From Diospyros lotus (Eukaryota > Streptophyta > Magnoliopsida > Ericales > Ebenaceae): 64,000 nucleotides of DNA. The stretch covers positions 3,415,001 to 3,479,000 of the forward strand of contig NC_068350.1 of NCBI RefSeq assembly GCF_014633365.1. The letters run 5' to 3'. Positions within the stretch are counted from its first letter, which is position 1. Each line of letters begins with the position of its first letter. This document shows, piece after piece, positions 1-64,000 of this stretch. The notes beneath the pieces were generated by a model, which ran no database searches, was not told the DNA's origin, and was given only the letters and a program-made list of their open reading frames with translations. The position numbers were made by a program, and so were the translations under genes.

Positions 1-422
1 TTGATTTCTTCATGGGTTTGATTTCTTCATGGACTTGATTTCTCCATGGGTTTGATTTCTTCATGGACTTGAATTCTTCATGGACTTTAAGTCTTCATGG
101 GCTTGAATTCTTCATGCCTAAAAAAATAAAAATAATTTAATGTTATTAATAAATTATATATTATATATATGTATTACACATGGCACATATATATATTAGA
201 TTATATTATATATATATTACATGCATGCATATAATGATATATATGTATTATATATAATTTTATATATTATTATTATTTACTTTAGAACTTCATTTCATTC
301 ATCTTTCAATTTAAATTTACATATAACCATAAAATATATATTAATATCTAATTTAAACCATATTTAAGATCGAAAGAAGGGTATAATTATAATAAAATTT
401 TTACAAAATTAACCACTAATCA
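1..422 (-). repeat. 3' LTR of the LOG-bearing element, cut by the window edge
   Basis: This stretch repeats 7394-7832 base for base, apart from one 17-bp unit of the Cttgaattcttcatgga type that is present once more in the right copy. On the minus strand the LTR begins TGATTAGTGG at 422, directly after the polypurine tract. Only the first part of the LTR is in the window. Confidence 0.9.
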
Positions 423-436
423 TACCCCCCAACTTA
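423..436 (-). other. Polypurine tract beside the 3' LTR
   Basis: On the minus strand TTAAGTTGGGGGGTA runs directly into the TG of the 3' LTR. This is the place where plus-strand DNA synthesis of an LTR element is primed. Close relatives of this tract recur at about 1864-1880 and 4090-4106. Confidence 0.75.
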
Positions 437-2040
437 AATATTGCTAGTCCCTTAGCAATCAGATTATACACCTGCCAAACTTTATTCACAATAACTATAT
501 GAATGTAAAAATTTCAAATTCGAAACCAAAATGCATAAAATCGAATAAGTAATTTAGCATTCTAAATCAGATTTTTGGTTAAAGGTCGTATAATCTCAGG
601 AATAGAAATTAGGATAACCAACACATAGACTTAGTCCCTCAAAGTTTTGACTTCAAATCTCACTATGAATTTTCTCTCCAATAAAAAGGATTCCTCAGGT
701 GTACACACAAGGGGGTGCACCGTTATAAGAGTAAATGCAGAACAAGTTCAAAACTCGGTGCCATCCCAAATACAAGGAACGTATTTTCATGAAAGAACAA
801 GGAAATTGACATAGCTTCATGATTGGAATAATGCTCTAGATGAGTAACTTCTGAATTTAAACATGATTCCCTACTCCAAACTCGAATTTTGAGATCACAT
901 GATTTATAGCATCAAAAAGGGACCAGAATGGGTTGTAATGGGGCTATAAAGTTAATACGGGTTGTCAAAGAAAAGGTAGAGTGTGCAAAGGGTGTGTCGG
1001 GATTTTTTTTTTTTTTTTTTTTTTACCATTTCTTTTGAAACAGTTATGCTGAATAGCTAAGAGAATTTTCCCCTTTTTTTTCACTTTTTTTTTCTTCTTT
1101 TTTTTTCTTTTTTTCTTTTTTTTCTTTTTTTTTTCTCTTTAAATATGAAAATAGATAAACAGACTAATTCCCAAAATCACACCAAACGAGGGTAACGAAA
1201 GAAATTGTACTACAAATGGCTCAAATGGGATAGCAAAGGAGGTTAATTTAAAGAAAGAAAAAGGTTTAATAAGCTCAAAATGAAAGAAATTGATCCCTCT
1301 ATCATGCTTCTACAAAACGATGATACTCAGTCATCTAATTCAGAGTTTGAAACCAGTCAAACTTATCCATTATCATATTAGACATTCAAAACGAATTGAT
1401 ATTTTGAAGCCATTGAAAAGATAAGATAAACAATAAAACATATTTAGAGTAAGTGTTATTTCACTCAGAATTAACGGTTATTAGGCTCAAACACTCACTT
1501 GGCTAATAGTCTCCACTTCTGTTGAGAGATCATACAGTGTACTAATCAGCTAATTACTGTTACCTTTGACTTTATGACCGATAACCAATTTTTAAATTTT
1601 GAATCCCCGATGAATGCAAATTACTTATTCTAATGCACATACGTTTTCAAATAAGAAATCAATGCATCCATGTTTCGTATTGCAAACTTAACCGGCTTTC
1701 AGTGCATAACTTCAAAACTTTAGGAATAGCGTTATTTGAAACACAAATTTTTTTTTTTTTTTTAATAAGAGCAGATAAAGATAATCAATTCACACAAGAC
1801 TACAAACTAGCAATAGCAAACTCACAGTTAAATATGAACCAGATAATTCATAACTAAACCTTACACCCCCCAACTTGAATTGCAGTAATAAATTAGGGTT
1901 GTTAGGAATACCTGTAACTCCACAAGTTCATTTTGCTGTGAACTGCTAAAACTTAAACAACAAATGAGCACACCATATATATATATATATTTATATTTTC
2001 ATACCAAAATAAAAATTGATGCAAGTCATAAGATAAAAAA
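437..2040 (-). other. Non-coding internal stretch of the LOG-bearing element
   Basis: About 1.6 kb between the LOG-like ORF and the 3' LTR without a convincing reading frame on either strand. It holds long T-rich runs at 1002-1024 and 1070-1140 and at 1748-1763, and a second polypurine-like tract with flanking AACTTGAATTGC at about 1864-1880. It may be the decayed remains of pol or 3' untranslated DNA; no domain could be read in it. Confidence 0.6.
1864..1880 (-). other. Internal polypurine-like tract (copy 2)
   Basis: On the plus strand ACACCCCCCAACTTGAATT resembles the tract beside the 3' LTR (ACCCCCCAACTTAAAT). It could be a second priming site or a relic of an earlier 3' end; activity cannot be judged from sequence. 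Confidence 0.5.
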
Positions 2041-2085
2041 ATGCGTCTCAAGAGTACAAAAAGTACTCCTTACTCAGCCATCTTA
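2041..2085. repeat. 45-bp hairpin repeat, copy 1
   Basis: These 45 bases recur without a mismatch at 2189-2233. Inside is a perfect 6-bp stem and 5-base loop, GAGTAC-aaaaa-GTACTC at 2052-2068. The two outer parts of the unit also occur, split by 20 different bases, inside the viral-like ORF at 3225-3279, so the repeats look like deletion derivatives of that coding region. Confidence 0.8.
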
Positions 2086-2188
2086 TCAAAGACTTTGCTA
2101 ACAACATTCCACAGTTTTGTTTTGTTTTTTTTTTTTTTTTTTTAAAGAACACAATCAAGAAAAATTCTGCGAGTTGTACAATAACTAG

Positions 2189-2233
2189 ATGCGTCTCAAG
2201 AGTACAAAAAGTACTCCTTACTCAGCCATCTTA
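2189..2233. repeat. 45-bp hairpin repeat, copy 2
   Basis: Identical to 2041-2085 and lying just after the stop codon of the LOG-like ORF in the element's sense. In a transcript it would form a short 3'-untranslated hairpin; whether it helps processing or stability is unknown. Confidence 0.8.
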
Positions 2234-2247
2234 ATAAAGAGCATTTC

Positions 2248-2907
2248 TCACAGTGATAAATCTAAATTAATCGGACCCCTTCGGTGCTTGTTACTAATTG
2301 CCTTAGACCAGTCTATCCGAGGCTCATGAGGATCGTACTGTGGAACATAAGCATGTAATTTCTCTAGCAGCTTATCAATGGTGGATGCAGAAATGAGAAT
2401 CTTTCTTGCTGAACGAGAAATGAACTGTTGGTCCACAGCCTGATCAAGAAAAGAGAGTAACCCATCGAAAAAATGGTTAACATTTAAAAGTCCAATGGGT
2501 TTGGTATGGAGATTACTCTTGGCCCAGGAGATTATACAAAAGATTTCTTCAAGTGTTCCAAAACCTCCTGGTAAAGCAATGAAGGCATCTGACTGATAAA
2601 TCTTACAAGCCATGCGCTCAGACATAGAAGTCGTTTCTATAAGTTGACCGCGTGTAATCCCGGAAATATGTGGTTCAGCTAAAGGGATTGGCATTATACC
2701 TACCACAGATGAATTTCCAAGATGTACAGCTTGTGAAACATAACCATTCAATCCACGACTTCCCCCTCCATATACTAAATTAATTTTTTTCTCTCCTAAT
2801 TTTTTACCAAGTTCGTTCTCTGCAAGTGCGTAACAAATATCGCTCCCAAGTTGAGAGCCACAAAATACGCATATGGTATTGATTCGACGAACTAACTGGC
2901 CTTCCAT
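2248..2907 (-). CDS. LOG-like cytokinin riboside 5'-monophosphate phosphoribohydrolase, intronless
   Basis: An uninterrupted 219-residue frame with the hallmarks of the LOG family. LOG enzymes release active cytokinin bases from their riboside monophosphates in the cytosol or nucleus. Visible motifs are the N-terminal strand ICVFCGS (12-18), the nucleotide-binding YGGGSRG (46-52), the conserved Arg in MSERMA (98) and the signature PGGFGTLEE (113-121) with its catalytic Glu. The length matches plant LOGs, but many family positions differ, as in GGGSRGLNG where plants usually have GGGSxGLMG. Plant LOG genes normally have several introns; this copy has none, which points to capture through RNA. 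It lies 167 bases after the viral-like ORF in the same direction, and a possible splice acceptor (TTCTTTTCAG) sits just before its ATG. Enzyme activity is plausible but not shown. LOG-like proteins were once called lysine decarboxylases. Confidence 0.88.
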   Translation of the reverse strand: MEGQLVRRINTICVFCGSQLGSDICYALAENELGKKLGEKKINLVYGGGSRGLNGYVSQAVHLGNSSVVGIMPIPLAEPHISGITRGQLIETTSMSERMACKIYQSDAFIALPGGFGTLEEIFCIISWAKSNLHTKPIGLLNVNHFFDGLLSFLDQAVDQQFISRSARKILISASTIDKLLEKLHAYVPQYDPHEPRIDWSKAISNKHRRGPINLDLSL

Positions 2908-3074
2908 GTTTGTTCCTTTTGTATGTCCTGAAAAGAAGTTTGGCGATCAAAAGTAGCTATACAACAATTCAACAAGAAATAAATACAAACAAAAATCATG
3001 CGTATGTATAAGTAGTTGTGATTGTGGCTCACATCTTCCTCTGGTTTTACGTCCAGAAACGGCTTAAACACTTT

Positions 3075-3620
3075 CTATGAAGCGGGGATAAGCTTCCCAT
3101 CCAATTTTCTTATAGATTGGCAAACATGGTCGTTTTTAGTCAGATTCCCAAGACTATAGCGTTGGTGGTCACTTCTGAACTGGGTCCATAAAGCAAGAAG
3201 TTCTCTTTGCACTATTCCACATGGATGCGTCTCAAGAGTCAATCGGATATCATCCAGAGACTCCTTACTCAGTCCATCCTTTATGAAACTAATTTTATCT
3301 TCTCGATTTATGGACGTAAACCCCACAGATTTGCATCGTGTGTTACAGGTCCATCGAGCACATTTGTAACAACCATTCACTCTTTTCGCTCTTCTTTTCT
3401 TCGCAAAACTACTCTTCCCTAAGCCTGGAAAATGCTTAAAACTAGGTGAAGTTTCACCAGCTAATCGAACTTTTGCTTCGATCAGCCAACGAATATCTTC
3501 AGGGATGTTATTAAGCATCAACAACCTAAGTCTTTCACACCTAGCAACATAAATTTTTTTCAAATCATTCTGCGGGAGAGATGGATAGTACTTGTGAATT
3601 TTTGAGAGATAAAGATCCAT
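3075..3620 (-). CDS. Carlavirus-type cysteine-rich nucleic-acid-binding protein-like ORF
   Basis: An intact 181-residue frame. An N-terminal helix-rich part includes IPEDIRWLIEAKV (39-51), followed by a GKSSFA segment, a basic patch KKRRAKR (74-80) and a compact Cys motif C84-x2-C87-x4-C92-x3-C96. This order, a hydrophobic helix, G-K-S-S, a basic run and then a zinc-finger-like Cys cluster, is that of the small nucleic-acid-binding proteins at the 3' end of carlavirus and allexivirus genomes. Those are known as RNA-silencing suppressors and, in one case, a nuclear transcriptional activator. The loops between the cysteines are shorter than usual and a C-terminal tail of about 80 residues is extra. 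The ATG follows an A/T homopolymer. The viral relationship rests on motif order read by eye. Another possibility is an unrelated basic zinc-binding protein of the element. Confidence 0.6.
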   Translation of the reverse strand: MDLYLSKIHKYYPSLPQNDLKKIYVARCERLRLLMLNNIPEDIRWLIEAKVRLAGETSPSFKHFPGLGKSSFAKKRRAKRVNGCYKCARWTCNTRCKSVGFTSINREDKISFIKDGLSKESLDDIRLTLETHPCGIVQRELLALWTQFRSDHQRYSLGNLTKNDHVCQSIRKLDGKLIPAS

Positions 3621-4089
3621 TTTTTTTTTTAAAAAAAAAAATTATACTAAGAAGAAAGTAAAGAACTATAAACTTTACAAAAGGGATGAGAGTACCTGAT
3701 CGGAGAATAACACAAAGGAGAGAAGATTGAGCTCAAGAGGGGTGACTTGCCTCATACAGATATGGAGTCTCTTATAGAGCAATGGGCATCACTATTCTAC
3801 ACTCGATTCGAGGCATGCCATAATTGCACCGTCAGACTTGACGTCGTTTAGCGTCTCATTTTTCAACATTTGGCAGTGCCTTTTTTTTTTTTTTCAACGC
3901 TCGGCGCCTCTATTTTCAACATTTGGCAGTGTGCCTTCTTTCTTTATAGGGCAGTGTGATTGCACTGCCCAAGAAAAGATGGCTACCACCAACGTCAATT
4001 CTGTCCCTCTCAATTCAATTTTTGTTTTTAATTAATTTTGTTTTAATTTTTGTTTTTTTTTTTTTAGGTAAAATTTTTTAGACACCTTA

Positions 4090-4106
4090 CCCCCCAACTT
4101 AAATTG
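4090..4106 (-). other. Internal polypurine-like tract (copy 3)
   Basis: The plus strand reads TTACCCCCCAACTTAAATTG, nearly the same as the tract at the 3' LTR. It lies between the gag-like ORF and the viral-like ORF, where gag-pol would normally continue, and so may mark the left border of cargo DNA. Confidence 0.5.
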
Positions 4107-4303
4107 CGTATTGTCCTCAATTGGCAATAAAAGGATAGAAGATAGGCATACCTGGCGGTCTTCAATACATAAACTCGTATGGAGAAATTTTATTTAGACT
4201 GCACATAGAGAAACACTAGTTAAGTAATGAAGAAAAGGAACAACTTATATGTATATATATATATATAAAAAATTATTTTATTATATTTTTATTTATTTTT
4301 TTT

Positions 4304-5533
4304 TTAGAATTTTTTTTTTCTTTTCTTCCAATTAAGGATCAAATGAGTGGTTGCCCACCTAATCGTATAATATCTCCCATTCACTACACCACTTTTAAAG
4401 TTATTTTCAAAATTATATAAATTGATTTTTCTCATGAATGCACATATATATTTTGAAAATATATCGTCCGAAGGTGTTGGTTTTATTATATCCGCGTATG
4501 GCACATTAATTTGCACAAACATCTCACACGTGTTTGGTTTAATTTGATCCTCAATAATATCGACTAACCTAAAAGATAGAAATTGAGGGGTAAATGTGGA
4601 TAAACTTATGATTTTTTCACATTTTGGCTCTCGAATTTTATCCTCTTCTTCCTCCCAGGTTTCTTCTTTTCTTACATCATTTTGGTCTTTTTCTTCCTCC
4701 AAGGCTTCATTGACATCTACCTCACTGTGATCAACCACTCTCTTTTCTTGCACCAAAGGGTGTACTGTCCTAGGGGCATCAAGTTTCTCAATTATTTCTC
4801 CATTCCTTAAGACAGTCACTCCTATGTCCTGCTCCTGACTTTCACTTTTGATGATGGGTTTTATTACTTGGATTTTGAGTGAGTTGGGATGGACAGGCTC
4901 TGACATGCTCAAAGTCTGGGTTAGTTGTGTCAATTGGTTCCTAATGTCCTCTGTAACTCTAATGGTATGTTCTTGACATTTGGACATTTGTGTAAAAATT
5001 TCCATTTGGCCTTGCATAAATAGATTGAAGGTATCTTCTAATGAACTCCCATGAGGGGGTTGATATGCATCGAATGTAGACCCTTCATTCGTTTGAAATG
5101 ATTGAGGCTGGGAAAGGAAGTGCTCATGTGGTTGGGCTACAAAATCATTTTCCCATGAGAAATTTAGAGGAAAGTGTGAATTAAGGTGATATGCATCAAA
5201 GTCCGAATGGTAGTTTTCCTCATGGTTCTGGTAATACATTCCCTCATAGTTGTGTGTGTGTGTGTAACTGGATTGACCATACAATACCTCCTTAAAAGCA
5301 GGTATTATAGGGCAGTCATCCGTTAAATGAGCTGAAGTCTCACACACAGCACACCAAACCTCAATTTCATGGTAAGTGGGTAACAAATGGGTAGTGTCTG
5401 GTTGCAAATCAAAAGTGGTTTGCCTAAGAGGGTATAGATAATCCTTAAGAGGTCTAGACAAATCAGATTCAAAATGATAATTTTCATCATGATAAGTATC
5501 TTGAGCAGACAGATTGTAGTAATTTTGAGACAT
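4304..5533 (-). CDS. Gag-like protein with CCHC zinc knuckle
   Basis: A 409-residue frame in element sense. It has a single knuckle C61-x2-C64-x4-H69-x4-C74 within CAVCETSAHLTDDC, followed by CPxxPAFKEVLYGQ, a pattern common in plant Ty3/Gypsy gag proteins. The following stretch is rich in His, Tyr and Asn, then a helical segment around DTFNLFMQGQMEIFTQM and a Glu/Lys-rich C-terminal part. The usual N-terminal capsid region before the knuckle is missing or very short, and no protease or polymerase follows. A separate short frame upstream (about 5620) encodes MRLRSGRIL, which resembles the start of some plant gag proteins, so an intron or frameshift could join them. It probably binds RNA of the element. 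Confidence 0.7.
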   Translation of the reverse strand: MSQNYYNLSAQDTYHDENYHFESDLSRPLKDYLYPLRQTTFDLQPDTTHLLPTYHEIEVWCAVCETSAHLTDDCPIIPAFKEVLYGQSSYTHTHNYEGMYYQNHEENYHSDFDAYHLNSHFPLNFSWENDFVAQPHEHFLSQPQSFQTNEGSTFDAYQPPHGSSLEDTFNLFMQGQMEIFTQMSKCQEHTIRVTEDIRNQLTQLTQTLSMSEPVHPNSLKIQVIKPIIKSESQEQDIGVTVLRNGEIIEKLDAPRTVHPLVQEKRVVDHSEVDVNEALEEEKDQNDVRKEETWEEEEDKIREPKCEKIISLSTFTPQFLSFRLVDIIEDQIKPNTCEMFVQINVPYADIIKPTPSDDIFSKYICAFMRKINLYNFENNFKSGVVNGRYYTIRWATTHLILNWKKRKKKF

Positions 5534-5733
5534 GAGTGTAAAGTTGACAATCCAATTGCAGGTAAAGACTCAGAATGATATGAAAATACTGTTTCAAAAT
5601 TCTACCTGATCTCAGTCTCATATACAATGCACAAACAAAAATAAAGTAAAAGAGAAATAGAGTTACCGATTTTATCAAGAGATGCTTATTCTTTTATTTT
5701 TTTTATTTTTTTCTTTTTGTTTTTGCCTTAATC

Positions 5734-5751
5734 TCCCCGGCAACGGCGCCA
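5734..5751 (-). other. Primer-binding site, tRNA-Asp type
   Basis: The minus strand reads TGGCGCCGTTGCCGGGGA, the complement of the 3' end of plant tRNA-Asp. It lies five bases after the likely end of the 5' LTR and fixes the minus-strand direction of the element. Confidence 0.85.
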
Positions 5752-6600
5752 AAATTTGACTGCACTCTCACCCTGCAATTAAAACACAATAAAAACAAAT
5801 CATAATAAAACTTTTATATTTTTTTTATTTTAGTGAGAGGTTCATACTCGCCAGTGTACGCGTGCAGTTGTAGTCCAAATTTATATTTATATTTTCTGGA
5901 TGAATCCAGGTCGTCCACTGAGAGATTTATTTATGGCAAAAGAAAAAGAATGTCACACACACGCACACGCATTTGGACAAATTGACAACAAGATTTTTTA
6001 TGGTTTTGTTTTTAGACAACAGATACTAGAAAATAAAGTAAGGCAAAAATTGAAATAAACATTAAACGTAAAAATATGAATTTGGATAGTGCTTGAGTTA
6101 AGACAATTTCAGTACCAACCCGTTGATTCCCAAATTTTAGCATAAATGATTAGCAACATTAATTTAATTTCAGATATGAGGATTTGTTATTAAATGCAAT
6201 TAGAGATGATGATAGTTCTAGGTTAAGCAATCCCCATACATGATATGCGGGATTCTAATTTAAGCAACTACCATAAATTCAATTACAATTAATATACAAA
6301 ACAACTAAATTAATCATCCGGATTTGGGTATGATAGCGTTTCCAGTTCTAGTAACTCTCATACATGGCATGAAAGCTCTAAGTTAGGCTTACGCTCCAAT
6401 CCAAACCTAGTGATTTTTTAATAATTAATACACACTCATACTAAAATTTAAATTAATATTACTTATTTAAAGCACAGCTTTCTTTGGGAATCATTGGCGT
6501 TGGACACTGTCCTTGCCTTAACCCAAGATTAGATTTAACTACTCATTTTTATTTGAAAGTTAATTGACATAAATTTAAATGACGTAATTTAAATAACAGA

Positions 6601-6800
6601 ATTTAAATGACAAGAAATTTAAAGGCATAAACTAACCGGCCATTTAGGCGGTGAATAATTAAATGACAAGAATTAAAATTGCAGAAATTTAAAGGCATAA
6701 ACTAACCGGCCATTTAGGCGGTGAATAATTAAATGACAAGAATTAAAATTGCAGAAATTTAAAGGCACAAATTAACCGGCCATTTAGGCGGTGAATAATA
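6601..6800. repeat. 70-bp tandem repeat in the LTR, about 2.5 units
   Basis: Units start at 6621, 6691 and 6761, each with AAAGGCATAAACTAACCGGC followed by an AT-rich part; the third has two changes at its start. Period is 70 bp. Confidence 0.85.
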
Positions 6801-6977
6801 AAGTAATAATAAATGACATAAGAATTTAAAAGAAGAAAGGAAGGAAGTAAGATCACAAGAGAAAATACTAAAGAAAATGAGAGAGAACAAAAGCAATTCT
6901 CAAAGAGAGAATTCTAAGGAAATAACTAAACTTTTATTCAAGAATAATAATCACACTTACAAATGCAATCAAGTGAG

Positions 6978-6987
6978 CTATTTATAG
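6978..6987 (-). promoter_or_regulatory. LTR TATA box
   Basis: The minus strand reads CCTATAAATAGC, a near-ideal plant TATA box, in the middle of the 5' LTR where the U3/R border is expected. Confidence 0.5.
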
Positions 6988-7061
6988 GCCACAAGATGCA
7001 ATACAAACCACACAATTTCAATTATTCAATTAGACATAATTATATCTAATGGGCACTCACA

Positions 7062-7230
7062 CACTTAAAGTTAAATGGATTTTAGCTATAATACACACCT
7101 AATATTAAATGGATTTTAGCTAAAATACATACCTAATAAAGCACTCATAAAGTTAAATGGATTTTAGCTATAATATCCACCTAATAGTTAAATGGATTTT
7201 AGCTAAAAAACACACCTAATAAAGCTCTCA
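7062..7230. repeat. About 40-bp tandem repeat in the LTR, four units
   Basis: Four imperfect copies of GTTAAATGGATTTTAGCTA followed by A-rich spacer and CACCTAATA. Confidence 0.8.
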
Positions 7231-7329
7231 CATAAAAAATAAAAATAGATTTCTATAAATTGGTTTTTAATCTTTATTAGGATTAAAAATAATCCTTGGG
7301 CCTTCTCCAAATAATATCTTCCATGGGTT

Positions 7330-7530
7330 GCTCAAATTGGGCCTTAATTCTTCATGGGCTTGAATTCTTCATGGACTTTAATTTTTCATGGGCTTGATTT
7401 CTTCATGGGTTTGATTTCTTCATGGACTTGATTTCTCCATGGGTTTGATTTCTTCATGGACTTGAATTCTTCATGGACTTGAATTCTTCATGGACTTTAA
7501 GTCTTCATGGGCTTGAATTCTTCATGCCTA
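7330..7530. repeat. 17-18-bp minisatellite in the LTR
   Basis: Many units of the type CTTGATTTCTTCATGGG/A or CTTGAATTCTTCATGGA. The two LTRs differ by exactly one 17-bp unit here, which shows that the array changes quickly. Confidence 0.85.
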
Positions 7531-7832
7531 AAAAAATAAAAATAATTTAATGTTATTAATAAATTATATATTATATATATGTATTACACATGGCACATAT
7601 ATATATTAGATTATATTATATATATATTACATGCATGCATATAATGATATATATGTATTATATATAATTTTATATATTATTATTATTTACTTTAGAACTT
7701 CATTTCATTCATCTTTCAATTTAAATTTACATATAACCATAAAATATATATTAATATCTAATTTAAACCATATTTAAGATCGAAAGAAGGGTATAATTAT
7801 AATAAAATTTTTACAAAATTAACCACTAATCA

Positions 7833-8127
7833 ATTTCCTAGCTTGTGTAGCTAGAGGGCCTACTTGTGTAAGTAAGAGGTTTTAGTGAATTGGTTCAAAA
7901 TCCTTAGTGGGAGCTAAGGTAGTGGATTAGGCTTGGTTTAAGCCGAACCACTATAAATCCTTTGTGTCATTTATTCTTCTTGCTTTACATTTGTCATTTC
8001 ATATGTTCTATGTTTAAAATCACTAAAACCTCAATTGAATCAAAAAGTTTTCAAGTTCTATCAAGATTTTTAAATTATACCAATTCACCCCCTCTTGGTG
8101 TGTGCCATAGCACCTCCCGTTCCAACA
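7833..8127 (+). repeat. Copia-type LTR fragment into which the LOG-bearing element inserted
   Basis: The segment holds a TATA-like CACTATAAATCC and ends in CCAATTCACCCCCTCTTGG and then TTCCAACA, an arrangement typical of the 3' end of SIRE-type Copia LTRs in plants. No primer site or coding part follows, so it is a solo or broken LTR. The start is where the younger element cuts in. Confidence 0.5.
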
Positions 8128-9450
8128 ATATATGTTGTTCTTGATTGATTTTTGGTTTGAGTTATTAGCATAGGCTGTGATTCTTTGTTGTTGGGTATTT
8201 CCTGTTGATTTTTGCAAGGGTTGAGAAAGTGTAAAGAATAGTGATTAATCCATCAATTTTTCTCTTCGATCTGTTTTCTGTTTCTACCTTATGTTTCTAT
8301 GTGATTTATTGCAAGATTAACTAGGGATTGAAGCATGAATTACTCACTGTTGTAAGTAAAAATCACTTGTTTATTTGGGAAAGTTTGTGAGGTTGATTGT
8401 GTGTAATTGCTTGGTGTATTTTGGAAGCATTGCAATCTAATCATTTCACTATTCTCAATTACATTTTTGTTGTTGTACGTGTTCTGTGTTGTTGTCTATT
8501 GGCTTGTATTTTTTTTTTTTCTTTTCTTGTTGGTTCTTTGTTTTTCCTTGCAAGAACAAAACCAAAGATAGCACCTATTAAGGTGGAAATTGAAGAGTTC
8601 AATATCCATGGAAACTTTAACATGTGATAGAACAAAAAGAAGAAAAGAAGGCAAGTAATCCGAGAATAAGGTATGGAATGACTTAAGAGTCTTAGTAAGT
8701 TGTTAAGTCTCTGTGTATTGGTAGGGTTGTTTATTTTTGGAGTTTAGGCATGAAAAGGCTAGGGCACATTGGTCATAAGAGAGCTGTTAGAGTTAAGCAT
8801 GTTAGGCATGAATGGATTTGTTTAGGTTAGTAACCTAGAGGGTTGTATGAATCCCATTTTATGGTATGGGTTAGAGGTTCCCATAAATGCCTGCGTTTTG
8901 ATTCCCATGGGTTGTAAGTTGCTTTCTCTGTTTCTTTATTGGGAGTTGTTCCAAGTTCCTAGTTTCTATCTAGGACCTGTTTTTAAATTCTGATGTAGGT
9001 GTAGATGTTGATGTGTGCCTGGTCTTGTAGAATTAAACGAACTTGAACAAACTCATAGTGTAGAGTTTGAGGTGGAAATGTGTCATCCTTAAGATGGAAC
9101 CTTAGGAAGTTTTCATATCTAATGAAAGCCCTGGAGTTAGCCTTGATGTCCTGTTTATAGGAGTCTTGATAGAGGTTCCTGTTACTCTTAGTGAGGCATG
9201 TATTAGTCGAGTCTATCTCGAGTCAAAAGTTTGAGCGAGTGTTAATTTTGCTCAAATGTGCTCCTGTTATAGCTGGGAGAGTTGCAGGTGTCTCTAGTCA
9301 AGTCCACTATCAATCCATTCTTGAGTCAAGGTGAAATTTGTTAGGTTTGTGACTCAAAATGTATTTGGTCAAGAGTTGGGTTAGGTTAGTGGTGTTTTAA
9401 GCCCAAGCTCAAGGCTTATTCTTTTATCCTAATGCCATCTGTGCCCCTTG
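8128..9450. other. Intergenic stretch, no gene seen
   Basis: T-rich DNA with many short stops in every frame. No recognisable domain, RNA gene or transposon end was found. Confidence 0.5.
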
Positions 9451-9454
9451 GCCC

Positions 9455-9465
9455 ATATATATAAA
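9455..9465 (+). promoter_or_regulatory. Possible TATA box of an orphan first exon
   Basis: TATATATAAAG lies about 140 bases before the ATG at 9596 and is followed by a CA-rich leader with a 13-codon upstream frame (ATGAGAAACCC at about 9519). The layout resembles a plant promoter and 5' leader, but no downstream gene was found. Confidence 0.3.
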
Positions 9466-9595
9466 GCAATGAATTAGGGGAAATTGAAATGGCTTTTCTC
9501 TTACACTTTCACACACACATGAGAAACCCTAATTCGAAACAGAAAGAGAGGGAGCAATAATAAGAACAGTGCACGCGAGGAAGCAAGATCAAAGA

Positions 9596-9662
9596 ATGGG
9601 GAAGGCGCTCGACAATCAGAACGGACAAACAAACCGCAAGCTGTTTCCAATCTTGTCTCACG
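9596..9662 (+). CDS. Possible orphan first exon, 22 codons and a splice donor
   Basis: From ATG at 9596 the frame reads MGKALDNQNGQTNRKLFPIL and two more residues, then meets a perfect donor CACG|GTAAGT. It follows a TATA-like box and a leader that looks transcribed. The protein start is not recognised and no matching later exon could be found in the next 2 kb, so this may be a gene remnant left by rearrangement, or a chance arrangement. Confidence 0.25.
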
Positions 9663-11325
9663 GTAAGTATGTATCACTTGGGGTAGTTTTTGTGAGAGAT
9701 TGGTGAGGTTTGAGTGCATGGGTTGCTCGGGTTTTGAGCATTGTACTCTGTATATTTTGCCTTGTTTGTTTTGGTTTCTGATTTGCAATGGTCGTGATGT
9801 TCTTGCGCATGTATTTTATAAATCCTTTTATTATTATTTTAGTGGATTGACTAGAGGCAGAGCCTCTGCCGTGAGTAGGATTCTTTTGAATCCGAACACA
9901 TATATGCATCATGTTCTTCATTTTCTTTTGTTTAGTTTTGGTTATCTGTGGATCTTGGTACTTCTCTTAGACTTGGCCTTGTGGCTATGTGTTTGTTCAC
10001 AGAAGATTTCTCAACATGTCTTTCGTCTCCCATCGATTCGAACGGAAGAATGTATTGTCAGCTGTCGTTGTCTCAACCAATCCCAATATATAGTTACAGG
10101 TAAGGCGAGCTAAAAGAAAAAAAAAATAGAAGAAGAACCGACCAAATCGATCATTCCTTCTATCTTCCCTTTCATCTTCGACCATTGTTTTTGCTCTCAT
10201 CTCCCGTCGATTCAAATGGAAAAATCGAGTTTCCCCTCAACCGTCAGCATCTCAACTGATCCCAACCCTTTTTTTTTTGCTCTGACCAACAATCCACGAG
10301 TCCCAACCAACCTACTCTTTCCCTTCACCGATCGACAACCCACAATCGACCCATGCTTCCCCATCCTCTTTGCTTTGATCGACAATCCGCGAGTCGCAAC
10401 TAACCCACGCAACCTATCTATTGATGAGTTTGTAATCTAGCGGCCACTGGGCGTGGTGTTTTGCTGTTTTATTTTTACGTGCTTAATGACACGTTTATTA
10501 CATGCTCAATGTTGATTAGATAATTAGATAGTTAATAGGTATAAATTATAAAGATTAAGTTGTCAAATTTGAAGTTCACAGGAGTAATAGACTTTTCTTA
10601 CAAAGTTAAGGAGAGAAAATATAGCTAGGTTTGGCCCACAAACTTATATTACAACTATTACAACTAAAACTTAGTAGGGTTATGTTAATTAATGAATGCT
10701 CTAGTTTTATTTTTAGATTTTGTGTAATAAGCACAAATTATTTTTACTACATAAATGTTTATATTAGTTGATAATAACTATATTATATTTTGAAATATTT
10801 TATCAATTAATAGAATTGTTAGTATACTAAAAATAATGTGCAATTATTATATTTTATTTAATACATCAAATACACCTTAATGGGTACCTAGGACACCCGT
10901 TTACATAACCCAATAACCTCCAATCTCATATCGTGAGTATCCTTTTCAGTCAGGATGTTTGAAATTTATGAGTGCAATGTATTATCTTCTTATTTAATTA
11001 TCTAAGACATTCTATAAACCCAATAGTTAGAAACAAATAATTCAAAAACATCTAAAAGAATCGTTGTTAGGAGTTGTACAAGGGATCTCTATCAATTTTA
11101 CCCTTGCTCATGTACCACATGGGTGCGCTTGAGTGTGTTGGGTTTGAGTTTTATATGAACTTATACATAACTTAATGATAATGTAAAATTAAACTAACCC
11201 GATCTAATTATTTTTTTAAAAAAAGAAGACATTTTAAAAGAGAATAGGCTTTAAACAAGACATGTCTATGGTTAGAATATTTGTGACTATTATTTAAATA
11301 GATTAGACCTATAATATAAGTTAGG
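9663..11325. other. Intergenic stretch, no gene seen
   Basis: Frames at 9700-10113 and 10216-10440 are open but have no recognisable domain and biased, low-complexity composition. From 10440 on the DNA is very AT-rich. A small perfect hairpin GGCAGAG-c-CTCTGCC occurs near 9856. Confidence 0.5.
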
Positions 11326-11509
11326 TGGTAGCTAGTATCAGGGACTAAGAGTGCTTTTGTTGTGGTTGGGTAGTACACTGATCAACAGCTTAATGTTGGG
11401 ACAACTATGGAGTATTCTAAGACTATCGAGGTTTTACGTTATTGCGGATATTCATTCGTCAACTTAAGTCAAGCAGGTAGCTAATATCAGGAACTGAGAG
11501 TGTGCTTTC

Positions 11510-11813
11510 TGTTGGAATTTTAGAGACATTGATAGCTATCAAGTTAACGAACAAAAGCTGAAAAAAAACATGAATGTGAAAGGTTGTAATCTCATTTTTT
11601 TATTCATACCATCATGCCTTTAAATAGGCAATACATGTCAATTGAATAACAAGAAAATAAGATTTATTGTTGGATTTAAATTTAAAAAACGAAATTATCT
11701 TAACCCACTAAATCAGTAAACAGAATTTTGACCCAATCAATCCACTAAATCAGTAAACAGATTTTTGACCCAATCAACCCACTAAATCAGCAATTTTGAA
11801 TCAATATTCAACA
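11510..11813 (-). repeat. 3' LTR of the gag-only Copia element
   Basis: 304 bp, nearly identical to 12731-13036; TG...CA ends on the minus strand, preceded in element sense by a purine tract. Confidence 0.92.
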
Positions 11814-12014
11814 TTCCTCCTTGATTCAAAGTTGCAAAACTTCAACTTTGTATGGAGCACTTCTCTCCAAATTTCTTCCCAATTGTAAAGCACTTCTCTT
11901 CACTTCTTGATGCACTTCTCATCACAATCAATACTTTGATGCACTTCTCATCACAATCAATACTTCCTTCAAATGTTAAAAAAAAAAAAATAATTCAATT
12001 TCTTGGAGCACTTC

Positions 12015-12635
12015 TTACCAACTGAGCGTTTCCTCTTCAATTGCCCCTTCAATCGCCTTCACTGTACTTGCTTGTTCTTTCAAGTTAAATCTGCAATCTT
12101 TTTTCAAATGCCCAAATCTTTTACACTGGAAGCATTGAGGCTTCCCCTTGTGCCAACAATCTTTCTCTTCATGACCAAGTTTTTTGCAATGGTCACATTC
12201 TGGAATTTTTCCTTTCTTCTTTGACGATGAACTCTTGGCAAGATAAGCTCCTTCCACCGTCTTTTCACTTTTTTCATTTCTCATAATCCTTCTTTGCTCC
12301 TGAGCTTGCAAGGCTCCGATTAATTCTGCCAATGTAATTTGGCTAATATCCCTTGAATCTTCAAGGGAGGAGATTTTTGCCTCAAACCTCTCAGGTAGAC
12401 TTATCAAGATTTTCTCTACAATCCTGCTGTCAGGTAGCTCTTCTCCCATAAGTCTGATTTTATTTACCACCGTCATTAGTTTTTCAGAGAACTCTTGGAT
12501 TGTATCCTTTTCATTCATTCTAAGGATCTCAAAATTTCTTTTGAGATTCAACACTTGTATTCTCTTCGTTCTAGCATTCCCTTGATATAGCTCTTTCAAT
12601 ATATCACATGCTTCCTTAGCCGTTTCACACGCCAT
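12015..12635 (-). CDS. Copia gag polyprotein (UBN2 type) with two zinc knuckles
   Basis: A 206-residue frame. The N-terminal part (KEACDILKELYQGN through LPERFEAKISSLE) is the C-terminal half of the gag_pre/UBN2 domain of plant Copia elements. It is followed by a Lys/Ser-rich linker and two CCHC knuckles, CDHCKKLGHEEKDC and CFQCKRFGHLKKDC, for RNA packaging. The reading frame is open upstream to the primer site without another ATG, showing homologous sequence (SQIHAAVSESIFSRI), so the usual N-terminal third of gag has been lost by fusion to the primer site. No protease or polymerase follows. Confidence 0.9.
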   Translation of the reverse strand: MACETAKEACDILKELYQGNARTKRIQVLNLKRNFEILRMNEKDTIQEFSEKLMTVVNKIRLMGEELPDSRIVEKILISLPERFEAKISSLEDSRDISQITLAELIGALQAQEQRRIMRNEKSEKTVEGAYLAKSSSSKKKGKIPECDHCKKLGHEEKDCWHKGKPQCFQCKRFGHLKKDCRFNLKEQASTVKAIEGAIEEETLSW

Positions 12636-12716
12636 GATTCTTGAGAAAATTGATTCGGAGACAGCAGCGTGTATTTGAGATAAAGCCCTCGGTGCTTTAG
12701 CTTCTGCTTCTTCATG

Positions 12717-12730
12717 AGCTCTGATACCAC
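12717..12730 (-). other. Primer-binding site, initiator-Met tRNA
   Basis: The minus strand reads GTGGTATCAGAGCTC directly after the 5' LTR end CCAACA. Confidence 0.85.
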
Positions 12731-13036
12731 TGTTGGAATTTTAGAGACATTGGTAGCTATCAAGTTAACGAACAAAAGCTGAAAAAAAAACATGAATGTG
12801 AAAGGTTGTAATCTCATTTTTTTTATTCATACCATCATGCCTTTAAATAGGCAATACATGTCAATTGAATAACAAGAAAATAAGATTTATTGTTGGATTT
12901 AAATTTAAAAAACGAAATTATCTTAACCCACTAAATCAGTAAACAGAATTTTGACCCAATCAATCCACTAAATCAGTAAACAGATTTTTGACCCAATCAA
13001 CCCACTAAATCAGCAATTTTGAATCAATATTCAACA
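12731..13036 (-). repeat. 5' LTR of the gag-only Copia element
   Basis: 306 bp partner of 11510-11813, followed in element sense by the initiator-Met primer site. Confidence 0.92.
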
Positions 13037-13339
13037 CTTTTGTTGTGGCCCGATAGTGCGCTGATCTACAGGTTAATGTTGGGACAACTATAGAGTATTT
13101 TAAGACTATCGAAGTGAAATCTCCTGCTGCTGCAATACTACTGTCATTTATCTTTATCTATCGTCATACGTACTCTGTTACATTACTCTCTTTCCTTTCA
13201 TTTGCGCTTGAAGGCTCATTCAACATATGAAAACTCAAAGCTAACCTTGTGCTTTTACGCTTTTGATTGGACGCCAGCATTCCAATGCCAAACATATGGC
13301 AATTGATTAGACACACCTCCCACCTCAGTTGTACAATCA

Positions 13340-14535
13340 GATGATGGATATTTTGATGCCATCATCAGCAACAAGAAGATCAAACCTCCATTCATCCATC
13401 CCCTCCCAACTGGGTAAATTTCCACTATTTTTCAACTTCTTCTCGTCCATTTACAATGGTTAATGGCCTCTGACATGTTTGTCCAAATTGGCTGAATGAA
13501 CTTCAGGCAGTTCAGCTGACGATACACCAAGTTCGAGTGCTCACCCCTCTCCTACTGTCAATCTTACTTGTGAGTACGCCCATACCATCCAGACCAGTTT
13601 GCCAGCAAGAAAACCAACAGCCTCCGGTCGCCCATTCCACCACAGCAGGGTAAATTTCCACTGTTTTCTGAATGAACTGCAGGAAGTTCAGCTGAGATTA
13701 CGGCAAGTTTAAGCCCTCGACCCTCTCCCGCCATCTCAACCTTAGTCGTGAATACGCCACTTTTACCCAGCCACATTCATATGGTGAGACACGGTCCGAT
13801 ATTCACCACAATGAACCATCTTACGAAGATCCAGAACCATGGCAAGGGAAGGAGACCCTTGTGGAACAAAGCCTTTCAGCTCAGATCCTTAACCCAAGCC
13901 GAGAGTGTGTCCAAGAAGCACTTCAGCATACTCGGCCTAACACCCTTACCCGCCTTGTCTCTGCTTGCTTTGACCACAGCGAGAAGATATTCCATTTATG
14001 CCTCATCCTCTGTGATAGCATCCGGTGTGCCCGCTCCCTCTACCGGGATCTTCATGACCTCCTTGATGTGCTCCCCCTGGACTCTTAAGTCCCGCTCTAG
14101 GGTCCGCCATGCTACTTCTTGTTCCACTTTTTGTTTGATTGGTACCGTTGTTGCTGTCGCAATATCCGCTATAGCTATAGCTTCCCATGCTCTCATTGCT
14201 CTAGTTGCAGGTCCATTACTCCCTGCATTCCTTCCTTCAAAGATCACTAAGAAGGAGCTGGCCCATCTGTCACAGCTTGATGCTGCAGCTAGTTGAACGA
14301 TTATATGCTGCCATTGAGGTGACAAGCTTCTCATTCGCCTAGGATTGGACAGAGGCAGGGACAGGCATCCTATCCATGAGGTTGCAAAGCAACTTAAAAA
14401 GAACCACTATAATTTTCTCGGCCAGCTTATGGATCTTGAGGAACATTTATGCCTCTGTTTGTCTGCTATAAATAGGGCTAGATCTCTCCTCCTCCAGGAG
14501 ATATATCTTCATCGGGCTCATTACCCGTGGTAAAC
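13340..14535 (+). pseudogene. UPF0496 family membrane protein pseudogene
   Basis: Pieces of a plant UPF0496 protein can be read in order but in changing frames. They are SPTVNLTCEYAHTIQTS at about 13545-13600, LNPSRECVQEALQHTRPNTL and CFDHSEKIF then LHDLLDVLPLDS at 13885-14088, KSRSRVRHA with a membrane segment AVAISAIAIASHALIALVAG at 14090-14212, KITKKELAHLSQLDAAAS to 14293, and HEVAKQLKKNHYNFLGQL then DLEEHLCLCLSAINRARSLL at 14366-14509. Stops and frame changes separate them. The 5' part is present twice: 13415-13590 and 13640-13770 share TAAATTTCCACT and the TPSPTVNL-type region. The family has two close membrane segments and an unknown role. The gene is broken and was probably never expressed after the duplication. 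Confidence 0.75.
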
Positions 14536-15291
14536 TTGTTGCATGCAATGGATAGTGATCTGGTTGACTACTAAAATGAATGAAGAATTGCCTGTTGAAG
14601 TGAGGATCAAAGGTACACTTTTTGGCAATGCCGCCTCCACCTTTTAATTTATCTCGTCATCCATTACGTTGTTATCTCTGCATATCAGGGCAGGGGGGAG
14701 GAATGACGTTTATGGCCCTAGAGATGGGTAGATTTAAGTGATTAATTCATTTAGTTAGTGGTCTTTTATTTTATCTTGATGTACTTGGATCTTATTAGGA
14801 ATTCAGCAAATAGAATTAGACGATCTAGGATTTCAATATGCCCATAATAAATAAAGGCTTATTGATGTGAGAACAATGTCTCTACTTGGCTGCATTTATT
14901 CAGGGAGATTTTTCTGCAACATTTTGTAGGCAATGGTTTTAAAATGGCCGTCTTCCTAGCTTTGCTAGTCTTCAACATTTTGTAGTAAGCCATGGTGAAG
15001 GAAAATTATCATTCATTAACATTTCTGAACAAACAAGTAAAACCGTGTGGTTGCCATTCCTGTTTGCTCCTCCATTAAATGACAACTTTCCTAGCTCTCT
15101 CCTCACTCGCTATGAGTGTGAGGTAACTTAAAAGATCATAACACCACATTGCCAATGTTCCCCTGATTCTGATTCTGATTCTTTTCCAACTCCACATAGA
15201 AATTAAACGAAGAGAAAGTAGAGAAGGAATGGTAGAAAGGATGGGTGGGTGTGTCAAACAGAAGAAACAGGCAATGACCAAACCGATTCAG
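14536..15291. other. Intergenic stretch and 3' flank of the kinase gene
   Basis: No gene or transposon end is recognised. The last few hundred bases probably contain the 3' untranslated region of the minus-strand kinase gene. Confidence 0.5.
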
Positions 15292-18200
15292 CTATGCTTT
15301 AGCATTGGGTTTTGGTGAATTGATGGAGAACTGATGATGGTAAGGAGAAGCATGTGAACTATTATTTGGTATGGAGAGGCTCCTTGGGTGCTGCTGCCCA
15401 TTCCTTGAAAGCGATCCAGCTTGTGCTTTTAAACTGTTTCTACTAGCATTTGGACTGGAGGCAACGCGATCGCCCTGCACTGTCTGGAAGTAATAGGACG
15501 AGCTGGCCATATCCTTGAGGTTTGGAAGCGGCTTCAAGGCTTCGACAACTTCACTCATCAGAGGTCTGGCCTTTGGGTCCCGGCTAAGGCAGCGAGCAGC
15601 CAACTGTGCAGCTTTCTGGGCACCTTTTATTGAGAAGTGGCCTTCAAGCCGGGGGTCTATCAGTCTGTAAAACCTTCTTCTCTCCACAAGATGTGGCCTC
15701 GCCCATTCGACTAGATTGTGCTCCCCAATGGGACGGTTTTTGTCCATTGATCTTCTGCCAGTCAACATTTCGAGCAGAACCACGCCAAAGCTGTAAACAT
15801 CACTCCTTGATGTAAGATGTCCTGACACGATACAAAGAGTATCAGAATAAAGAGTATCTAATCTCATGTCATGCAATATAGGTCTATAACTCGGGCTTCT
15901 TTTACCTGACTAAATGAGAAATAACCAATCTCATGTCATGCAATATAAGTCTAAATCACAGAGCAATGAGAAATAACCAATCTGACTAAATGAGTACTAC
16001 TCTCAATACAGAACATAACTGGCAAAACAGTGTTATATCTTCTAAAGTTCTATTATGTCAGCTTCTACAGAACTATGAACTCCTAGAAGGATTGACCAAA
16101 GCACCGACCCAAACTAGAATGGATTTGGGCACTCATATGGCAGCAGGGACATGCTTAAAGGGTATTCAAGGGTATGGTAGCATAAGAATTCAATGTTATG
16201 ATAGAAGCAGAGTAACTCAAACAGTGCATTCAAAGCTTTCCTTTAGTGGTAGTGGGCTAACGCAACACCAGAAATAGCAGAACTGTCATAGGTGGCAATA
16301 GGCAGACCAAACCATCAGCCATAAAAATAAACAAAAATATTCCTAGTCCGGACATGCATAAGCATAGTTAGAAAAGGGGGGAGAGCCAAACGCGGACAAA
16401 CGCAATACAAATAGCACAGGCTAGAGAAGGTCATAATTTATCCACCCCACAAGAGAGGTCCAAGCGCTGATATCAGAAAACAAGTACATTTACCTGTCAT
16501 CACATATTCGGGAGCTGCATAACCATAAGTGCCCATCACACGAGTAGAGACATGAGTCTTATCACCCTCAGGACCATCCTTAGCAAGTCCAAAGTCAGAA
16601 AGTTTGGCATTGTAATCCTGGAATAGCACTTTTTAGAAAACAAAAAAATCGGAGACAAATCTAACTTTCCAGAGATTTTTTTCACATACTGCATCTAATA
16701 GGATATTGGAAGTCTTAAAATCTCGATATATAACTGGCCTTTCTGCTTCCTCGTGCAGAAAAGTAAGGCCCTTTGCAGCACCAAGAGCAATTTTCATCCT
16801 GATGGACCAAGGAAGAGGAAGTGATCCTGCACTTAAAAGTTGATCGTGAGAGAATGGTAGCCAATGAAAATATGTGAAACTGTCAAAATGGTTCAGATCC
16901 AACAATGACTGAACTGCAATATGAAAAAAAAAAAAATGACTGAATTGTGTTTCCATGCCATGTTTCCAATCATTTATATTCCTTACACGTTAGTATAATG
17001 TGGTAGCACAAAAATATCAAAGGAGTAACAAAGCACAAGGAAAAATTTGCAATATGTAATACCAATACAGATCCAACAATGCTTAATCCGATACACAATT
17101 CTATATGCACACAATTTATTGGCCCATTCATATTTGCAAATAAAGGCATAGTTTTACATTTCTTGCATTCTAGGAGAATTTGGTACAGCATAAAGATGTT
17201 AGTGTATCCATTCATTTATTGGCCCATGAATTTTCCCAGCATTCATCTTTTAACATTCTTTTTCTCATTCTCTTTTTCATTATTTTCGTATTTGATATAA
17301 AAATTCAAAACTCAAAAGGCTTACACCTCAGTACCACAATGATTAATGCAGCACCTCAGATGGTAAGAGTGGGAAAGTGACAAATTCTTCATTTAAAACA
17401 CTGGCATCTAGCAGTCATTGAAAAGCAGTCCATGTAAAGCAACCTTGCACTAAAACAAACCTATGTGTGGCAGTCTTAGATAGGAAAATTGAAGAAATTT
17501 ATTGGAAACTTTATATAACTCCAACATATAATTAAATATAGCACAATGAATCCCTAATATGCACTTTAGGGGAAGAAAAATAACTAATGGATCTCATGTA
17601 TCATCTCTGGAAGCACCTCAGAGAAAAATGAAAAATAATTAGTTTTATAAGATAGCACTAGAGAACTCTTCAAATCACTTGGAACAAATTACGAAGACTT
17701 TTCCTGGATTCAAAGTTTAGGTCTAGAATTTATGTAGCTGACCCCACAAAGTATGATTAAGGCTTGGGATTGTAGTTGTTCTTGTTAATAGATATGAATG
17801 ACTACAAAATAAAGAAACAAACTATGGCACCCAAGTGACAATCTGTTGGATAAAAAATAGGTTTTCAGTCCACCAAGAAGTTAAATTCCTAAATAAAAGG
17901 AAGCCTATATACTTGAGGGCTATGGATCAGACTTTCCATTCCTCTTTATTAAGAACCATGGGTATAAAAGAAGTAATTATATTGGAGAAAAGCATCCACA
18001 TACTCCGAAACAGGTGGTTCTCCAAGCTTCCTCGAGGCATGAACTCATACACCAACAATCGTTGATCATCTTCAATGCAGTAACCAATCAGTTTGACCAA
18101 ATTAGGATGAATGAGGTCCCCAAGAAAACTTACTTCAGCCTACCAGTCCAGATGAGATGAAACATGAGAACAACCAAGAATCACAATGAACAAGAAGGTA

Positions 18201-21200
18201 AAACATAAGAAGAAAATGATTGGTAAGTGAAATGTAATAGAAAAATATCAAACCAGCCATTCTTTGTGACCCTGGAGCCCATCATGGTTTAGGGTTTTCA
18301 CTGCAACAGTAAGTCCTGTGCCAGGTTTCACTGGTGCAGTACCATTCTCCTCAATCCACCCCTTGAATACACAACCAAAACCACCTTCACCGAGAAGACT
18401 CTCTGGTCTGAAATTTCTTGTTGCAAACTTAAGATCATTGAAAGAAAATTTTCGAAGCCGAGAAGCAACTTTCAGTTCTTCTTCAAGTTTGGAAGTAGAT
18501 GAATTGCTTTCTCCATTACTTGTGGTTGTTGATGATAATACTGGAGCAACAGGCTGGTCTCTGCTTGTATCATTTGTTGATTTACTTTCTGCTGACACAT
18601 AGGAAAAATAAAAGATCAGATATAAAACATTATGAAAGCAGAAGTCCTAGTTGGTTAGTCTTCAATAGCACCTAAACCTGACATATTCAATAAAACAAAT
18701 TCTATAAAATCCAGCTCACTGAAAACAAGTTTATTGAGAAGATAAATATATTATAAAGGTGCCGTTGCATCTGGGCACGGAATAAGTGAAATGGAAACCT
18801 TAAAGGAAGATATTAAGTGTGGCCAATAAACAAAAGTTGAACATAACTGAGCCAACACCTAAATATCACTAGCCCAAGTAACATTCATTCAAATACAGGC
18901 CAGGTATACAACAAGATATGCTGCCCATATCAATGACAACATGCTAATAGCAGGTACCCCTATATGGCACATCAATCAAATCTCACCTTTTAGGCAAGAA
19001 TATATTGTGCAACATTAAAGGCAGGTAACACAGTCACAAACAATGAACAAATTAACTTGCAAAAAGAACTTCGAAAGCGAGGAGTTATGAATTCTATATG
19101 GCACATCAATCAAATCTCACCTTTTATGCAAGAATATATTGTGCAACATTAAAGGCAGGTAACACAGTCACAAACAATGAAAATTAACTTGCAGAAAGAA
19201 CTTCGAAAGCGAGGAGTTATGAATTCTATGCCAAAATTCACATATCCATCTCTGTGTTTTGAAGAAAAAGAAAATGGCAATTCATATTGAAGAATGTTGA
19301 CTCCAAGTAATACACCAATATAACAGTTTAAACTTGCATAAACAGAACTACTAGAGCAAGGAATAAACTCTCTGTAGAAAGTATGTTTCACTGTCTCAAA
19401 AATGCATCTTAGCCATAACTAAATATTAATCAAATATCGATACGACAAATAGTCTCTTGAGTGATAAACAATATTCACATGCTAGAATTTTCAGACAATC
19501 CCACCTAGTGGGATTAAGGCTTGACATGTTGTTGTAGAGATGTTAAAATGAAATCCAGCAAATTGTGAATAGAGATATTAGCACATGATTCATGTTTAAA
19601 CACAAAGGACAAAACATATGTTTCCAGAGCATATGGCATATGGGCACAATATGTGTTGCAGCAGATGCAACGAACATTAATAGTAATAAATACTGCTCAA
19701 ATCAATTACCATTACATCAACAAGGTCCATATTTAAGAATGCAAAGACAAGAAATTTCCAATCTATACCCCATGGAATTCTCCTGTAGATCACATCTTAC
19801 ATGTGATTCTTTTCCTTTTCCAATGAAAGGAGATAAATTCCACCTGTAACTGCTCATAATACCACATCCATGCAGGCAAGTTTATAACAGACATTATTAT
19901 AATATTATATTATCTTTAGCAGTGGAAATGGGTTGTTGTTGGCTTCATTGCCACCACTGCCACCTCCATAACACCAGAAGAAAACGGATTAGAAAAGAAA
20001 AAATAAAACTTCATCACCTGTCCATTTGAAAGCCTTTAATACATTAAAATATTTTAAGATACTATTTTACTGAAAACTTAGGCTATTAATAATGGGACGA
20101 AAAATGTATGTCATGCTTTGCAACACTCCCGTAGTTGCATGTGGATAGACTCAACTATTGTGCAACACACAAAACAAGAGTACATAACTAGCATGAATAA
20201 TGGGGGAGCATACATACATAACAAAACTTGAACTAAGACCTTGTAGAACTAGAGTCTGACATGTTAGGTGACCCCTCATTCTAGTTTAACCAATTTGGAA
20301 AGAGGACCAACAATTTATCAAGTTTTTGGACAAACTCGACCATCTTTCAGCTTAACCACTGGAAGAAAAGAAGAAAATCAACTGAAAGAATTATAAAACA
20401 AAAACAAGAAAAAAATAAACAGATCACTTGCCAAACATATATTCCTCAAGTACACTGCATTAAATGCCATATCAGACAACATTTCACATGTTCAATTAAT
20501 TCTGAGGTAATACGTAACCACTTATAAGTTTATTAAATGAATTACATCATCATATAATTCGTCATTCTATTAGTTTTTCAATAAAAAAAATCCTATAACG
20601 GTTGGGAATATCAAAAAAGAAAATATATCCTGTATGTTGCAGAATTTTTCTATCCATATATCACCAAAGATGTTTTATTGTTGACCCAAGCCCAGTTAAA
20701 GGAAGGGGGTTGAATTAGGTAGCCAACAGCAAACATAAAACTCATTGGATCAAATAAACATGAATTTTAAACAAATAAAAAATCATCAGGGCATAACCAT
20801 TCAGAGCAACGTGTCGCACTGCTTGCATGTAGTGGCAAATGAACTAGAATTGTTACATTGACACCCAGATGTAGTGGCAAAATTGCAAGGGTTCTTGCAT
20901 TTTTGCAAAGTGCAAATAGATATGAGCAAAGAAGCTAGTAAAAGATCATAGATTAATGATTGGATCATGGAATATCGGGACTTTGACAGGAAAATCTAAT
21001 GATTAGGAGAAAAAGTAATATTATGTGCCTCCAGGAAGGATCGGACAAAGAATGGAGTGAGGATTATTATGGATAAGATTTTAAAAGATGGGATAGTGGA
21101 TGTGAAGAAAATAGGAAATAGGATTATTGCAGCTAAAGTTGTTCTAAAAGAAGAAACTATGAATATTATTAGTACACATGCACCGCAAGTTGGGTTAGGA

Positions 21201-24200
21201 AATGAGATAAAGGCAAAAATTTTCAAAGATTTAGAGGGATTGGTACAATGTATACCTAGAGGAGAGAATATCATTATAGGAGGTGATTTAAATAGTCATG
21301 TGAATAGAGAAGGGAATGGGAATTATACATGGAAGTTATGGATTTGGAGAAAGAAATAATGAGGTTAAAGCTACATTGGATTTTTCCACGACATATGAGC
21401 TCACCTTAGACAAGACTAGGTTCAGAAAATGGGATGAACACTAAATCAACCACCCAAATACATTACTTTCTCATGAGACAAGAGGACCACTTATCTTCTA
21501 AGGATTGTAAAGTTATACCAAGAGAATGCATTATCGACATATACTTTTGATCATGGACGTCCATATCAAAAAATGGAAGATAAAAAAACATGACACAAAA
21601 CAAAGCCCAAGAATTAGATGGCAGGATTTAAAAGGTGAAAAACAAACAATTTTTAAGGAAAAAGTGTGTGACATAAGATATTGGACCATAGATAGAAAGG
21701 CTAATCAAATGGAGAGTGAAGTGGTTACTATTATTCAAAAGACAACAAAAATGGTTTGGGGGAGTCAAAGGGATAAGTCCCAAATTTAAAAGATTCTTGA
21801 TGAAAAATGATGAGGTACAACAGAAGATCAAAAGTAAGAAAGCTTGCTGCAAGGCTTTACATAAATGTCGTAACAAAGAAAAAACTAAAAAGAGGTATAA
21901 TTTTTGGCCAAAAAGAACCAAAAAAGGCAATTAATGAAGAAAGGTCAAAACTTATGGAAATTTCTATCAACAACTTGAAACAAAAGATGGAGAAAGAGAT
22001 ATATAAAAACTAGCTAAAGCAAGAAAGAGAAAAACAAGAGATTTAAGCCAAGTGAAATGGATAAAAGAAGAAAACCAAAAAGTAATTGTAACTAAGGGAG
22101 CCATCAAAGAGACATGGAAGGAGTATTTCTCGAACTTATTCAATGGAGGTATAGAAATAAGTGTTATGTTGGGATATCTTAATTACTTAGAAGAAGATAG
22201 AAATTGCATATTCTATAGGCGTACATATCCAAAGGAATAAAGCAAGTATTGAAAAAGAGGACCTTATAAAGGATATGGCCATAAATAGAGATGGTTGAAT
22301 ATCTAGAATTCATGTAACTGACTTTACCTAACGGGTTAGGGATCAAGGCTTGTGATTGTGATTGTTATTTTTATTCTACATAAACTTTGATTCTAATACC
22401 ACTAAATGTATAATTCTCATCACCACAAGCCATGCCAAGTCAGGCAACTAGTTGTTTGGACTCCATTACTGACCTTGGCTCAACGACAAAACTAACATAT
22501 CATTCACATGCCTCAGATCTTTTAGGGAGTAATAACTTTTAAATTTGGGTACTTTTTTACCACCAAATTTTAGAAGGACATTGATCCATCTTCAAACTTG
22601 GTGGGAAACCTTTAGACACGATAAAAGATAAAATGGGTTTACAAAAGATATGGTCGTGGATAAAGATGTGAGGGAGATCTAGAATTCATATAGCCAATCC
22701 TACCTAGTAGGATTAAGGCCAGTGATGGTTGTTGTACCTGACTTCTTGTGTCACATACATCTGGAGCATTTGAGAGATTTAAGGAAATATCTTTGAAGTC
22801 TAGCACATAATGCATGCACATGAAAATTTTTTACCTCTCCATTCTCCCATCCTTCACAAAGCGAGTCTTCTGTATTCACAGTTCAAACACCCTTTTTATA
22901 GACTAATACAAGCTGGACACATTACATTTAATCAGTATCATGTTGCAATACGAAACCAACCAGCAAGGTTCACAGCCTCAGATTTTAAACTCAGATTGTT
23001 CTTTTCTGTTGAATGAGCTTTAGCCAACCAAGTTTCAGCTTCAAGTTGGTTGTTTTATCATCTCACATAACAAAATTCACTCATCTAGATATTACCTTTG
23101 TTCTGTTGAGACCCAAGGTAAATACCTAAAGGAAATACATGCCCCAAAGCACCTCGTATCACTATTGAATTATTTTACACAAACTTGGGTCTCAATATCA
23201 GCTGGTCAAACATTCCTAACCAAAAGGTCCAAAACCTTCCGAAAAGGCAAAAAGGAATGCCTATTTAACACAACAAAATTTAAGGGGGAAAAGGACCTTT
23301 CTATCTCTATTCTTACAAGAGGCTAAAAATTTTCCATTCAAATCAAAAGTGAGCTTTTTATTTTAAAAGTTAAGAGACTTAATTTAGAGGTATAGGTCAG
23401 ACATATATTTCATACCCTTACCTTTATCACATCTGGGTTGTATCCATTGAATATGCTTAAGGATATACAAAAACCCATAACAATGTTGTCTATAAAGTAT
23501 GAACACTCTAAAATCGGTTTCATATCTAATCTTACACATGCAGACACACAAACTCATCTAACATGTCTAACATACATATAAAAAATGCCATGTGTTCAGT
23601 TTGATGGTGATAATATCATTAGACACGTGAAAGAACGTGAGGTATGCCACTTACCTAATAATGACTTCATCCAACATGGATCTTCTAGAATGTTAAAATT
23701 GGGAATCCTTGTTTCTTTTTGGGTCTCTTCTCCAAACATGAAATGTTCACGAGCAGTCTTTTGGTTGTGATATCTATATTTTTGATGGATTGTCTATTCA
23801 TTGTTAGATTTATCATGCTTCCCACATTTCCATATTTTTATTGTTGTTGTTGCTGCTGTAATGCTTTTCGTATTTTTAATACAAGGGTATAAGATTGATG
23901 GAACACTATTTGCTTTAGCATGTTGAATACTATTTAAGTTTACGAATTAAAATATAGTAGTGTATTTTCTGCAGCATTTTGCATAGTTTGTTGATATTAT
24001 TTTTCTAATACATACTAACAAAAGAATCATTTTTGGGTGTACACACACCATGTCTACAATAGATATAGATTATTGGTGAGCTAGAATCTACATAGCCAAT
24101 CCCACCTATAGGATTAGGCTAGATATGTTGACGTTGTTGTATCCATCATGTTTATATTCTCATTTTTTTCAAATCCATGTCCACACTCGTGCTCTTCAAA

Positions 24201-24744
24201 CCAAGGCTTGATGCTTAATGCTCTTCGAACCAAGAGGATAGAGAAAGTAAAAAAGAAAAAAAAAAAACTTATCAAACTAAGTCTCCTTTTTTGTTTCAAT
24301 TGATACCACATTTGACCAATTTGAAGCAATCTTGCCAACACCATCAGCAGTTATCATTGACCGTTAATAGTTCAAGTTAACAACGAAGAGAAGAAGCTTT
24401 ATAAACAACTCCAGAAAATATGAACATATAGCATTTAACTGAAGTTCCTTAAAAAGTAAACGCAGGAAATTCCACTTAATTGAGACCAAATATATCATAC
24501 CAACAAGAAATGAGAGTAATAACTGAAAACACAACGTTTTGAAAGCAAGTAAAGCATTACCGCAATGAATACTGATGCCACTAATGGAATTATCCACTTT
24601 AGATCTTGAAGAAATACAGCTCCCAAAAATCTTCAACCTAACCCAACATCCAGTCTCCTCAACGTCTCCATCTTTCTTCTTCTTACCCTTCGATTTGCCC
24701 ACATCCCAAGACTCCTCCTTTCCCCCTTCAGCCCCAAATCCCAT
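15292..24744 (-). CDS. PBL34: Receptor-like cytoplasmic kinase VII, PBL34/35/36-like
   Basis: Six coding exons join in frame to 482 residues: 24744-24561, 18591-18254, 18139-18004, 16826-16690, 16617-16494 and 15821-15292, all with GT-AG borders. Domains in order are a variable N-terminus with [11 protein letters not shown] and [10 protein letters not shown], a Ser/Thr-rich linker, and the kinase domain from about residue 110. Catalytic parts are present: glycine loop [11 protein letters not shown] (129-139), VAVK Lys160, YRDFKTSN with Asp255, DFG at 273-275, and [10 protein letters not shown]. Motifs [20 protein letters not shown] and [20 protein letters not shown] are typical of the PBL34/PIX7 group. 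These kinases act at the plasma membrane below immune receptors, including the lectin kinase LORE in Arabidopsis. The C-terminal tail after ASSSYYFQT is Ser-rich. Intron 1 is 6 kb and filled with LINE pieces. The exon 2 acceptor is a CAGCAG tandem, allowing one residue to be added or lost. The exact member of the clade is inferred. Confidence 0.93.
17722..17785 (+). repeat. LINE 3' tail fragment in kinase intron 3
   Basis: TCTAGAATTTATGTAGCTGA followed by CCCCACAAAGTATGATTAAGG and a GTT-rich end matches the common 3' tail of RTE-like plant LINEs, which also occurs five more times in the window. It is antisense to the kinase gene. Confidence 0.6.
18963..19232 (+). repeat. 134-bp tandem duplication in kinase intron 1
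   Basis: TATGGCACATCAATCAAATC starts at 18963 and again at 19097. The two copies agree almost throughout, with one four-base gap (AATGAACAAATT versus AATGAAAATT) and a few single changes. No coding content. Confidence 0.9.
19495..19550 (+). repeat. LINE 3' tail fragment in kinase intron 1
   Basis: AATCCCACCTAGTGGGATTA then AGGCTTGACATGTTGTTGT: the tail signature of the LINE family, here with the short palindrome CCCACCTAGTGGG intact. Confidence 0.65.
20950..22385 (+). mobile_element. Degenerate LINE with endonuclease remains, in kinase intron 1
   Basis: A non-LTR retrotransposon remnant, antisense to the kinase. Readable parts are [12 protein letters not shown] near 20965, the endonuclease core at 21057-21340 ([20 protein letters not shown] and [20 protein letters not shown], with the catalytic GGDLN), [10 protein letters not shown] near 21506, the connecting region to 21934, and the start of the reverse-transcriptase part ([13 protein letters not shown], about 22100). 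The polymerase core is deleted; after FYRRTYPKE the sequence runs straight into the 3' tail at 22300-22385. Such endonucleases are often annotated in plants as craniofacial development protein 2-like. Many stops and frame shifts show it is dead. Confidence 0.85.
22630..22740 (+). repeat. 5'-truncated LINE copy in kinase intron 1
   Basis: Shares AAAAGATATGGTCGTGGATA-type sequence and the tail CTAGAATTCATATAGCC with the larger LINE just upstream, ending in GGTTGTTGT. It is a short 3' piece, as left by incomplete reverse transcription. Confidence 0.7.
24080..24150 (+). repeat. LINE 3' tail fragment in kinase intron 1
   Basis: CTAGAATCTACATAGCCAAT, CCCACC and GACGTTGTTG match the family tail. 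It lies about 400 bases before exon 1 in gene sense and is antisense to the gene. Confidence 0.6.
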
Positions 24745-25222
24745 CTTTCAGAAACCCTATAATCAAACCCAGATACCATCAAAAGGCATCAAATTCAAAA
24801 GTCTTCTCACACAACCACAAGAACAGAACTTCCCCAAAATCCCTTCAATTTCCCAATTATTGCCCGAAAGATCTTCAAGAATCAGACGACACAACCCAAA
24901 CCCACTTCAGAAAATCACCCAGAGACAACCACCAGGAAAGTGAGATTAGCTTAGAATTCCAAATACCCTTCGGCTTGCACAAAGAATTCCTCAGAAGCCC
25001 ACGAAATATCAGGTGACAGAGCTTAGACCCAATTCATGAAACCGAGCAAAGATCACTCTGGAGGCCTGGAAAGAAGCGAACCATTCAGATCGCATGCGTG
25101 ACCTTCACAACTAACTTGAGAAACTTGCTGAAGCAGAAGACAGTACAAGCTGTATCAGATAATCTCAGTTTCAAAAAGCACCCCGAGAAATGTCCGCTCG
25201 TCACCTGACCAATTCAAAGCTC

Positions 25223-25244
25223 AAAAAATATATATACATATATG
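25223..25244 (-). promoter_or_regulatory. Possible TATA region of the kinase gene
   Basis: The minus strand reads TATATGTATATATATTTTTT about 480 bases before the ATG at 24744. The DNA between is C/A-rich in gene antisense and free of TE sequence, as expected for a long 5' leader. The start site itself is not determined. Confidence 0.3.
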
Positions 25245-25250
25245 TTGAGG

Positions 25251-26926
25251 GAAATGGGAAAAAATTAAAAAATCTTAATATTTCCTGTACATAAAGGTGT
25301 TGCTTCTCTCTCTTCTTTTTGTAGGATCGAAGACTGGAAAAAGCAAAACGGAGCAGCCCGGAGAATACGGGCAGCCTGTTTGGGCTGCCCGGAGGGCCCG
25401 TGAGACAGATTGCTGACCCATTGAGCAGCCATCGTCATCATATTTCCTGAAGGGGTAGTTTGGGAAATCCAAAAATTCGAAAGTAAGAAGAGGCCCTTTT
25501 TTTTTCTTTTTTTTTTTGTCTTTTCAAAATTTAAAAATTTTAATTTATAAAACTTTACTTCATAAATATGCTTAAATTATAAGTGAAATGACATTTTTGG
25601 GCATAGAGAGAAAATGCAGGGGCAGTTTAGGCAGCCGGAGGAGAGAGAGACGGCAGGTGGGACCCACTTATGGTGACATGTCGAGCTTTCCGGGGCCACT
25701 TTATTTGCTGACGTGATAATATTTATCTAGCTAATGAGTTAATGCACATTTATAATAATAATAATATATCCCAAAAAACACACTTCAATTATTGTATATA
25801 GTCAATGCCCTCCATCTTAATTAATTGTATTTATTGTTGATTAGTTGCAAGAAAATCAAATTTGGTTCATCATCTTTCAAATTATTCTAGAAAGGGTCTC
25901 AACCACTCCAGCGAAATGAATTTCCATTAAATTTGAAGTGAATTTAACTTTGATTTAGATTGGGACAATTAAAGGAAGGTAGATGGTGGATTAACTTCTC
26001 TTAGAATTAGAAAGTTAAATTATTTCATCTTTTCATGTGTGGTCATATTATTTGAAGTTGTTATACAAATTCACTAAATTTCTTTCTTTCAAAATTCATA
26101 ATTTGGGACACTTATAATGTTACTTTTTTACTAAGAATCCCATTTGACATTATTTTTCAACTATAAAAACTAAATTTTGATGTTTAAGAAAAATGACCAT
26201 AAGGATTCGATTAATCTTAAATTGGGGTTCTACTCTAGTGCAATTGGGCCTGGGCCAACCATGTCGTCTATGTGGCTGAGATAATACTTAAATGGTCCAA
26301 TAGCAATTGAAGCCCAAATCATAAAGGGGGCTTACACTTAGATGTGAGCAGCCTACCCACAAGGGAAGCAAGTCTCACAATAGATATAGACCCCCCCTAA
26401 AAATTGCTTTTATTAGTAGTTTTATTTTTATTTTATAAAAATTATTTTTATAATTTATAAAAAAAATATGGTTCAATAATTATATTTTATTTGATATAAC
26501 TTCACTATTATCCTAAAGCTGACATTCACTAATTAATAACATATACCCATGATTTAAGAAGGAAAATGCAATTGACATTGCACAAGACGCTGCCTCTCTT
26601 GGCCGGGACCATCACTATAGTGGCCTGTGTTTGGCGCAGAAAAAAGCGCCGAACACATACACCGATGCAATTATCGGGCCAAAATTGTTACTTATCCCGT
26701 CGCTTAGTTCAAATAATATTTGTTAATTAAAATATAGATAAAAAAATATAAGATATGAAAAATATTTTAAATCTTCATCTTTTTCAATGTATCTACTAAA
26801 CTTAAACTTATCTAGTAACCCTTAAAAAAGAAATTACAAGACTTCTTAACTAAATTTCTTCATATATGTTTATCTTTTTCTTTCGTCCAAAATAAGCCTA
26901 TTCTAATCGATATAATAACATATTTC
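25251..26926. other. Intergenic stretch, no gene seen
   Basis: A GC-rich patch at 25330-25450 lies upstream of the kinase promoter and has an inverted-repeat character (CGGGCAGCC ... GGCTGCCCG). The remainder is AT-rich. A 65-residue frame at 25275-25472 has no recognisable features. Confidence 0.5.
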
Positions 26927-27322
26927 TCAGTAAACGCTACCTTGGATTATGGCGGAATCGACTACTCGTTTGACATCTTCATCTTTCCTGACATCACAGT
27001 GGACAAAGGAAATGGCAGAATTATCAGAGCCAATTTGTCCAGAGAGTGAGTGGCCAAGTTCGTTCTGGACGTCGGCGATCACGACTTTGGCGCCGTCTTT
27101 GACAAAGTGCCTGGCCGTGGCCTCGCCCACACCGCTGGCGCCACAGTTGACGACGCCTGCAAAAGTAGAATCAATAATATAGATAGATGGGTTTGCTTAA
27201 TTAATTGTTCTGCTTTTCCGCAGCAGCATCGTCTATGATAATTAATGGGGCGACTTAACTAATAAATTACCTTTTGGCGATGATGGAACATGGAAGTGGC
27301 CGCCTTCATCATCTTTCTTACA
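26927..27322 (-). pseudogene. Truncated short-chain dehydrogenase/reductase pseudogene
   Basis: The exon at 27157-26940 encodes the N-terminal Rossmann part of a plant SDR of the secoisolariciresinol-dehydrogenase or momilactone-A-synthase type: VVNCGASGVGEATARHFV, GAKVVIADVQ, and FVHCDVRKDEDV for the adenine-binding Asp. A possible exon 1 at 27322-27281 (MMKAATSMFHHRQK) ends at a good donor but does not join in frame with the next exon. After DSAIIQG the frame ends (SVY, stop) at a possible donor, and no NAG, YxxxK or later part is found before 26500. The TGxxxGxG motif is altered to NCGASGVG. The gene is a 5' fragment and cannot make an active enzyme. Confidence 0.75.
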
Positions 27323-28100
27323 ACTTCTCTGTCAGAAATACACCAACCCTAATTGGCGGGCTTGAGATGAAATGGATTTCTTCCGGATGCTGCGCCTTTT
27401 ATAAAGCATTATTCCATTTCTTGTGGTCGCCATCGTTGGGTTTGAAGATTCAAAGCCCGCCCCGCCACTGCAGTAACTACTGTTCCTACTCTCAATTTCT
27501 CTTCCAAGTTTTTTTTTTTTTTTTTTTTTTCTTTCTAATGCCAAGTCTGTTGTGACAAAAGTGGTCCAAGTTACACTGGATGAATTTAATGCATGGCATC
27601 TCCATTCAAAAGTGGTATTGAAAATGGGCCACTCTTGGCCCAAAATATAAAAGCCTATTTATGTGGATGATATAAGAAGTCCCTTAAAAAGGGCGAAGTT
27701 GGGGAGGAACCGTTTCGAGGCAATTGTGCAAAATTTAATTTTACTTTAGGCCAATCATATAATTTATGCTTTTAATTTCCCTGTAATTGGAGAAGAGAGA
27801 GGGGGAGGGGGAAGAGAGGAGAGAGAAAAAACAATCAAGGGTAAAATAGTGAAGATTCTTGTAATTTAGCCTTTAATAAGAGGTAAATTTTGATTTTCTG
27901 ATTCAAGGGTAAGAGTTCAGAGTTACAAACACAAATTCCAAATCATGGCGGTTCTCTCTCAATTGAAACAAATGGACAATTTGTGATCATTTTTCATGCT
28001 CTGATCATAATAAGTGAATAAAAGATGTATACCAATCATATTTCTCAAGAGTATCAATCAGCATATCCTCCACAGTCCCATCTCCATCATCACAACACTC
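27323..28100. other. Intergenic stretch and 3' flank of the next gene
   Basis: No gene is recognised. A T-run of about 20 bases at 27511-27530 and an AG-rich run at 27792-27830 are simple repeats. The part next to 28100 should contain the 3' untranslated region of the minus-strand gene. Confidence 0.5.
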
Positions 28101-29943
28101 CTAGAAAATCCCGGTGGCAATGCTCGACGTCGCGTTTATCTTCAGCGAGTGCTCTGGGATATATGTCATACCTGTTCGAGCCAGAAGGCACAGTCATACT
28201 TCTCTACATTAAGCTACAAAGTATTCCTTAGTCATAACAAACAGCCCAATTTATAAATGCAACCATCAAGCAGCAAGGAATTAATCATGCGAAGCCACTC
28301 AAACTAAATACAGCTAGCTATTTATATTCAAGTAAATCAAGAAATGAGGAGCTTTCTGGAAAAGGTACAGATGTGCAGCTGTCACCTATGTAGTAAGTAG
28401 CTGATCAAAGTCGTCACTCTGACGCGATGGCCGAGGTCTTACTGCTTTGTCCTCTTCATAGAGAATTTGATTTCACCTGGTTCATGTCAAGGCAAAGGGG
28501 CAATAGTTATGCCATTCACACAGGTCACTACATATAAGACTAGGAATTTCTCTGCCTTGAGACAGTGAAAGAGTCACTGCCTCCGTTCCCAAGAAAAAGG
28601 CTCAACTGGAAGGCATAAAATACTCCCGTAGAGATCGAAAAAATGCTTGTCCTTTCTCTTCGTGCACAGGGAGTAAGCTGTCATCACAGTTCTCGATCTC
28701 TTCACGGGCAAATGACAGTTTGCCAATTTAGTACTGGTATCCATGGACAATGGACCTTGAAGCCCATGATTTCACCTCAATTGTCCTTCAAAATCCCCCA
28801 GAATTAACTCACCCCACTACAATCAACAACCATCAGTATAAACCTAGTTCCACAGTCATCATCCCCACCCACTTACCATCAAGTCCCCCACCAAACATCC
28901 CAAACTCTTATCGCATACTAAAACCAATGACCGCATCTATCACCAAAGTGACAAATACCAACAAACCTAAACAATGAGTAGGAAATAGAAATGCGCAATA
29001 GCCTATGTATCTAGAGCTAACATTTCCCTCTTGGATGTTGTCAACAAGGTGATATCTAACCTATTTCTATTATATAAGCAAACAACACTTTTGGTGTTTA
29101 TGAAGCTCTCTGCCAGGTTTTCCTCAATTCACAAAAAATGCACTTTCCGCCTTTAAGAAACTGCAACTACCAGAGCTAGGTGGTTATGGGTGGTTCCAAA
29201 GGACTGTAGGAGATTAGGGAGAGTTGTAGGAAGTTTTGGGAAATCAGCTCCATGAAATTTTGGTTTGTAAGTGCATCGTGCATGCCACCCCTCTAGTATA
29301 TTAGAAAGGGAAAGGGATAAGATAGACGAGATATAAAGTAAAGCAAACAAATGTTAAATTTTTTATAGCTTTCATTTCAATTCGAATATAAAAAGATTCC
29401 TCAAGGAGACTGACAATGCCCAGGGGATAAAGCAAAAAAAGGAGTCCCACAACTCATAAACACCCATCATTTGCAATGCCACTACCCTAAAAATTAAGCT
29501 TCTACCACAAAATATCCCAACCAATCTTAATTATTTAAATTCACTTACAATGGAAATACTTTCACTCTAAACATTGTCCTTTTTATGGTGTCTTACTCTA
29601 AATGAAATCTTTGTTTATTGAAAGAAAAAAAAAATGTCTGAGGCAATTAGATCCTGAAAAGAATACTGTAGAACTAAACCAATTGGCCATGATTTGTTGG
29701 CGTATCAAGAAGGAAAAATGGAGGAAGAAAGAAGAGGAGATCCATTAGAACAGCAACGAAAAGAACACTGTAATTAATTGCAAGTATCCAGGACCCTATA
29801 CAACGAACCATGAAGAAAATTGTTTCTATTTTTCGTGCTGCTGGGCTTTCATGAGACCAAAACTGGTAAATGAAAATTTTTATTTCCCTGAGAGAAAAGA
29901 AGGGTAATTTCTCTGGGTTATTTTTTTTCGGTTTGTTTTTTTT

Positions 29944-29974
<31 letters not shown>

Positions 29975-32900
29975 GCGGAGTTGCTTATTTGAAGAGGTTA
30001 GTATTACACATTACATTTTCTATCACCAGCAACCAGCAAGTTATGACCTAACTGATTGAAAATGATAAATAATACAAAAAATAACTAAAAGAAGCCAATT
30101 CTTTTTTTTTTCTCTTTCTTTTTTTGTAGGCAGTTAAAATTAAAAATTAACACAAAAGGAGAAGAATACCTTTCTCCTTAACATTAATCTGTAAGGAATC
30201 CAGGGTAATAATGCCATCAGTCAATGGGAGAACCTCAAGCTTGACAGTAGCCGTGGATTGGGCAGGCACAGATCTAATGCAAGTAAAATTAACTATAATC
30301 ACCATCTCATCTCAACATAAGTTCTAGAAGTAGAAAAGAAGAGAGTGGTGCATTACCCCAGTGGAACTCTGCTCTGCAGCCACAAATGAGTGCAACCTGA
30401 ATCAGTACTTGGAAGGACATCAGAGATTTGCTCACAAAAGGAAACAGACCAAAGTCCAGCATCTGCATTCTCTCTCTGATTTATGAAAGCTGGAGACGCT
30501 GAACTTGTACTCTCCATTGCAGAACTTCGTCGTTCACCATTAACTGGTAACACAGACTCAGAATGACTAATAAATGGGCTAACTGGCGATGTGGGAGAAG
30601 AATTTAAGGACACAACTGATGGAGGAGAAGTAAATGAAGCTGGAGCAAGCACTGTTAATGTTAGATCTTCAGATGTTAAGTTTGAAGCCTGAAGAGTTAA
30701 CACCTGACAATTGGTACCAGTCAGGATAAAACCATCTATTTACCACTAGTCAGAAAACATTACTCGAGAGTTGGAAAAACCTGAACAGGAAGCTGAGTTC
30801 TTCCATGTGGACTAAAATTTTGTCCTGACATTTCAGATGCAACAGAGATCATAAGATCCCTTAAAATGCGTGGTTGCCAACTTGTTGTCTGCTTGAAAAA
30901 CATTTTTGATTCTACACACGACACAGAGATGAGAAGAAAAATACATCAGAACAAGATCAATTAAATCCACCAGGAACTTCTGAGAAAACATGGATCAAAA
31001 AGGCTATATAACTACCCGTATAGTTGCTCCGACATGATACTAGAATGGCATAGAGGTCAGAAGTTGAAGCATTCTGTTTCCCACCCAAAGTATTGGCAGG
31101 AAGAGACAAATTTGATCCAGCCTGTGAATGGGATGACTGAGAAACTCTGTCCCTAGGACCCTTGGTATTCTTCCACGTCAAAGTTGCTGGTTTGAGAATA
31201 AAAGAGTGTTCTTCACCTCTCCTGTCATGGGACACCAGCACACAACTGAAGACAATCAAAAACTGCGGACCATAATGCTAGAGCCATTATTTCAACTTGC
31301 AAAGAAGTCTGTCCAGCTAGCAGATACCTAATTTTCCTCCTTAAAGAACATGCATATGCAACAACACATACACATTCATATTTATATATCTGTATATACG
31401 AGTCTAAATTATAACATTTCTGCATTCAATGGTTATTAAGTCACACAAAAAAGTGTTGCTTATCTTGCTTAACTTACTAGGAAGAATGGATTGCTGAAAC
31501 AAAAGGCCAGGTAAGATGGATGCAAAAGGTAGGAGCAGGAAAAACTAATTTTTCTCCACCTGTTTGATCAAAATTCTAATCATTTCTAATTGCCTACATG
31601 AATGGAATGCACAGTCAGTGCATGAGGGTTGGATCACCACTTCACAACAGTCAAGGGAGGGTAATTTTCGTACACAACCTTACCATTGATTTGAAAAGAA
31701 GTTGTTTCTATAACTTGAACCTGTGACCTTCTAGTCACAGAGTAATAACCTTCAGTGGTACCAAGGCTCACTCTCATTAAACATTTCTAACTGCCCCCAT
31801 GAATGATGCGACAAATTTCCAATATAATATTATTGATGAAAACAGAGAGAACAAACATTAGCTTTGGTAATTGAATAACCAAGTCTTTGTGGGAAGATGA
31901 AACACCATAAATTTAGTCCATCAATAGACAACAACCTGAGGGCAAGATTAGGCAAGCTGTGGCCATCCCCAGGTTCAATACACGCAAATGGTAATGAAAT
32001 TGGTGGTCCACCTTTAGACACCTCCTCAAAAACAACAGTAATGGCATCCAAGTATATGACAATATCTGGAGCATTAGCAGGAGAAACATTCTGCACAAAT
32101 AGCATACCCTGCTTCAATATTTCTGGCATTGTAGAAGAGCCTAACTATGGTACATTAACTGTAATAGATCCTTTTATTCAAGAATACTACTTTAGAGTAA
32201 TATTTACATAATCTAGAGTTTGCCAAGCATCTGACCCCACCTTTATCTGGACACAGAGAATGTCATCTGCATTGCAATCAGCTGCAAAAGAACGAATTTC
32301 TATAGGTTGAATAATTTCAATTTTCCTCCTCCACCTTCTTCCTGGTCTGTAAATACCTTCCAATCCACATCGAACAGAAAATCTGTCTGGCTCCAGTGAT
32401 ACACCTCGGAAGGATAAAAGCCCTTCACTCCCAGGCTTTTGACTCTTTATAACTTTCTGAGAAGCAAACTGATCCCAATCTTCGAGATCAATATTTGGTT
32501 TAGAACTAGGGGTTGCAACAGGTACAGGTGCAGGTGCTACAGTGTTTGGTGGAAGTGAAGACATGGAATAACTTCTAAAGTGACCAAAAGAAAAGAGCTG
32601 AGAACCAGATGAAGCAGAAAAGTTTGGCTTCGTTGATGTACTACGAATAGATGAATTGGAACTCAAGGTTGGAGGAGATACAGGTCGGGATGGAGGCGCT
32701 ATAGAATTATCCAATGGCAGCAACCATTTTAACAAGTCTCCACAAGGGTCCTTACTTGCACAATCTGAGTTGTGTAGGCTCTCATAACTCAACTTTCTAT
32801 CCTGATATTTCTCAAATTGTAATATTTCCAGGATGGGATCTCTCATAAAATCAACGCCCACATTTACCTGTAAAAGTACCTGCATTCTTCCAACCAAGAA

Positions 32901-35900
32901 AATAGAACAGGAATTAATAATCGTCAACTAACCAATCCAGCTGAGTACAAGAAACAAGAAACAAAAAGGGACATAAATCATAATAGCTAACAACATATGT
33001 TGCAAACAAATTTTTTTCCAACCACCATAAATGCAACTTTTGGTTTGTAATTGAGAGCAAATGTTAAAGATAACTAAGAAAAGGCAAGAAGATGAAATCA
33101 CTCATAAAGTTCATTAAGAACCAATATAAGGGTAGAAATGCATCAGCCAACTTTCAAAAAAAAAATGAATTATACAACACTCCAACTCCATTGAATCGAT
33201 TAAGTTAAAAGGCTAAATATAGAAATCTTTATATAATAGTCTAGGTAGGTATTGACTCAACTTTACAGAATACGCAAGTTTAGAAACTTAGGCTGGTAAA
33301 TCCTAGAACTAGAAGGTCCATAAACAAAGTCCAAAAATCCAAAGCATGAATCACATACTATCACAGGTTGTTCACTTAATTTGGAAATTAGAAAACCATA
33401 AAAAAATCTATAAATCTGAAAAACAAGCAGGCAAAGTTGAAAGAAACATCCAACAAGACTTGCCTCGACCAAAAACGAAGTACTAAAGCTCCAAAAGAGA
33501 GCCCCAAATAATTCCTAGTCATATTTGATTGGTCTATTTACACTGTATTAGTTCAACCACCAAAGAGATATTGAAAGGGTTGAAACTCAAGGTATATGGT
33601 TGTGTGGAGAAAGTTATTTTTTCTTCACACCATCAAAGGGCAATACACAGAGAGAATATATGCACAAAAGAGAAATCCAATCACATCCCTAAAAACTAGG
33701 AATTCTAATCAGCAATCAACTAATCTAGATGGAAAACAGAGAAAGTTAGGAACTGTATAATCTCCTAGCTGTACATTGCCTAAAATAGAGAGATTATGGA
33801 ATATTCTAACACTTTCTCTCAAGCTGGAAAATATAAGTTTGTCATTCCCAGCTTGCCAACAATCTTTTGAAACGTATGACTGGCTAGCCCTTTAGTGAGA
33901 ACATTAGCAAGTTGGTCTCCTAATGGGGCATATGGTGTACAAATCAATCCACTATCAAGCTTTTCTTTTATAAAGTGTTGATCTACTTCCACATGCTTAA
34001 TCTAATCATGTTAAACTGCATTATAAGCGATGCTTATGGCTGACTTGTTGTCACAATATAGTTTCATAGGAGTTTCCCACTCAATTCTGAGATCATCTAG
34101 TATTATCTTGAGCCAAAGAAGCTCAAATTCCCAGTGCCATGGACCTTAACTCAACTTCTGTGCTTGATCTTGCTACTATTAGTTGTTTCTTGCTCCTCCA
34201 CGTGACTAAATTTTCCCCAACAAAAGTGCAATAACCAGATGTTGATCTCCTATCAACTATGGAGCCTACATAGTCTGTGTTTGTGTAGGCTTCAAGACTG
34301 AAGTTTGTAACCTTCTTAAATAGAATTCCTTTGCCCATATGTGCCTTTGAGTAACGAAGAATGCGATATACTGCATGGAGATGTGTATTCTTAGGGTTGT
34401 GCATGAACTGACTCACAACTGACCGTGTAGACCATACATGATTGAGTGTGAAACAAATAAATTAGTCTTCCAACGAGCCTTTGGTACATTCCTTGATCCA
34501 CTGGCTCATCTTTTGTTGCTTCACTAAGCTTGTGGTTGGTTTCAATTGGCATCTCTAAAGGCTTGCATCCTTTTTGCTCGGTCTCATTAAGTAGTCAAGA
34601 ACATACTTTTGCTGTAACATAAAGATTCCACATTTCGACTATGCCACTTCTATTCCCAAGAAGTATCTTAATCGCCCTAAATCCTTAATCTCAAACTCCT
34701 TAGATAGGCATTTCGTCGGGACTTTATTTTCCTTCTCATCATTTCTAGTAACAATAATGTCATCTACATAAAGTAGGAGTGCAATCACTCCCCTTGACAC
34801 TATGTTTCATAAACAAGGTGTGGTCGCCTTAACTTTGTTTATACCTCATTGACAGCATTGCTTTTCTAAATCTACCAAACCAAGCTCTGAGAAATTGTTT
34901 TAATCCGTAGAGTGCAATTTTGAGTCTACACACCTTGTTTGTATTAGTGTCAAATTCCGAAAGGCAGGCCATGTAAATTTCTTCTTCTAGATCCCCATGT
35001 AGGAAGGCATTCTTCACCTCAAACTAGTGTAAATTCCAATCAAAATTTGCTGCCAATGATAACAAGACCCTCATTGTATTCATCTTGGCCACTGGTGCAA
35101 ATGTATCTTGATAGTCAACACTATATGTTTGAGTGTAGCCTTTTGCAATCAATATGGCATTGTATCTCTCCAAAGACCCATTTGCCCTGTATTTCACAGA
35201 AAAAACCCATTTACATCCAACCGATCTTTTTCCTATCGATAAATCAACCACCTCCCATGTTTTGTTTTTTTCAAGTGCATCCATTTCCACTTTGATGGCA
35301 TGTCTCCACTCCTCACTCTCTAGTGCCTCAAATACAGTTTGTGGTATCTTGATGGAGGAAAGGTGGGTGACAAAGCTTTTGTGTGAAGGTGACATTCTTT
35401 CAAAGGTCACAAAATGAAACAAAGGATGGCTTGTACATTTTTGGCTACCTTTTCTAAGTGTAATGGGAAGGTCGAGATCACTCTCATTACTATTTGAATC
35501 TAATAGTGGCAAATCATGGTTAGAACCAATAATAGGAGGAGAGTACTAACCTTTGTGTTTAGCTCAATTCTAGGATTCGGTTTGGACTGTTGAGTGTGCT
35601 TCAGTGAAGTCACGATACTCTTCCTTCTTGAATAAACAAATTCAATACATAGCCTCTGTTCAGGTTCCTGGGTTTTTGGTGGCTAGGAATTGGACTCAAA
35701 CTCAGTTCGGGTTTCAATAGGAGTGGACTCTAAAGAGATTGGTGAGTTAAGCAATTGTGTGGCAAAAATGGGTTGTCACAACCCTAGGGTTTAGAAAGGA
35801 ATTTGGAAGAATTCAATAGAGAAATAGAGAAGAATTGGAGAGAGAGATAGAACTATAGGTGTCAAAAGGGCCGGCCCGGTCCGGCCCGAGTCGGCCCACG

Positions 35901-38900
35901 GGCTTTTTAAACGGGCCGGGCCGGCCCTTTTACTAAAAGGGCCGGGCCGGGCCCGGGCCCTTTTATAATTGATAGGGCCCGACCCGGCCCACGGCCCCCC
36001 TACAAAAGGGCCGGGCCGGGCCAGCCCGTGGGCTAGAGGGCCGGGCCGGGCCCTTAGCCCACAGGGCCTAGTGGGCCGGGCCCGGTGGGCCCGGCCCTTT
36101 TTTTTTAAATAATTTTTTTAAAAATAATACATATAATATATACATATATAAATATCAAAATAATACATATATAAAAATTAATTTGTTTTTTAAAAATATT
36201 TTCTATCTTAATTCTTAAGTTTTAAATATTATTTCATTATTTTATATTTCAAAATTCTATATGCCTTATAATTTTTGTTGTGAATTGATATGAAAAATAA
36301 TGTACATATAAAAAGGAGAATGTTTATTTATAATTTAAATATATAAAAAATTTAACTTAAAAATTTTAAATAAATTAATTGATGGTTATTATTTATATAT
36401 ATTGCGAAATTAAATTTTTTAGCATCCAATATCAATAATTACCTAAGAATAACAAAATTAAAAAAAAAAATGAGTAAGGGCCTTACTGGCCCATAAGGGC
36501 CTCATGGGCCCGGCCCATAAGGGCCCAACGGGCCACGGGCCGGGCCGTGGGCCCAATTTCTTTGGCCCAGCCCGGCCCCCCAATGGGGGCCGGGCTCGGC
36601 CCGGCCCGTATGAACAGTAACGGGCTGGGCCGGGCGGCCCGCGGGCCGCCCGGCCCTTTTGACACCTCTAGATAGAACTGAACAGAGATAACTGAGGGAG
36701 AAGAGATGAAGGAACAAGAGAGAGTTAGGAGAATTAGGAGAGAAGAAACAGAATTACAATTCATTCATCAATATAACATCCATCCTCCTACAAGTAACCT
36801 TTTATAGGCATCAGCTAGCAACTAACATATTCTAGAAACAACACCCATGTGCACTTCAATAGAATTATTAGCATCTCCTAACAAACAATGGTAACTAATT
36901 ACAGTATTCCCCCTTTAATTCCCATTGGGTCATGACAATTCCCCCTCCTTAAAAGGTTTATTGTCCATAAGAGACCTATTACTATTGAGCCGTTGTTATT
37001 CATCTAATCCCAACTTTCTCTATCAGTTTTATTCTTCTTTCTTTCTTTCTCTTTCTAGGACTCTTCCTCTTCGCTCTTATGTTCCTTTGCTTTTGCCTTC
37101 CCTGCAAACATAAACGGTAAACCTCAAGAATCTCCATGCTAATGCTCCCTTCTCCAATGTCCAAACACCCGAACCACATGACAGCAGCCTCCTTTTCCAT
37201 CCTCTTTTGAACCATATGGTTGTTCTCCTATTCAGTCAGTTTCAATTATCCTTTTCTACTAGAGCCAACACCTGTAACTAGTCTATACTATTTTAAGTAA
37301 CAACAAGACTGACGCTCAAAGCAACAGTAGAATTGTGCAAGTCCTCAACCTCCTGCTTCTTTCCTTGGTCCAAGTCCTCGATGCGTGGCTGTCTTTCATT
37401 AGTGACATGGAACCTATCTGCAACATTCTCTTCATCTTACAATGATACTTCATCAGCTTCTTGCAAATATGAATAGTAATCCCCCCCCGATATCCATGTC
37501 TGATTTCTCTTCATTGTCGGCGTTTTTAGTTACAACTGGTCGGTCCAACTCCAATTTTTCCTCAGATTCCTACTTGACATGATTTGTAGCCTTAGAAACT
37601 CCTTTGATAAAATCGATTTTGGCCCTTTCTCCAAATCGAGTACACAAGTTACTTACAAACACTAGCCAGCTCCATTCCACCCTGGCTCTACACCAATTCT
37701 AGAACCAAGCATCGGCCACATCATCGAGATACGTTGTAGCCATGTTCACCTCCTCCCTTTCAGCTACTCTATACTGATAAAACACCCTCCCACACTGTCT
37801 AACCCACCATCTAGGCCTATCCCTTTCAAACGCGGGAATGTCCATCCTAGGCCCCGTAATTTTGTGGTGAGTTCCCCTATTTCCTCTATGGAAGTTCTCC
37901 TCCTTTGCCTCAGCTCTATCCCCTGCCTCCATCGAATCATGTGGTCTCTATCTATTCCTTGGCGTCGTCAAAATTGGCGCCAAGGAAGCCTTGGGGGAAA
38001 AATCCATGGGGAGGTTGGCATTAGGCTACCAAGCAAACATGCTCAAGGCGGCACTCACCTACTAGCTTATTTGCAGGCTTAATCTAGAAAATTTCTCTCT
38101 GAGCCCACTAATGGCTCGATCCAAATTGGTTTGCATTGTCCGATCAGCTCCAACTGACCTCTTCTTGAGTATTTCTAATTCCCAACTCCAATGTTTCCCA
38201 GCGATGATCTACTTGTTCTTGGTTTTGTCGCATTCCAAGCTCAATGGCATCCAATCGAGATTCCATTTGCTTCGCCCGTGTGCCTTCAGCCATAACCACT
38301 GCTCAATTCCATGAGAATTCATTGCTATAACAACCGCTTGCTCAGCTTCTAAGGACCTCTTCGGAAATTTATTCCGGTACTAAATTTCAGCAACCTTAGA
38401 TTCATAGAAGGCTAGATCTAAGTCAACCTTTAGCTATTGCTAAACGGCCTTCAAATCAATTACCCCTCAAACAACCTGTTGGCTCTGGATAATTTCAGAA
38501 GACAACCTGTTCTAATCAGCTTCGGAAACTAGCCCGCAACTTCTAAAACCAACACTTCCGCTGCGCAACTTTGAAAACAAAAACTTCTGTTGCGCAATTA
38601 CTTTCGGAACTTGATTGAATCTGTTTGGCCTCCAAATTTACAAAAAATTCAATCACTGAAACTGCTTCGATAAATCGCCAAGACTTACTAATAATTGATT
38701 GCCTCCAAATCTGCAACCTTAGCAGTTTCAAGTTCAGCCAACCTAATTCCGCCTCAAACAAAATCCACTGAGATTTGGATCTACTTCGCCTTCAATTTTG
38801 GACTTGATTAACTCAAGCAGGAGTCGGCGGCCAACGAACTGCTCGATTAACTTGATCACACTCCGATGTTCAACAATCATTCTTTCCTCTTCCAAATTCA

Positions 38901-41900
38901 CCAGAGTTCCATCACTGGAACCTCACAAAGTAGCCTCGATCAGCCCTATCCTGATTCGCTTAACTCACAAAGTAGTTGAAGACCACCTAACTCATAAGTC
39001 ACAAGCCGAAATTCATCTTCAACTTCCGAACCTAATGGCTACGAGTTTGCCAATTGTTGGACTTGCTTGCAACTACTTGCAATCGCTACAGATTCAAGAT
39101 CACCCAGGCCTACTTCCACGCCTTGCCTTCCTATTCACCTAATCACCGTCCAATGGCCAAAATCAGAGCAACTCTGATATGCCTTCAGAGGTTGCCTAAA
39201 TTCCACTTTGGAAACCACCTTCCTGAATCTTCCAGATCCAATTCGACAGCTGAGGATCGCCGCTCAGTTGTCGTCGAACTAATCGAAGGTCTAGGACGTG
39301 CTCTGTTGCGGTCTCCAGAGGACTCGATGGACTATGTTGTAGCTTCCTGTGAGTTTGATCAGTTCTGTTGCAACTCCTCGAGAGTTCGCCTATATTGCCA
39401 GAAATTCACCTAACACTGATTGCTACCAAGATCGCTGGAATTCGCCTAGCTCTACTTCAATGTACAAGCAAGTGTCAGCTCTCCGAAGCGGACAACAATT
39501 TCGATTAAACAGTAGAATAGAATGAAGGGAGCAAAAAGAAAGAATGAGAAGGTAATTACGCAGAAGCAAGAGAGAGAGAGAGGAATCAAGGATTCTCTGA
39601 TAAATTCGTACATAACCGTAGGAAGGAATTCAGCACTATATATAGCTGGATTCCTATCCTTCAATGAGCTGTAACCGCCCACATGCATGAGAATGTACCT
39701 GCTGCTAATACAGCAACTGATTTAGTATAACCCTCACAGCTAGCTACTATCATATGCTCTGTTTCTACCCTTAACTATAGATAATTGTAGCAACACTCCC
39801 TTACAGCAGGTTATTACATGACAATACCCCCTCTCATCAAAATTTTCTTGTCCTCAAAAAATATTAAGGAGGCTTGCAGCTCGGGGAAATTGATTAAGTA
39901 GATCTGGGAGGTATTCTCAGGTATTATCATCTGCGTGTAGGCCCGACCAGTTGACTAATACTTGAGGGATGGGGGCTCCATGCTTGTAGATCACTCTTTT
40001 ATCCAGAATGGCTCTAGGTTCTTTAGGCTGCTCCACACTTTGTATAGAATTAGGCAATGTAGGACTGACTTGTTGTTCAGACACTGACTTCTTGAGAAGC
40101 GAAACATGAAATATAGGGTGGATGTTAGCATTCTCTGGAAGCTGTAGTTTGTAAGCGACACTGCCCACCCTGGCAGTTATTAAAAATGGCCCATGGTATT
40201 TGGGTTGCAGCTTTGAGATAGGTCCTAGGGATGGGGACTTCAAGTGTCTTGGGTGTAATTTCAAGTAGACTCTTTCCCCTTCTTGGAACTGCCTATCACT
40301 TTTCTTTCTATCCGCGAATTGTTTCATTCGGTTCCTAGAATTGGCCAACTCGGTCTTAATCAGTTGTAGGGCCTGCTGTCTTTGCTGGAGGTAGGTATCT
40401 AAGGCTGCCACTGAGGATGTCTCTCCAACCCCCGGAAGTAATGGTGGTTTGTAACCGTAAAGTGCTTCAAAATGGGACCTTTTGATGGCACTATGGTGGC
40501 AAGAATTGTACCACCACTGAGCAGTGGCCAGCCACTTGTGCCATGATTTTGGTTGCAGGAAACATATACACCTCAAGTACATTTCTAGTCTTTGGTTTAC
40601 CCTCTCCGTTTGCCCATCAGATTCTGGGTGATAGGTTGTTGACATGTTCAACTTGACTCCCAATAGTTGCATTAGCTCCTTCCAAAACAAGCTAGTGAAA
40701 ATTTTATCCCTATCCGATACTATAGCCTTGGGTACTCCATGCAATGCTACTATCTGGTCCATGAAGATTTTAGCAATTTCCCTAGCAGTATATGGATGAG
40801 ACAGCTCCACAAAGTGGCTGTACTTGGTGAATTTGTCTACTATTACCATGATACAATCCTTACCTTCTGACCTTGGAAGTCCCTCAATGAAGTCAATGGA
40901 GATGCTCTCCCAAGACCCCCCCTGGAACATTCAATGGCTATAATAGTCCCAAATAGGCCACGTTTTCTGTTTTGCACCTCTTGCAAGTGTCACACCCCAT
41001 TACAAATTCCATAACTTCCTTCTTGCTACTGCAAATGAGTGTTTAGCTGTTGTTGCAATAAAAATTTCAGACTCTCATGGTCTGTCTTGATCACAAATGT
41101 GCCTCCTTCTAAATAGTGGCGCCATTTATCCACTGGCAACAATACAGCCAGCAATTCCTTCTCATAGATACTTAATTCCAAGTGCTTAGGTGCCAGGGCT
41201 TGGCTCAAGAAGGCTAGGGGTCTGCCCTCTTGAACCAACACAACCCCGATTCCACTAGCACACGCATCCGTTTCAAGTACGAAGGGTTTGCTGAAATCCG
41301 GCAACCCCAACGTGGGAACATTGCTGACAGCTTGCTTAAGGTCTACAAATGCTTTTTCTGCCTCTAGACTCCAATAAAACCCATCCTTCTTCAATAATTC
41401 GATCAGGGGTCGACTGATGACTCCATAGTTTTTGACAAACCGGCAGTAGTAGCCCGTCAGCCCCAAAAATCCCCTCAGCCCTCTTACATTGATAGGTCGC
41501 GGCCAGCCTAACATGTTGCCACTTTGCTAGGATCAGTGCTCACTCCAGTTTTAGATATGATGTGACCCAAGTATTCCATTTGTTTTTGAGCAAAGGCACA
41601 TTTTGACTCTTCAATATACAATTGATTGAACCTAAGGACCTCAAATGTGACTTTTAAGTGGTAGATATGCTGATCAAAGGAGGAGCTGTAGATTAGAATA
41701 TCATCGAAGAACACCAAAATGAATTTGCGGAGGTAGAGTTCAAAGATTTGATTCATCAATGATTGGAAAGTAGCCGAGGCATTAGTCAACCCGAAAGGCA
41801 TTACAAGAAATTCATAATGCCCTTGGTGGGTCTTAAAGGCTGTCTTGTGAATATTTTCGGGTTTCATCCGAATCTGATGATAACCCGACCTAAGATCTAA

Positions 41901-44900
41901 TTTGGTAAAAACAGTGGCATACTTAAGTTCATCAAGTAAATCTTCTACTATAGGTATGGGAAATTTGTCTTTAATGGTTATGGAGTTTAGTTGTCGGTAA
42001 TCAACACAAAATCTCCATATTCCATCTTTCTTTTTGACAAGCAAAACAGGTGAGGCAAAGGGACTGTTGCTGGGTTGGATGATAGATTTACTTAACATAT
42101 CCTTGATGAGTAGCTCAATTTCAGATTTCTGTTTAGGGGAGTATCGGTAAGATCTTAGGTTCACAGGCTCGGCTTGAGGTTTCAAGTTAATAGAATGATC
42201 AAAAGCTCTTTTGGGTGGAAGGAAATGGGGTTCAGCAAAGAGGTCCTTATACTCAATCAAAAGTAGAGTAAGAGAGTCTAGTTCTTGTACCTTTCTTTGG
42301 TTGGATGTCTTACTGCTGACCACCACACATATCTCTCCTTCTTGTTTAGGGGTTTCCTCGGAAATTTCCACCGTATGGAGGGAGAAGAGTTGAGCCACCT
42401 TTGGAAATCTGCCCCTGAACATTCTTCTCAGCCGTTTACTCGAGATGATTTTACACACCCCCACCTCCACATTGCCCGGTAGGACCTTTTTGCTACCATC
42501 CTTCTCGAAAGTCACCTCCATCTTATTGAAATCGAAGCTGATTGGACTCACTCCCTTCATCCAATCCACCCCCAGCACTACATCACAACCTCCCAACTTA
42601 AGCAGCCTAAGATCTGTTGAAAATCTTTCTTCGTTCATCTCCTAGCAGAAACCCTTACAAGACGACTGGCTCACCACCTTGTTGCCATTGGCAACCGTTA
42701 CTGATAGGGAATGGGACAGGCTTACCTCACACCCAAGTCTCCTCGCCACAGCTTCATCCAAGGAGCTGTGAGTACTCCCACTATCTATGAGAACCATGAT
42801 CGGCTAATTGTTCACTCTTTCTTCCACCTTGATAACCTCACTGTTGTTCACCCCCTTCAAGGCACGTAAAGAGATCTCCCCTTGGTCCTCTTTCTCATTT
42901 TCTGAGAGTTCTTCTCCTTCCTCAGTTTCCTCGTCTTCCCCTTCCAATAGCAACAACCGCCTCTTACACTTGTGTCCCATGAAGTACCTATCCCCACATT
43001 TGTAGCATAAGCCAGCTACCCTCCTTTATTCCATCAGTTTACCTCCCATGGTCGGTACGGGATTGGTGGAAGGTAGGGCTAATACGCCTCTACCGTTGGA
43101 CCCCCCTTCTCTTGGTGCCAACCTATTCCCTGATTGCCATCCTCCTGTTATCACCCCCCTCGTTTGATTCCTCTGTTTTTTTATCATTGCTTCAACGATC
43201 ATTTCCTGCAGCCTTGCACCTTCCACTGCTTGCTTCACCATATGGGGCTGTCACATTTTTACCATAGGCCGCACCTCATCCCCTAAGCCGCTGATGAAGC
43301 TCGAGACATAGTACTCCTCAGATAGCTGAGGGTTGTGCACCATCATCATCGATCTCAGCTCCTCGAATTTTTGTTGATAGGCCTGGACCGTTCCTTTTTG
43401 TTTGAGCTTATTAAACTCTTTGATTACATCCCTCATGCTTTTATCTTCGAACCTCACGCAAAGGTCCTCTACAAACACACTCCAAGGGCTTCCCTCCTTA
43501 ACCGCAAGTCATGTCTGATACCAAGCATCTCCCATATCATTCAAGTAAGCAGAAGCCAAAGTGATCTTTTGTTGTTCCGGAATTTGATATAGGGAGAAGA
43601 CATCTTCACGTCCACCACCTCGGATTCTCCCCCTCAAACACTGGAATCTCGAGCTTTGGCATGGGATAATTTGGGTTGTGCCGATTAACCGATGCTTCTT
43701 GCCTCCTTTCTCTTACATTCTCCCCCACCATGTCCGTATCGAACTCAAACTCCGACGTTCCTATCGGTCGCAGTTCTACTCCCACTCTAGGAAAAATGGG
43801 CTCCGTTCTTTCCCTCAAGGGAAACTCAGGAGAGAACCTTATGGGTTGTTGATTGGTGAACATCCGCACAATCAACTGTATTTGCTCCATCAACTGTTCC
43901 TGCAACAGGTTGCTCTTCGCGACTCTCCACCCTCCAGCTTTCCATCGCTTGGTCGATCCGGGAATCCACTCCATCTCCAATAGAGGTTTCGAGTGTTCCC
44001 ACTCAATTTTGCATCTCTGTTATTATCGCCGTCACCTGCTGGAGCTGAGACTCCATTTGCTTCATCCTCGTTCCGTCGGCCATGATTATAATTTCTTGCA
44101 AGTATCGTTGACGCCCAAGAGCTGCTCTAATACCAGGTTTGTCAGCTCTCCGAAGCGGACAACAATTTCAATCAAACAGTAGAATAGAATGAAGGGAGCA
44201 GAAAGAAAGAGAAGGTAATTACGCAGAAGCAAGAGAGAGAGGAATCAAAGATTCTTTGATAAATTCGTACATGACCGTAGGAAGGAATTCAGCACTAGAT
44301 ATAGCTGGATTCCTATCCTTCAATGAGCTGTAATCGCCCACATGCATGAGAATGTACCTGCTACTAATGCAGCAACTGATTTAGTACAACCCTCACAGCT
44401 AGCTACTATCATATGCTCTATTTCTACCCTTAACTATAGATAATTGCAGCAACACCCCCTTATAGCAGGTTATTACATGACAGCAAGTCGGATCGGAATG
44501 ACTGAATCTTAGCCTAGAACTGTCGAAATTACTTAAGAGAGAGATTGGCCGAGGAACGATGGCTCTGATACCAAATGTCACGACCCTAGGATTAGGCTAG
44601 GGTTTAGAAAGGAATTCAGAAGAATTCAGGAGAGAAATAGAGAAGAATTGGAGGGAGAGACAGAACTGAATAGAAATAATTGAGAGATAAGAGAAGAAGG
44701 AACGAGAGAGTTAGGAGAATTAGGAGAGAAGAAACAGAATTACAATTCATTCATCAACATAACATCCATCCTCCTATAAGTAGCCTTTTATAGGCATTAG
44801 CTAGCAACTAACATATTCTAGAAACAACATCTATGTGCACTTCAATAGAATTATTAGCATCTCCTAACAAACAATGGTAACTAATTACAGTATTGCTCCT

Positions 44901-47900
44901 CTAATTTCCATTGGGTCGTGACATGGGTAAGGACAAGAAATTAACCAATCATTGTCTTTCGAAAGCCTAGGTTCCCCCTGAAGACCAAGATTGGCAAAGA
45001 AACTTCCATGTTTAACAAAAGTGACATTAGCTGAGATAAAGGTTTTGCGGGATGATAGGTGGTAACATTTGTAACCATTTTGAGTGGAGGAATACCCTAT
45101 GAAGACACATTTAAGAGCTCTTGGATCAAGTTTGTTACGATTATGTGAGTGAACATGGACAAATACAACGCAGCCAAATACCCGAGTGGGCAAGAAGATT
45201 GAAGAAGTAAAATGCGGATAAAATTGTGAGAAAACTTGCCTATAACTTAAAATCAAGAGTGCGGGAGGGTGTGTAGTTGATTAAAAGAGCAGATGTAAGA
45301 GCAGCTTCCCCCAATAGATAGTTTGGGACTTTGTTTTGAAACATCAAGGCATAGGTAGTAGACAGCAAAAGACCATTTTTTCTCTCTGCCACTCCATTTT
45401 GTTGAGGGGTATCTACACACGAAGATTCATGAATCATTCTTTCATTTTGAAAGTATGAGGATAAGTTTTGATTGAAATAATCTTGTGCATTGTCTGGCCT
45501 TATCTTTTTTATTTTTACTCCAAATTGATTTTGAATCATATTATGAGAGACTGAAAAAATGAAACTCGCATAAGATTTTTTCTTTAAAAGAAAAACCCAA
45601 GTTACATGGGTGCAATCGTCAATAAAGGTAACAAATCAAGTAGCCCCAGAAATATTTTGTATATTAGAGGGTCCCCAAATATCTATGTGCATTAAGAAGA
45701 AAAACATTGAGGATCTTTTATACTAATTGGAAAATGCACACGTTTGTGTTTGGCAAGCTCACAAGTATCACAATGAAATGTGCTAACATCTACATTCTTA
45801 AATAAAGATGGAAACATGACACGAAGAACCCTGAACGAAGGATGACCTAAACGATGATGTTGAAGCAAGATCTGACTCAGGGTGGTACTATTTGTATTGG
45901 ACAACAAAGAAGTAGAGATTCGAGAAGTGAACCTTGTTGAACCCACCAATTTTGTTTGCCAATTCAAGATAGTAGAGCCCATTGTTTTCCTTAGCATGCC
46001 CAATCGTCCTCCCTAAATCTCAGTCCTAAAAAACACAATAATTGAAAGAAAAGTTGGATTGCAATTTGAGTCATTGATTAAAGTGTTGAACGGATAAGAA
46101 ATTTGTGGTGAGTTTTTGGACATGTAGGGCATTTTTAAAGGTTAAGGAAGGGCTCAGATGAATGTCACCTATTCCAAATACGTTGATGGAGGATCCACCA
46201 ACTGTGATAATTTTCCAGGAGCTGGAACATGGAGTATAAGTGGAGAAAGATTTTGAGGAAAAAGTCATGTGATCGGTTGCTCCATAATTAATTATCCATG
46301 AAGTGGGTTGGTTGTAATCCGAAGCACCAAGACCATGAGAAGCAAGAGACATACTTGATTGTGCAAATGAGCAGACACCGGGGTTGGTGGAAGATGTACC
46401 TAGAGTTTCAAGAAAGGCCTTTGGCTTCTCAATGTCCTTTTTATCAAATCACATTGTGCTAGAGGTTTCCTGGGATCTCAACGACTCCTTTGACTAAGAT
46501 AGATTTACATGTCCCTTCCTTTGTCCACCCAACGATCAACATCTTGGGGTTTATCATGAAGCTTATAGCATTCATCTTTAACATGGCCCTTTTTCTTGCC
46601 ATAGTTACACACAAGTTTGAACCTATTGTTTTGCTTCGATTTGGATTTCTTACCCTCTGAATGTGAAGTAGCTTGCTTGTTTAGAGGATTATCCTTGTAG
46701 CCCCTTGTTGTTAATGCCAATCCTTCCACCGCTTGATCATTAAGCATTACATATCTTCTACTTTCCTCGGCTCGGATAATAGAAATGGTCTCATTCAGCG
46801 ATGGTAATTCATCATTGCCAAAGATTTGAACCCTGACTTGATCATATTCTAGCCAAAGTCCAGCCAAGAAATCATAGATTCGATCTTTTTCAATAAACTT
46901 CCTTAGTGTAGTAGCATCATCATGGTCTTTCATTGAAATGGATCGATAGTGATCCATCTCCTGCCATAAATTCTTCAACAAATTCGTATACTCAGTGATA
47001 GAATGATTACCTTGCTTGGCAGCCATCAATTTCATCTTGATCTCATAAATATGGGTTGAGTCGTTCTTCTTGGAGTACGTATGTTGAATAGTCTCTCAAA
47101 TCTCCTTTGTCGTGGACAAGAACATACAAGTATCACTTATTTCTAGTACCATTGCATTCCAAAGCCATGCCATAACCATCGAGTCCTATTCATCCCATGC
47201 TACAAACTTAGGGTTATCAAGTTTTGGTCCCGTGCCAAGGAGATGACTAAGGTGGTGTTCTTTTCATGTTTCAATTTTTAATTTTTAGTTTTGAATTAAT
47301 TTTCAATTTTGTGTTTTGAGTGTCTATTTTGAAATTTTTAAAAACGCGTTCTTTTTGTCATTTTGAAAAATTGTTTCTTAAAACAGAAAACTAAAAAACG
47401 CGTTTGCTTTGAAATTTTGTAAAATGTTATTTTATGATATTTTATTTAAGAAATTTGATCATTAAATAATAAAATCAACTCTTTTTAATATAACATTTTA
47501 TATTAAATATTATCATACATAATATGTGTAATACACTTACTAATATATTATACCCAATATTTATTTTTAATTATAATATATCTATACTACATTTTTAAAA
47601 TTTTAAATAAATATATAATTTTATTTTCTAAATTTAAGAATAAATTTGTCTTTTTTCTTTTCTTTTTTTTTCCTTTTCTTTTTTTTTTTTTCTTTTTCTA
47701 TTCTCTCCTCTTCTCCGTTGCCGGCGACTACCGCCGACCAAAGATTCACACGATCAGAGCCTACCATTAGAAAGGCCAAGCAAAGAGGGTTAACATACAC
47801 AAAAATTGGCCAGATTTAATGGCTAAATTTTGATAGATTTGATTTTTAATTTTTGGCCAAACCTCAAAAACGCAGTCAATAGCCACCGGCCACCGTGGAT

Positions 47901-50900
47901 GGTGGTTTCATGGTCGTTGGTCGTCGTTTGGATGTTGCTTGGCCAGCCGGCGGTCATCAAGCCATCATTACCTGCTTGCTCTGCCATGGTTGTCGTCTGC
48001 CAAGCCTCATCAAGCCACCATCGGCATCATCAAGCCATCATCGTCGGCTCCATGTGGCCGCCGGCGATGGAGGATGAAGGAGGAAAGAGAAGTTGTCAAT
48101 GTCGATGGTGGCGGGTGAGGTCAACGGTAGCAGGAAGAGAGGAGAAAGGAGAGAGAGAGAGAGACAATGGGTTCTACGATTGGGTTTGAGGGTGGGGGTG
48201 GGTGGTGTTTTCCGCATTTTGTGTTTTCAATTAGCTTTGGCTGAAAATACCCAAAACAATAAAATGTTGTTTCGTGTTTTCTTTACAAAAATTTTCCTTG
48301 TTTTCGAAAATGCATTTTTGAAAATAGCAAAGTAAATGCGTTTTCAGTATTTTGAAAAATTGAAAACGGACTGAAAACAACAAAGAGAATAACCCCTAAG
48401 TTTTCCTTTCCTTTTGAGAAATGTTCAAACTAGTTGTGACCATTTCAGATAATTTTTTCCATTCAATCTGTAAGAGGAATGGAGATTTTGCAATTCTCCC
48501 AATGGTGTATTGCTAATCGCTTCTTCAGCAAGAATAGGAGTTTAGGGACCTGTGGTGACAGATTGATCAAACATGTCAGTATGGGGAGGGTTTTTGATCA
48601 CACGGGAAACACAGCTTTTGGGAAAAAAATTCAGAGAGAGAGCCTAGGCCCTAATACCATGTGAAGAAAGTTGAATTTCTTCACACCATCAAAGGGAAGT
48701 ACACAGACAGAATATATACACAATAGAGAAATCTAATCACATCCCTAAAAACTAGGAATCTCCTAAGAATCAGCAATCATCTAATCTAGATGGAAAACAG
48801 AGAAAGTTAGGAACTGTATAATCTCCTAGCTGTACATTGCCTAAAACAGATAGATTGTGGAATATTCTGACAGGTTGCACCAAAGGAGGAAGGGGGGTTG
48901 CTTTCAGACAGAAGTACTAACCAGGTTAGGAATACATCTATTTTGAAGGGGGAAGGTACTCCTGTACGGGAATCAAAGTGGTTAGAACAGAACAGCGCTT
49001 GCGAGCCAAATGTAGGGCAAAACTTGGGGACAGAGCAGCAGAGCAGTCAAATAGATGAATGGTGGAGAACATACAAACTAAATCTCAAAAAACATTTATT
49101 AAAAGAAAAGTTCACTTCAGCAGCTCTTGGCTCACACGCTCATTTTACTAGGGAATCATAAAGTTCATGTATCATCAATAAAGGAAAATCAGTAACACCA
49201 TTCTCAAACCACTTCCACCTTCCAACAAAAGGAAGCCACAAAATAACTTCCACCAGCATGCATCTAAAATTCTCAAAGAAACAGACAAAATAGCAATCAA
49301 GAAACAATGTTTGGGTCTTCACGTCTCAACCTGCTTGCTGAAACAATAGCTAGTTAAACCAAGAATCAAAATGCAACAATCAACTATGTCCTTTCATCCG
49401 TTTCCCACACTATAAGGGTTTTATTTAATGATAAAACAGAAACTTCTAGATATTACCATATCCTACTGTAAGTGTCTATAATCTAAGCTGAGCTTATTCT
49501 GAGTAATGTCCTTTGCCAGGCCTGGGTGTCAATTACAGATCAAAAATTCAGATAAAAACTTTTCTTTGATGTGTAGGTGAAGTCATGATTAGCAATTCCA
49601 CTACAACAACATATCAAGCCTTAATCCCCTGATCCCTGACTAGGTGGGGTCAGCAAAATGAATTCTAGCTTGACAGTCATCCCTATTTATGTATTCTAGC
49701 AATTCCACAATTAAATTAATTGAAGAACTCTCCAGGTTAGGAAGTCAAGAAAAATAGTAGCTCCCCAAATGCTACACTGGCATGTAGAGTATAAGAAAGA
49801 GGAACTGTGAATATAGTCAGTTAAGAATCAATCAAGACTTTGCCTTTGGTAATAAGAATATCTACACTTGCATTTCTCTCTCTCTTAATCAACCTTAAAA
49901 ACATTGGAGAAGTTTTTTTGAAACATACCAGTATGTCTCCATTAGGAAGAGAGCAACAATTAATAGCATTTCTAGCCAATCCACCAGACACACTGGCATC
50001 AAAGTTTCCTCTGTCAATAATTGCATTAAGCGAGCCCCCTTTTTTCAAAGAAGATTCAAAAGATTCTTCTGGAGAGCTTCTTTTCGACCAGAGCGGCTCA
50101 TCTGATTCTGAAATACGAACAAAGAAGTGGGAATTCTCAAATTTTCGCAACAGTCTTTCAGTTTGTCGTTTGCGATCTTCCATTCTAAGAAGAGATTCAC
50201 CAGAAGAAATATCCTTTTGTGGATCAATCTTTTCTGAAAGATTATCACTATCCTGATCAACATCATGACTAATCGGACTCACTTCCCCACTCTCAGAAGC
50301 AGCATCAATTTCATATCCAACATTTCCATTTTGTTTCTTGGTGTTTTTCCCAATGCCATTTTTACTCATCAAGGCAGCAACTTTAAATGGTGTGATAATT
50401 TCTATATCCTGCTTATACGCAGACAAGCATGCTAACATATGGACTTGCTCACCTAGAATAAGAAAAGAGTTCAGATCCCAATGAGACAAGGAAAAAGAAA
50501 GAAAATAAAAAAGGGCTCCTCAGACAGCATATAAAATAAGGAAATGCACTCCAAAAGAGTGAACCATGTCAAATGTTATAATTAGCTAAAGCATTAGATT
50601 TAAGAATAAACCTACCAGGAAAAAGAAAATGGCGGTCTAGAGAGCGAAATGAACCCATATCTGATGCTTCACTCCAATTATCAGGAAGGTTCTCTATACA
50701 AAGGGAGGAAAAGAGAAATCAAGCACTAGAATTGGTCCATACAAAAACTCAAGAAAGAAGGCATAACACTTATCAAGGTCTCTATTAGAAGAATGCACAT
50801 CATGATAACTAAAAGCCAATAAGTCATTTGGATAGAATTATTAGACGGTAAAGAACATAAGCATTTCAATAACTAATTCAGGATCAATTGTGATATAACA

Positions 50901-51528
50901 TAGGCCTTAAGGCTCAGAGAATCCCAATTGCAAATTTTCACCCAACTTGTAAAATTCTATTTTCTGGAAGTCCATAAATCCCAAAAGGTTCACCATAGTT
51001 GAAATCTTATTTGACTCATAAGAGAAGAAACCGTAGTTATGTATCCAATACATTCCTAGTCAGAATAGACGGCGGCTAACTGTGACACGTGTCTGGAAGT
51101 TCAGTTCAAATGCAAGTGTTTCTTAGTATGTGATAAACCAGCTGAACTGCGAGAACAAGTACACTAACACAATTTGACTCATAACTTGATAAAACCATAT
51201 ATAGAGTAATTCAGACAACTGGTGGGGAAATACTATCTGGGATGATTATGCATCCTTCGTCTTCAGCAACATCAATGTAGTTCTCCACAACTGGCAAGTC
51301 ATCCTTGGATCTTGTCCCCTCGCCGCTTCCATTTTCACCCCCATTTCCATCAGCATCACCTCCACGAACTTCACCCGCATGACTCTGAGAAAATGGATCT
51401 TCGGCTATAAGACCCTCCAACGTGGTCACATGCTTCGTAACATAGATCCCATCTGTCCCCGATAAACTAGAAGGCTGCTCTGTCACCGGAGGCGGCGCTG
51501 TCTGGGCAGGCCGCAGCAGAAAATTCAT
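28101..51528 (-). CDS. Plant-specific 849-residue protein, possibly TRAPPII-associated (TRIPP/Trs65-like)
   Basis: Ten exons join in frame with GT-AG borders: 51528-51234, 50693-50616, 50452-49929, 32879-32241, 32090-31936, 31221-31016, 30911-30781, 30703-30357, 30273-30170 and 28171-28101. The start is the ATG of MNFLLRPAQT, a start I recall from relatives. Recognisable conserved blocks are TTLEGLIAEDPF, IPDKNLPDNW, GEQVHMLACLSA, ITPFKVAALMSKNGIG, WDQFASQK, FSVRCGLEGIYRPGRRWRRK, ILKPATLTWKN and the C-terminal THLWLQSRVPLG with LPLTDGIITLDSLQI. The last part resembles the Ig-like end of TRAPPII subunit Trs65, so a role in Golgi/trans-Golgi vesicle tethering is possible; this link is inference from pattern only. 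The middle is Ser/Pro-rich and probably disordered. Intron 3 is 17 kb and full of nested transposons. All frames and splice sites are intact, so the gene should be functional if the long intron is spliced. Confidence 0.87.
28172..30169 (-). other. Intron 9 of the TRIPP-like gene
   Basis: About 2.0 kb between the last two coding exons. It contains no recognised gene. A T-run followed by 22 G (29954-29975) is the only striking feature. Confidence 0.8.
29954..29975. repeat. Homopolymer G run of 22 bases after a T run
   Basis: A stretch of T is followed by 22 consecutive G and then CGGAG. Such runs are unstable and error-prone in sequencing. Confidence 0.9.
31640..31776 (-). mobile_element. Au-like tRNA-derived SINE in intron 5
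   Basis: On the minus strand it starts near GAGTGAGCCTTGGTACCACT (A-box region) and holds the B-box GGTCACAGGTTCAAGTT at 31728-31712, followed by AGAAACAACTTCTTTTC and GGTAAGG. This is the layout of the plant Au SINE with its internal RNA polymerase III promoter. Direct repeats CATTTCTAATTGCC... and CATTTCTAACTGCC... (31578 and 31783) flank the region. It lies in gene sense. Confidence 0.65.
33603..33811 (-). repeat. 3' LTR of the intronic Copia element
   Basis: About 90 percent alike by eye to 48660-48872; begins TGTTAGAATATTCC on the minus strand after a purine tract. Confidence 0.9.
33826..34416 (-). pseudogene. Copia RNase H remnant
   Basis: The frame at 34416-34123 reads RYSKAHMGKGILF, YTNTDYVGSIVDRRSTSGYC and SRSSTEVE-like KKQLIVARSSTEVEL of the Copia RNase H domain. 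The C-terminal end (TKGLASHTFQKIVGKLGM) can be read down to 33826 just before the 3' LTR. Frame breaks separate the two. Confidence 0.85.
34560..35512 (-). pseudogene. Copia reverse transcriptase remnant
   Basis: The frame 35512-35024 gives the start of the RT domain (EEWRHAIKVEMDALEKNKTW, CKWVFSVKY, QDTFAPVAKM). After a stop KNAFLHGDLEEEIYMA and CRLKIALYGLKQ follow at 35017-34829. The catalytic LYVDDIIV is still present at about 34785-34760 in another frame. Several stops and shifts make it non-functional. Confidence 0.88.
35774..36937 (-). repeat. 3' LTR of Gypsy element I, split by a hAT-like insertion
   Basis: The outer parts 35774-35854 and 36680-36937 match 44576-44923 in order; the middle is the foreign foldback element. 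Confidence 0.92.
35855..36671. mobile_element. hAT-like foldback MITE with GC-rich arms
   Basis: 817 bp framed by an eight-base duplication ATAGAACT (35847-35854 and 36672-36679), the size made by hAT transposases. The ends read ATAGGTGTCAAAAGGGCCGG and, inverted, CTAGAGGTGTCAAAAGGGCC. Each arm of about 200 bases is packed with GGGCCGGGCC-type words and can pair with the other, around an AT-rich centre. No transposase is encoded. It is present in only one LTR of element I, so it arrived after that insertion. Confidence 0.85.
36938..39472 (-). pseudogene. Interior of Gypsy element I with a gag fragment
   Basis: At 37932-37699 a frame reads ITGPRMDIPAFERDRPRWWV, then FYQYRVAEREEVNMATTYLD and AWF, the N-terminal part of a Gypsy gag. 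The rest has scattered short frames and no protease, RT or integrase motif. It ends at the polypurine tract by 36938. Confidence 0.7.
39473..39823 (-). repeat. 3' LTR of Gypsy element II
   Basis: Matches 44140-44482 with a few changes and small gaps; TG...CA ends. Confidence 0.93.
39860..40930 (-). pseudogene. Gypsy element II integrase with chromodomain-like end
   Basis: The frame 40930-39917 has the integrase core: SIDFIEGLPRS, VDKFTKYSHFV, IVSDRDKIFTSLFWKEL and YHPESDGQTERVNQRLE. It is followed by the GPFLITARVGSVAYKLQLP module and a chromodomain-like end PRAILDKRVIYKHGAPIPQV, LVNWSGLHADDNT. A TGA replaces the Trp codon expected right after DDNT; EYLPDLL follows it. The zinc-binding HHCC part at the front is deleted. 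Confidence 0.9.
41026..41514 (-). pseudogene. Gypsy element II RNase H
   Basis: 162 residues: RGLRGFLGLTGYYCRFVKNY of the RT connection, then LETDACASGIGVVLVQ with the catalytic Asp, YEKELLAVL and FVIKTDHESLKFLLQQQL. The frame breaks from the RT frame at 41514-41508 by an overlap, showing a shift. Confidence 0.9.
41508..42800 (-). pseudogene. Gypsy element II protease and reverse transcriptase
   Basis: Protease motif VLIDSGSTHSSLDEAVARRL is read at about 42795-42735, with a stop before the frame at 42638. RT motifs are GCDVVLGVDWM, VLLVKKKDGIWRFCVDYRQL, DLRSGYHQIRM, FLVMPFGLTNASATFQSLMN and VFFDDILIYS with the catalytic Asp pair. The domain is complete in sequence although separated from protease by the stop. 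Confidence 0.92.
42960..43980 (-). pseudogene. Gypsy element II gag
   Basis: Pieces from 43980 down: KLEIPVFEGENPRWW, then VRFEDKSMRDVIKEFNKLKQ and AYQQKFEELRSMM of the capsid domain (43478-43251), and a CCHC knuckle CYKCGDRYFMGHKC near 43010. Several stops lie between the pieces. Confidence 0.85.
44140..44482 (-). repeat. 5' LTR of Gypsy element II
   Basis: 343 bp; begins TGTCATGTAATAACC on the minus strand and is followed by the initiator-Met primer site. Confidence 0.93.
44576..44923 (-). repeat. 5' LTR of Gypsy element I
   Basis: 348 bp; begins TGTCACGACCCAATGG on the minus strand and is followed by TGGTATCAGAGCCATCG. Confidence 0.93.
44929..45660 (-). pseudogene. Copia integrase remnant
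   Basis: The frame 45539-45240 holds IRPDNAQDYFN and DTPQQNGVAERKNGLLLSTT, the second Asp and Glu region of the D,D35E core. 45256-44885 holds the following RVFGCVVFVHVHSHNRNKLD, PRALKCVFIGYSSTQNGYKC module. The first part of the core is broken by stops, and the end is cut by the Gypsy insertion, whose LTR starts at 44923. Confidence 0.88.
45692..46352 (-). pseudogene. Copia protease and gag-pre-integrase remnant
   Basis: 46352-46071 reads WIINYGATDHMTFSSKSFST, a Copia protease in which the usual D-S/T-G active site WIIDSGA is changed to INYGA, then VGGSSINVFGIGDIHLS. 46003-45692 reads LLQHHRLGHPSFRVL and HCDTCELAKHKR, the HHCC zinc-binding part of integrase. Confidence 0.88.
46505..48490 (-). 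pseudogene. Copia gag, split by a DNA transposon
   Basis: The main frame 47035-46505 gives ITEYTNLLKNLWQEMDHYRS, FLAGLWLEYDQVRVQI and a knuckle region CNYGKKKGHVKDEC in which the second Cys is Gly. Upstream WLWNAMVLEISDTCMFLSTT is read to 47220 with stops. After skipping 47251-48396 the N-terminal LNGKNYLKWSQLV is found at about 48465-48425, so the DNA element lies inside gag. Confidence 0.82.
47251..48396. mobile_element. PIF/Harbinger-like non-autonomous DNA element with a GC-rich core
   Basis: The 1,146-bp segment interrupts the Copia gag and is flanked by TAA on both sides (47248-47250 and 48397-48399). Its ends are imperfect inverted repeats, GGTGGTGTTCTTTTCATG and GGGGTTATTCTCTTTGTTG, followed by AAAACGCGTT and AAAACGCATT words. 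The outer parts are AT-rich; the middle (47700-48200) is GC-rich and may be captured gene or promoter DNA, but no protein was recognised. A Mutator-like origin is the alternative. Confidence 0.55.
48660..48872 (-). repeat. 5' LTR of the intronic Copia element
   Basis: Begins TGTCAGAATATTCC on the minus strand, with the primer-like TGGTATTAGGGCC directly after its end at 48660. Confidence 0.9.
49600..49675 (-). repeat. LINE 3' tail fragment in intron 3
   Basis: Read on the minus strand: CTAGAATTCATTTTGCTGAC, CCCACCTAGTCAGGGAT and AAGGCTTGATATGTTGTTGT. Same family as the tails in the kinase gene, here in gene sense. Confidence 0.65.
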
Positions 51529-51900
51529 CGTCCCACCGAATATTTTTTCTACAACATCAAGCAAAATGTCTCAGAATTCGCATTTCTTTTTATTTCCATC
51601 TGTAAGATAAACTACACACGTATACACAAATTCATCGCATTTCCTGAAACCCTAACATTTTAGAGATAAAAAAAAGAGACAGAGATCCGACCGATCAGCA
51701 ACGGGGATGAGAAATTCCCCTATTTGTTGAATCGCACATACGTGGACACAAATGATGCACAAAATTGGTAGAGAAACATATACATAAACATATACATATA
51801 GACGAACCTATATACCTACATCCTTCACACACCCGCACACACACACAGCAGATCGGATATCGCAGGCGGAGAGATTATACCAGATCGGAGATCACAGTCG
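51529..51900 (-). other. 5' leader and probable leader intron of the TRIPP-like gene
   Basis: Just before the ATG the minus strand has TTGCTTGATGTTGTAG followed by AAAAAATATTCGG, a likely acceptor. Near 51885 GATCTG|GTATAATC may be the matching donor, after a leader rich in GATCTCCGATC words. A leader intron is common in such genes; this one is inferred. Confidence 0.4.
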
Positions 51901-53209
51901 GAGATTGCGAGGGAAGACTTCGATTCACTGTGCGGGCATCAGTCGCTGCCTTCAACTAAACACTATAATTCGTTTGGTTTCATTGATGGCTAATTCGAGA
52001 CCATTTTCTATTTCTCTGTATTCTAAGTGTATTTTTACGTCTTATATCTTCCTAACCACCTGAATATGAGTAAATTAGACTCACGCCCCTAATTATACTT
52101 TCTCCCTGTTATTATTAAAATTATGAATATGACAAAAATATTTTCAAATTTTCTCTTTTTATTTTTTTTATTCTCGTTCTTTGTTTAGCAAATCAGCTAA
52201 AACTCAATAGTTTGTTAATCTTTTAATCTCTTTATTTGATTCAACGATAATTAAATTATTACTGAACTAAAAAACGAAACACGTAAAGTCAAATTGTGAC
52301 TAGTTCATCGTATAATTAAAAAATAAAAAAAGTAATAAAATATGAGAATATTTTTATTATATTAAACTTTCTTAACACGTGAAGTAATAGGAGAGAAAAA
52401 ACGTATTTATAGTGGTAAAATCATAATCTGTTATTTTTCAAATATTATGGATATTTTTATTTGTTTGTCAAATATTAAGAGTATTAAGCGTAATTTGTCC
52501 TTTAAATTATTACAATTATTAAGATTAATAGTGGTATACTAAATGCAAATAAAAAAATAGAGTTTTTAAATACAAAAATGATAGAAACTCGTTACATCAT
52601 ACACAATAACAATAATATATTTTTATTGAAATAATTACGTCTTACTTGTTAAACCTATTTTGAAAAATATAATGCTAACTATTATCCTTAGGTCTACTAA
52701 AGTCTTTGAATCTTTGATGTTTAAGTCAATCGACACGAGACCAATGGGCAATCCATTTCATTTTTTTAAGATGATTTCAATTTCTATCAATCTTTATTAT
52801 TTTTTGGTGAGGTATATATATCTCTTTATATGAGTATTTTTTAAGATATTTATAAAAAGTTCTTTAATAATAGAGAACTCTTTTGATCACATTTGAGAAA
52901 GTTGTTATATTAATTGCCCAGCCTCTACCCTTTTTATTATCCAAAAGAAAAAAATTATTTCCTTATTGAGCAAATAAAGTTTACGCATTAGTGCAGATAT
53001 AATGGGTGATGTGGCTTCCTATTTTCTCTCATTTGATAGAGTATATGATAAGATATAATGAATAATAAAAACTACTTGCATGATATTATTTTTCAAAACA
53101 TATCATATCGGTTCATTTCACTTATGTTTGAAAATTCGTGATCTACTTAATTATTATAGCTTTAAGAGTAATAGATAAAATCTTATATTTATTAACTTTC
53201 GAACAAATT

Positions 53210-53710
53210 ATTTGGCCAGATTCATATTTTTGCTTATATACTTTTAGTTTTATTTTTATAATTATTTAAAATTTTCATTATTTTGATTACACTCGTGAAC
53301 CTAATTTTTGAGTCAATTTAATCCTTATATATTGACATTTTTTTCGTGTGTCAACTCAAAATTTTTGTTATTTTGATTACAGTCCTAGATATGCATTTTT
53401 AAGTTAATTTAATCATATATTTTTATATTCAAAAAAAGATAAAATGAGATAATAAAGTACAAGTCACGCTCAATTTATATCAAGGTGCTAAGAGTTAATT
53501 TGACTTGAAAATACATGTTTAAAATTATAATTAAAATAATAAAAAAATTAAATTATCATAAAAGAATGTCAAAATACAATAAATTTTAACTGATTAAAAA
53601 ATACAAATTAAAAAACGTAATCAAAATAATAAAAAACTTAAATATATAAAATAAAACATAAAATTACATGGAAAAAAAAAAGTTTGGCCCAACTATTTTT
53701 GTATTTGCAA
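53210..53710. mobile_element. Possible MITE with long inverted ends
   Basis: The left part TTATTTGGCCAGATTC ... TTATTTTGATTACA and the inverted right part TAGTTGGGCCAAACTT ... TTATTTTGATTACG match in order over about 90 bases. The interior has no coding frame. The target duplication could not be fixed. Confidence 0.4.
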
Positions 53711-54544
53711 GTAATAGTTTAGGCAATTAATTTGGCACCAATAACAATTTAAGATTTTTTTTTGAATATTGTTGGTCACTTAGAGTATGACTAGTAAATA
53801 TTATTGATTAATGATTTTATTGAAAAATATATATTTGATAAATATAATAAATTATATTTGAGATTAATAATAAATATAACTCATAAGATATAACAAAAAT
53901 AAATACAATGAGGCACAACACAATTTATAATGATTTGGTATTTTCACGTACACCTAATTCACTATCTCAAAGTCTAACCATTATTGGGGTTCTACTAAAT
54001 CAAAATCACAAAGGTTTCCACACTAACTCACATTGGAAACTAGATACACACATAAATTACAATGGGTTCTAGGCAACCACTACACCAATATTTTATTTCT
54101 AACTTACATTGGAAACTAATTTACCTAGATTTTAACGGATTTAGGAAACCTATATAATCTTCAATAATAATTTAAATTTTACAAATAATTTGTCCACATC
54201 TGGACATAAAGAAGTAATTAAGAACAAATTATAGAAGACAATAAAATTTGAATAAATAAATAAATTTGTAATTTCAAATGAAGAAGTTCGGATTTGTCGT
54301 AGATGAATTAAATAACTTTTCTCCTTTTGCCTTGTGGTTTTTCGGTGAATGAACAATAAATATTTAAGAGTTTTGAAATGATTGGAAATTAGTTTGAGAG
54401 CTTTGAACGTGCAATATATGTAATGGATATTCAAAAAATGAGTTTATGGGGTATTTATAAGCATTTTAGCCACTAAATAAAATGTCAATATGAAATTTGA
54501 AATTCAAAAAATGCTTAGACTTTCTTAAATAATAAAAAACATAT

Positions 54545-54955
54545 ATCACTTTTAATTCAAAATAAATTTACTTTTTGCATAAGAAATCAATATTTAAAAA
54601 TTCAAATATAAGTTTTTGAGATATAAATGATTAGAACAAGAAAACATGTCTAAAAACAATCTCATTTAATTCAAAATAAATTTACTTTTTGCATGAGTAA
54701 GAGAAAATATGTTTAAAACTAATTTTCTTTAATTCAAAATAAATTTACTTTTTGTATGAGAAAGAGAAAACATGTCTAAAAATAATTATTATTTAATTCA
54801 AAATAAATATACTATTTGCACAAGTAATCAAAATATTTTATTAATAAATAAAAATTTAAATATAAACTTTTGGAACATAAACGATCAAAATAATGAAACA
54901 TGTCTAAAGACAATTCATCTTTAATTCAAAATAAATTTATTATTTATACTTATTT
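54545..54955 (+). repeat. Imperfect tandem repeats, five copies
   Basis: TTTAATTCAAAATAAATTTA recurs at about 54550, 54666, 54730, 54794 (with one change) and 54920, often followed by CTTTTTGCATGAGAAAGAG and ACATGTCTAAA. Spacing is 64 bp for the central units and longer outside. Confidence 0.8.
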
Positions 54956-56594
54956 TTAATTTAAAATAAATTTATTTTCTATACGAAAAAGAAATACATT
55001 TATATCATAAAAATATTTTTATTAATTATCAAAACTTAATTAATATGAATAAGTTCACTCGACAGATATTAATTTTAGAAATTTTATAATACTATTTTTT
55101 AAAAAAAATCCATTGATAATGACACATTAACTATAACAAAAACGAAAGCATTTTTTTGAATAAAAACTCACAACATCAATCATCATACAAAATTATATAA
55201 AAATGTAAACGCTATATTCATAAAAGATTGATGACGTGGCATTAACCCTATTATGATTTATAATGCACAAAAAAGTTTTGGAGATGTTATTTAGTGTTGT
55301 CAAATTATTTACGTTTTTTAAATGACAAAAAATATTTTTCATGTTTGAGTCAATTTGTAATATCAGAAAAATATCATAAACGAAAATGCATTTTTATCTA
55401 CGAAAAGATTAGAGACAAAAAAAAAAAAAAAATCATATGTAATTCAAATTTTTAATTTTTTTGGGGACTTGTTTCTGAAAATTATTTGAATATATTATAA
55501 AATTGATGTTTATTTTTAAATTAAATAATTATTTTATATTTTTTAAAATTTAAAATTAGATTTACAAAATATTTTTATATATTTTTTATTTACACATTTT
55601 TATATTTTTATTTTTATAAAAAATATAATTTTCTTATTTTCATTTCATATAAATTTTGATTTCAACCTTCACTTCAATCTTCATATTTGTAGTTTAATAT
55701 ATATATATATTACATTAAATATATAATTAAGATCATATTATTAATATTTTTTAAATTGCTCATTATATCATAAATAATAAAAATATTCATCGTATTTTAT
55801 TATCTCATCGCATCGTCTTATTGCCGTAGACGAGGGACATTTTAGTCATGAGTTTCACCACCTTGAATGAGGGGTATTTTAGTCATGCGTCTCATCGCCT
55901 CATTTCATAATTTAAAATAAAAAGTATTTTAAATATTTTAATTATATTAAATAATTTAAATTATAATCCATAATGTACTAATTGCATTTTCCATATAACT
56001 AACGGTTGGTAGAAAGAGCAATTCCAACGTTAAAGGTGAAATATCGTATAATTTAGTAACTCGTTAAGGCGAGGATTCTGTATCCGCTACGTGGAAGGCA
56101 ATGTAGTAATTTAAGATTAAGAATTAAAATAAAAAAAAGAAAAAAACTAATTGTTGCTTGCTTCAAATCGATCACATGATTAAACACTATTATCATGCGT
56201 CGAGACGAGCATAGAAACAAAAGTAAAGGCAACCAATGAGCTTCCGCCACTCCTTCCCTTCACCCTCACATGCTCTCTTTCTCTTTTCTCCTCTTTACTC
56301 TCCCACTCTACTGATTACAGCAACCACACTCTCTCTCTCGTCCAGCTACGAAAACCAAAAGCACGCCGCCCGCTTATCATATTCATCTTGTGTTGTAGTA
56401 CTCTACATCAAGATTCGCTTCTTTCCCTTACGGGTTCTGTGTTTTTTTTTTTTTTATATGTAATTTCCATCTGATTTGGCGCTGTTTAGATTACCCTTAT
56501 ATTCAGCCATGAATCGCGCCCCATCTCCACCTATATAGGCTCCGTTCTGTACTCGATACTCTCTTTTTTCTTGTTCGCTGACCAGAAATTGGCA

Positions 56595-59500
56595 ATGCCG
56601 AGGCAGAGGAACCGGGTCGGGGAGGGTTTGGTTCCCGGATCCTGCAAGATCCGGAAGAGGGGTGGGTCGTCGTCGTCCTCTTCGTCGACGGTGCTGCAGA
56701 ATTACCGGTTCAAGCGGGCCATTCTGGTGGGGAAGCCTCGCGGGTCGAGATCGGGCACGCCAGTGCCAAGTTGGAGGACGGCGGCTGCGGCGGCCGCGGC
56801 GGCGGAGTCTCCGAAGTACGCGCCGTCGCAGGGCGGTGGCGGCGGTAGGTCGTCGATGCCCGTGTCCGCGAGGAAGCTGGCGGCGACGCTTTGGGAGATG
56901 AACGAGATTCAGTCGCCGAAGGTCGGGGAGAACGGAGAGGAGAAGAGGAGGTTGCTGAAGAAAGAGACGAGGCTTAGGGAGAGAGTGAGCCGGGTCGGGT
57001 CGGTGCATTCTGGGTCACTGCCGCCTCATTTGTCTGATCCGTCTCATAGTCCTCTTTCAGAGGTGGGTTTTATTTGGTTTTATGTATGTGCTTATGATGA
57101 ATTTGTTTGGTTGCCGAGAAAATAGTGGGAAAGCAAAGAAGAAAAAAATGGATGCTTCAGGTTTTCAATTGTTTTCTAGCGACGAAATCGATCTGTTGTT
57201 GGAGCTTGGAAGTAACTCTCTCTTTATTTTTCTATCATATATGTGGAGAACTAAAGATGGGCATTTCCAAACACCCCTCGGTTTGTAGGCTCGTATTTGT
57301 TAGCAGACCTCATCTGAAAGGAGCAACCTTATTGATGCTACCAGCGCCTGCCCTCATATTTGCAAAGCAGTTTTGCTAAGTTTTGGAGCTATGGTCCGGT
57401 TTGGTCTAGTTTTAAAGCAAAATCTAAAGGGCTTTCAATTGATAGTTGAACAAAAGAAAAATAAAAAATCCAAACAAAAATATCTTAGAAAAAGAAAATA
57501 AAATAAAAGAAACAAAAATGATCTTCTAATAAGGGTCAATTGCCAAATGCCTACCTCTGAAAATTGAGAAAAGTACTAGAAGTTCTTCTGGCTTGAAGTT
57601 TCATCCCATTTCTGGAGACTCCTTAAAAGTCAGTTCCAGAAATGTTCCCCCCTGTATATATATATGCATCTCCAGAGAATTCTGATCCAGACTCTATTCT
57701 ATCACTTCCAAGGGTGAGGAAATTTGTTTCCGGGAACACCACAGGATGAAGCATTTCTAGAGAACTGGTTTCTTGTACTTTTGGGTTATTCTTGTTTACT
57801 TTTTCATATTGTTGTTTTCATCATCACTGGGAGTTTGGTTATTATTGTTACTGTATTATTTTAAATTTTCTTTTAACATTGCAGAGAATAGATCGATCAG
57901 GGACAGGCAGTCGCCATAGAAAGCCTTCTTCAATTTCTCATAGGCTCAGGCTCGTAGACCACAATGCTGGCATCCTGGATTCCTTTAGCAGTGCTAGTTT
58001 AATGGAGGTTAGCTAACTTCTTCCTTCTTGTAAAAAGAAAATAAAATTATAGCCCGAGGGTGAATTTACCCTTCTCTCTTTTCCTCAACTCCTAAAGGTT
58101 CTGCTTCAGCTTCTATCCTTATGGGCTGTGGCAAAATCTACAAATTTTATCCCAACTCCCAGAATGACCATTTTCTTGCAAAACGTAGCTGCCATAGCCC
58201 TCTAAAGGATGTATAATCAGCATTTAATTTGTTATGTAAAATCTGTTAAAGAAAATTGGCAATTGAATAAAACAAGATAGAACACACAAACCACATAACA
58301 ATTTAGGTGACTTGGCTTAAACCATTTGTCAATAGGCAAAAGACACAGAAAAAATTACACAAACACTCTCTATGCACTCTCTAATCCAGTTTCTGGTTGC
58401 AGCAATGCAGTGGTTTCAAAATATTTGATATGGAAGTGGTGTTTGAGCCCCAAGCAAAGAATTTGAGACTGTTGAATTGCTAACTATTTTGCTATTAGCC
58501 ACATGTGATGACCAGAGAGCATGGTGGATTAATGAGAAAACTTAAAAGCAAAGATAGATTAATGAAACTATCATCCTATTTTTTTTTTTCTTTTTCAAAG
58601 GAAGAAACTCCTCGAGTCCCGCTCCTTTTCTTAACGAAATGCCATTTTCCTAAATATATTCCTTTCAGTTCACTTGTGCACTACATTGTATAGTTTCACA
58701 TTGGATATCTCATTTTATACTCCAGTGGTACTGCTGTATTATACTAGATTATTGGGCTAACTTTTTCCCCTCAGACCCATACCTGGTGAGACACCAATCT
58801 TGATCCTCTTCCATCTTTAATAGTAGTCCCAAAGGGCAACCTCATATACAATGGGTACCTATTAAGTCCAAGTACGCCTGTACTTTGGTATAGAATGGAC
58901 TTGGTCATGGACTCATTACATCTCCTAGATTATGTTCTATACTAAACTTTCTGAATGTCTGGATGTGCTTCAGAGATGATTATTTGATTAATTGTATATA
59001 AACTGTAGTTGGGTTGAGACAATATCTTTGGTTCTCTATGGTTGTTTAGTGGTCTTGTATGCTCTTCAAAACCAATTTTTGTGCTGAGGGAATTTTCTGT
59101 TTTGACTTCCCAATGTTTCATAACCTATGTTTGGACCATGACGTTCTTCCCTGTACCTTGCTAGTAGTAGACTTAGGCTTTAATGCTGAACGCTATTACT
59201 CTATCCTTTTTTCCCAACAAATGTATCAATAAGGGCAGTGAAAACTGTAAAAATTCATTGGTGGAAGGAATACCAAAATGGATTACACAAAAAAATCAGC
59301 AATGAGTTGATATTCAAAAACATTGCTGTCTATGCCAAATGCAAACCATCAATGAACTGTGCAAGAAAAGAAAAAAGAAAGAAAAAGAAGACCAATGGTA
59401 GGAGTATCATCTTTAAACCACAGAAATAGAGAAATGATATAGTTCCCTTTAAATGAGAAATTGAATCTCAGCTCTTTCAAAAACTTTGCTATTCATCTCC

Positions 59501-61717
59501 CAAGACAGGCACCACTTTGTGCAAAAAGGGGTTAAAAGTTAAGCACTCCTCAAAATCCTCTTAGGTTAGCACAGCCCAAGCGAACATGAAAATCAAGGAT
59601 TGAAGTTGATTTTGCCTTCTTTCTAAAAAAAGGAAAAAGAAAAAGCAGTGAACCTGTCTGAATATGGGACAATAAATAAGGAAGTGGTTGATGGAGTCTC
59701 TGTTCTTTTGGCACATGTAATACTAATCGAATGGAAGAAGGGCTAAGTGCAGTCTGCAATATCCAGATCACCTTCCAGTGGAAGTAGTTCTTGTGGGACA
59801 ATGGTCATTGTAAGTGATACTTCCCTTTGTTACCAAATAGAAACTGATCTTCCCTTTTACTACCATATCAACCCTAAATCCAGCTTTGCATGTCTTTTTC
59901 TGGCTTGAATTTGAAGTGACTTAGAGATTCTTATCTATTGCAACCAACCATGTTCTCACTTTTGCTCCATCATCATATAAACAGATTGATGCTGTAGTCA
60001 ACAATTTTTCTAAGTGAATTTTCTCACCTAAATGACTCTAGGTGGTTGATCCCACTTTAATAACTTCATTTAGGACTCCCTTGTTTGTGTCCAAAAGAAG
60101 ATTCATACATAATGGCCGTGGCTGTATCATTGTAGATATAAATATGCAAGCATGTACATGCTTTTGCATGCACGCTCACATTTTGTACGGTAGTGGTACC
60201 ATTTTGAGCTCGATAGTAAATGATTCCAATCAAAATTATTTTCCTTTATGAACGCTTTGAGATGCTTGATAGTAAAAATGTTTTATCATTATAATGCAGA
60301 TTGAGACCAAATCCAGAGGCCAGACTCCAACTGGGTCCATGGTTGGTGTTAAGACAGGCTTGAAGGATGTTAGTAGTGCCTTGACCACATCGAAAGAGCT
60401 ACTGAAAATAGTCAACCGTATTTGGGCTCGTGATGATCTGCCTTCATCAAGTATGTCCCTTATTTCTGCCTTACATGCTGAGCTTGAGAGGGCTCGTTTG
60501 CTGGTCAATCAGCTGATCCAAGAGCAAAGATCAGAACAAAATGAAATTAATTATATTATAAAGTGTTTTGCTGAAGAGAAGGCAGCATGGAAAAATAAGG
60601 AGCAAGATGTAGTTGAAGCTGCTATTGAGTCAGTTGCAGGTGAACTTGAGGTGGAGAGGAAGCTGAGGAGGCGCTCGAGAGTTTGAACAAGAAGCTTGGG
60701 AAAGAATTAGCAGAGACAAAAGCATCTCTCATGAAGGCAGTCAAAGAACTTGAAAGTGAGAAGAGAGCAAGAGAGGTAATAGAACATGTATGTGATGATT
60801 TTGCTAGAGACATCGGCAAGGATAAAGCTGAAGTTGAGGAACTGAAGAGGGAGTCTGTAAAAATGTATGAAGAGGTTGAGAAGGAAAGGGAGATGCTTCA
60901 TTTAGCTGATATGTTGCGTGAAGAGAGAGTTCAAATGAAACTCTCAGAGGCTAAACATCAGTTTGAGGAGAAAAATGCAGCCGTTGACAAGCTAAGGAAT
61001 CAACTTGAAGCTTTTATGAGAGGCAAAAGGGATAAGGAAATGGGGCGCAGTTCTTTAAGTCGTGGCAACACTATAGATCTTGCTGCTTACTTAAGTAGAA
61101 CATATTTTGGCTCCAATCAAAATGAAATCAATGGAGAGGACGGAGAAATGGACAAAGTTGATTCTGAAGAAGACTCTGCTGAAAGCGACCTTCATTCTTT
61201 AGAGTTGAATGTGGACAACAAGACCAAGAGCTACAGGTGGGCAGCAAATTCTTCTGGGGCAGGCGATCATTCTAGGAGACCTTTGATAGATGATGAAATG
61301 AAAGGAAGGAACTCTGCCTCTGGAAAAGGACCAAGAAAAAGCACTTCTCTTCAAAGGAGCACATCGGGTGAAGTTGACTGGGGAGTCCAAAGTGAAAGCC
61401 TTCAGAAGTTGGGAGATGGCGTAGATCTGGAGAGACTCTATGAACTGGAGAAGCAAGCTCAGAGGAAAGGTTATGGGAATGATCTACGGGGGTATATATC
61501 CATGAAAGGTCTTAAGGACCACATATTGTCCAGTTCTAGGGCAGTATCTACTGGAGACTTTGCTAGTCCAACCCGGCAATGGGGACAGGCATCGCCTGCA
61601 TGGGATTCTAGTAATGCAGTTCAGGATAGACACACTGCAGTTCAGGTAAATCATTTGGCCTCAAGGCTAGCTGTAGCAAAAGGGGAAGCCCCGGGTGCTA
61701 GACGATCAAAACGGTGA
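56595..61717 (+). CDS. At5g41620-like coiled-coil protein, with an apparent one-base deletion
   Basis: Three exons: 56595-57062, 57885-58007 and 60300-61717, with GT-AG borders and phase-0 junctions. The start MPRQRNRVGEGLVPGSCKIR is typical of the plant family of unknown function named after At5g41620. Exon 1 is GC-rich and basic, with SARKLAATLWEMNEIQSP. Exon 3 starts with KTGLKDVSSALTTSKELLKI and ALHAELERARLLVNQLI and forms a long coiled coil, followed by NTIDLAAYLSRTYF and an acidic, Ser-rich C-terminus. In exon 3 the frame that reads ELEVERKLRRR meets a stop at 60686, while the family continuation LNKKLGKELAETKASL is in the next frame, consistent with loss of one T near 60675. With the shift ignored the protein is about 670 residues; as read it ends after about 325. 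Either a real null allele or a sequence error explains this. Some relatives are described as USO1-like transport proteins, without firm evidence. Confidence 0.88.
57063..57884 (+). other. Intron 1 of the At5g41620-like gene
   Basis: Opens with GTGGGT after SPLSE and closes with TTTAACATTGCAG. No coding or repeat feature recognised. Confidence 0.85.
58008..60299 (+). other. Intron 2 of the At5g41620-like gene
   Basis: 2.3 kb from GTTAGC to TATAATGCAG. No transposon end or gene was recognised in it. Confidence 0.85.
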
Positions 61718-63881
61718 GTTAGTATCATCTCGTTTCCTCATATTGTCCTCGAGATCCAAGGATGCTGCTTAAACTTGCAGTTCGGGATATGCATGCTGGA
61801 TATACTCAAAAACAACGTCTGGGCCCTGGGTTGCGTTGAGAATCCAAGAAGATCCTGTTTTTTGTTGATTTATGCTTTCCATCTTTCTGGGTGCTGCTCT
61901 ACTTGAGCAGTTCAGATCTATCACCAATATGTATGAATATAATGGAACTGTCTGTAGAAAGTTTTCTGACCTGAGTGAAGTTTTTTGCTGTATAAAAACT
62001 TCTACTGTAACTAAGAATACATTCTTGACAACTCTCTTCCCTTTGATTTCAGAATGAATGAGGTTACTTGGGCTTGGCTTTCATAGATCATGATGCCAAG
62101 CAGATGGCACAATTTTAGTTCACCTGGGTTTGGCTCTCTCCACGTGTACATCTTCTTTCCTTTCTGCTTTGTGTTTAGACCACCGTGATGAACCGGCATT
62201 TTCTCTTCACGCTCCATTAATAGCACGGTTTCCCATTTCGGACAGTAATTTTTTTTTTTTTTTTGGGCACTAGAACTGGTTTGAAACTACCCCTCCTGGC
62301 TCAGTTAGATTGGCCCTTTTAACCAACTTATTCAATTGGGTAACCTATCAAGTGGCTAAACTCAGTTCCATGGCTAGGCGACATCGCTCGGCTCCTCGGG
62401 GAAGGGGGGAAATGGGGATGAAGTCATGGGTGGAATCATCTTGTTTTCTATGAACGCTATTGCTAGCTAGGGAAAGCTGGACCATTCTTGTCTTTAATTG
62501 ATATATCTGTTCCATATGCCAAATCCTCTTGGAGAATGGAGGTTAAACGAGTACCAAAATTTTGGGCAAGCTGTTGAGAAACATAAATGTAACACATTGA
62601 TGAATAGCTGGAGATTAGAGGAAACCAATTAGTATGGTTTGGTTGGAACAGATGAGTGAATAAGGCATCCATGTTTCTCAGCTAACAATTATCATAAATT
62701 TGGTCCATATTCGATTGTTAGAAACATCGATCATTATTTGGTCAACAATCAATCAATGGAAACATTGTAATGGGATTATTATACATCCCATAATTTTTCA
62801 TTGCATTCATTTGCAACCAACCAAACTTTATTTAGGAACCAAACATCTGAAAGGAGCCTTGAATGGAATCTAAGACTGGAGCTAATCCAATTGAAAACTG
62901 GAAAAATAGAAAGTTTGACCTAACTTTGACCCTCCACAGGCTGGCCAAATCTTCACCAAGAAAAACCCAAAATTATCCGGGAAACCCTAATGTTGTCTTT
63001 GGTTTAACTGCCATTGAAAATGAAACCAGAAACAAGCAGCATATATGCCAAAGCCATGCCGGGCTTAGTAATCGCTGGCTTCGATAACAACGAATCTCTA
63101 TGGTTGGCTTTGTATTATTGGTTTGGGGGTATGCATGGTAGGGATCTCTTCCACTCTTGTAATCACCTCCCAGCCAAGCAACAGGTGGAAACTACACTCA
63201 CATGCGGGATAACTTTAAACATCAAGCTTTTTCCTTAACACTTGAAACTCTTATGTCACTTGATTTATAATGCATATACTCGATGGTTCAACTAGTCGAC
63301 AAAAAAGTCAACTAACTTAGCTTATCAGCCCAACCTCCTTCATTAATTTGTCTTTAATTGTATATTGATGATTTTTAATTCTTTCTCTATGTATTTGTTT
63401 GTTTATTCATCCTTACATTATACACAAATGTTGGTACATAAAACTTAAAAAGAAGAATAAGAGAATTATTTATTCTCGAAAACTCAAATCAATTCTTAAT
63501 ATTCAAATTCAAATGATTAGATCTTTTGAATAATACATTTTTAAAAGATTTACATAAATTAAAAATTTTGACTAACTAAGAAATATATTAAAAAGAGAAT
63601 TATATCTTAACTAGCATGAAAACACAATCTCTCTAGAGCTACTTAGGAAATAAATAAATGGAGAAGGAAATAAATCTTCTAAAATAAATATATTACGTTT
63701 TTATTTTTTATATTTTATCCTACAATAATAATTACCCAAAAATTTACTTGCTTGTCCCCATCAGATGTGCTTTAGACAATTCAAACACCCCACCCTCTTA
63801 GAAAAAACCTGAGGCTAGAAGAAGTTTCAGATATATTCATTTCTGAAGAAAAGCATAGAAGCAGCAAAGAGAAAGAAAGTA
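61718..63881. other. 3' flank and intergenic DNA
   Basis: The first few hundred bases should be the 3' untranslated region of the plus-strand gene (the stop TGA at 61715-61717 overlaps a donor-like CGGTGAGT, so a further exon is possible). The rest has only short frames, a T-run at 62249-62264 and AT-rich DNA. No TE end recognised. Confidence 0.55.
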
Positions 63882-64000
63882 ATGGCAATTAGATTCATAT
63901 CCCTATGGCTTTCACTCTTTTTCATATCTCTCTTCTCTTCTACCCTCTCAATTCCCAGAATCGGGCCGGCCTTCCCTTCTTCAATCATCAGAGCGGAGCA
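63882..64000 (+). CDS. Start of a gene with an N-terminal signal peptide, cut by the window
   Basis: From the ATG at 63882 an open frame runs to the window end (39 codons and two bases). It begins MAIRFISLWLSLFFISLFSS, then TLSIPRIGPAFPSSIIRAE, a short basic start and a hydrophobic core of about 17 residues ending in small residues, as in a secretory signal peptide. The ATG lies in AAAGTAATGGCAATT, a good plant start context, after a purine-rich leader. The family cannot be told from this piece. Confidence 0.55.
   Translation, partial: MAIRFISLWLSLFFISLFSSTLSIPRIGPAFPSSIIRAE

Follow-up and report, generated by a model that had tools for sequence, protein, structure and literature searches.

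A pol-less LTR retrotransposon of Diospyros lotus with genes for a LOG-family protein and a virus-type nucleic-acid-binding protein

What use would a retrotransposon that lacks pol have for two intact genes, one encoding a protein of the LONELY GUY (LOG) family and the other a virus-type nucleic-acid-binding protein (NABP)? The question is raised by a 64,000-nt stretch of the Diospyros lotus genome (the window), the start of which is covered by a young minus-strand LTR element with this pair of intact extra ORFs inside it (Table 1).

Table 1. Features of the element in window coordinates
Feature	Position	Strand	Remarks
3' LTR	1-422 in window, rest left of window start	-	full copy C13:3413347-3415422
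Polypurine tract	423-435	-	AAGTTGGGGGGTA on minus strand
Spacer, LOG to polypurine tract	436-2247	-	no long ORF, evolves fast
LOG-family ORF, 219 aa	2248-2907	-	PF03641, E 3.8e-33; open
Basic and LxLxL tail codons, NKHRRGPINLDLSL (EAR-type)	2251-2292	-	low-confidence end of model
Spacer, NABP to LOG	2908-3074	-	first 65 nt past NABP stop almost invariant
NABP ORF, 181 aa	3075-3620	-	open; basic patch KKRRAKR, Cys84/87/92/96 cluster
gag-derived ORF, 409 aa	4304-5533	-	without capsid domain
Primer binding site, complementary to 3' end of (presumably) tRNA-Asp	5734-5751	-	identical 18 bases in gag-pol relatives
5' LTR	5757-7832	-	2076 bp, TG...CA; from LTR comparison
Target site duplication ATTTC (GAAAT when read along the element)	7833-7837	+ as ATTTC	5 bp

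Structure of the element and its gag-pol relatives

The preliminary description recognised a young LTR element with LTRs, primer site and polypurine tract that ends at position 7832, and this end is borne out by LTR identity and by the target duplication, which starts at the very next base. The two LTRs are 99% identical (21 of 2074 sites differ, K2P 0.0102), and the second copy of ATTTC adjoins the 3' LTR at C13:3413342-3413346, the element extending 1654 bases to the left of the window start (L009). Both the LOG and the NABP ORF lie inside these borders. Paired LTRs, a primer site, which we take to be that of tRNA-Asp, a polypurine tract, a target duplication and the absence of pol characterise the element as a non-autonomous LTR retrotransposon; capsid is absent as well. 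The 11-mer AAGTTGGGGGG is found three times in L009. The spacer between LOG and the polypurine tract displays 0.035 substitutions per site among the ten-kb copies, and JC distances of 0.11-0.19 between families. In four ten-kb copies of odd structure (L011, L017, L020 and L025), inspection by eye revealed no pol inside the elements. An RNase H-like frame in L020 sits outside its LTR.

The ORF previously described as gag-like is derived from gag: its residues 55-223 (4865-5371) match the nucleocapsid/linker of a larger gag, P0245 (residues 216-392). The capsid domain of P0245 (residues 33-126) falls outside this match, and a Pfam search with the ORF was empty up to E 10. By a strict test, 4 of 20 copies, the window's included, have an uninterrupted frame with both start and stop; L017 fails the test, yet has 398 open codons. 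The region is still 98% identical although the frame is broken in the remaining 16 copies. With so few intact frames, and with shared polymorphisms compatible with neutrality, maintenance of the gag-derived ORF is not supported.

The intact NABP-LOG pair also occurs in two gag-pol families of the same genome, where it lies 3' of pol. A single copy per family was inspected, one on C11 and one on C5, each chosen by gag and its long open frame (1846 and 1861 aa) and not by LOG. Their LTR pairs are 99.6% and 99.9% identical, and gag, protease, RT, RNase H and integrase were recognised in the C11 copy, the last three by Pfam. With the window's own family, this makes three families that have the pair in this genome. 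Athila-type elements bear env-like ORFs 3' of pol. The ORFs, first thought to stand where pol should be, are thus placed by the gag-pol relatives in the position of such env-like ORFs. The portrayal of a non-autonomous element with cargo holds as far as the absence of pol is concerned, but gag-pol families bear the same pair. The tRNA-Asp primer site and the extra ORFs 3' of pol are typical of, though not exclusive to, Athila elements.

The two encoded proteins

Sequence and structure model agree on a LOG fold with PGGxGTxxE in the LOG-family ORF. The model is confident (pLDDT 87.6) apart from its final residue block (48), and the PDB structure closest to it, Arabidopsis 2a33, with 48% identical residues across 178 aligned columns, is also a sequence match. 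The protein passes the TIGR00730 subfamily model (145 bits against 96) and misses the NCBI cytokinin phosphoribohydrolase model, which was made for prokaryotes (91 bits against 300). At least 150 LOG matches at 96-100% are found in this genome, and a branch with 100/100 support divides element-type LOGs from six host LOGs. A search of IMG/VR with the LOG alignment returned 23 loci, which we rejected as members of the same family, the matches of 23-47% over parts of the protein being too distant.

The full LOG signature claimed at the outset stands for Arg98, Glu121 and PGGxGT; it does not extend to the adenine/prenyl pocket, where Lys is replaced by Met99 and Glu by Cys124. Among 97 LOG rows, the catalytic Arg is kept in 94, the catalytic Glu in 95 and the Thr of PGGxGT in nearly all, the pocket Lys in two and the pocket Glu in one. 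Both pocket residues are present in all seven host-type and all ten Xanthoceras-like LOGs. In the available text of the respective reports, a Lys-to-Ala mutant of a type-II LOG is inactive (PMC5379747), and Lys100, Glu125 and His97 form the lining of the prenyl site proposed for CgLOG (PMC4979012). Since the pocket Lys and Glu are lost in nearly all relatives, cytokinin activation by the element LOG is doubtful, and the original proposal of such an activity is weakened by the loss of a Lys essential in a type-II enzyme.

The window LOG ends in LDLSL, which conforms to the LxLxL of EAR-motif repressors, the EAR motif being LxLxL or DLNxxP (PMC6283911, PMC9956375). An exact LxLxL end is found in 90 of the 113 element-type LOGs (or, with clustering at 75% identity, in 27 of 34 clusters), is absent in 23 of them, and occurs in none of the seven host-type LOGs; a basic pair directly precedes it in 88 of the 90 rows. 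The C-terminal LxLxL of the effector RxL21 binds TOPLESS, and ten other LxLxL effectors did not do so in yeast (available part of PMC7446885), so that LxLxL alone is a weak predictor. We regard the tail as EAR-type and as a putative TOPLESS-recruiting motif.

The assignment of the second ORF to a virus-type protein with a basic patch and a Cys cluster finds support in Pfam. The NABP matches Viral_NABP and Carla_C4 and passes both curated cut-offs: PF05515 at E 2.1e-8, with 34.9 bits against a cut-off of 23, and PF01623 at E 3e-4, with 21.1 bits against 20.9. Out of 39 NABP relatives, 35 match PF05515 and 33 match PF01623 (E<=0.001). The viral profiles cover residues 39-119, and the C-terminal part beyond them is also conserved. 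The structure model is poor (pLDDT 63.8); this low-confidence model has no viral fold match at E 0.001, its best reaching E 0.17, with several betaflexivirus NABPs in the top ranks. Kinship to viral proteins is suggested by the profile scores. Viral contigs of IMG/VR yielded no NABP relative with either the single sequence or the alignment as query. There are 527 relatives at E<=0.01, and the 120 matches listed include Populus, Orobanche, Acer, Xanthoceras and Rhamnella. Orobanche gene models P0044, P0078 and P0113 unite NABP and LOG domains, and NABP and LOG relatives are found on equal-sized contigs (P0004/P0143, 8723; P0014/P0196, 4511). The NABP P0049, having lost its stop, terminates in LSLSL. 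The p12 protein of carlaviruses is described as a transcription factor causing hyperplasia and as a weak silencing suppressor (available text of PMC12172455).

The first 65 nt past the NABP stop, read in frame, give KVFKPFLDVKPEEDVSHNHNY. By eye, a splice-like GTGAGC at 3032 and a TTTTCAG ending at 2928 can be seen in the NABP-LOG spacer; fusion of the two proteins by splicing out the spacer was rejected, the frames being incompatible on visual inspection. RNA structure in the spacer shows no excess stability (z 0.79), and a structured readthrough signal is therefore not supported.

Selection on the pair

Among the window, A and B families, dN/dS is 0.19, 0.27 and 0.16 for the NABP and 0.34, 0.30 and 0.28 for LOG, against 0.68-1.95 for other frames in the same comparison. 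Both proteins are under protein-level purifying selection between families, as the dN/dS check suggested in the preliminary description was meant to reveal. Within the window family, NABP polymorphisms common to at least two of 40 copies comprise 12 non-synonymous and 12 synonymous changes, with 17.4 non-synonymous expected (p 0.02, stops left out). NABP singletons are compatible with neutrality, own-family pN/pS (0.415) is no different from that of other frames (0.43), and the ORF is not intact in 11 of the 40 copies. The within-family pN/pS of LOG is 0.18; the between-family test was preferred as the main proof because the window-family copies were selected by LOG similarity. The copies are young, with K2P of 0-0.0102 across 15 LTR pairs. 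The pair of virus-type and LOG-type proteins is neither confined to this copy nor decayed in all others: both ORFs are open, Pfam-matched and intact in many copies, and both have relatives with invariant residues in several eudicot orders, known from genes alone, apart from LTR context.

Possible roles and known systems

The youth of the copies, together with a gag-derived region that stays nearly identical with its frame broken, is what one would expect of captured passengers without function, open merely because little time has passed. We consider this very improbable, as dN/dS between families is well below 1 in the coding frame only, invariant residues recur across eudicot orders, and gag-pol families carry the pair. 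The retained catalytic residues, the LOG fold with its TIGR00730 score, the selection between families and the hyperplasia also caused by viral p12 (PMC12172455) would all suit an ordinary cytokinin-activating enzyme that drives cell division alongside a silencing-suppressing NABP. This is rather unlikely in view of the pocket, from which Lys is gone in 95 and Glu in 96 of 97 rows and which host-type and Xanthoceras-like LOGs keep, of the inactive Lys-to-Ala mutant (PMC5379747), of the CgLOG prenyl site (PMC4979012) and of the missed prokaryotic model. To judge from these residues, a normal LOG role is hard to square with the altered pocket, as is a purely non-enzymatic one with the kept catalytic dyad. 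Both ORFs might also be selected with the LxLxL serving particle assembly, RNA packaging or contact with the NABP in place of TOPLESS, and with LOG as a structural or nucleotide-sensing subunit. LOGs form dimers (PMC5379747), LxLxL motifs often leave TOPLESS unbound (PMC7446885), the two proteins stay together as a pair, and P0049 likewise acquires an LSLSL end; the basic pair before LxLxL, however, fits a nuclear motif, and we find this arrangement unlikely.

Our preferred reading, to which we assign a probability of about 0.5 as a whole, is that the window element is a recent pol-deleted copy of a Ty3/gypsy group, Athila-type by structure, and that the NABP and the changed LOG are nuclear accessory proteins dampening defence or silencing. 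Both would be translated from the LTR transcript, perhaps via spliced RNAs like env-like ORFs, and would work in the nucleus on behalf of the element. By analogy with its viral relatives, the NABP would bind nucleic acid and weaken silencing or alter transcription. The LOG-derived protein retains the N-glycosidase dyad, but given the changed base pocket and the basic and LxLxL tail it most likely recruits TOPLESS-type corepressors, its catalysis being either lost or directed at some nucleotide different from the standard cytokinin ribotides. Cells transcribing the element would, as a net result, have their defence or silencing dampened, and the accessory proteins may thereby help the element to manage the cell. 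A wider proposal, which we hold to be improbable, is that a retrotransposon lineage made a host LOG into a nuclear effector, with the pocket changed to let the retained N-glycosidase dyad act on another signalling nucleotide (e.g. an immune nucleotide), a TOPLESS-recruiting tail and a virus-type silencing suppressor as partner, forming an anti-host module that eudicots retain widely and that non-autonomous derivatives retain as well.

Plant LTR elements often bear extra ORFs of unknown use, and the two described here yield testable guesses. If these are confirmed, transposons would join pathogens as agents targeting TOPLESS, and a retroelement and RNA viruses would have a counter-defence gene family in common. 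Database entries named 'LOGL10' in Diospyros and Populus (P0121, P0154, P0158, P0204) probably represent genes of transposons, and such mislabelling could mislead cytokinin studies.

That plant Ty3/gypsy LTR elements can contain a LOG-family ORF is already known. Steinbauerova et al. reportedly described in 2011 LOG-like ORFs in Athila-like Ty3/gypsy elements, with similarity to LOGL4. PMC9289625 describes LTR elements of Citrus and Populus with the LOG-family YgdH domain; it cites a 2011 report and, in its available part, mentions no virus-type partner, LxLxL tail or pocket change. The claim that no such retroelement had been described therefore fails for the LOG half; for the viral half, the pair, the changed pocket and the EAR tail, no report was found in the partially covered literature. 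Compared with earlier LOG-bearing elements, a pol-less family and gag-pol partners here share one genome. Retand, Ogre and Athila elements of the OTA superclade also have accessory ORFs outside gag-pol, but those covered in the available text encode other proteins, e.g. Transposase_28 and plant mobile domain (PMC11963269, PMC6317226). The nucleic-acid-binding proteins of carlaviruses, vitiviruses and trichoviruses (PF05515, PF01623) share the basic patch followed by a Cys cluster, whereas the NABP of the element has 181 aa and a conserved C-terminal part outside residues 39-119, and is encoded by a retrotransposon. The effector HaRxL21 with its C-terminal EAR motif (PMC7446885) is likewise a protein foreign to the host gene set that ends in a short LxLxL; the element LOG differs in being retrotransposon-encoded and in that its TOPLESS binding is predicted from the motif. 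With plant LONELY GUY enzymes (Arabidopsis At2g37210, PDB 2a33) it shares the fold, the catalytic Arg and Glu and PGGxGT, and it departs from them in its replaced pocket Lys and Glu, in its basic and LxLxL tail, and in being encoded by an LTR element as a single unbroken ORF.

The window element and its gag-pol relatives

The left end of the window (C13:3415001-3479000 in a genome of 630 Mb) falls within a minus-strand LTR retrotransposon, here called the window element. Its LTR pair carries mismatches at 21 of 2074 sites, and a 5-bp target duplication, GAAAT, is present at both ends. Pol and capsid are missing, and the match of the gag-derived open reading frame (ORF) is confined to the nucleocapsid/linker part of gag. 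The element also contains an ORF for a virus-type nucleic-acid-binding protein (NABP) and one of the LONELY GUY cytokinin-enzyme family (LOG). The primer binding site is one that we take to be complementary to tRNA-Asp.

Features of the window element
Feature	Window position	Strand
5' LTR	5757-7832	-
Primer binding site	5734-5751	-
Gag-derived ORF	4304-5533	-
NABP ORF	3075-3620	-
LOG ORF	2248-2907	-
Polypurine tract	423-435	-
3' LTR	from 422 to 1654 bases past window start	-

Repeats at 6589-6819 and 7321-7560, within the LTR, comprise three copies of a unit of about 70 bp and a tandem repeat of 17 bp. On the minus strand of the element, the polypurine 11-mer AAGTTGGGGGG is found at three sites (425-435, 1866-1876 and 4090-4100), two of which lie away from the LTR; 20 ten-kb stretches contain it one to four times each. 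The extra sites might serve as central polypurine tracts or be scars of recombination. Separately from the element, ORFs at 35024-47095 resemble, by eye, copia and other gypsy gag/pol pieces.

With a D. lotus protein comprising gag and protease (P0245) as the query, 62 copies were scored among 4818 candidates, including a match of 100% identity on contig C15. The matches form two groups, 95-100% and 75-81% identical over the first part, and among those listed nine have an open frame of 1846 aa and ten one of 1861 aa, a stop within the match being noted for three of these 19. One copy per group, picked for a long open frame, was inspected, one lying on C11 and the other on C5; these two are A and B below. 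In both copies NABP and LOG sit between gag-pol and the 3' LTR; NABP is open (181 aa, 88% and 92% identical to that of the window), as is LOG (219 aa, 85% and 87%), which bears an LxLxL tail. Their LTR pairs are 99.6% and 99.9% identical, their primer site is the same as that of the window element, and the C11 copy has recognisable gag, protease, RT, RNase H and integrase. Because both inspected copies hold NABP and LOG downstream of gag-pol, the proper place of the pair is the 3' accessory position in gag-pol elements, and not, as the preliminary description had it, to the place where pol should be.

The LOG query gave 150 listed matches, which are those scored among 1132 candidates and form a sample chosen by LOG similarity; the window's own is 100% identical and the others 96-98%. 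Forty-four were examined, as 20 ten-kb stretches (the window's included) and 24 short ones. Two LTRs in the same orientation are found in 15 of the 20, at K2P distances of 0-0.0102; in the remaining five, full LTRs are one, none or in opposite orientation within the stretch. A matching 5-bp duplication was recognised by eye in 11 of the 15 (L009, the window's own, L010, L018, L019, L021-L024 and L026-L028), another three belong to a single tandem array, and one was not judgeable for duplication. The array (L012-L014, C11:16474200-16498700) reads LTR-unit-LTR-unit-LTR-unit-LTR, with LTRs common to neighbouring units and ATATG at the outer two ends only, and probably arose by unequal recombination. 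The two ORFs of the preliminary description are open in many other copies: intact frames were counted for LOG in 43 of 44 stretches, for NABP in 29 of the 40 that cover it, and for the gag-derived ORF in 4 of 20. The entire gag region is gone from L024, and the primer site with most of gag from L026; both retain LTRs, duplication, NABP and LOG.

Selection on the two frames and the stretch between them

Between families, dN/dS was computed for three sequences, the window (W), A and B, the latter two taken for open gag-pol; because A and B were found through gag, the comparison is free of bias from LOG or NABP similarity. Coding-frame values are 0.19 (W-A), 0.27 (W-B) and 0.16 (A-B) for NABP, and 0.34, 0.30 and 0.28 for LOG, against 0.92-1.95 and 0.68-1.23, respectively, in the two non-coding frames. 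The dN/dS check proposed for both ORFs in the preliminary description supports purifying selection between families.

Within the window's family, LOG pN/pS is 0.18 against 1.0-1.1 in the other frames, among copies picked by LOG; NABP gives no selection signal (0.415 against 0.43), and the gag-derived frame gives 0.63 against 0.40 and 0.89. Polymorphisms were compared with a random expectation with transition weight 3, stops being left out. Those shared between copies number 12 N and 12 S in NABP (p 0.02; plus 2 stops), 5 N and 17 S in LOG (p 2e-6; biased sample) and 14 N and 8 S in gag (p 0.33). Singletons number 34 N and 16 S (p 0.53; plus 4 stops), 27 N and 23 S (p 0.007; biased sample) and 42 N and 6 S (p 0.03, N in excess; plus 5 stops), in the same order. 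Copies diverge most in the LOG-to-polypurine-tract spacer (0.035) and least in the NABP-LOG spacer (0.005).

The in-frame DNA directly after the NABP stop encodes KVFKPFLDVKPEEDVSHNHNY, and nearly the same peptide is read in two database relatives that have lost this stop, as FKPFLDVKPKEDVSHNHNY followed by NLSLSL in P0049 and as FKPLLDVKPEEDVSHNHNY in P0098. The first 65 bases after the stop show a single silent difference among the window, A and B, NABP dS being 0.15-0.46. By eye, the stretch contains a donor-like GTGAGC (3032); an acceptor-like TTTTCAG (2928), which reads TTCTAG in B, lies 20 bases upstream of the LOG start, in the same spacer (2908-3074). This conserved stretch may act in splicing or in readthrough; an excess of RNA structure was not found in the NABP-LOG spacer.

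Properties of the two proteins

NABP scores 34.9 bits with PF05515 (cut-off 23) and 21.1 with PF01623 (cut-off 20.9), which match 35 and 33 of 39 relatives at E<=0.001. Across the 39 rows Cys87, Cys92 and ten further positions are invariant, and Cys84 and Cys96 nearly so. At E<=0.01 there are 527 relatives, the best 120 including proteins named from Populus, Orobanche, Xanthoceras, Acer and Rhamnella. Since three Orobanche models, two of them rescanned, join NABP and LOG domains within one predicted protein, the NABP-LOG order is common to Lamiales too. A viral fold search with the NABP model, a poor one, returned nothing significant, several betaflexivirus NABPs being among the first ranks.

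The best 120 LOG relatives (of 7879 at E 1e-10 among 8000 scored) were divided into 7 of host type and 113 of element type by sequence, name and tail, genomic context not being a criterion. In a tree of 33 rows, six host rows make up one side of a 100/100 branch, adjoined by the Xanthoceras row P0183. An exact C-terminal LxLxL, the tail having had a part in this division, is present in 90 of the 113 element-type proteins (after clustering at 75% identity, in 27 of 34 clusters) and in 0 of the 7 of host type. Short or fused models, near misses (e.g. P0128, P0163) and six Xanthoceras rows terminating in KKRRLA or KKRKLA are among the other 23. The EAR motif is given as LxLxL or DLNxxP in PMC6283911 and PMC9956375. 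A basic pair lies within 11 residues upstream of LxLxL in 88 of the 90 tailed proteins, and we infer that this basic stretch is a nuclear signal. Four Diospyros and Populus genes that databases label 'LOGL10' (P0121, P0154, P0158 and P0204) have the element-type tail, so that their annotation as host genes is probably mistaken and they are likely to belong to transposons.

For the pocket count, six of the 120 rows were dropped, their anchor motif missing. The 97 main element-type rows hold the catalytic Arg (94/97), the catalytic Glu (95/97) and Thr (97/97); the pocket Lys is found in 2/97, the prenyl-site Glu in 1/97 and His97 in 27/97. Every one of these residues is kept in the 7 host-type rows and in 10 Xanthoceras-like rows with a normal pocket and no LxLxL (P0125-P0127, P0156, P0159, P0183, P0193-P0195 and P0198), whose sequences suggest an intermediate or a second capture. 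The CgLOG counterparts are Lys100, Glu125 and His97 (PMC4979012), and a Lys156Ala change is reported to abolish the activity of type-II CgLOG (PMC5379747). The window LOG passes TIGR00730 of NCBIfam and does not reach its cytokinin phosphoribohydrolase equivalog, a prokaryote model (91 of 300 bits). Its predicted structure (pLDDT 87.6, final nine residues poorly ordered) is closest among solved structures to Arabidopsis 2a33 (48%). Our reading is that the LOG-derived protein has kept the cutting residues, changed its binding preference and gained a short linear tail.

Relation to described elements

The preliminary description knew of no retroelement with this pair. This does not hold for LOG, as PMC9289625, which cites Steinbauerova 2011, reports LOG-family YgdH domains in LTR elements from three species, Citrus sinensis, C. 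clementina and Populus trichocarpa. For the viral partner, among the literature matches listed, with thin coverage of subscription papers, no report was found of Carla_C4/Viral_NABP or carlavirus proteins joined with plant retrotransposons; nor did the matches listed describe any retrotransposon protein that bears an EAR motif. A betaflexivirus replicase is described in a plant genome (PMC3136472), NABP being unnamed in the part consulted. The finding is real, conserved and partly known. LOG is an already known kind of extra ORF; the proposed mechanism is testable and unproven, and what sets this case apart is a partner of viral type, an altered pocket, an LxLxL tail and the occurrence of the pair in gag-pol relatives.
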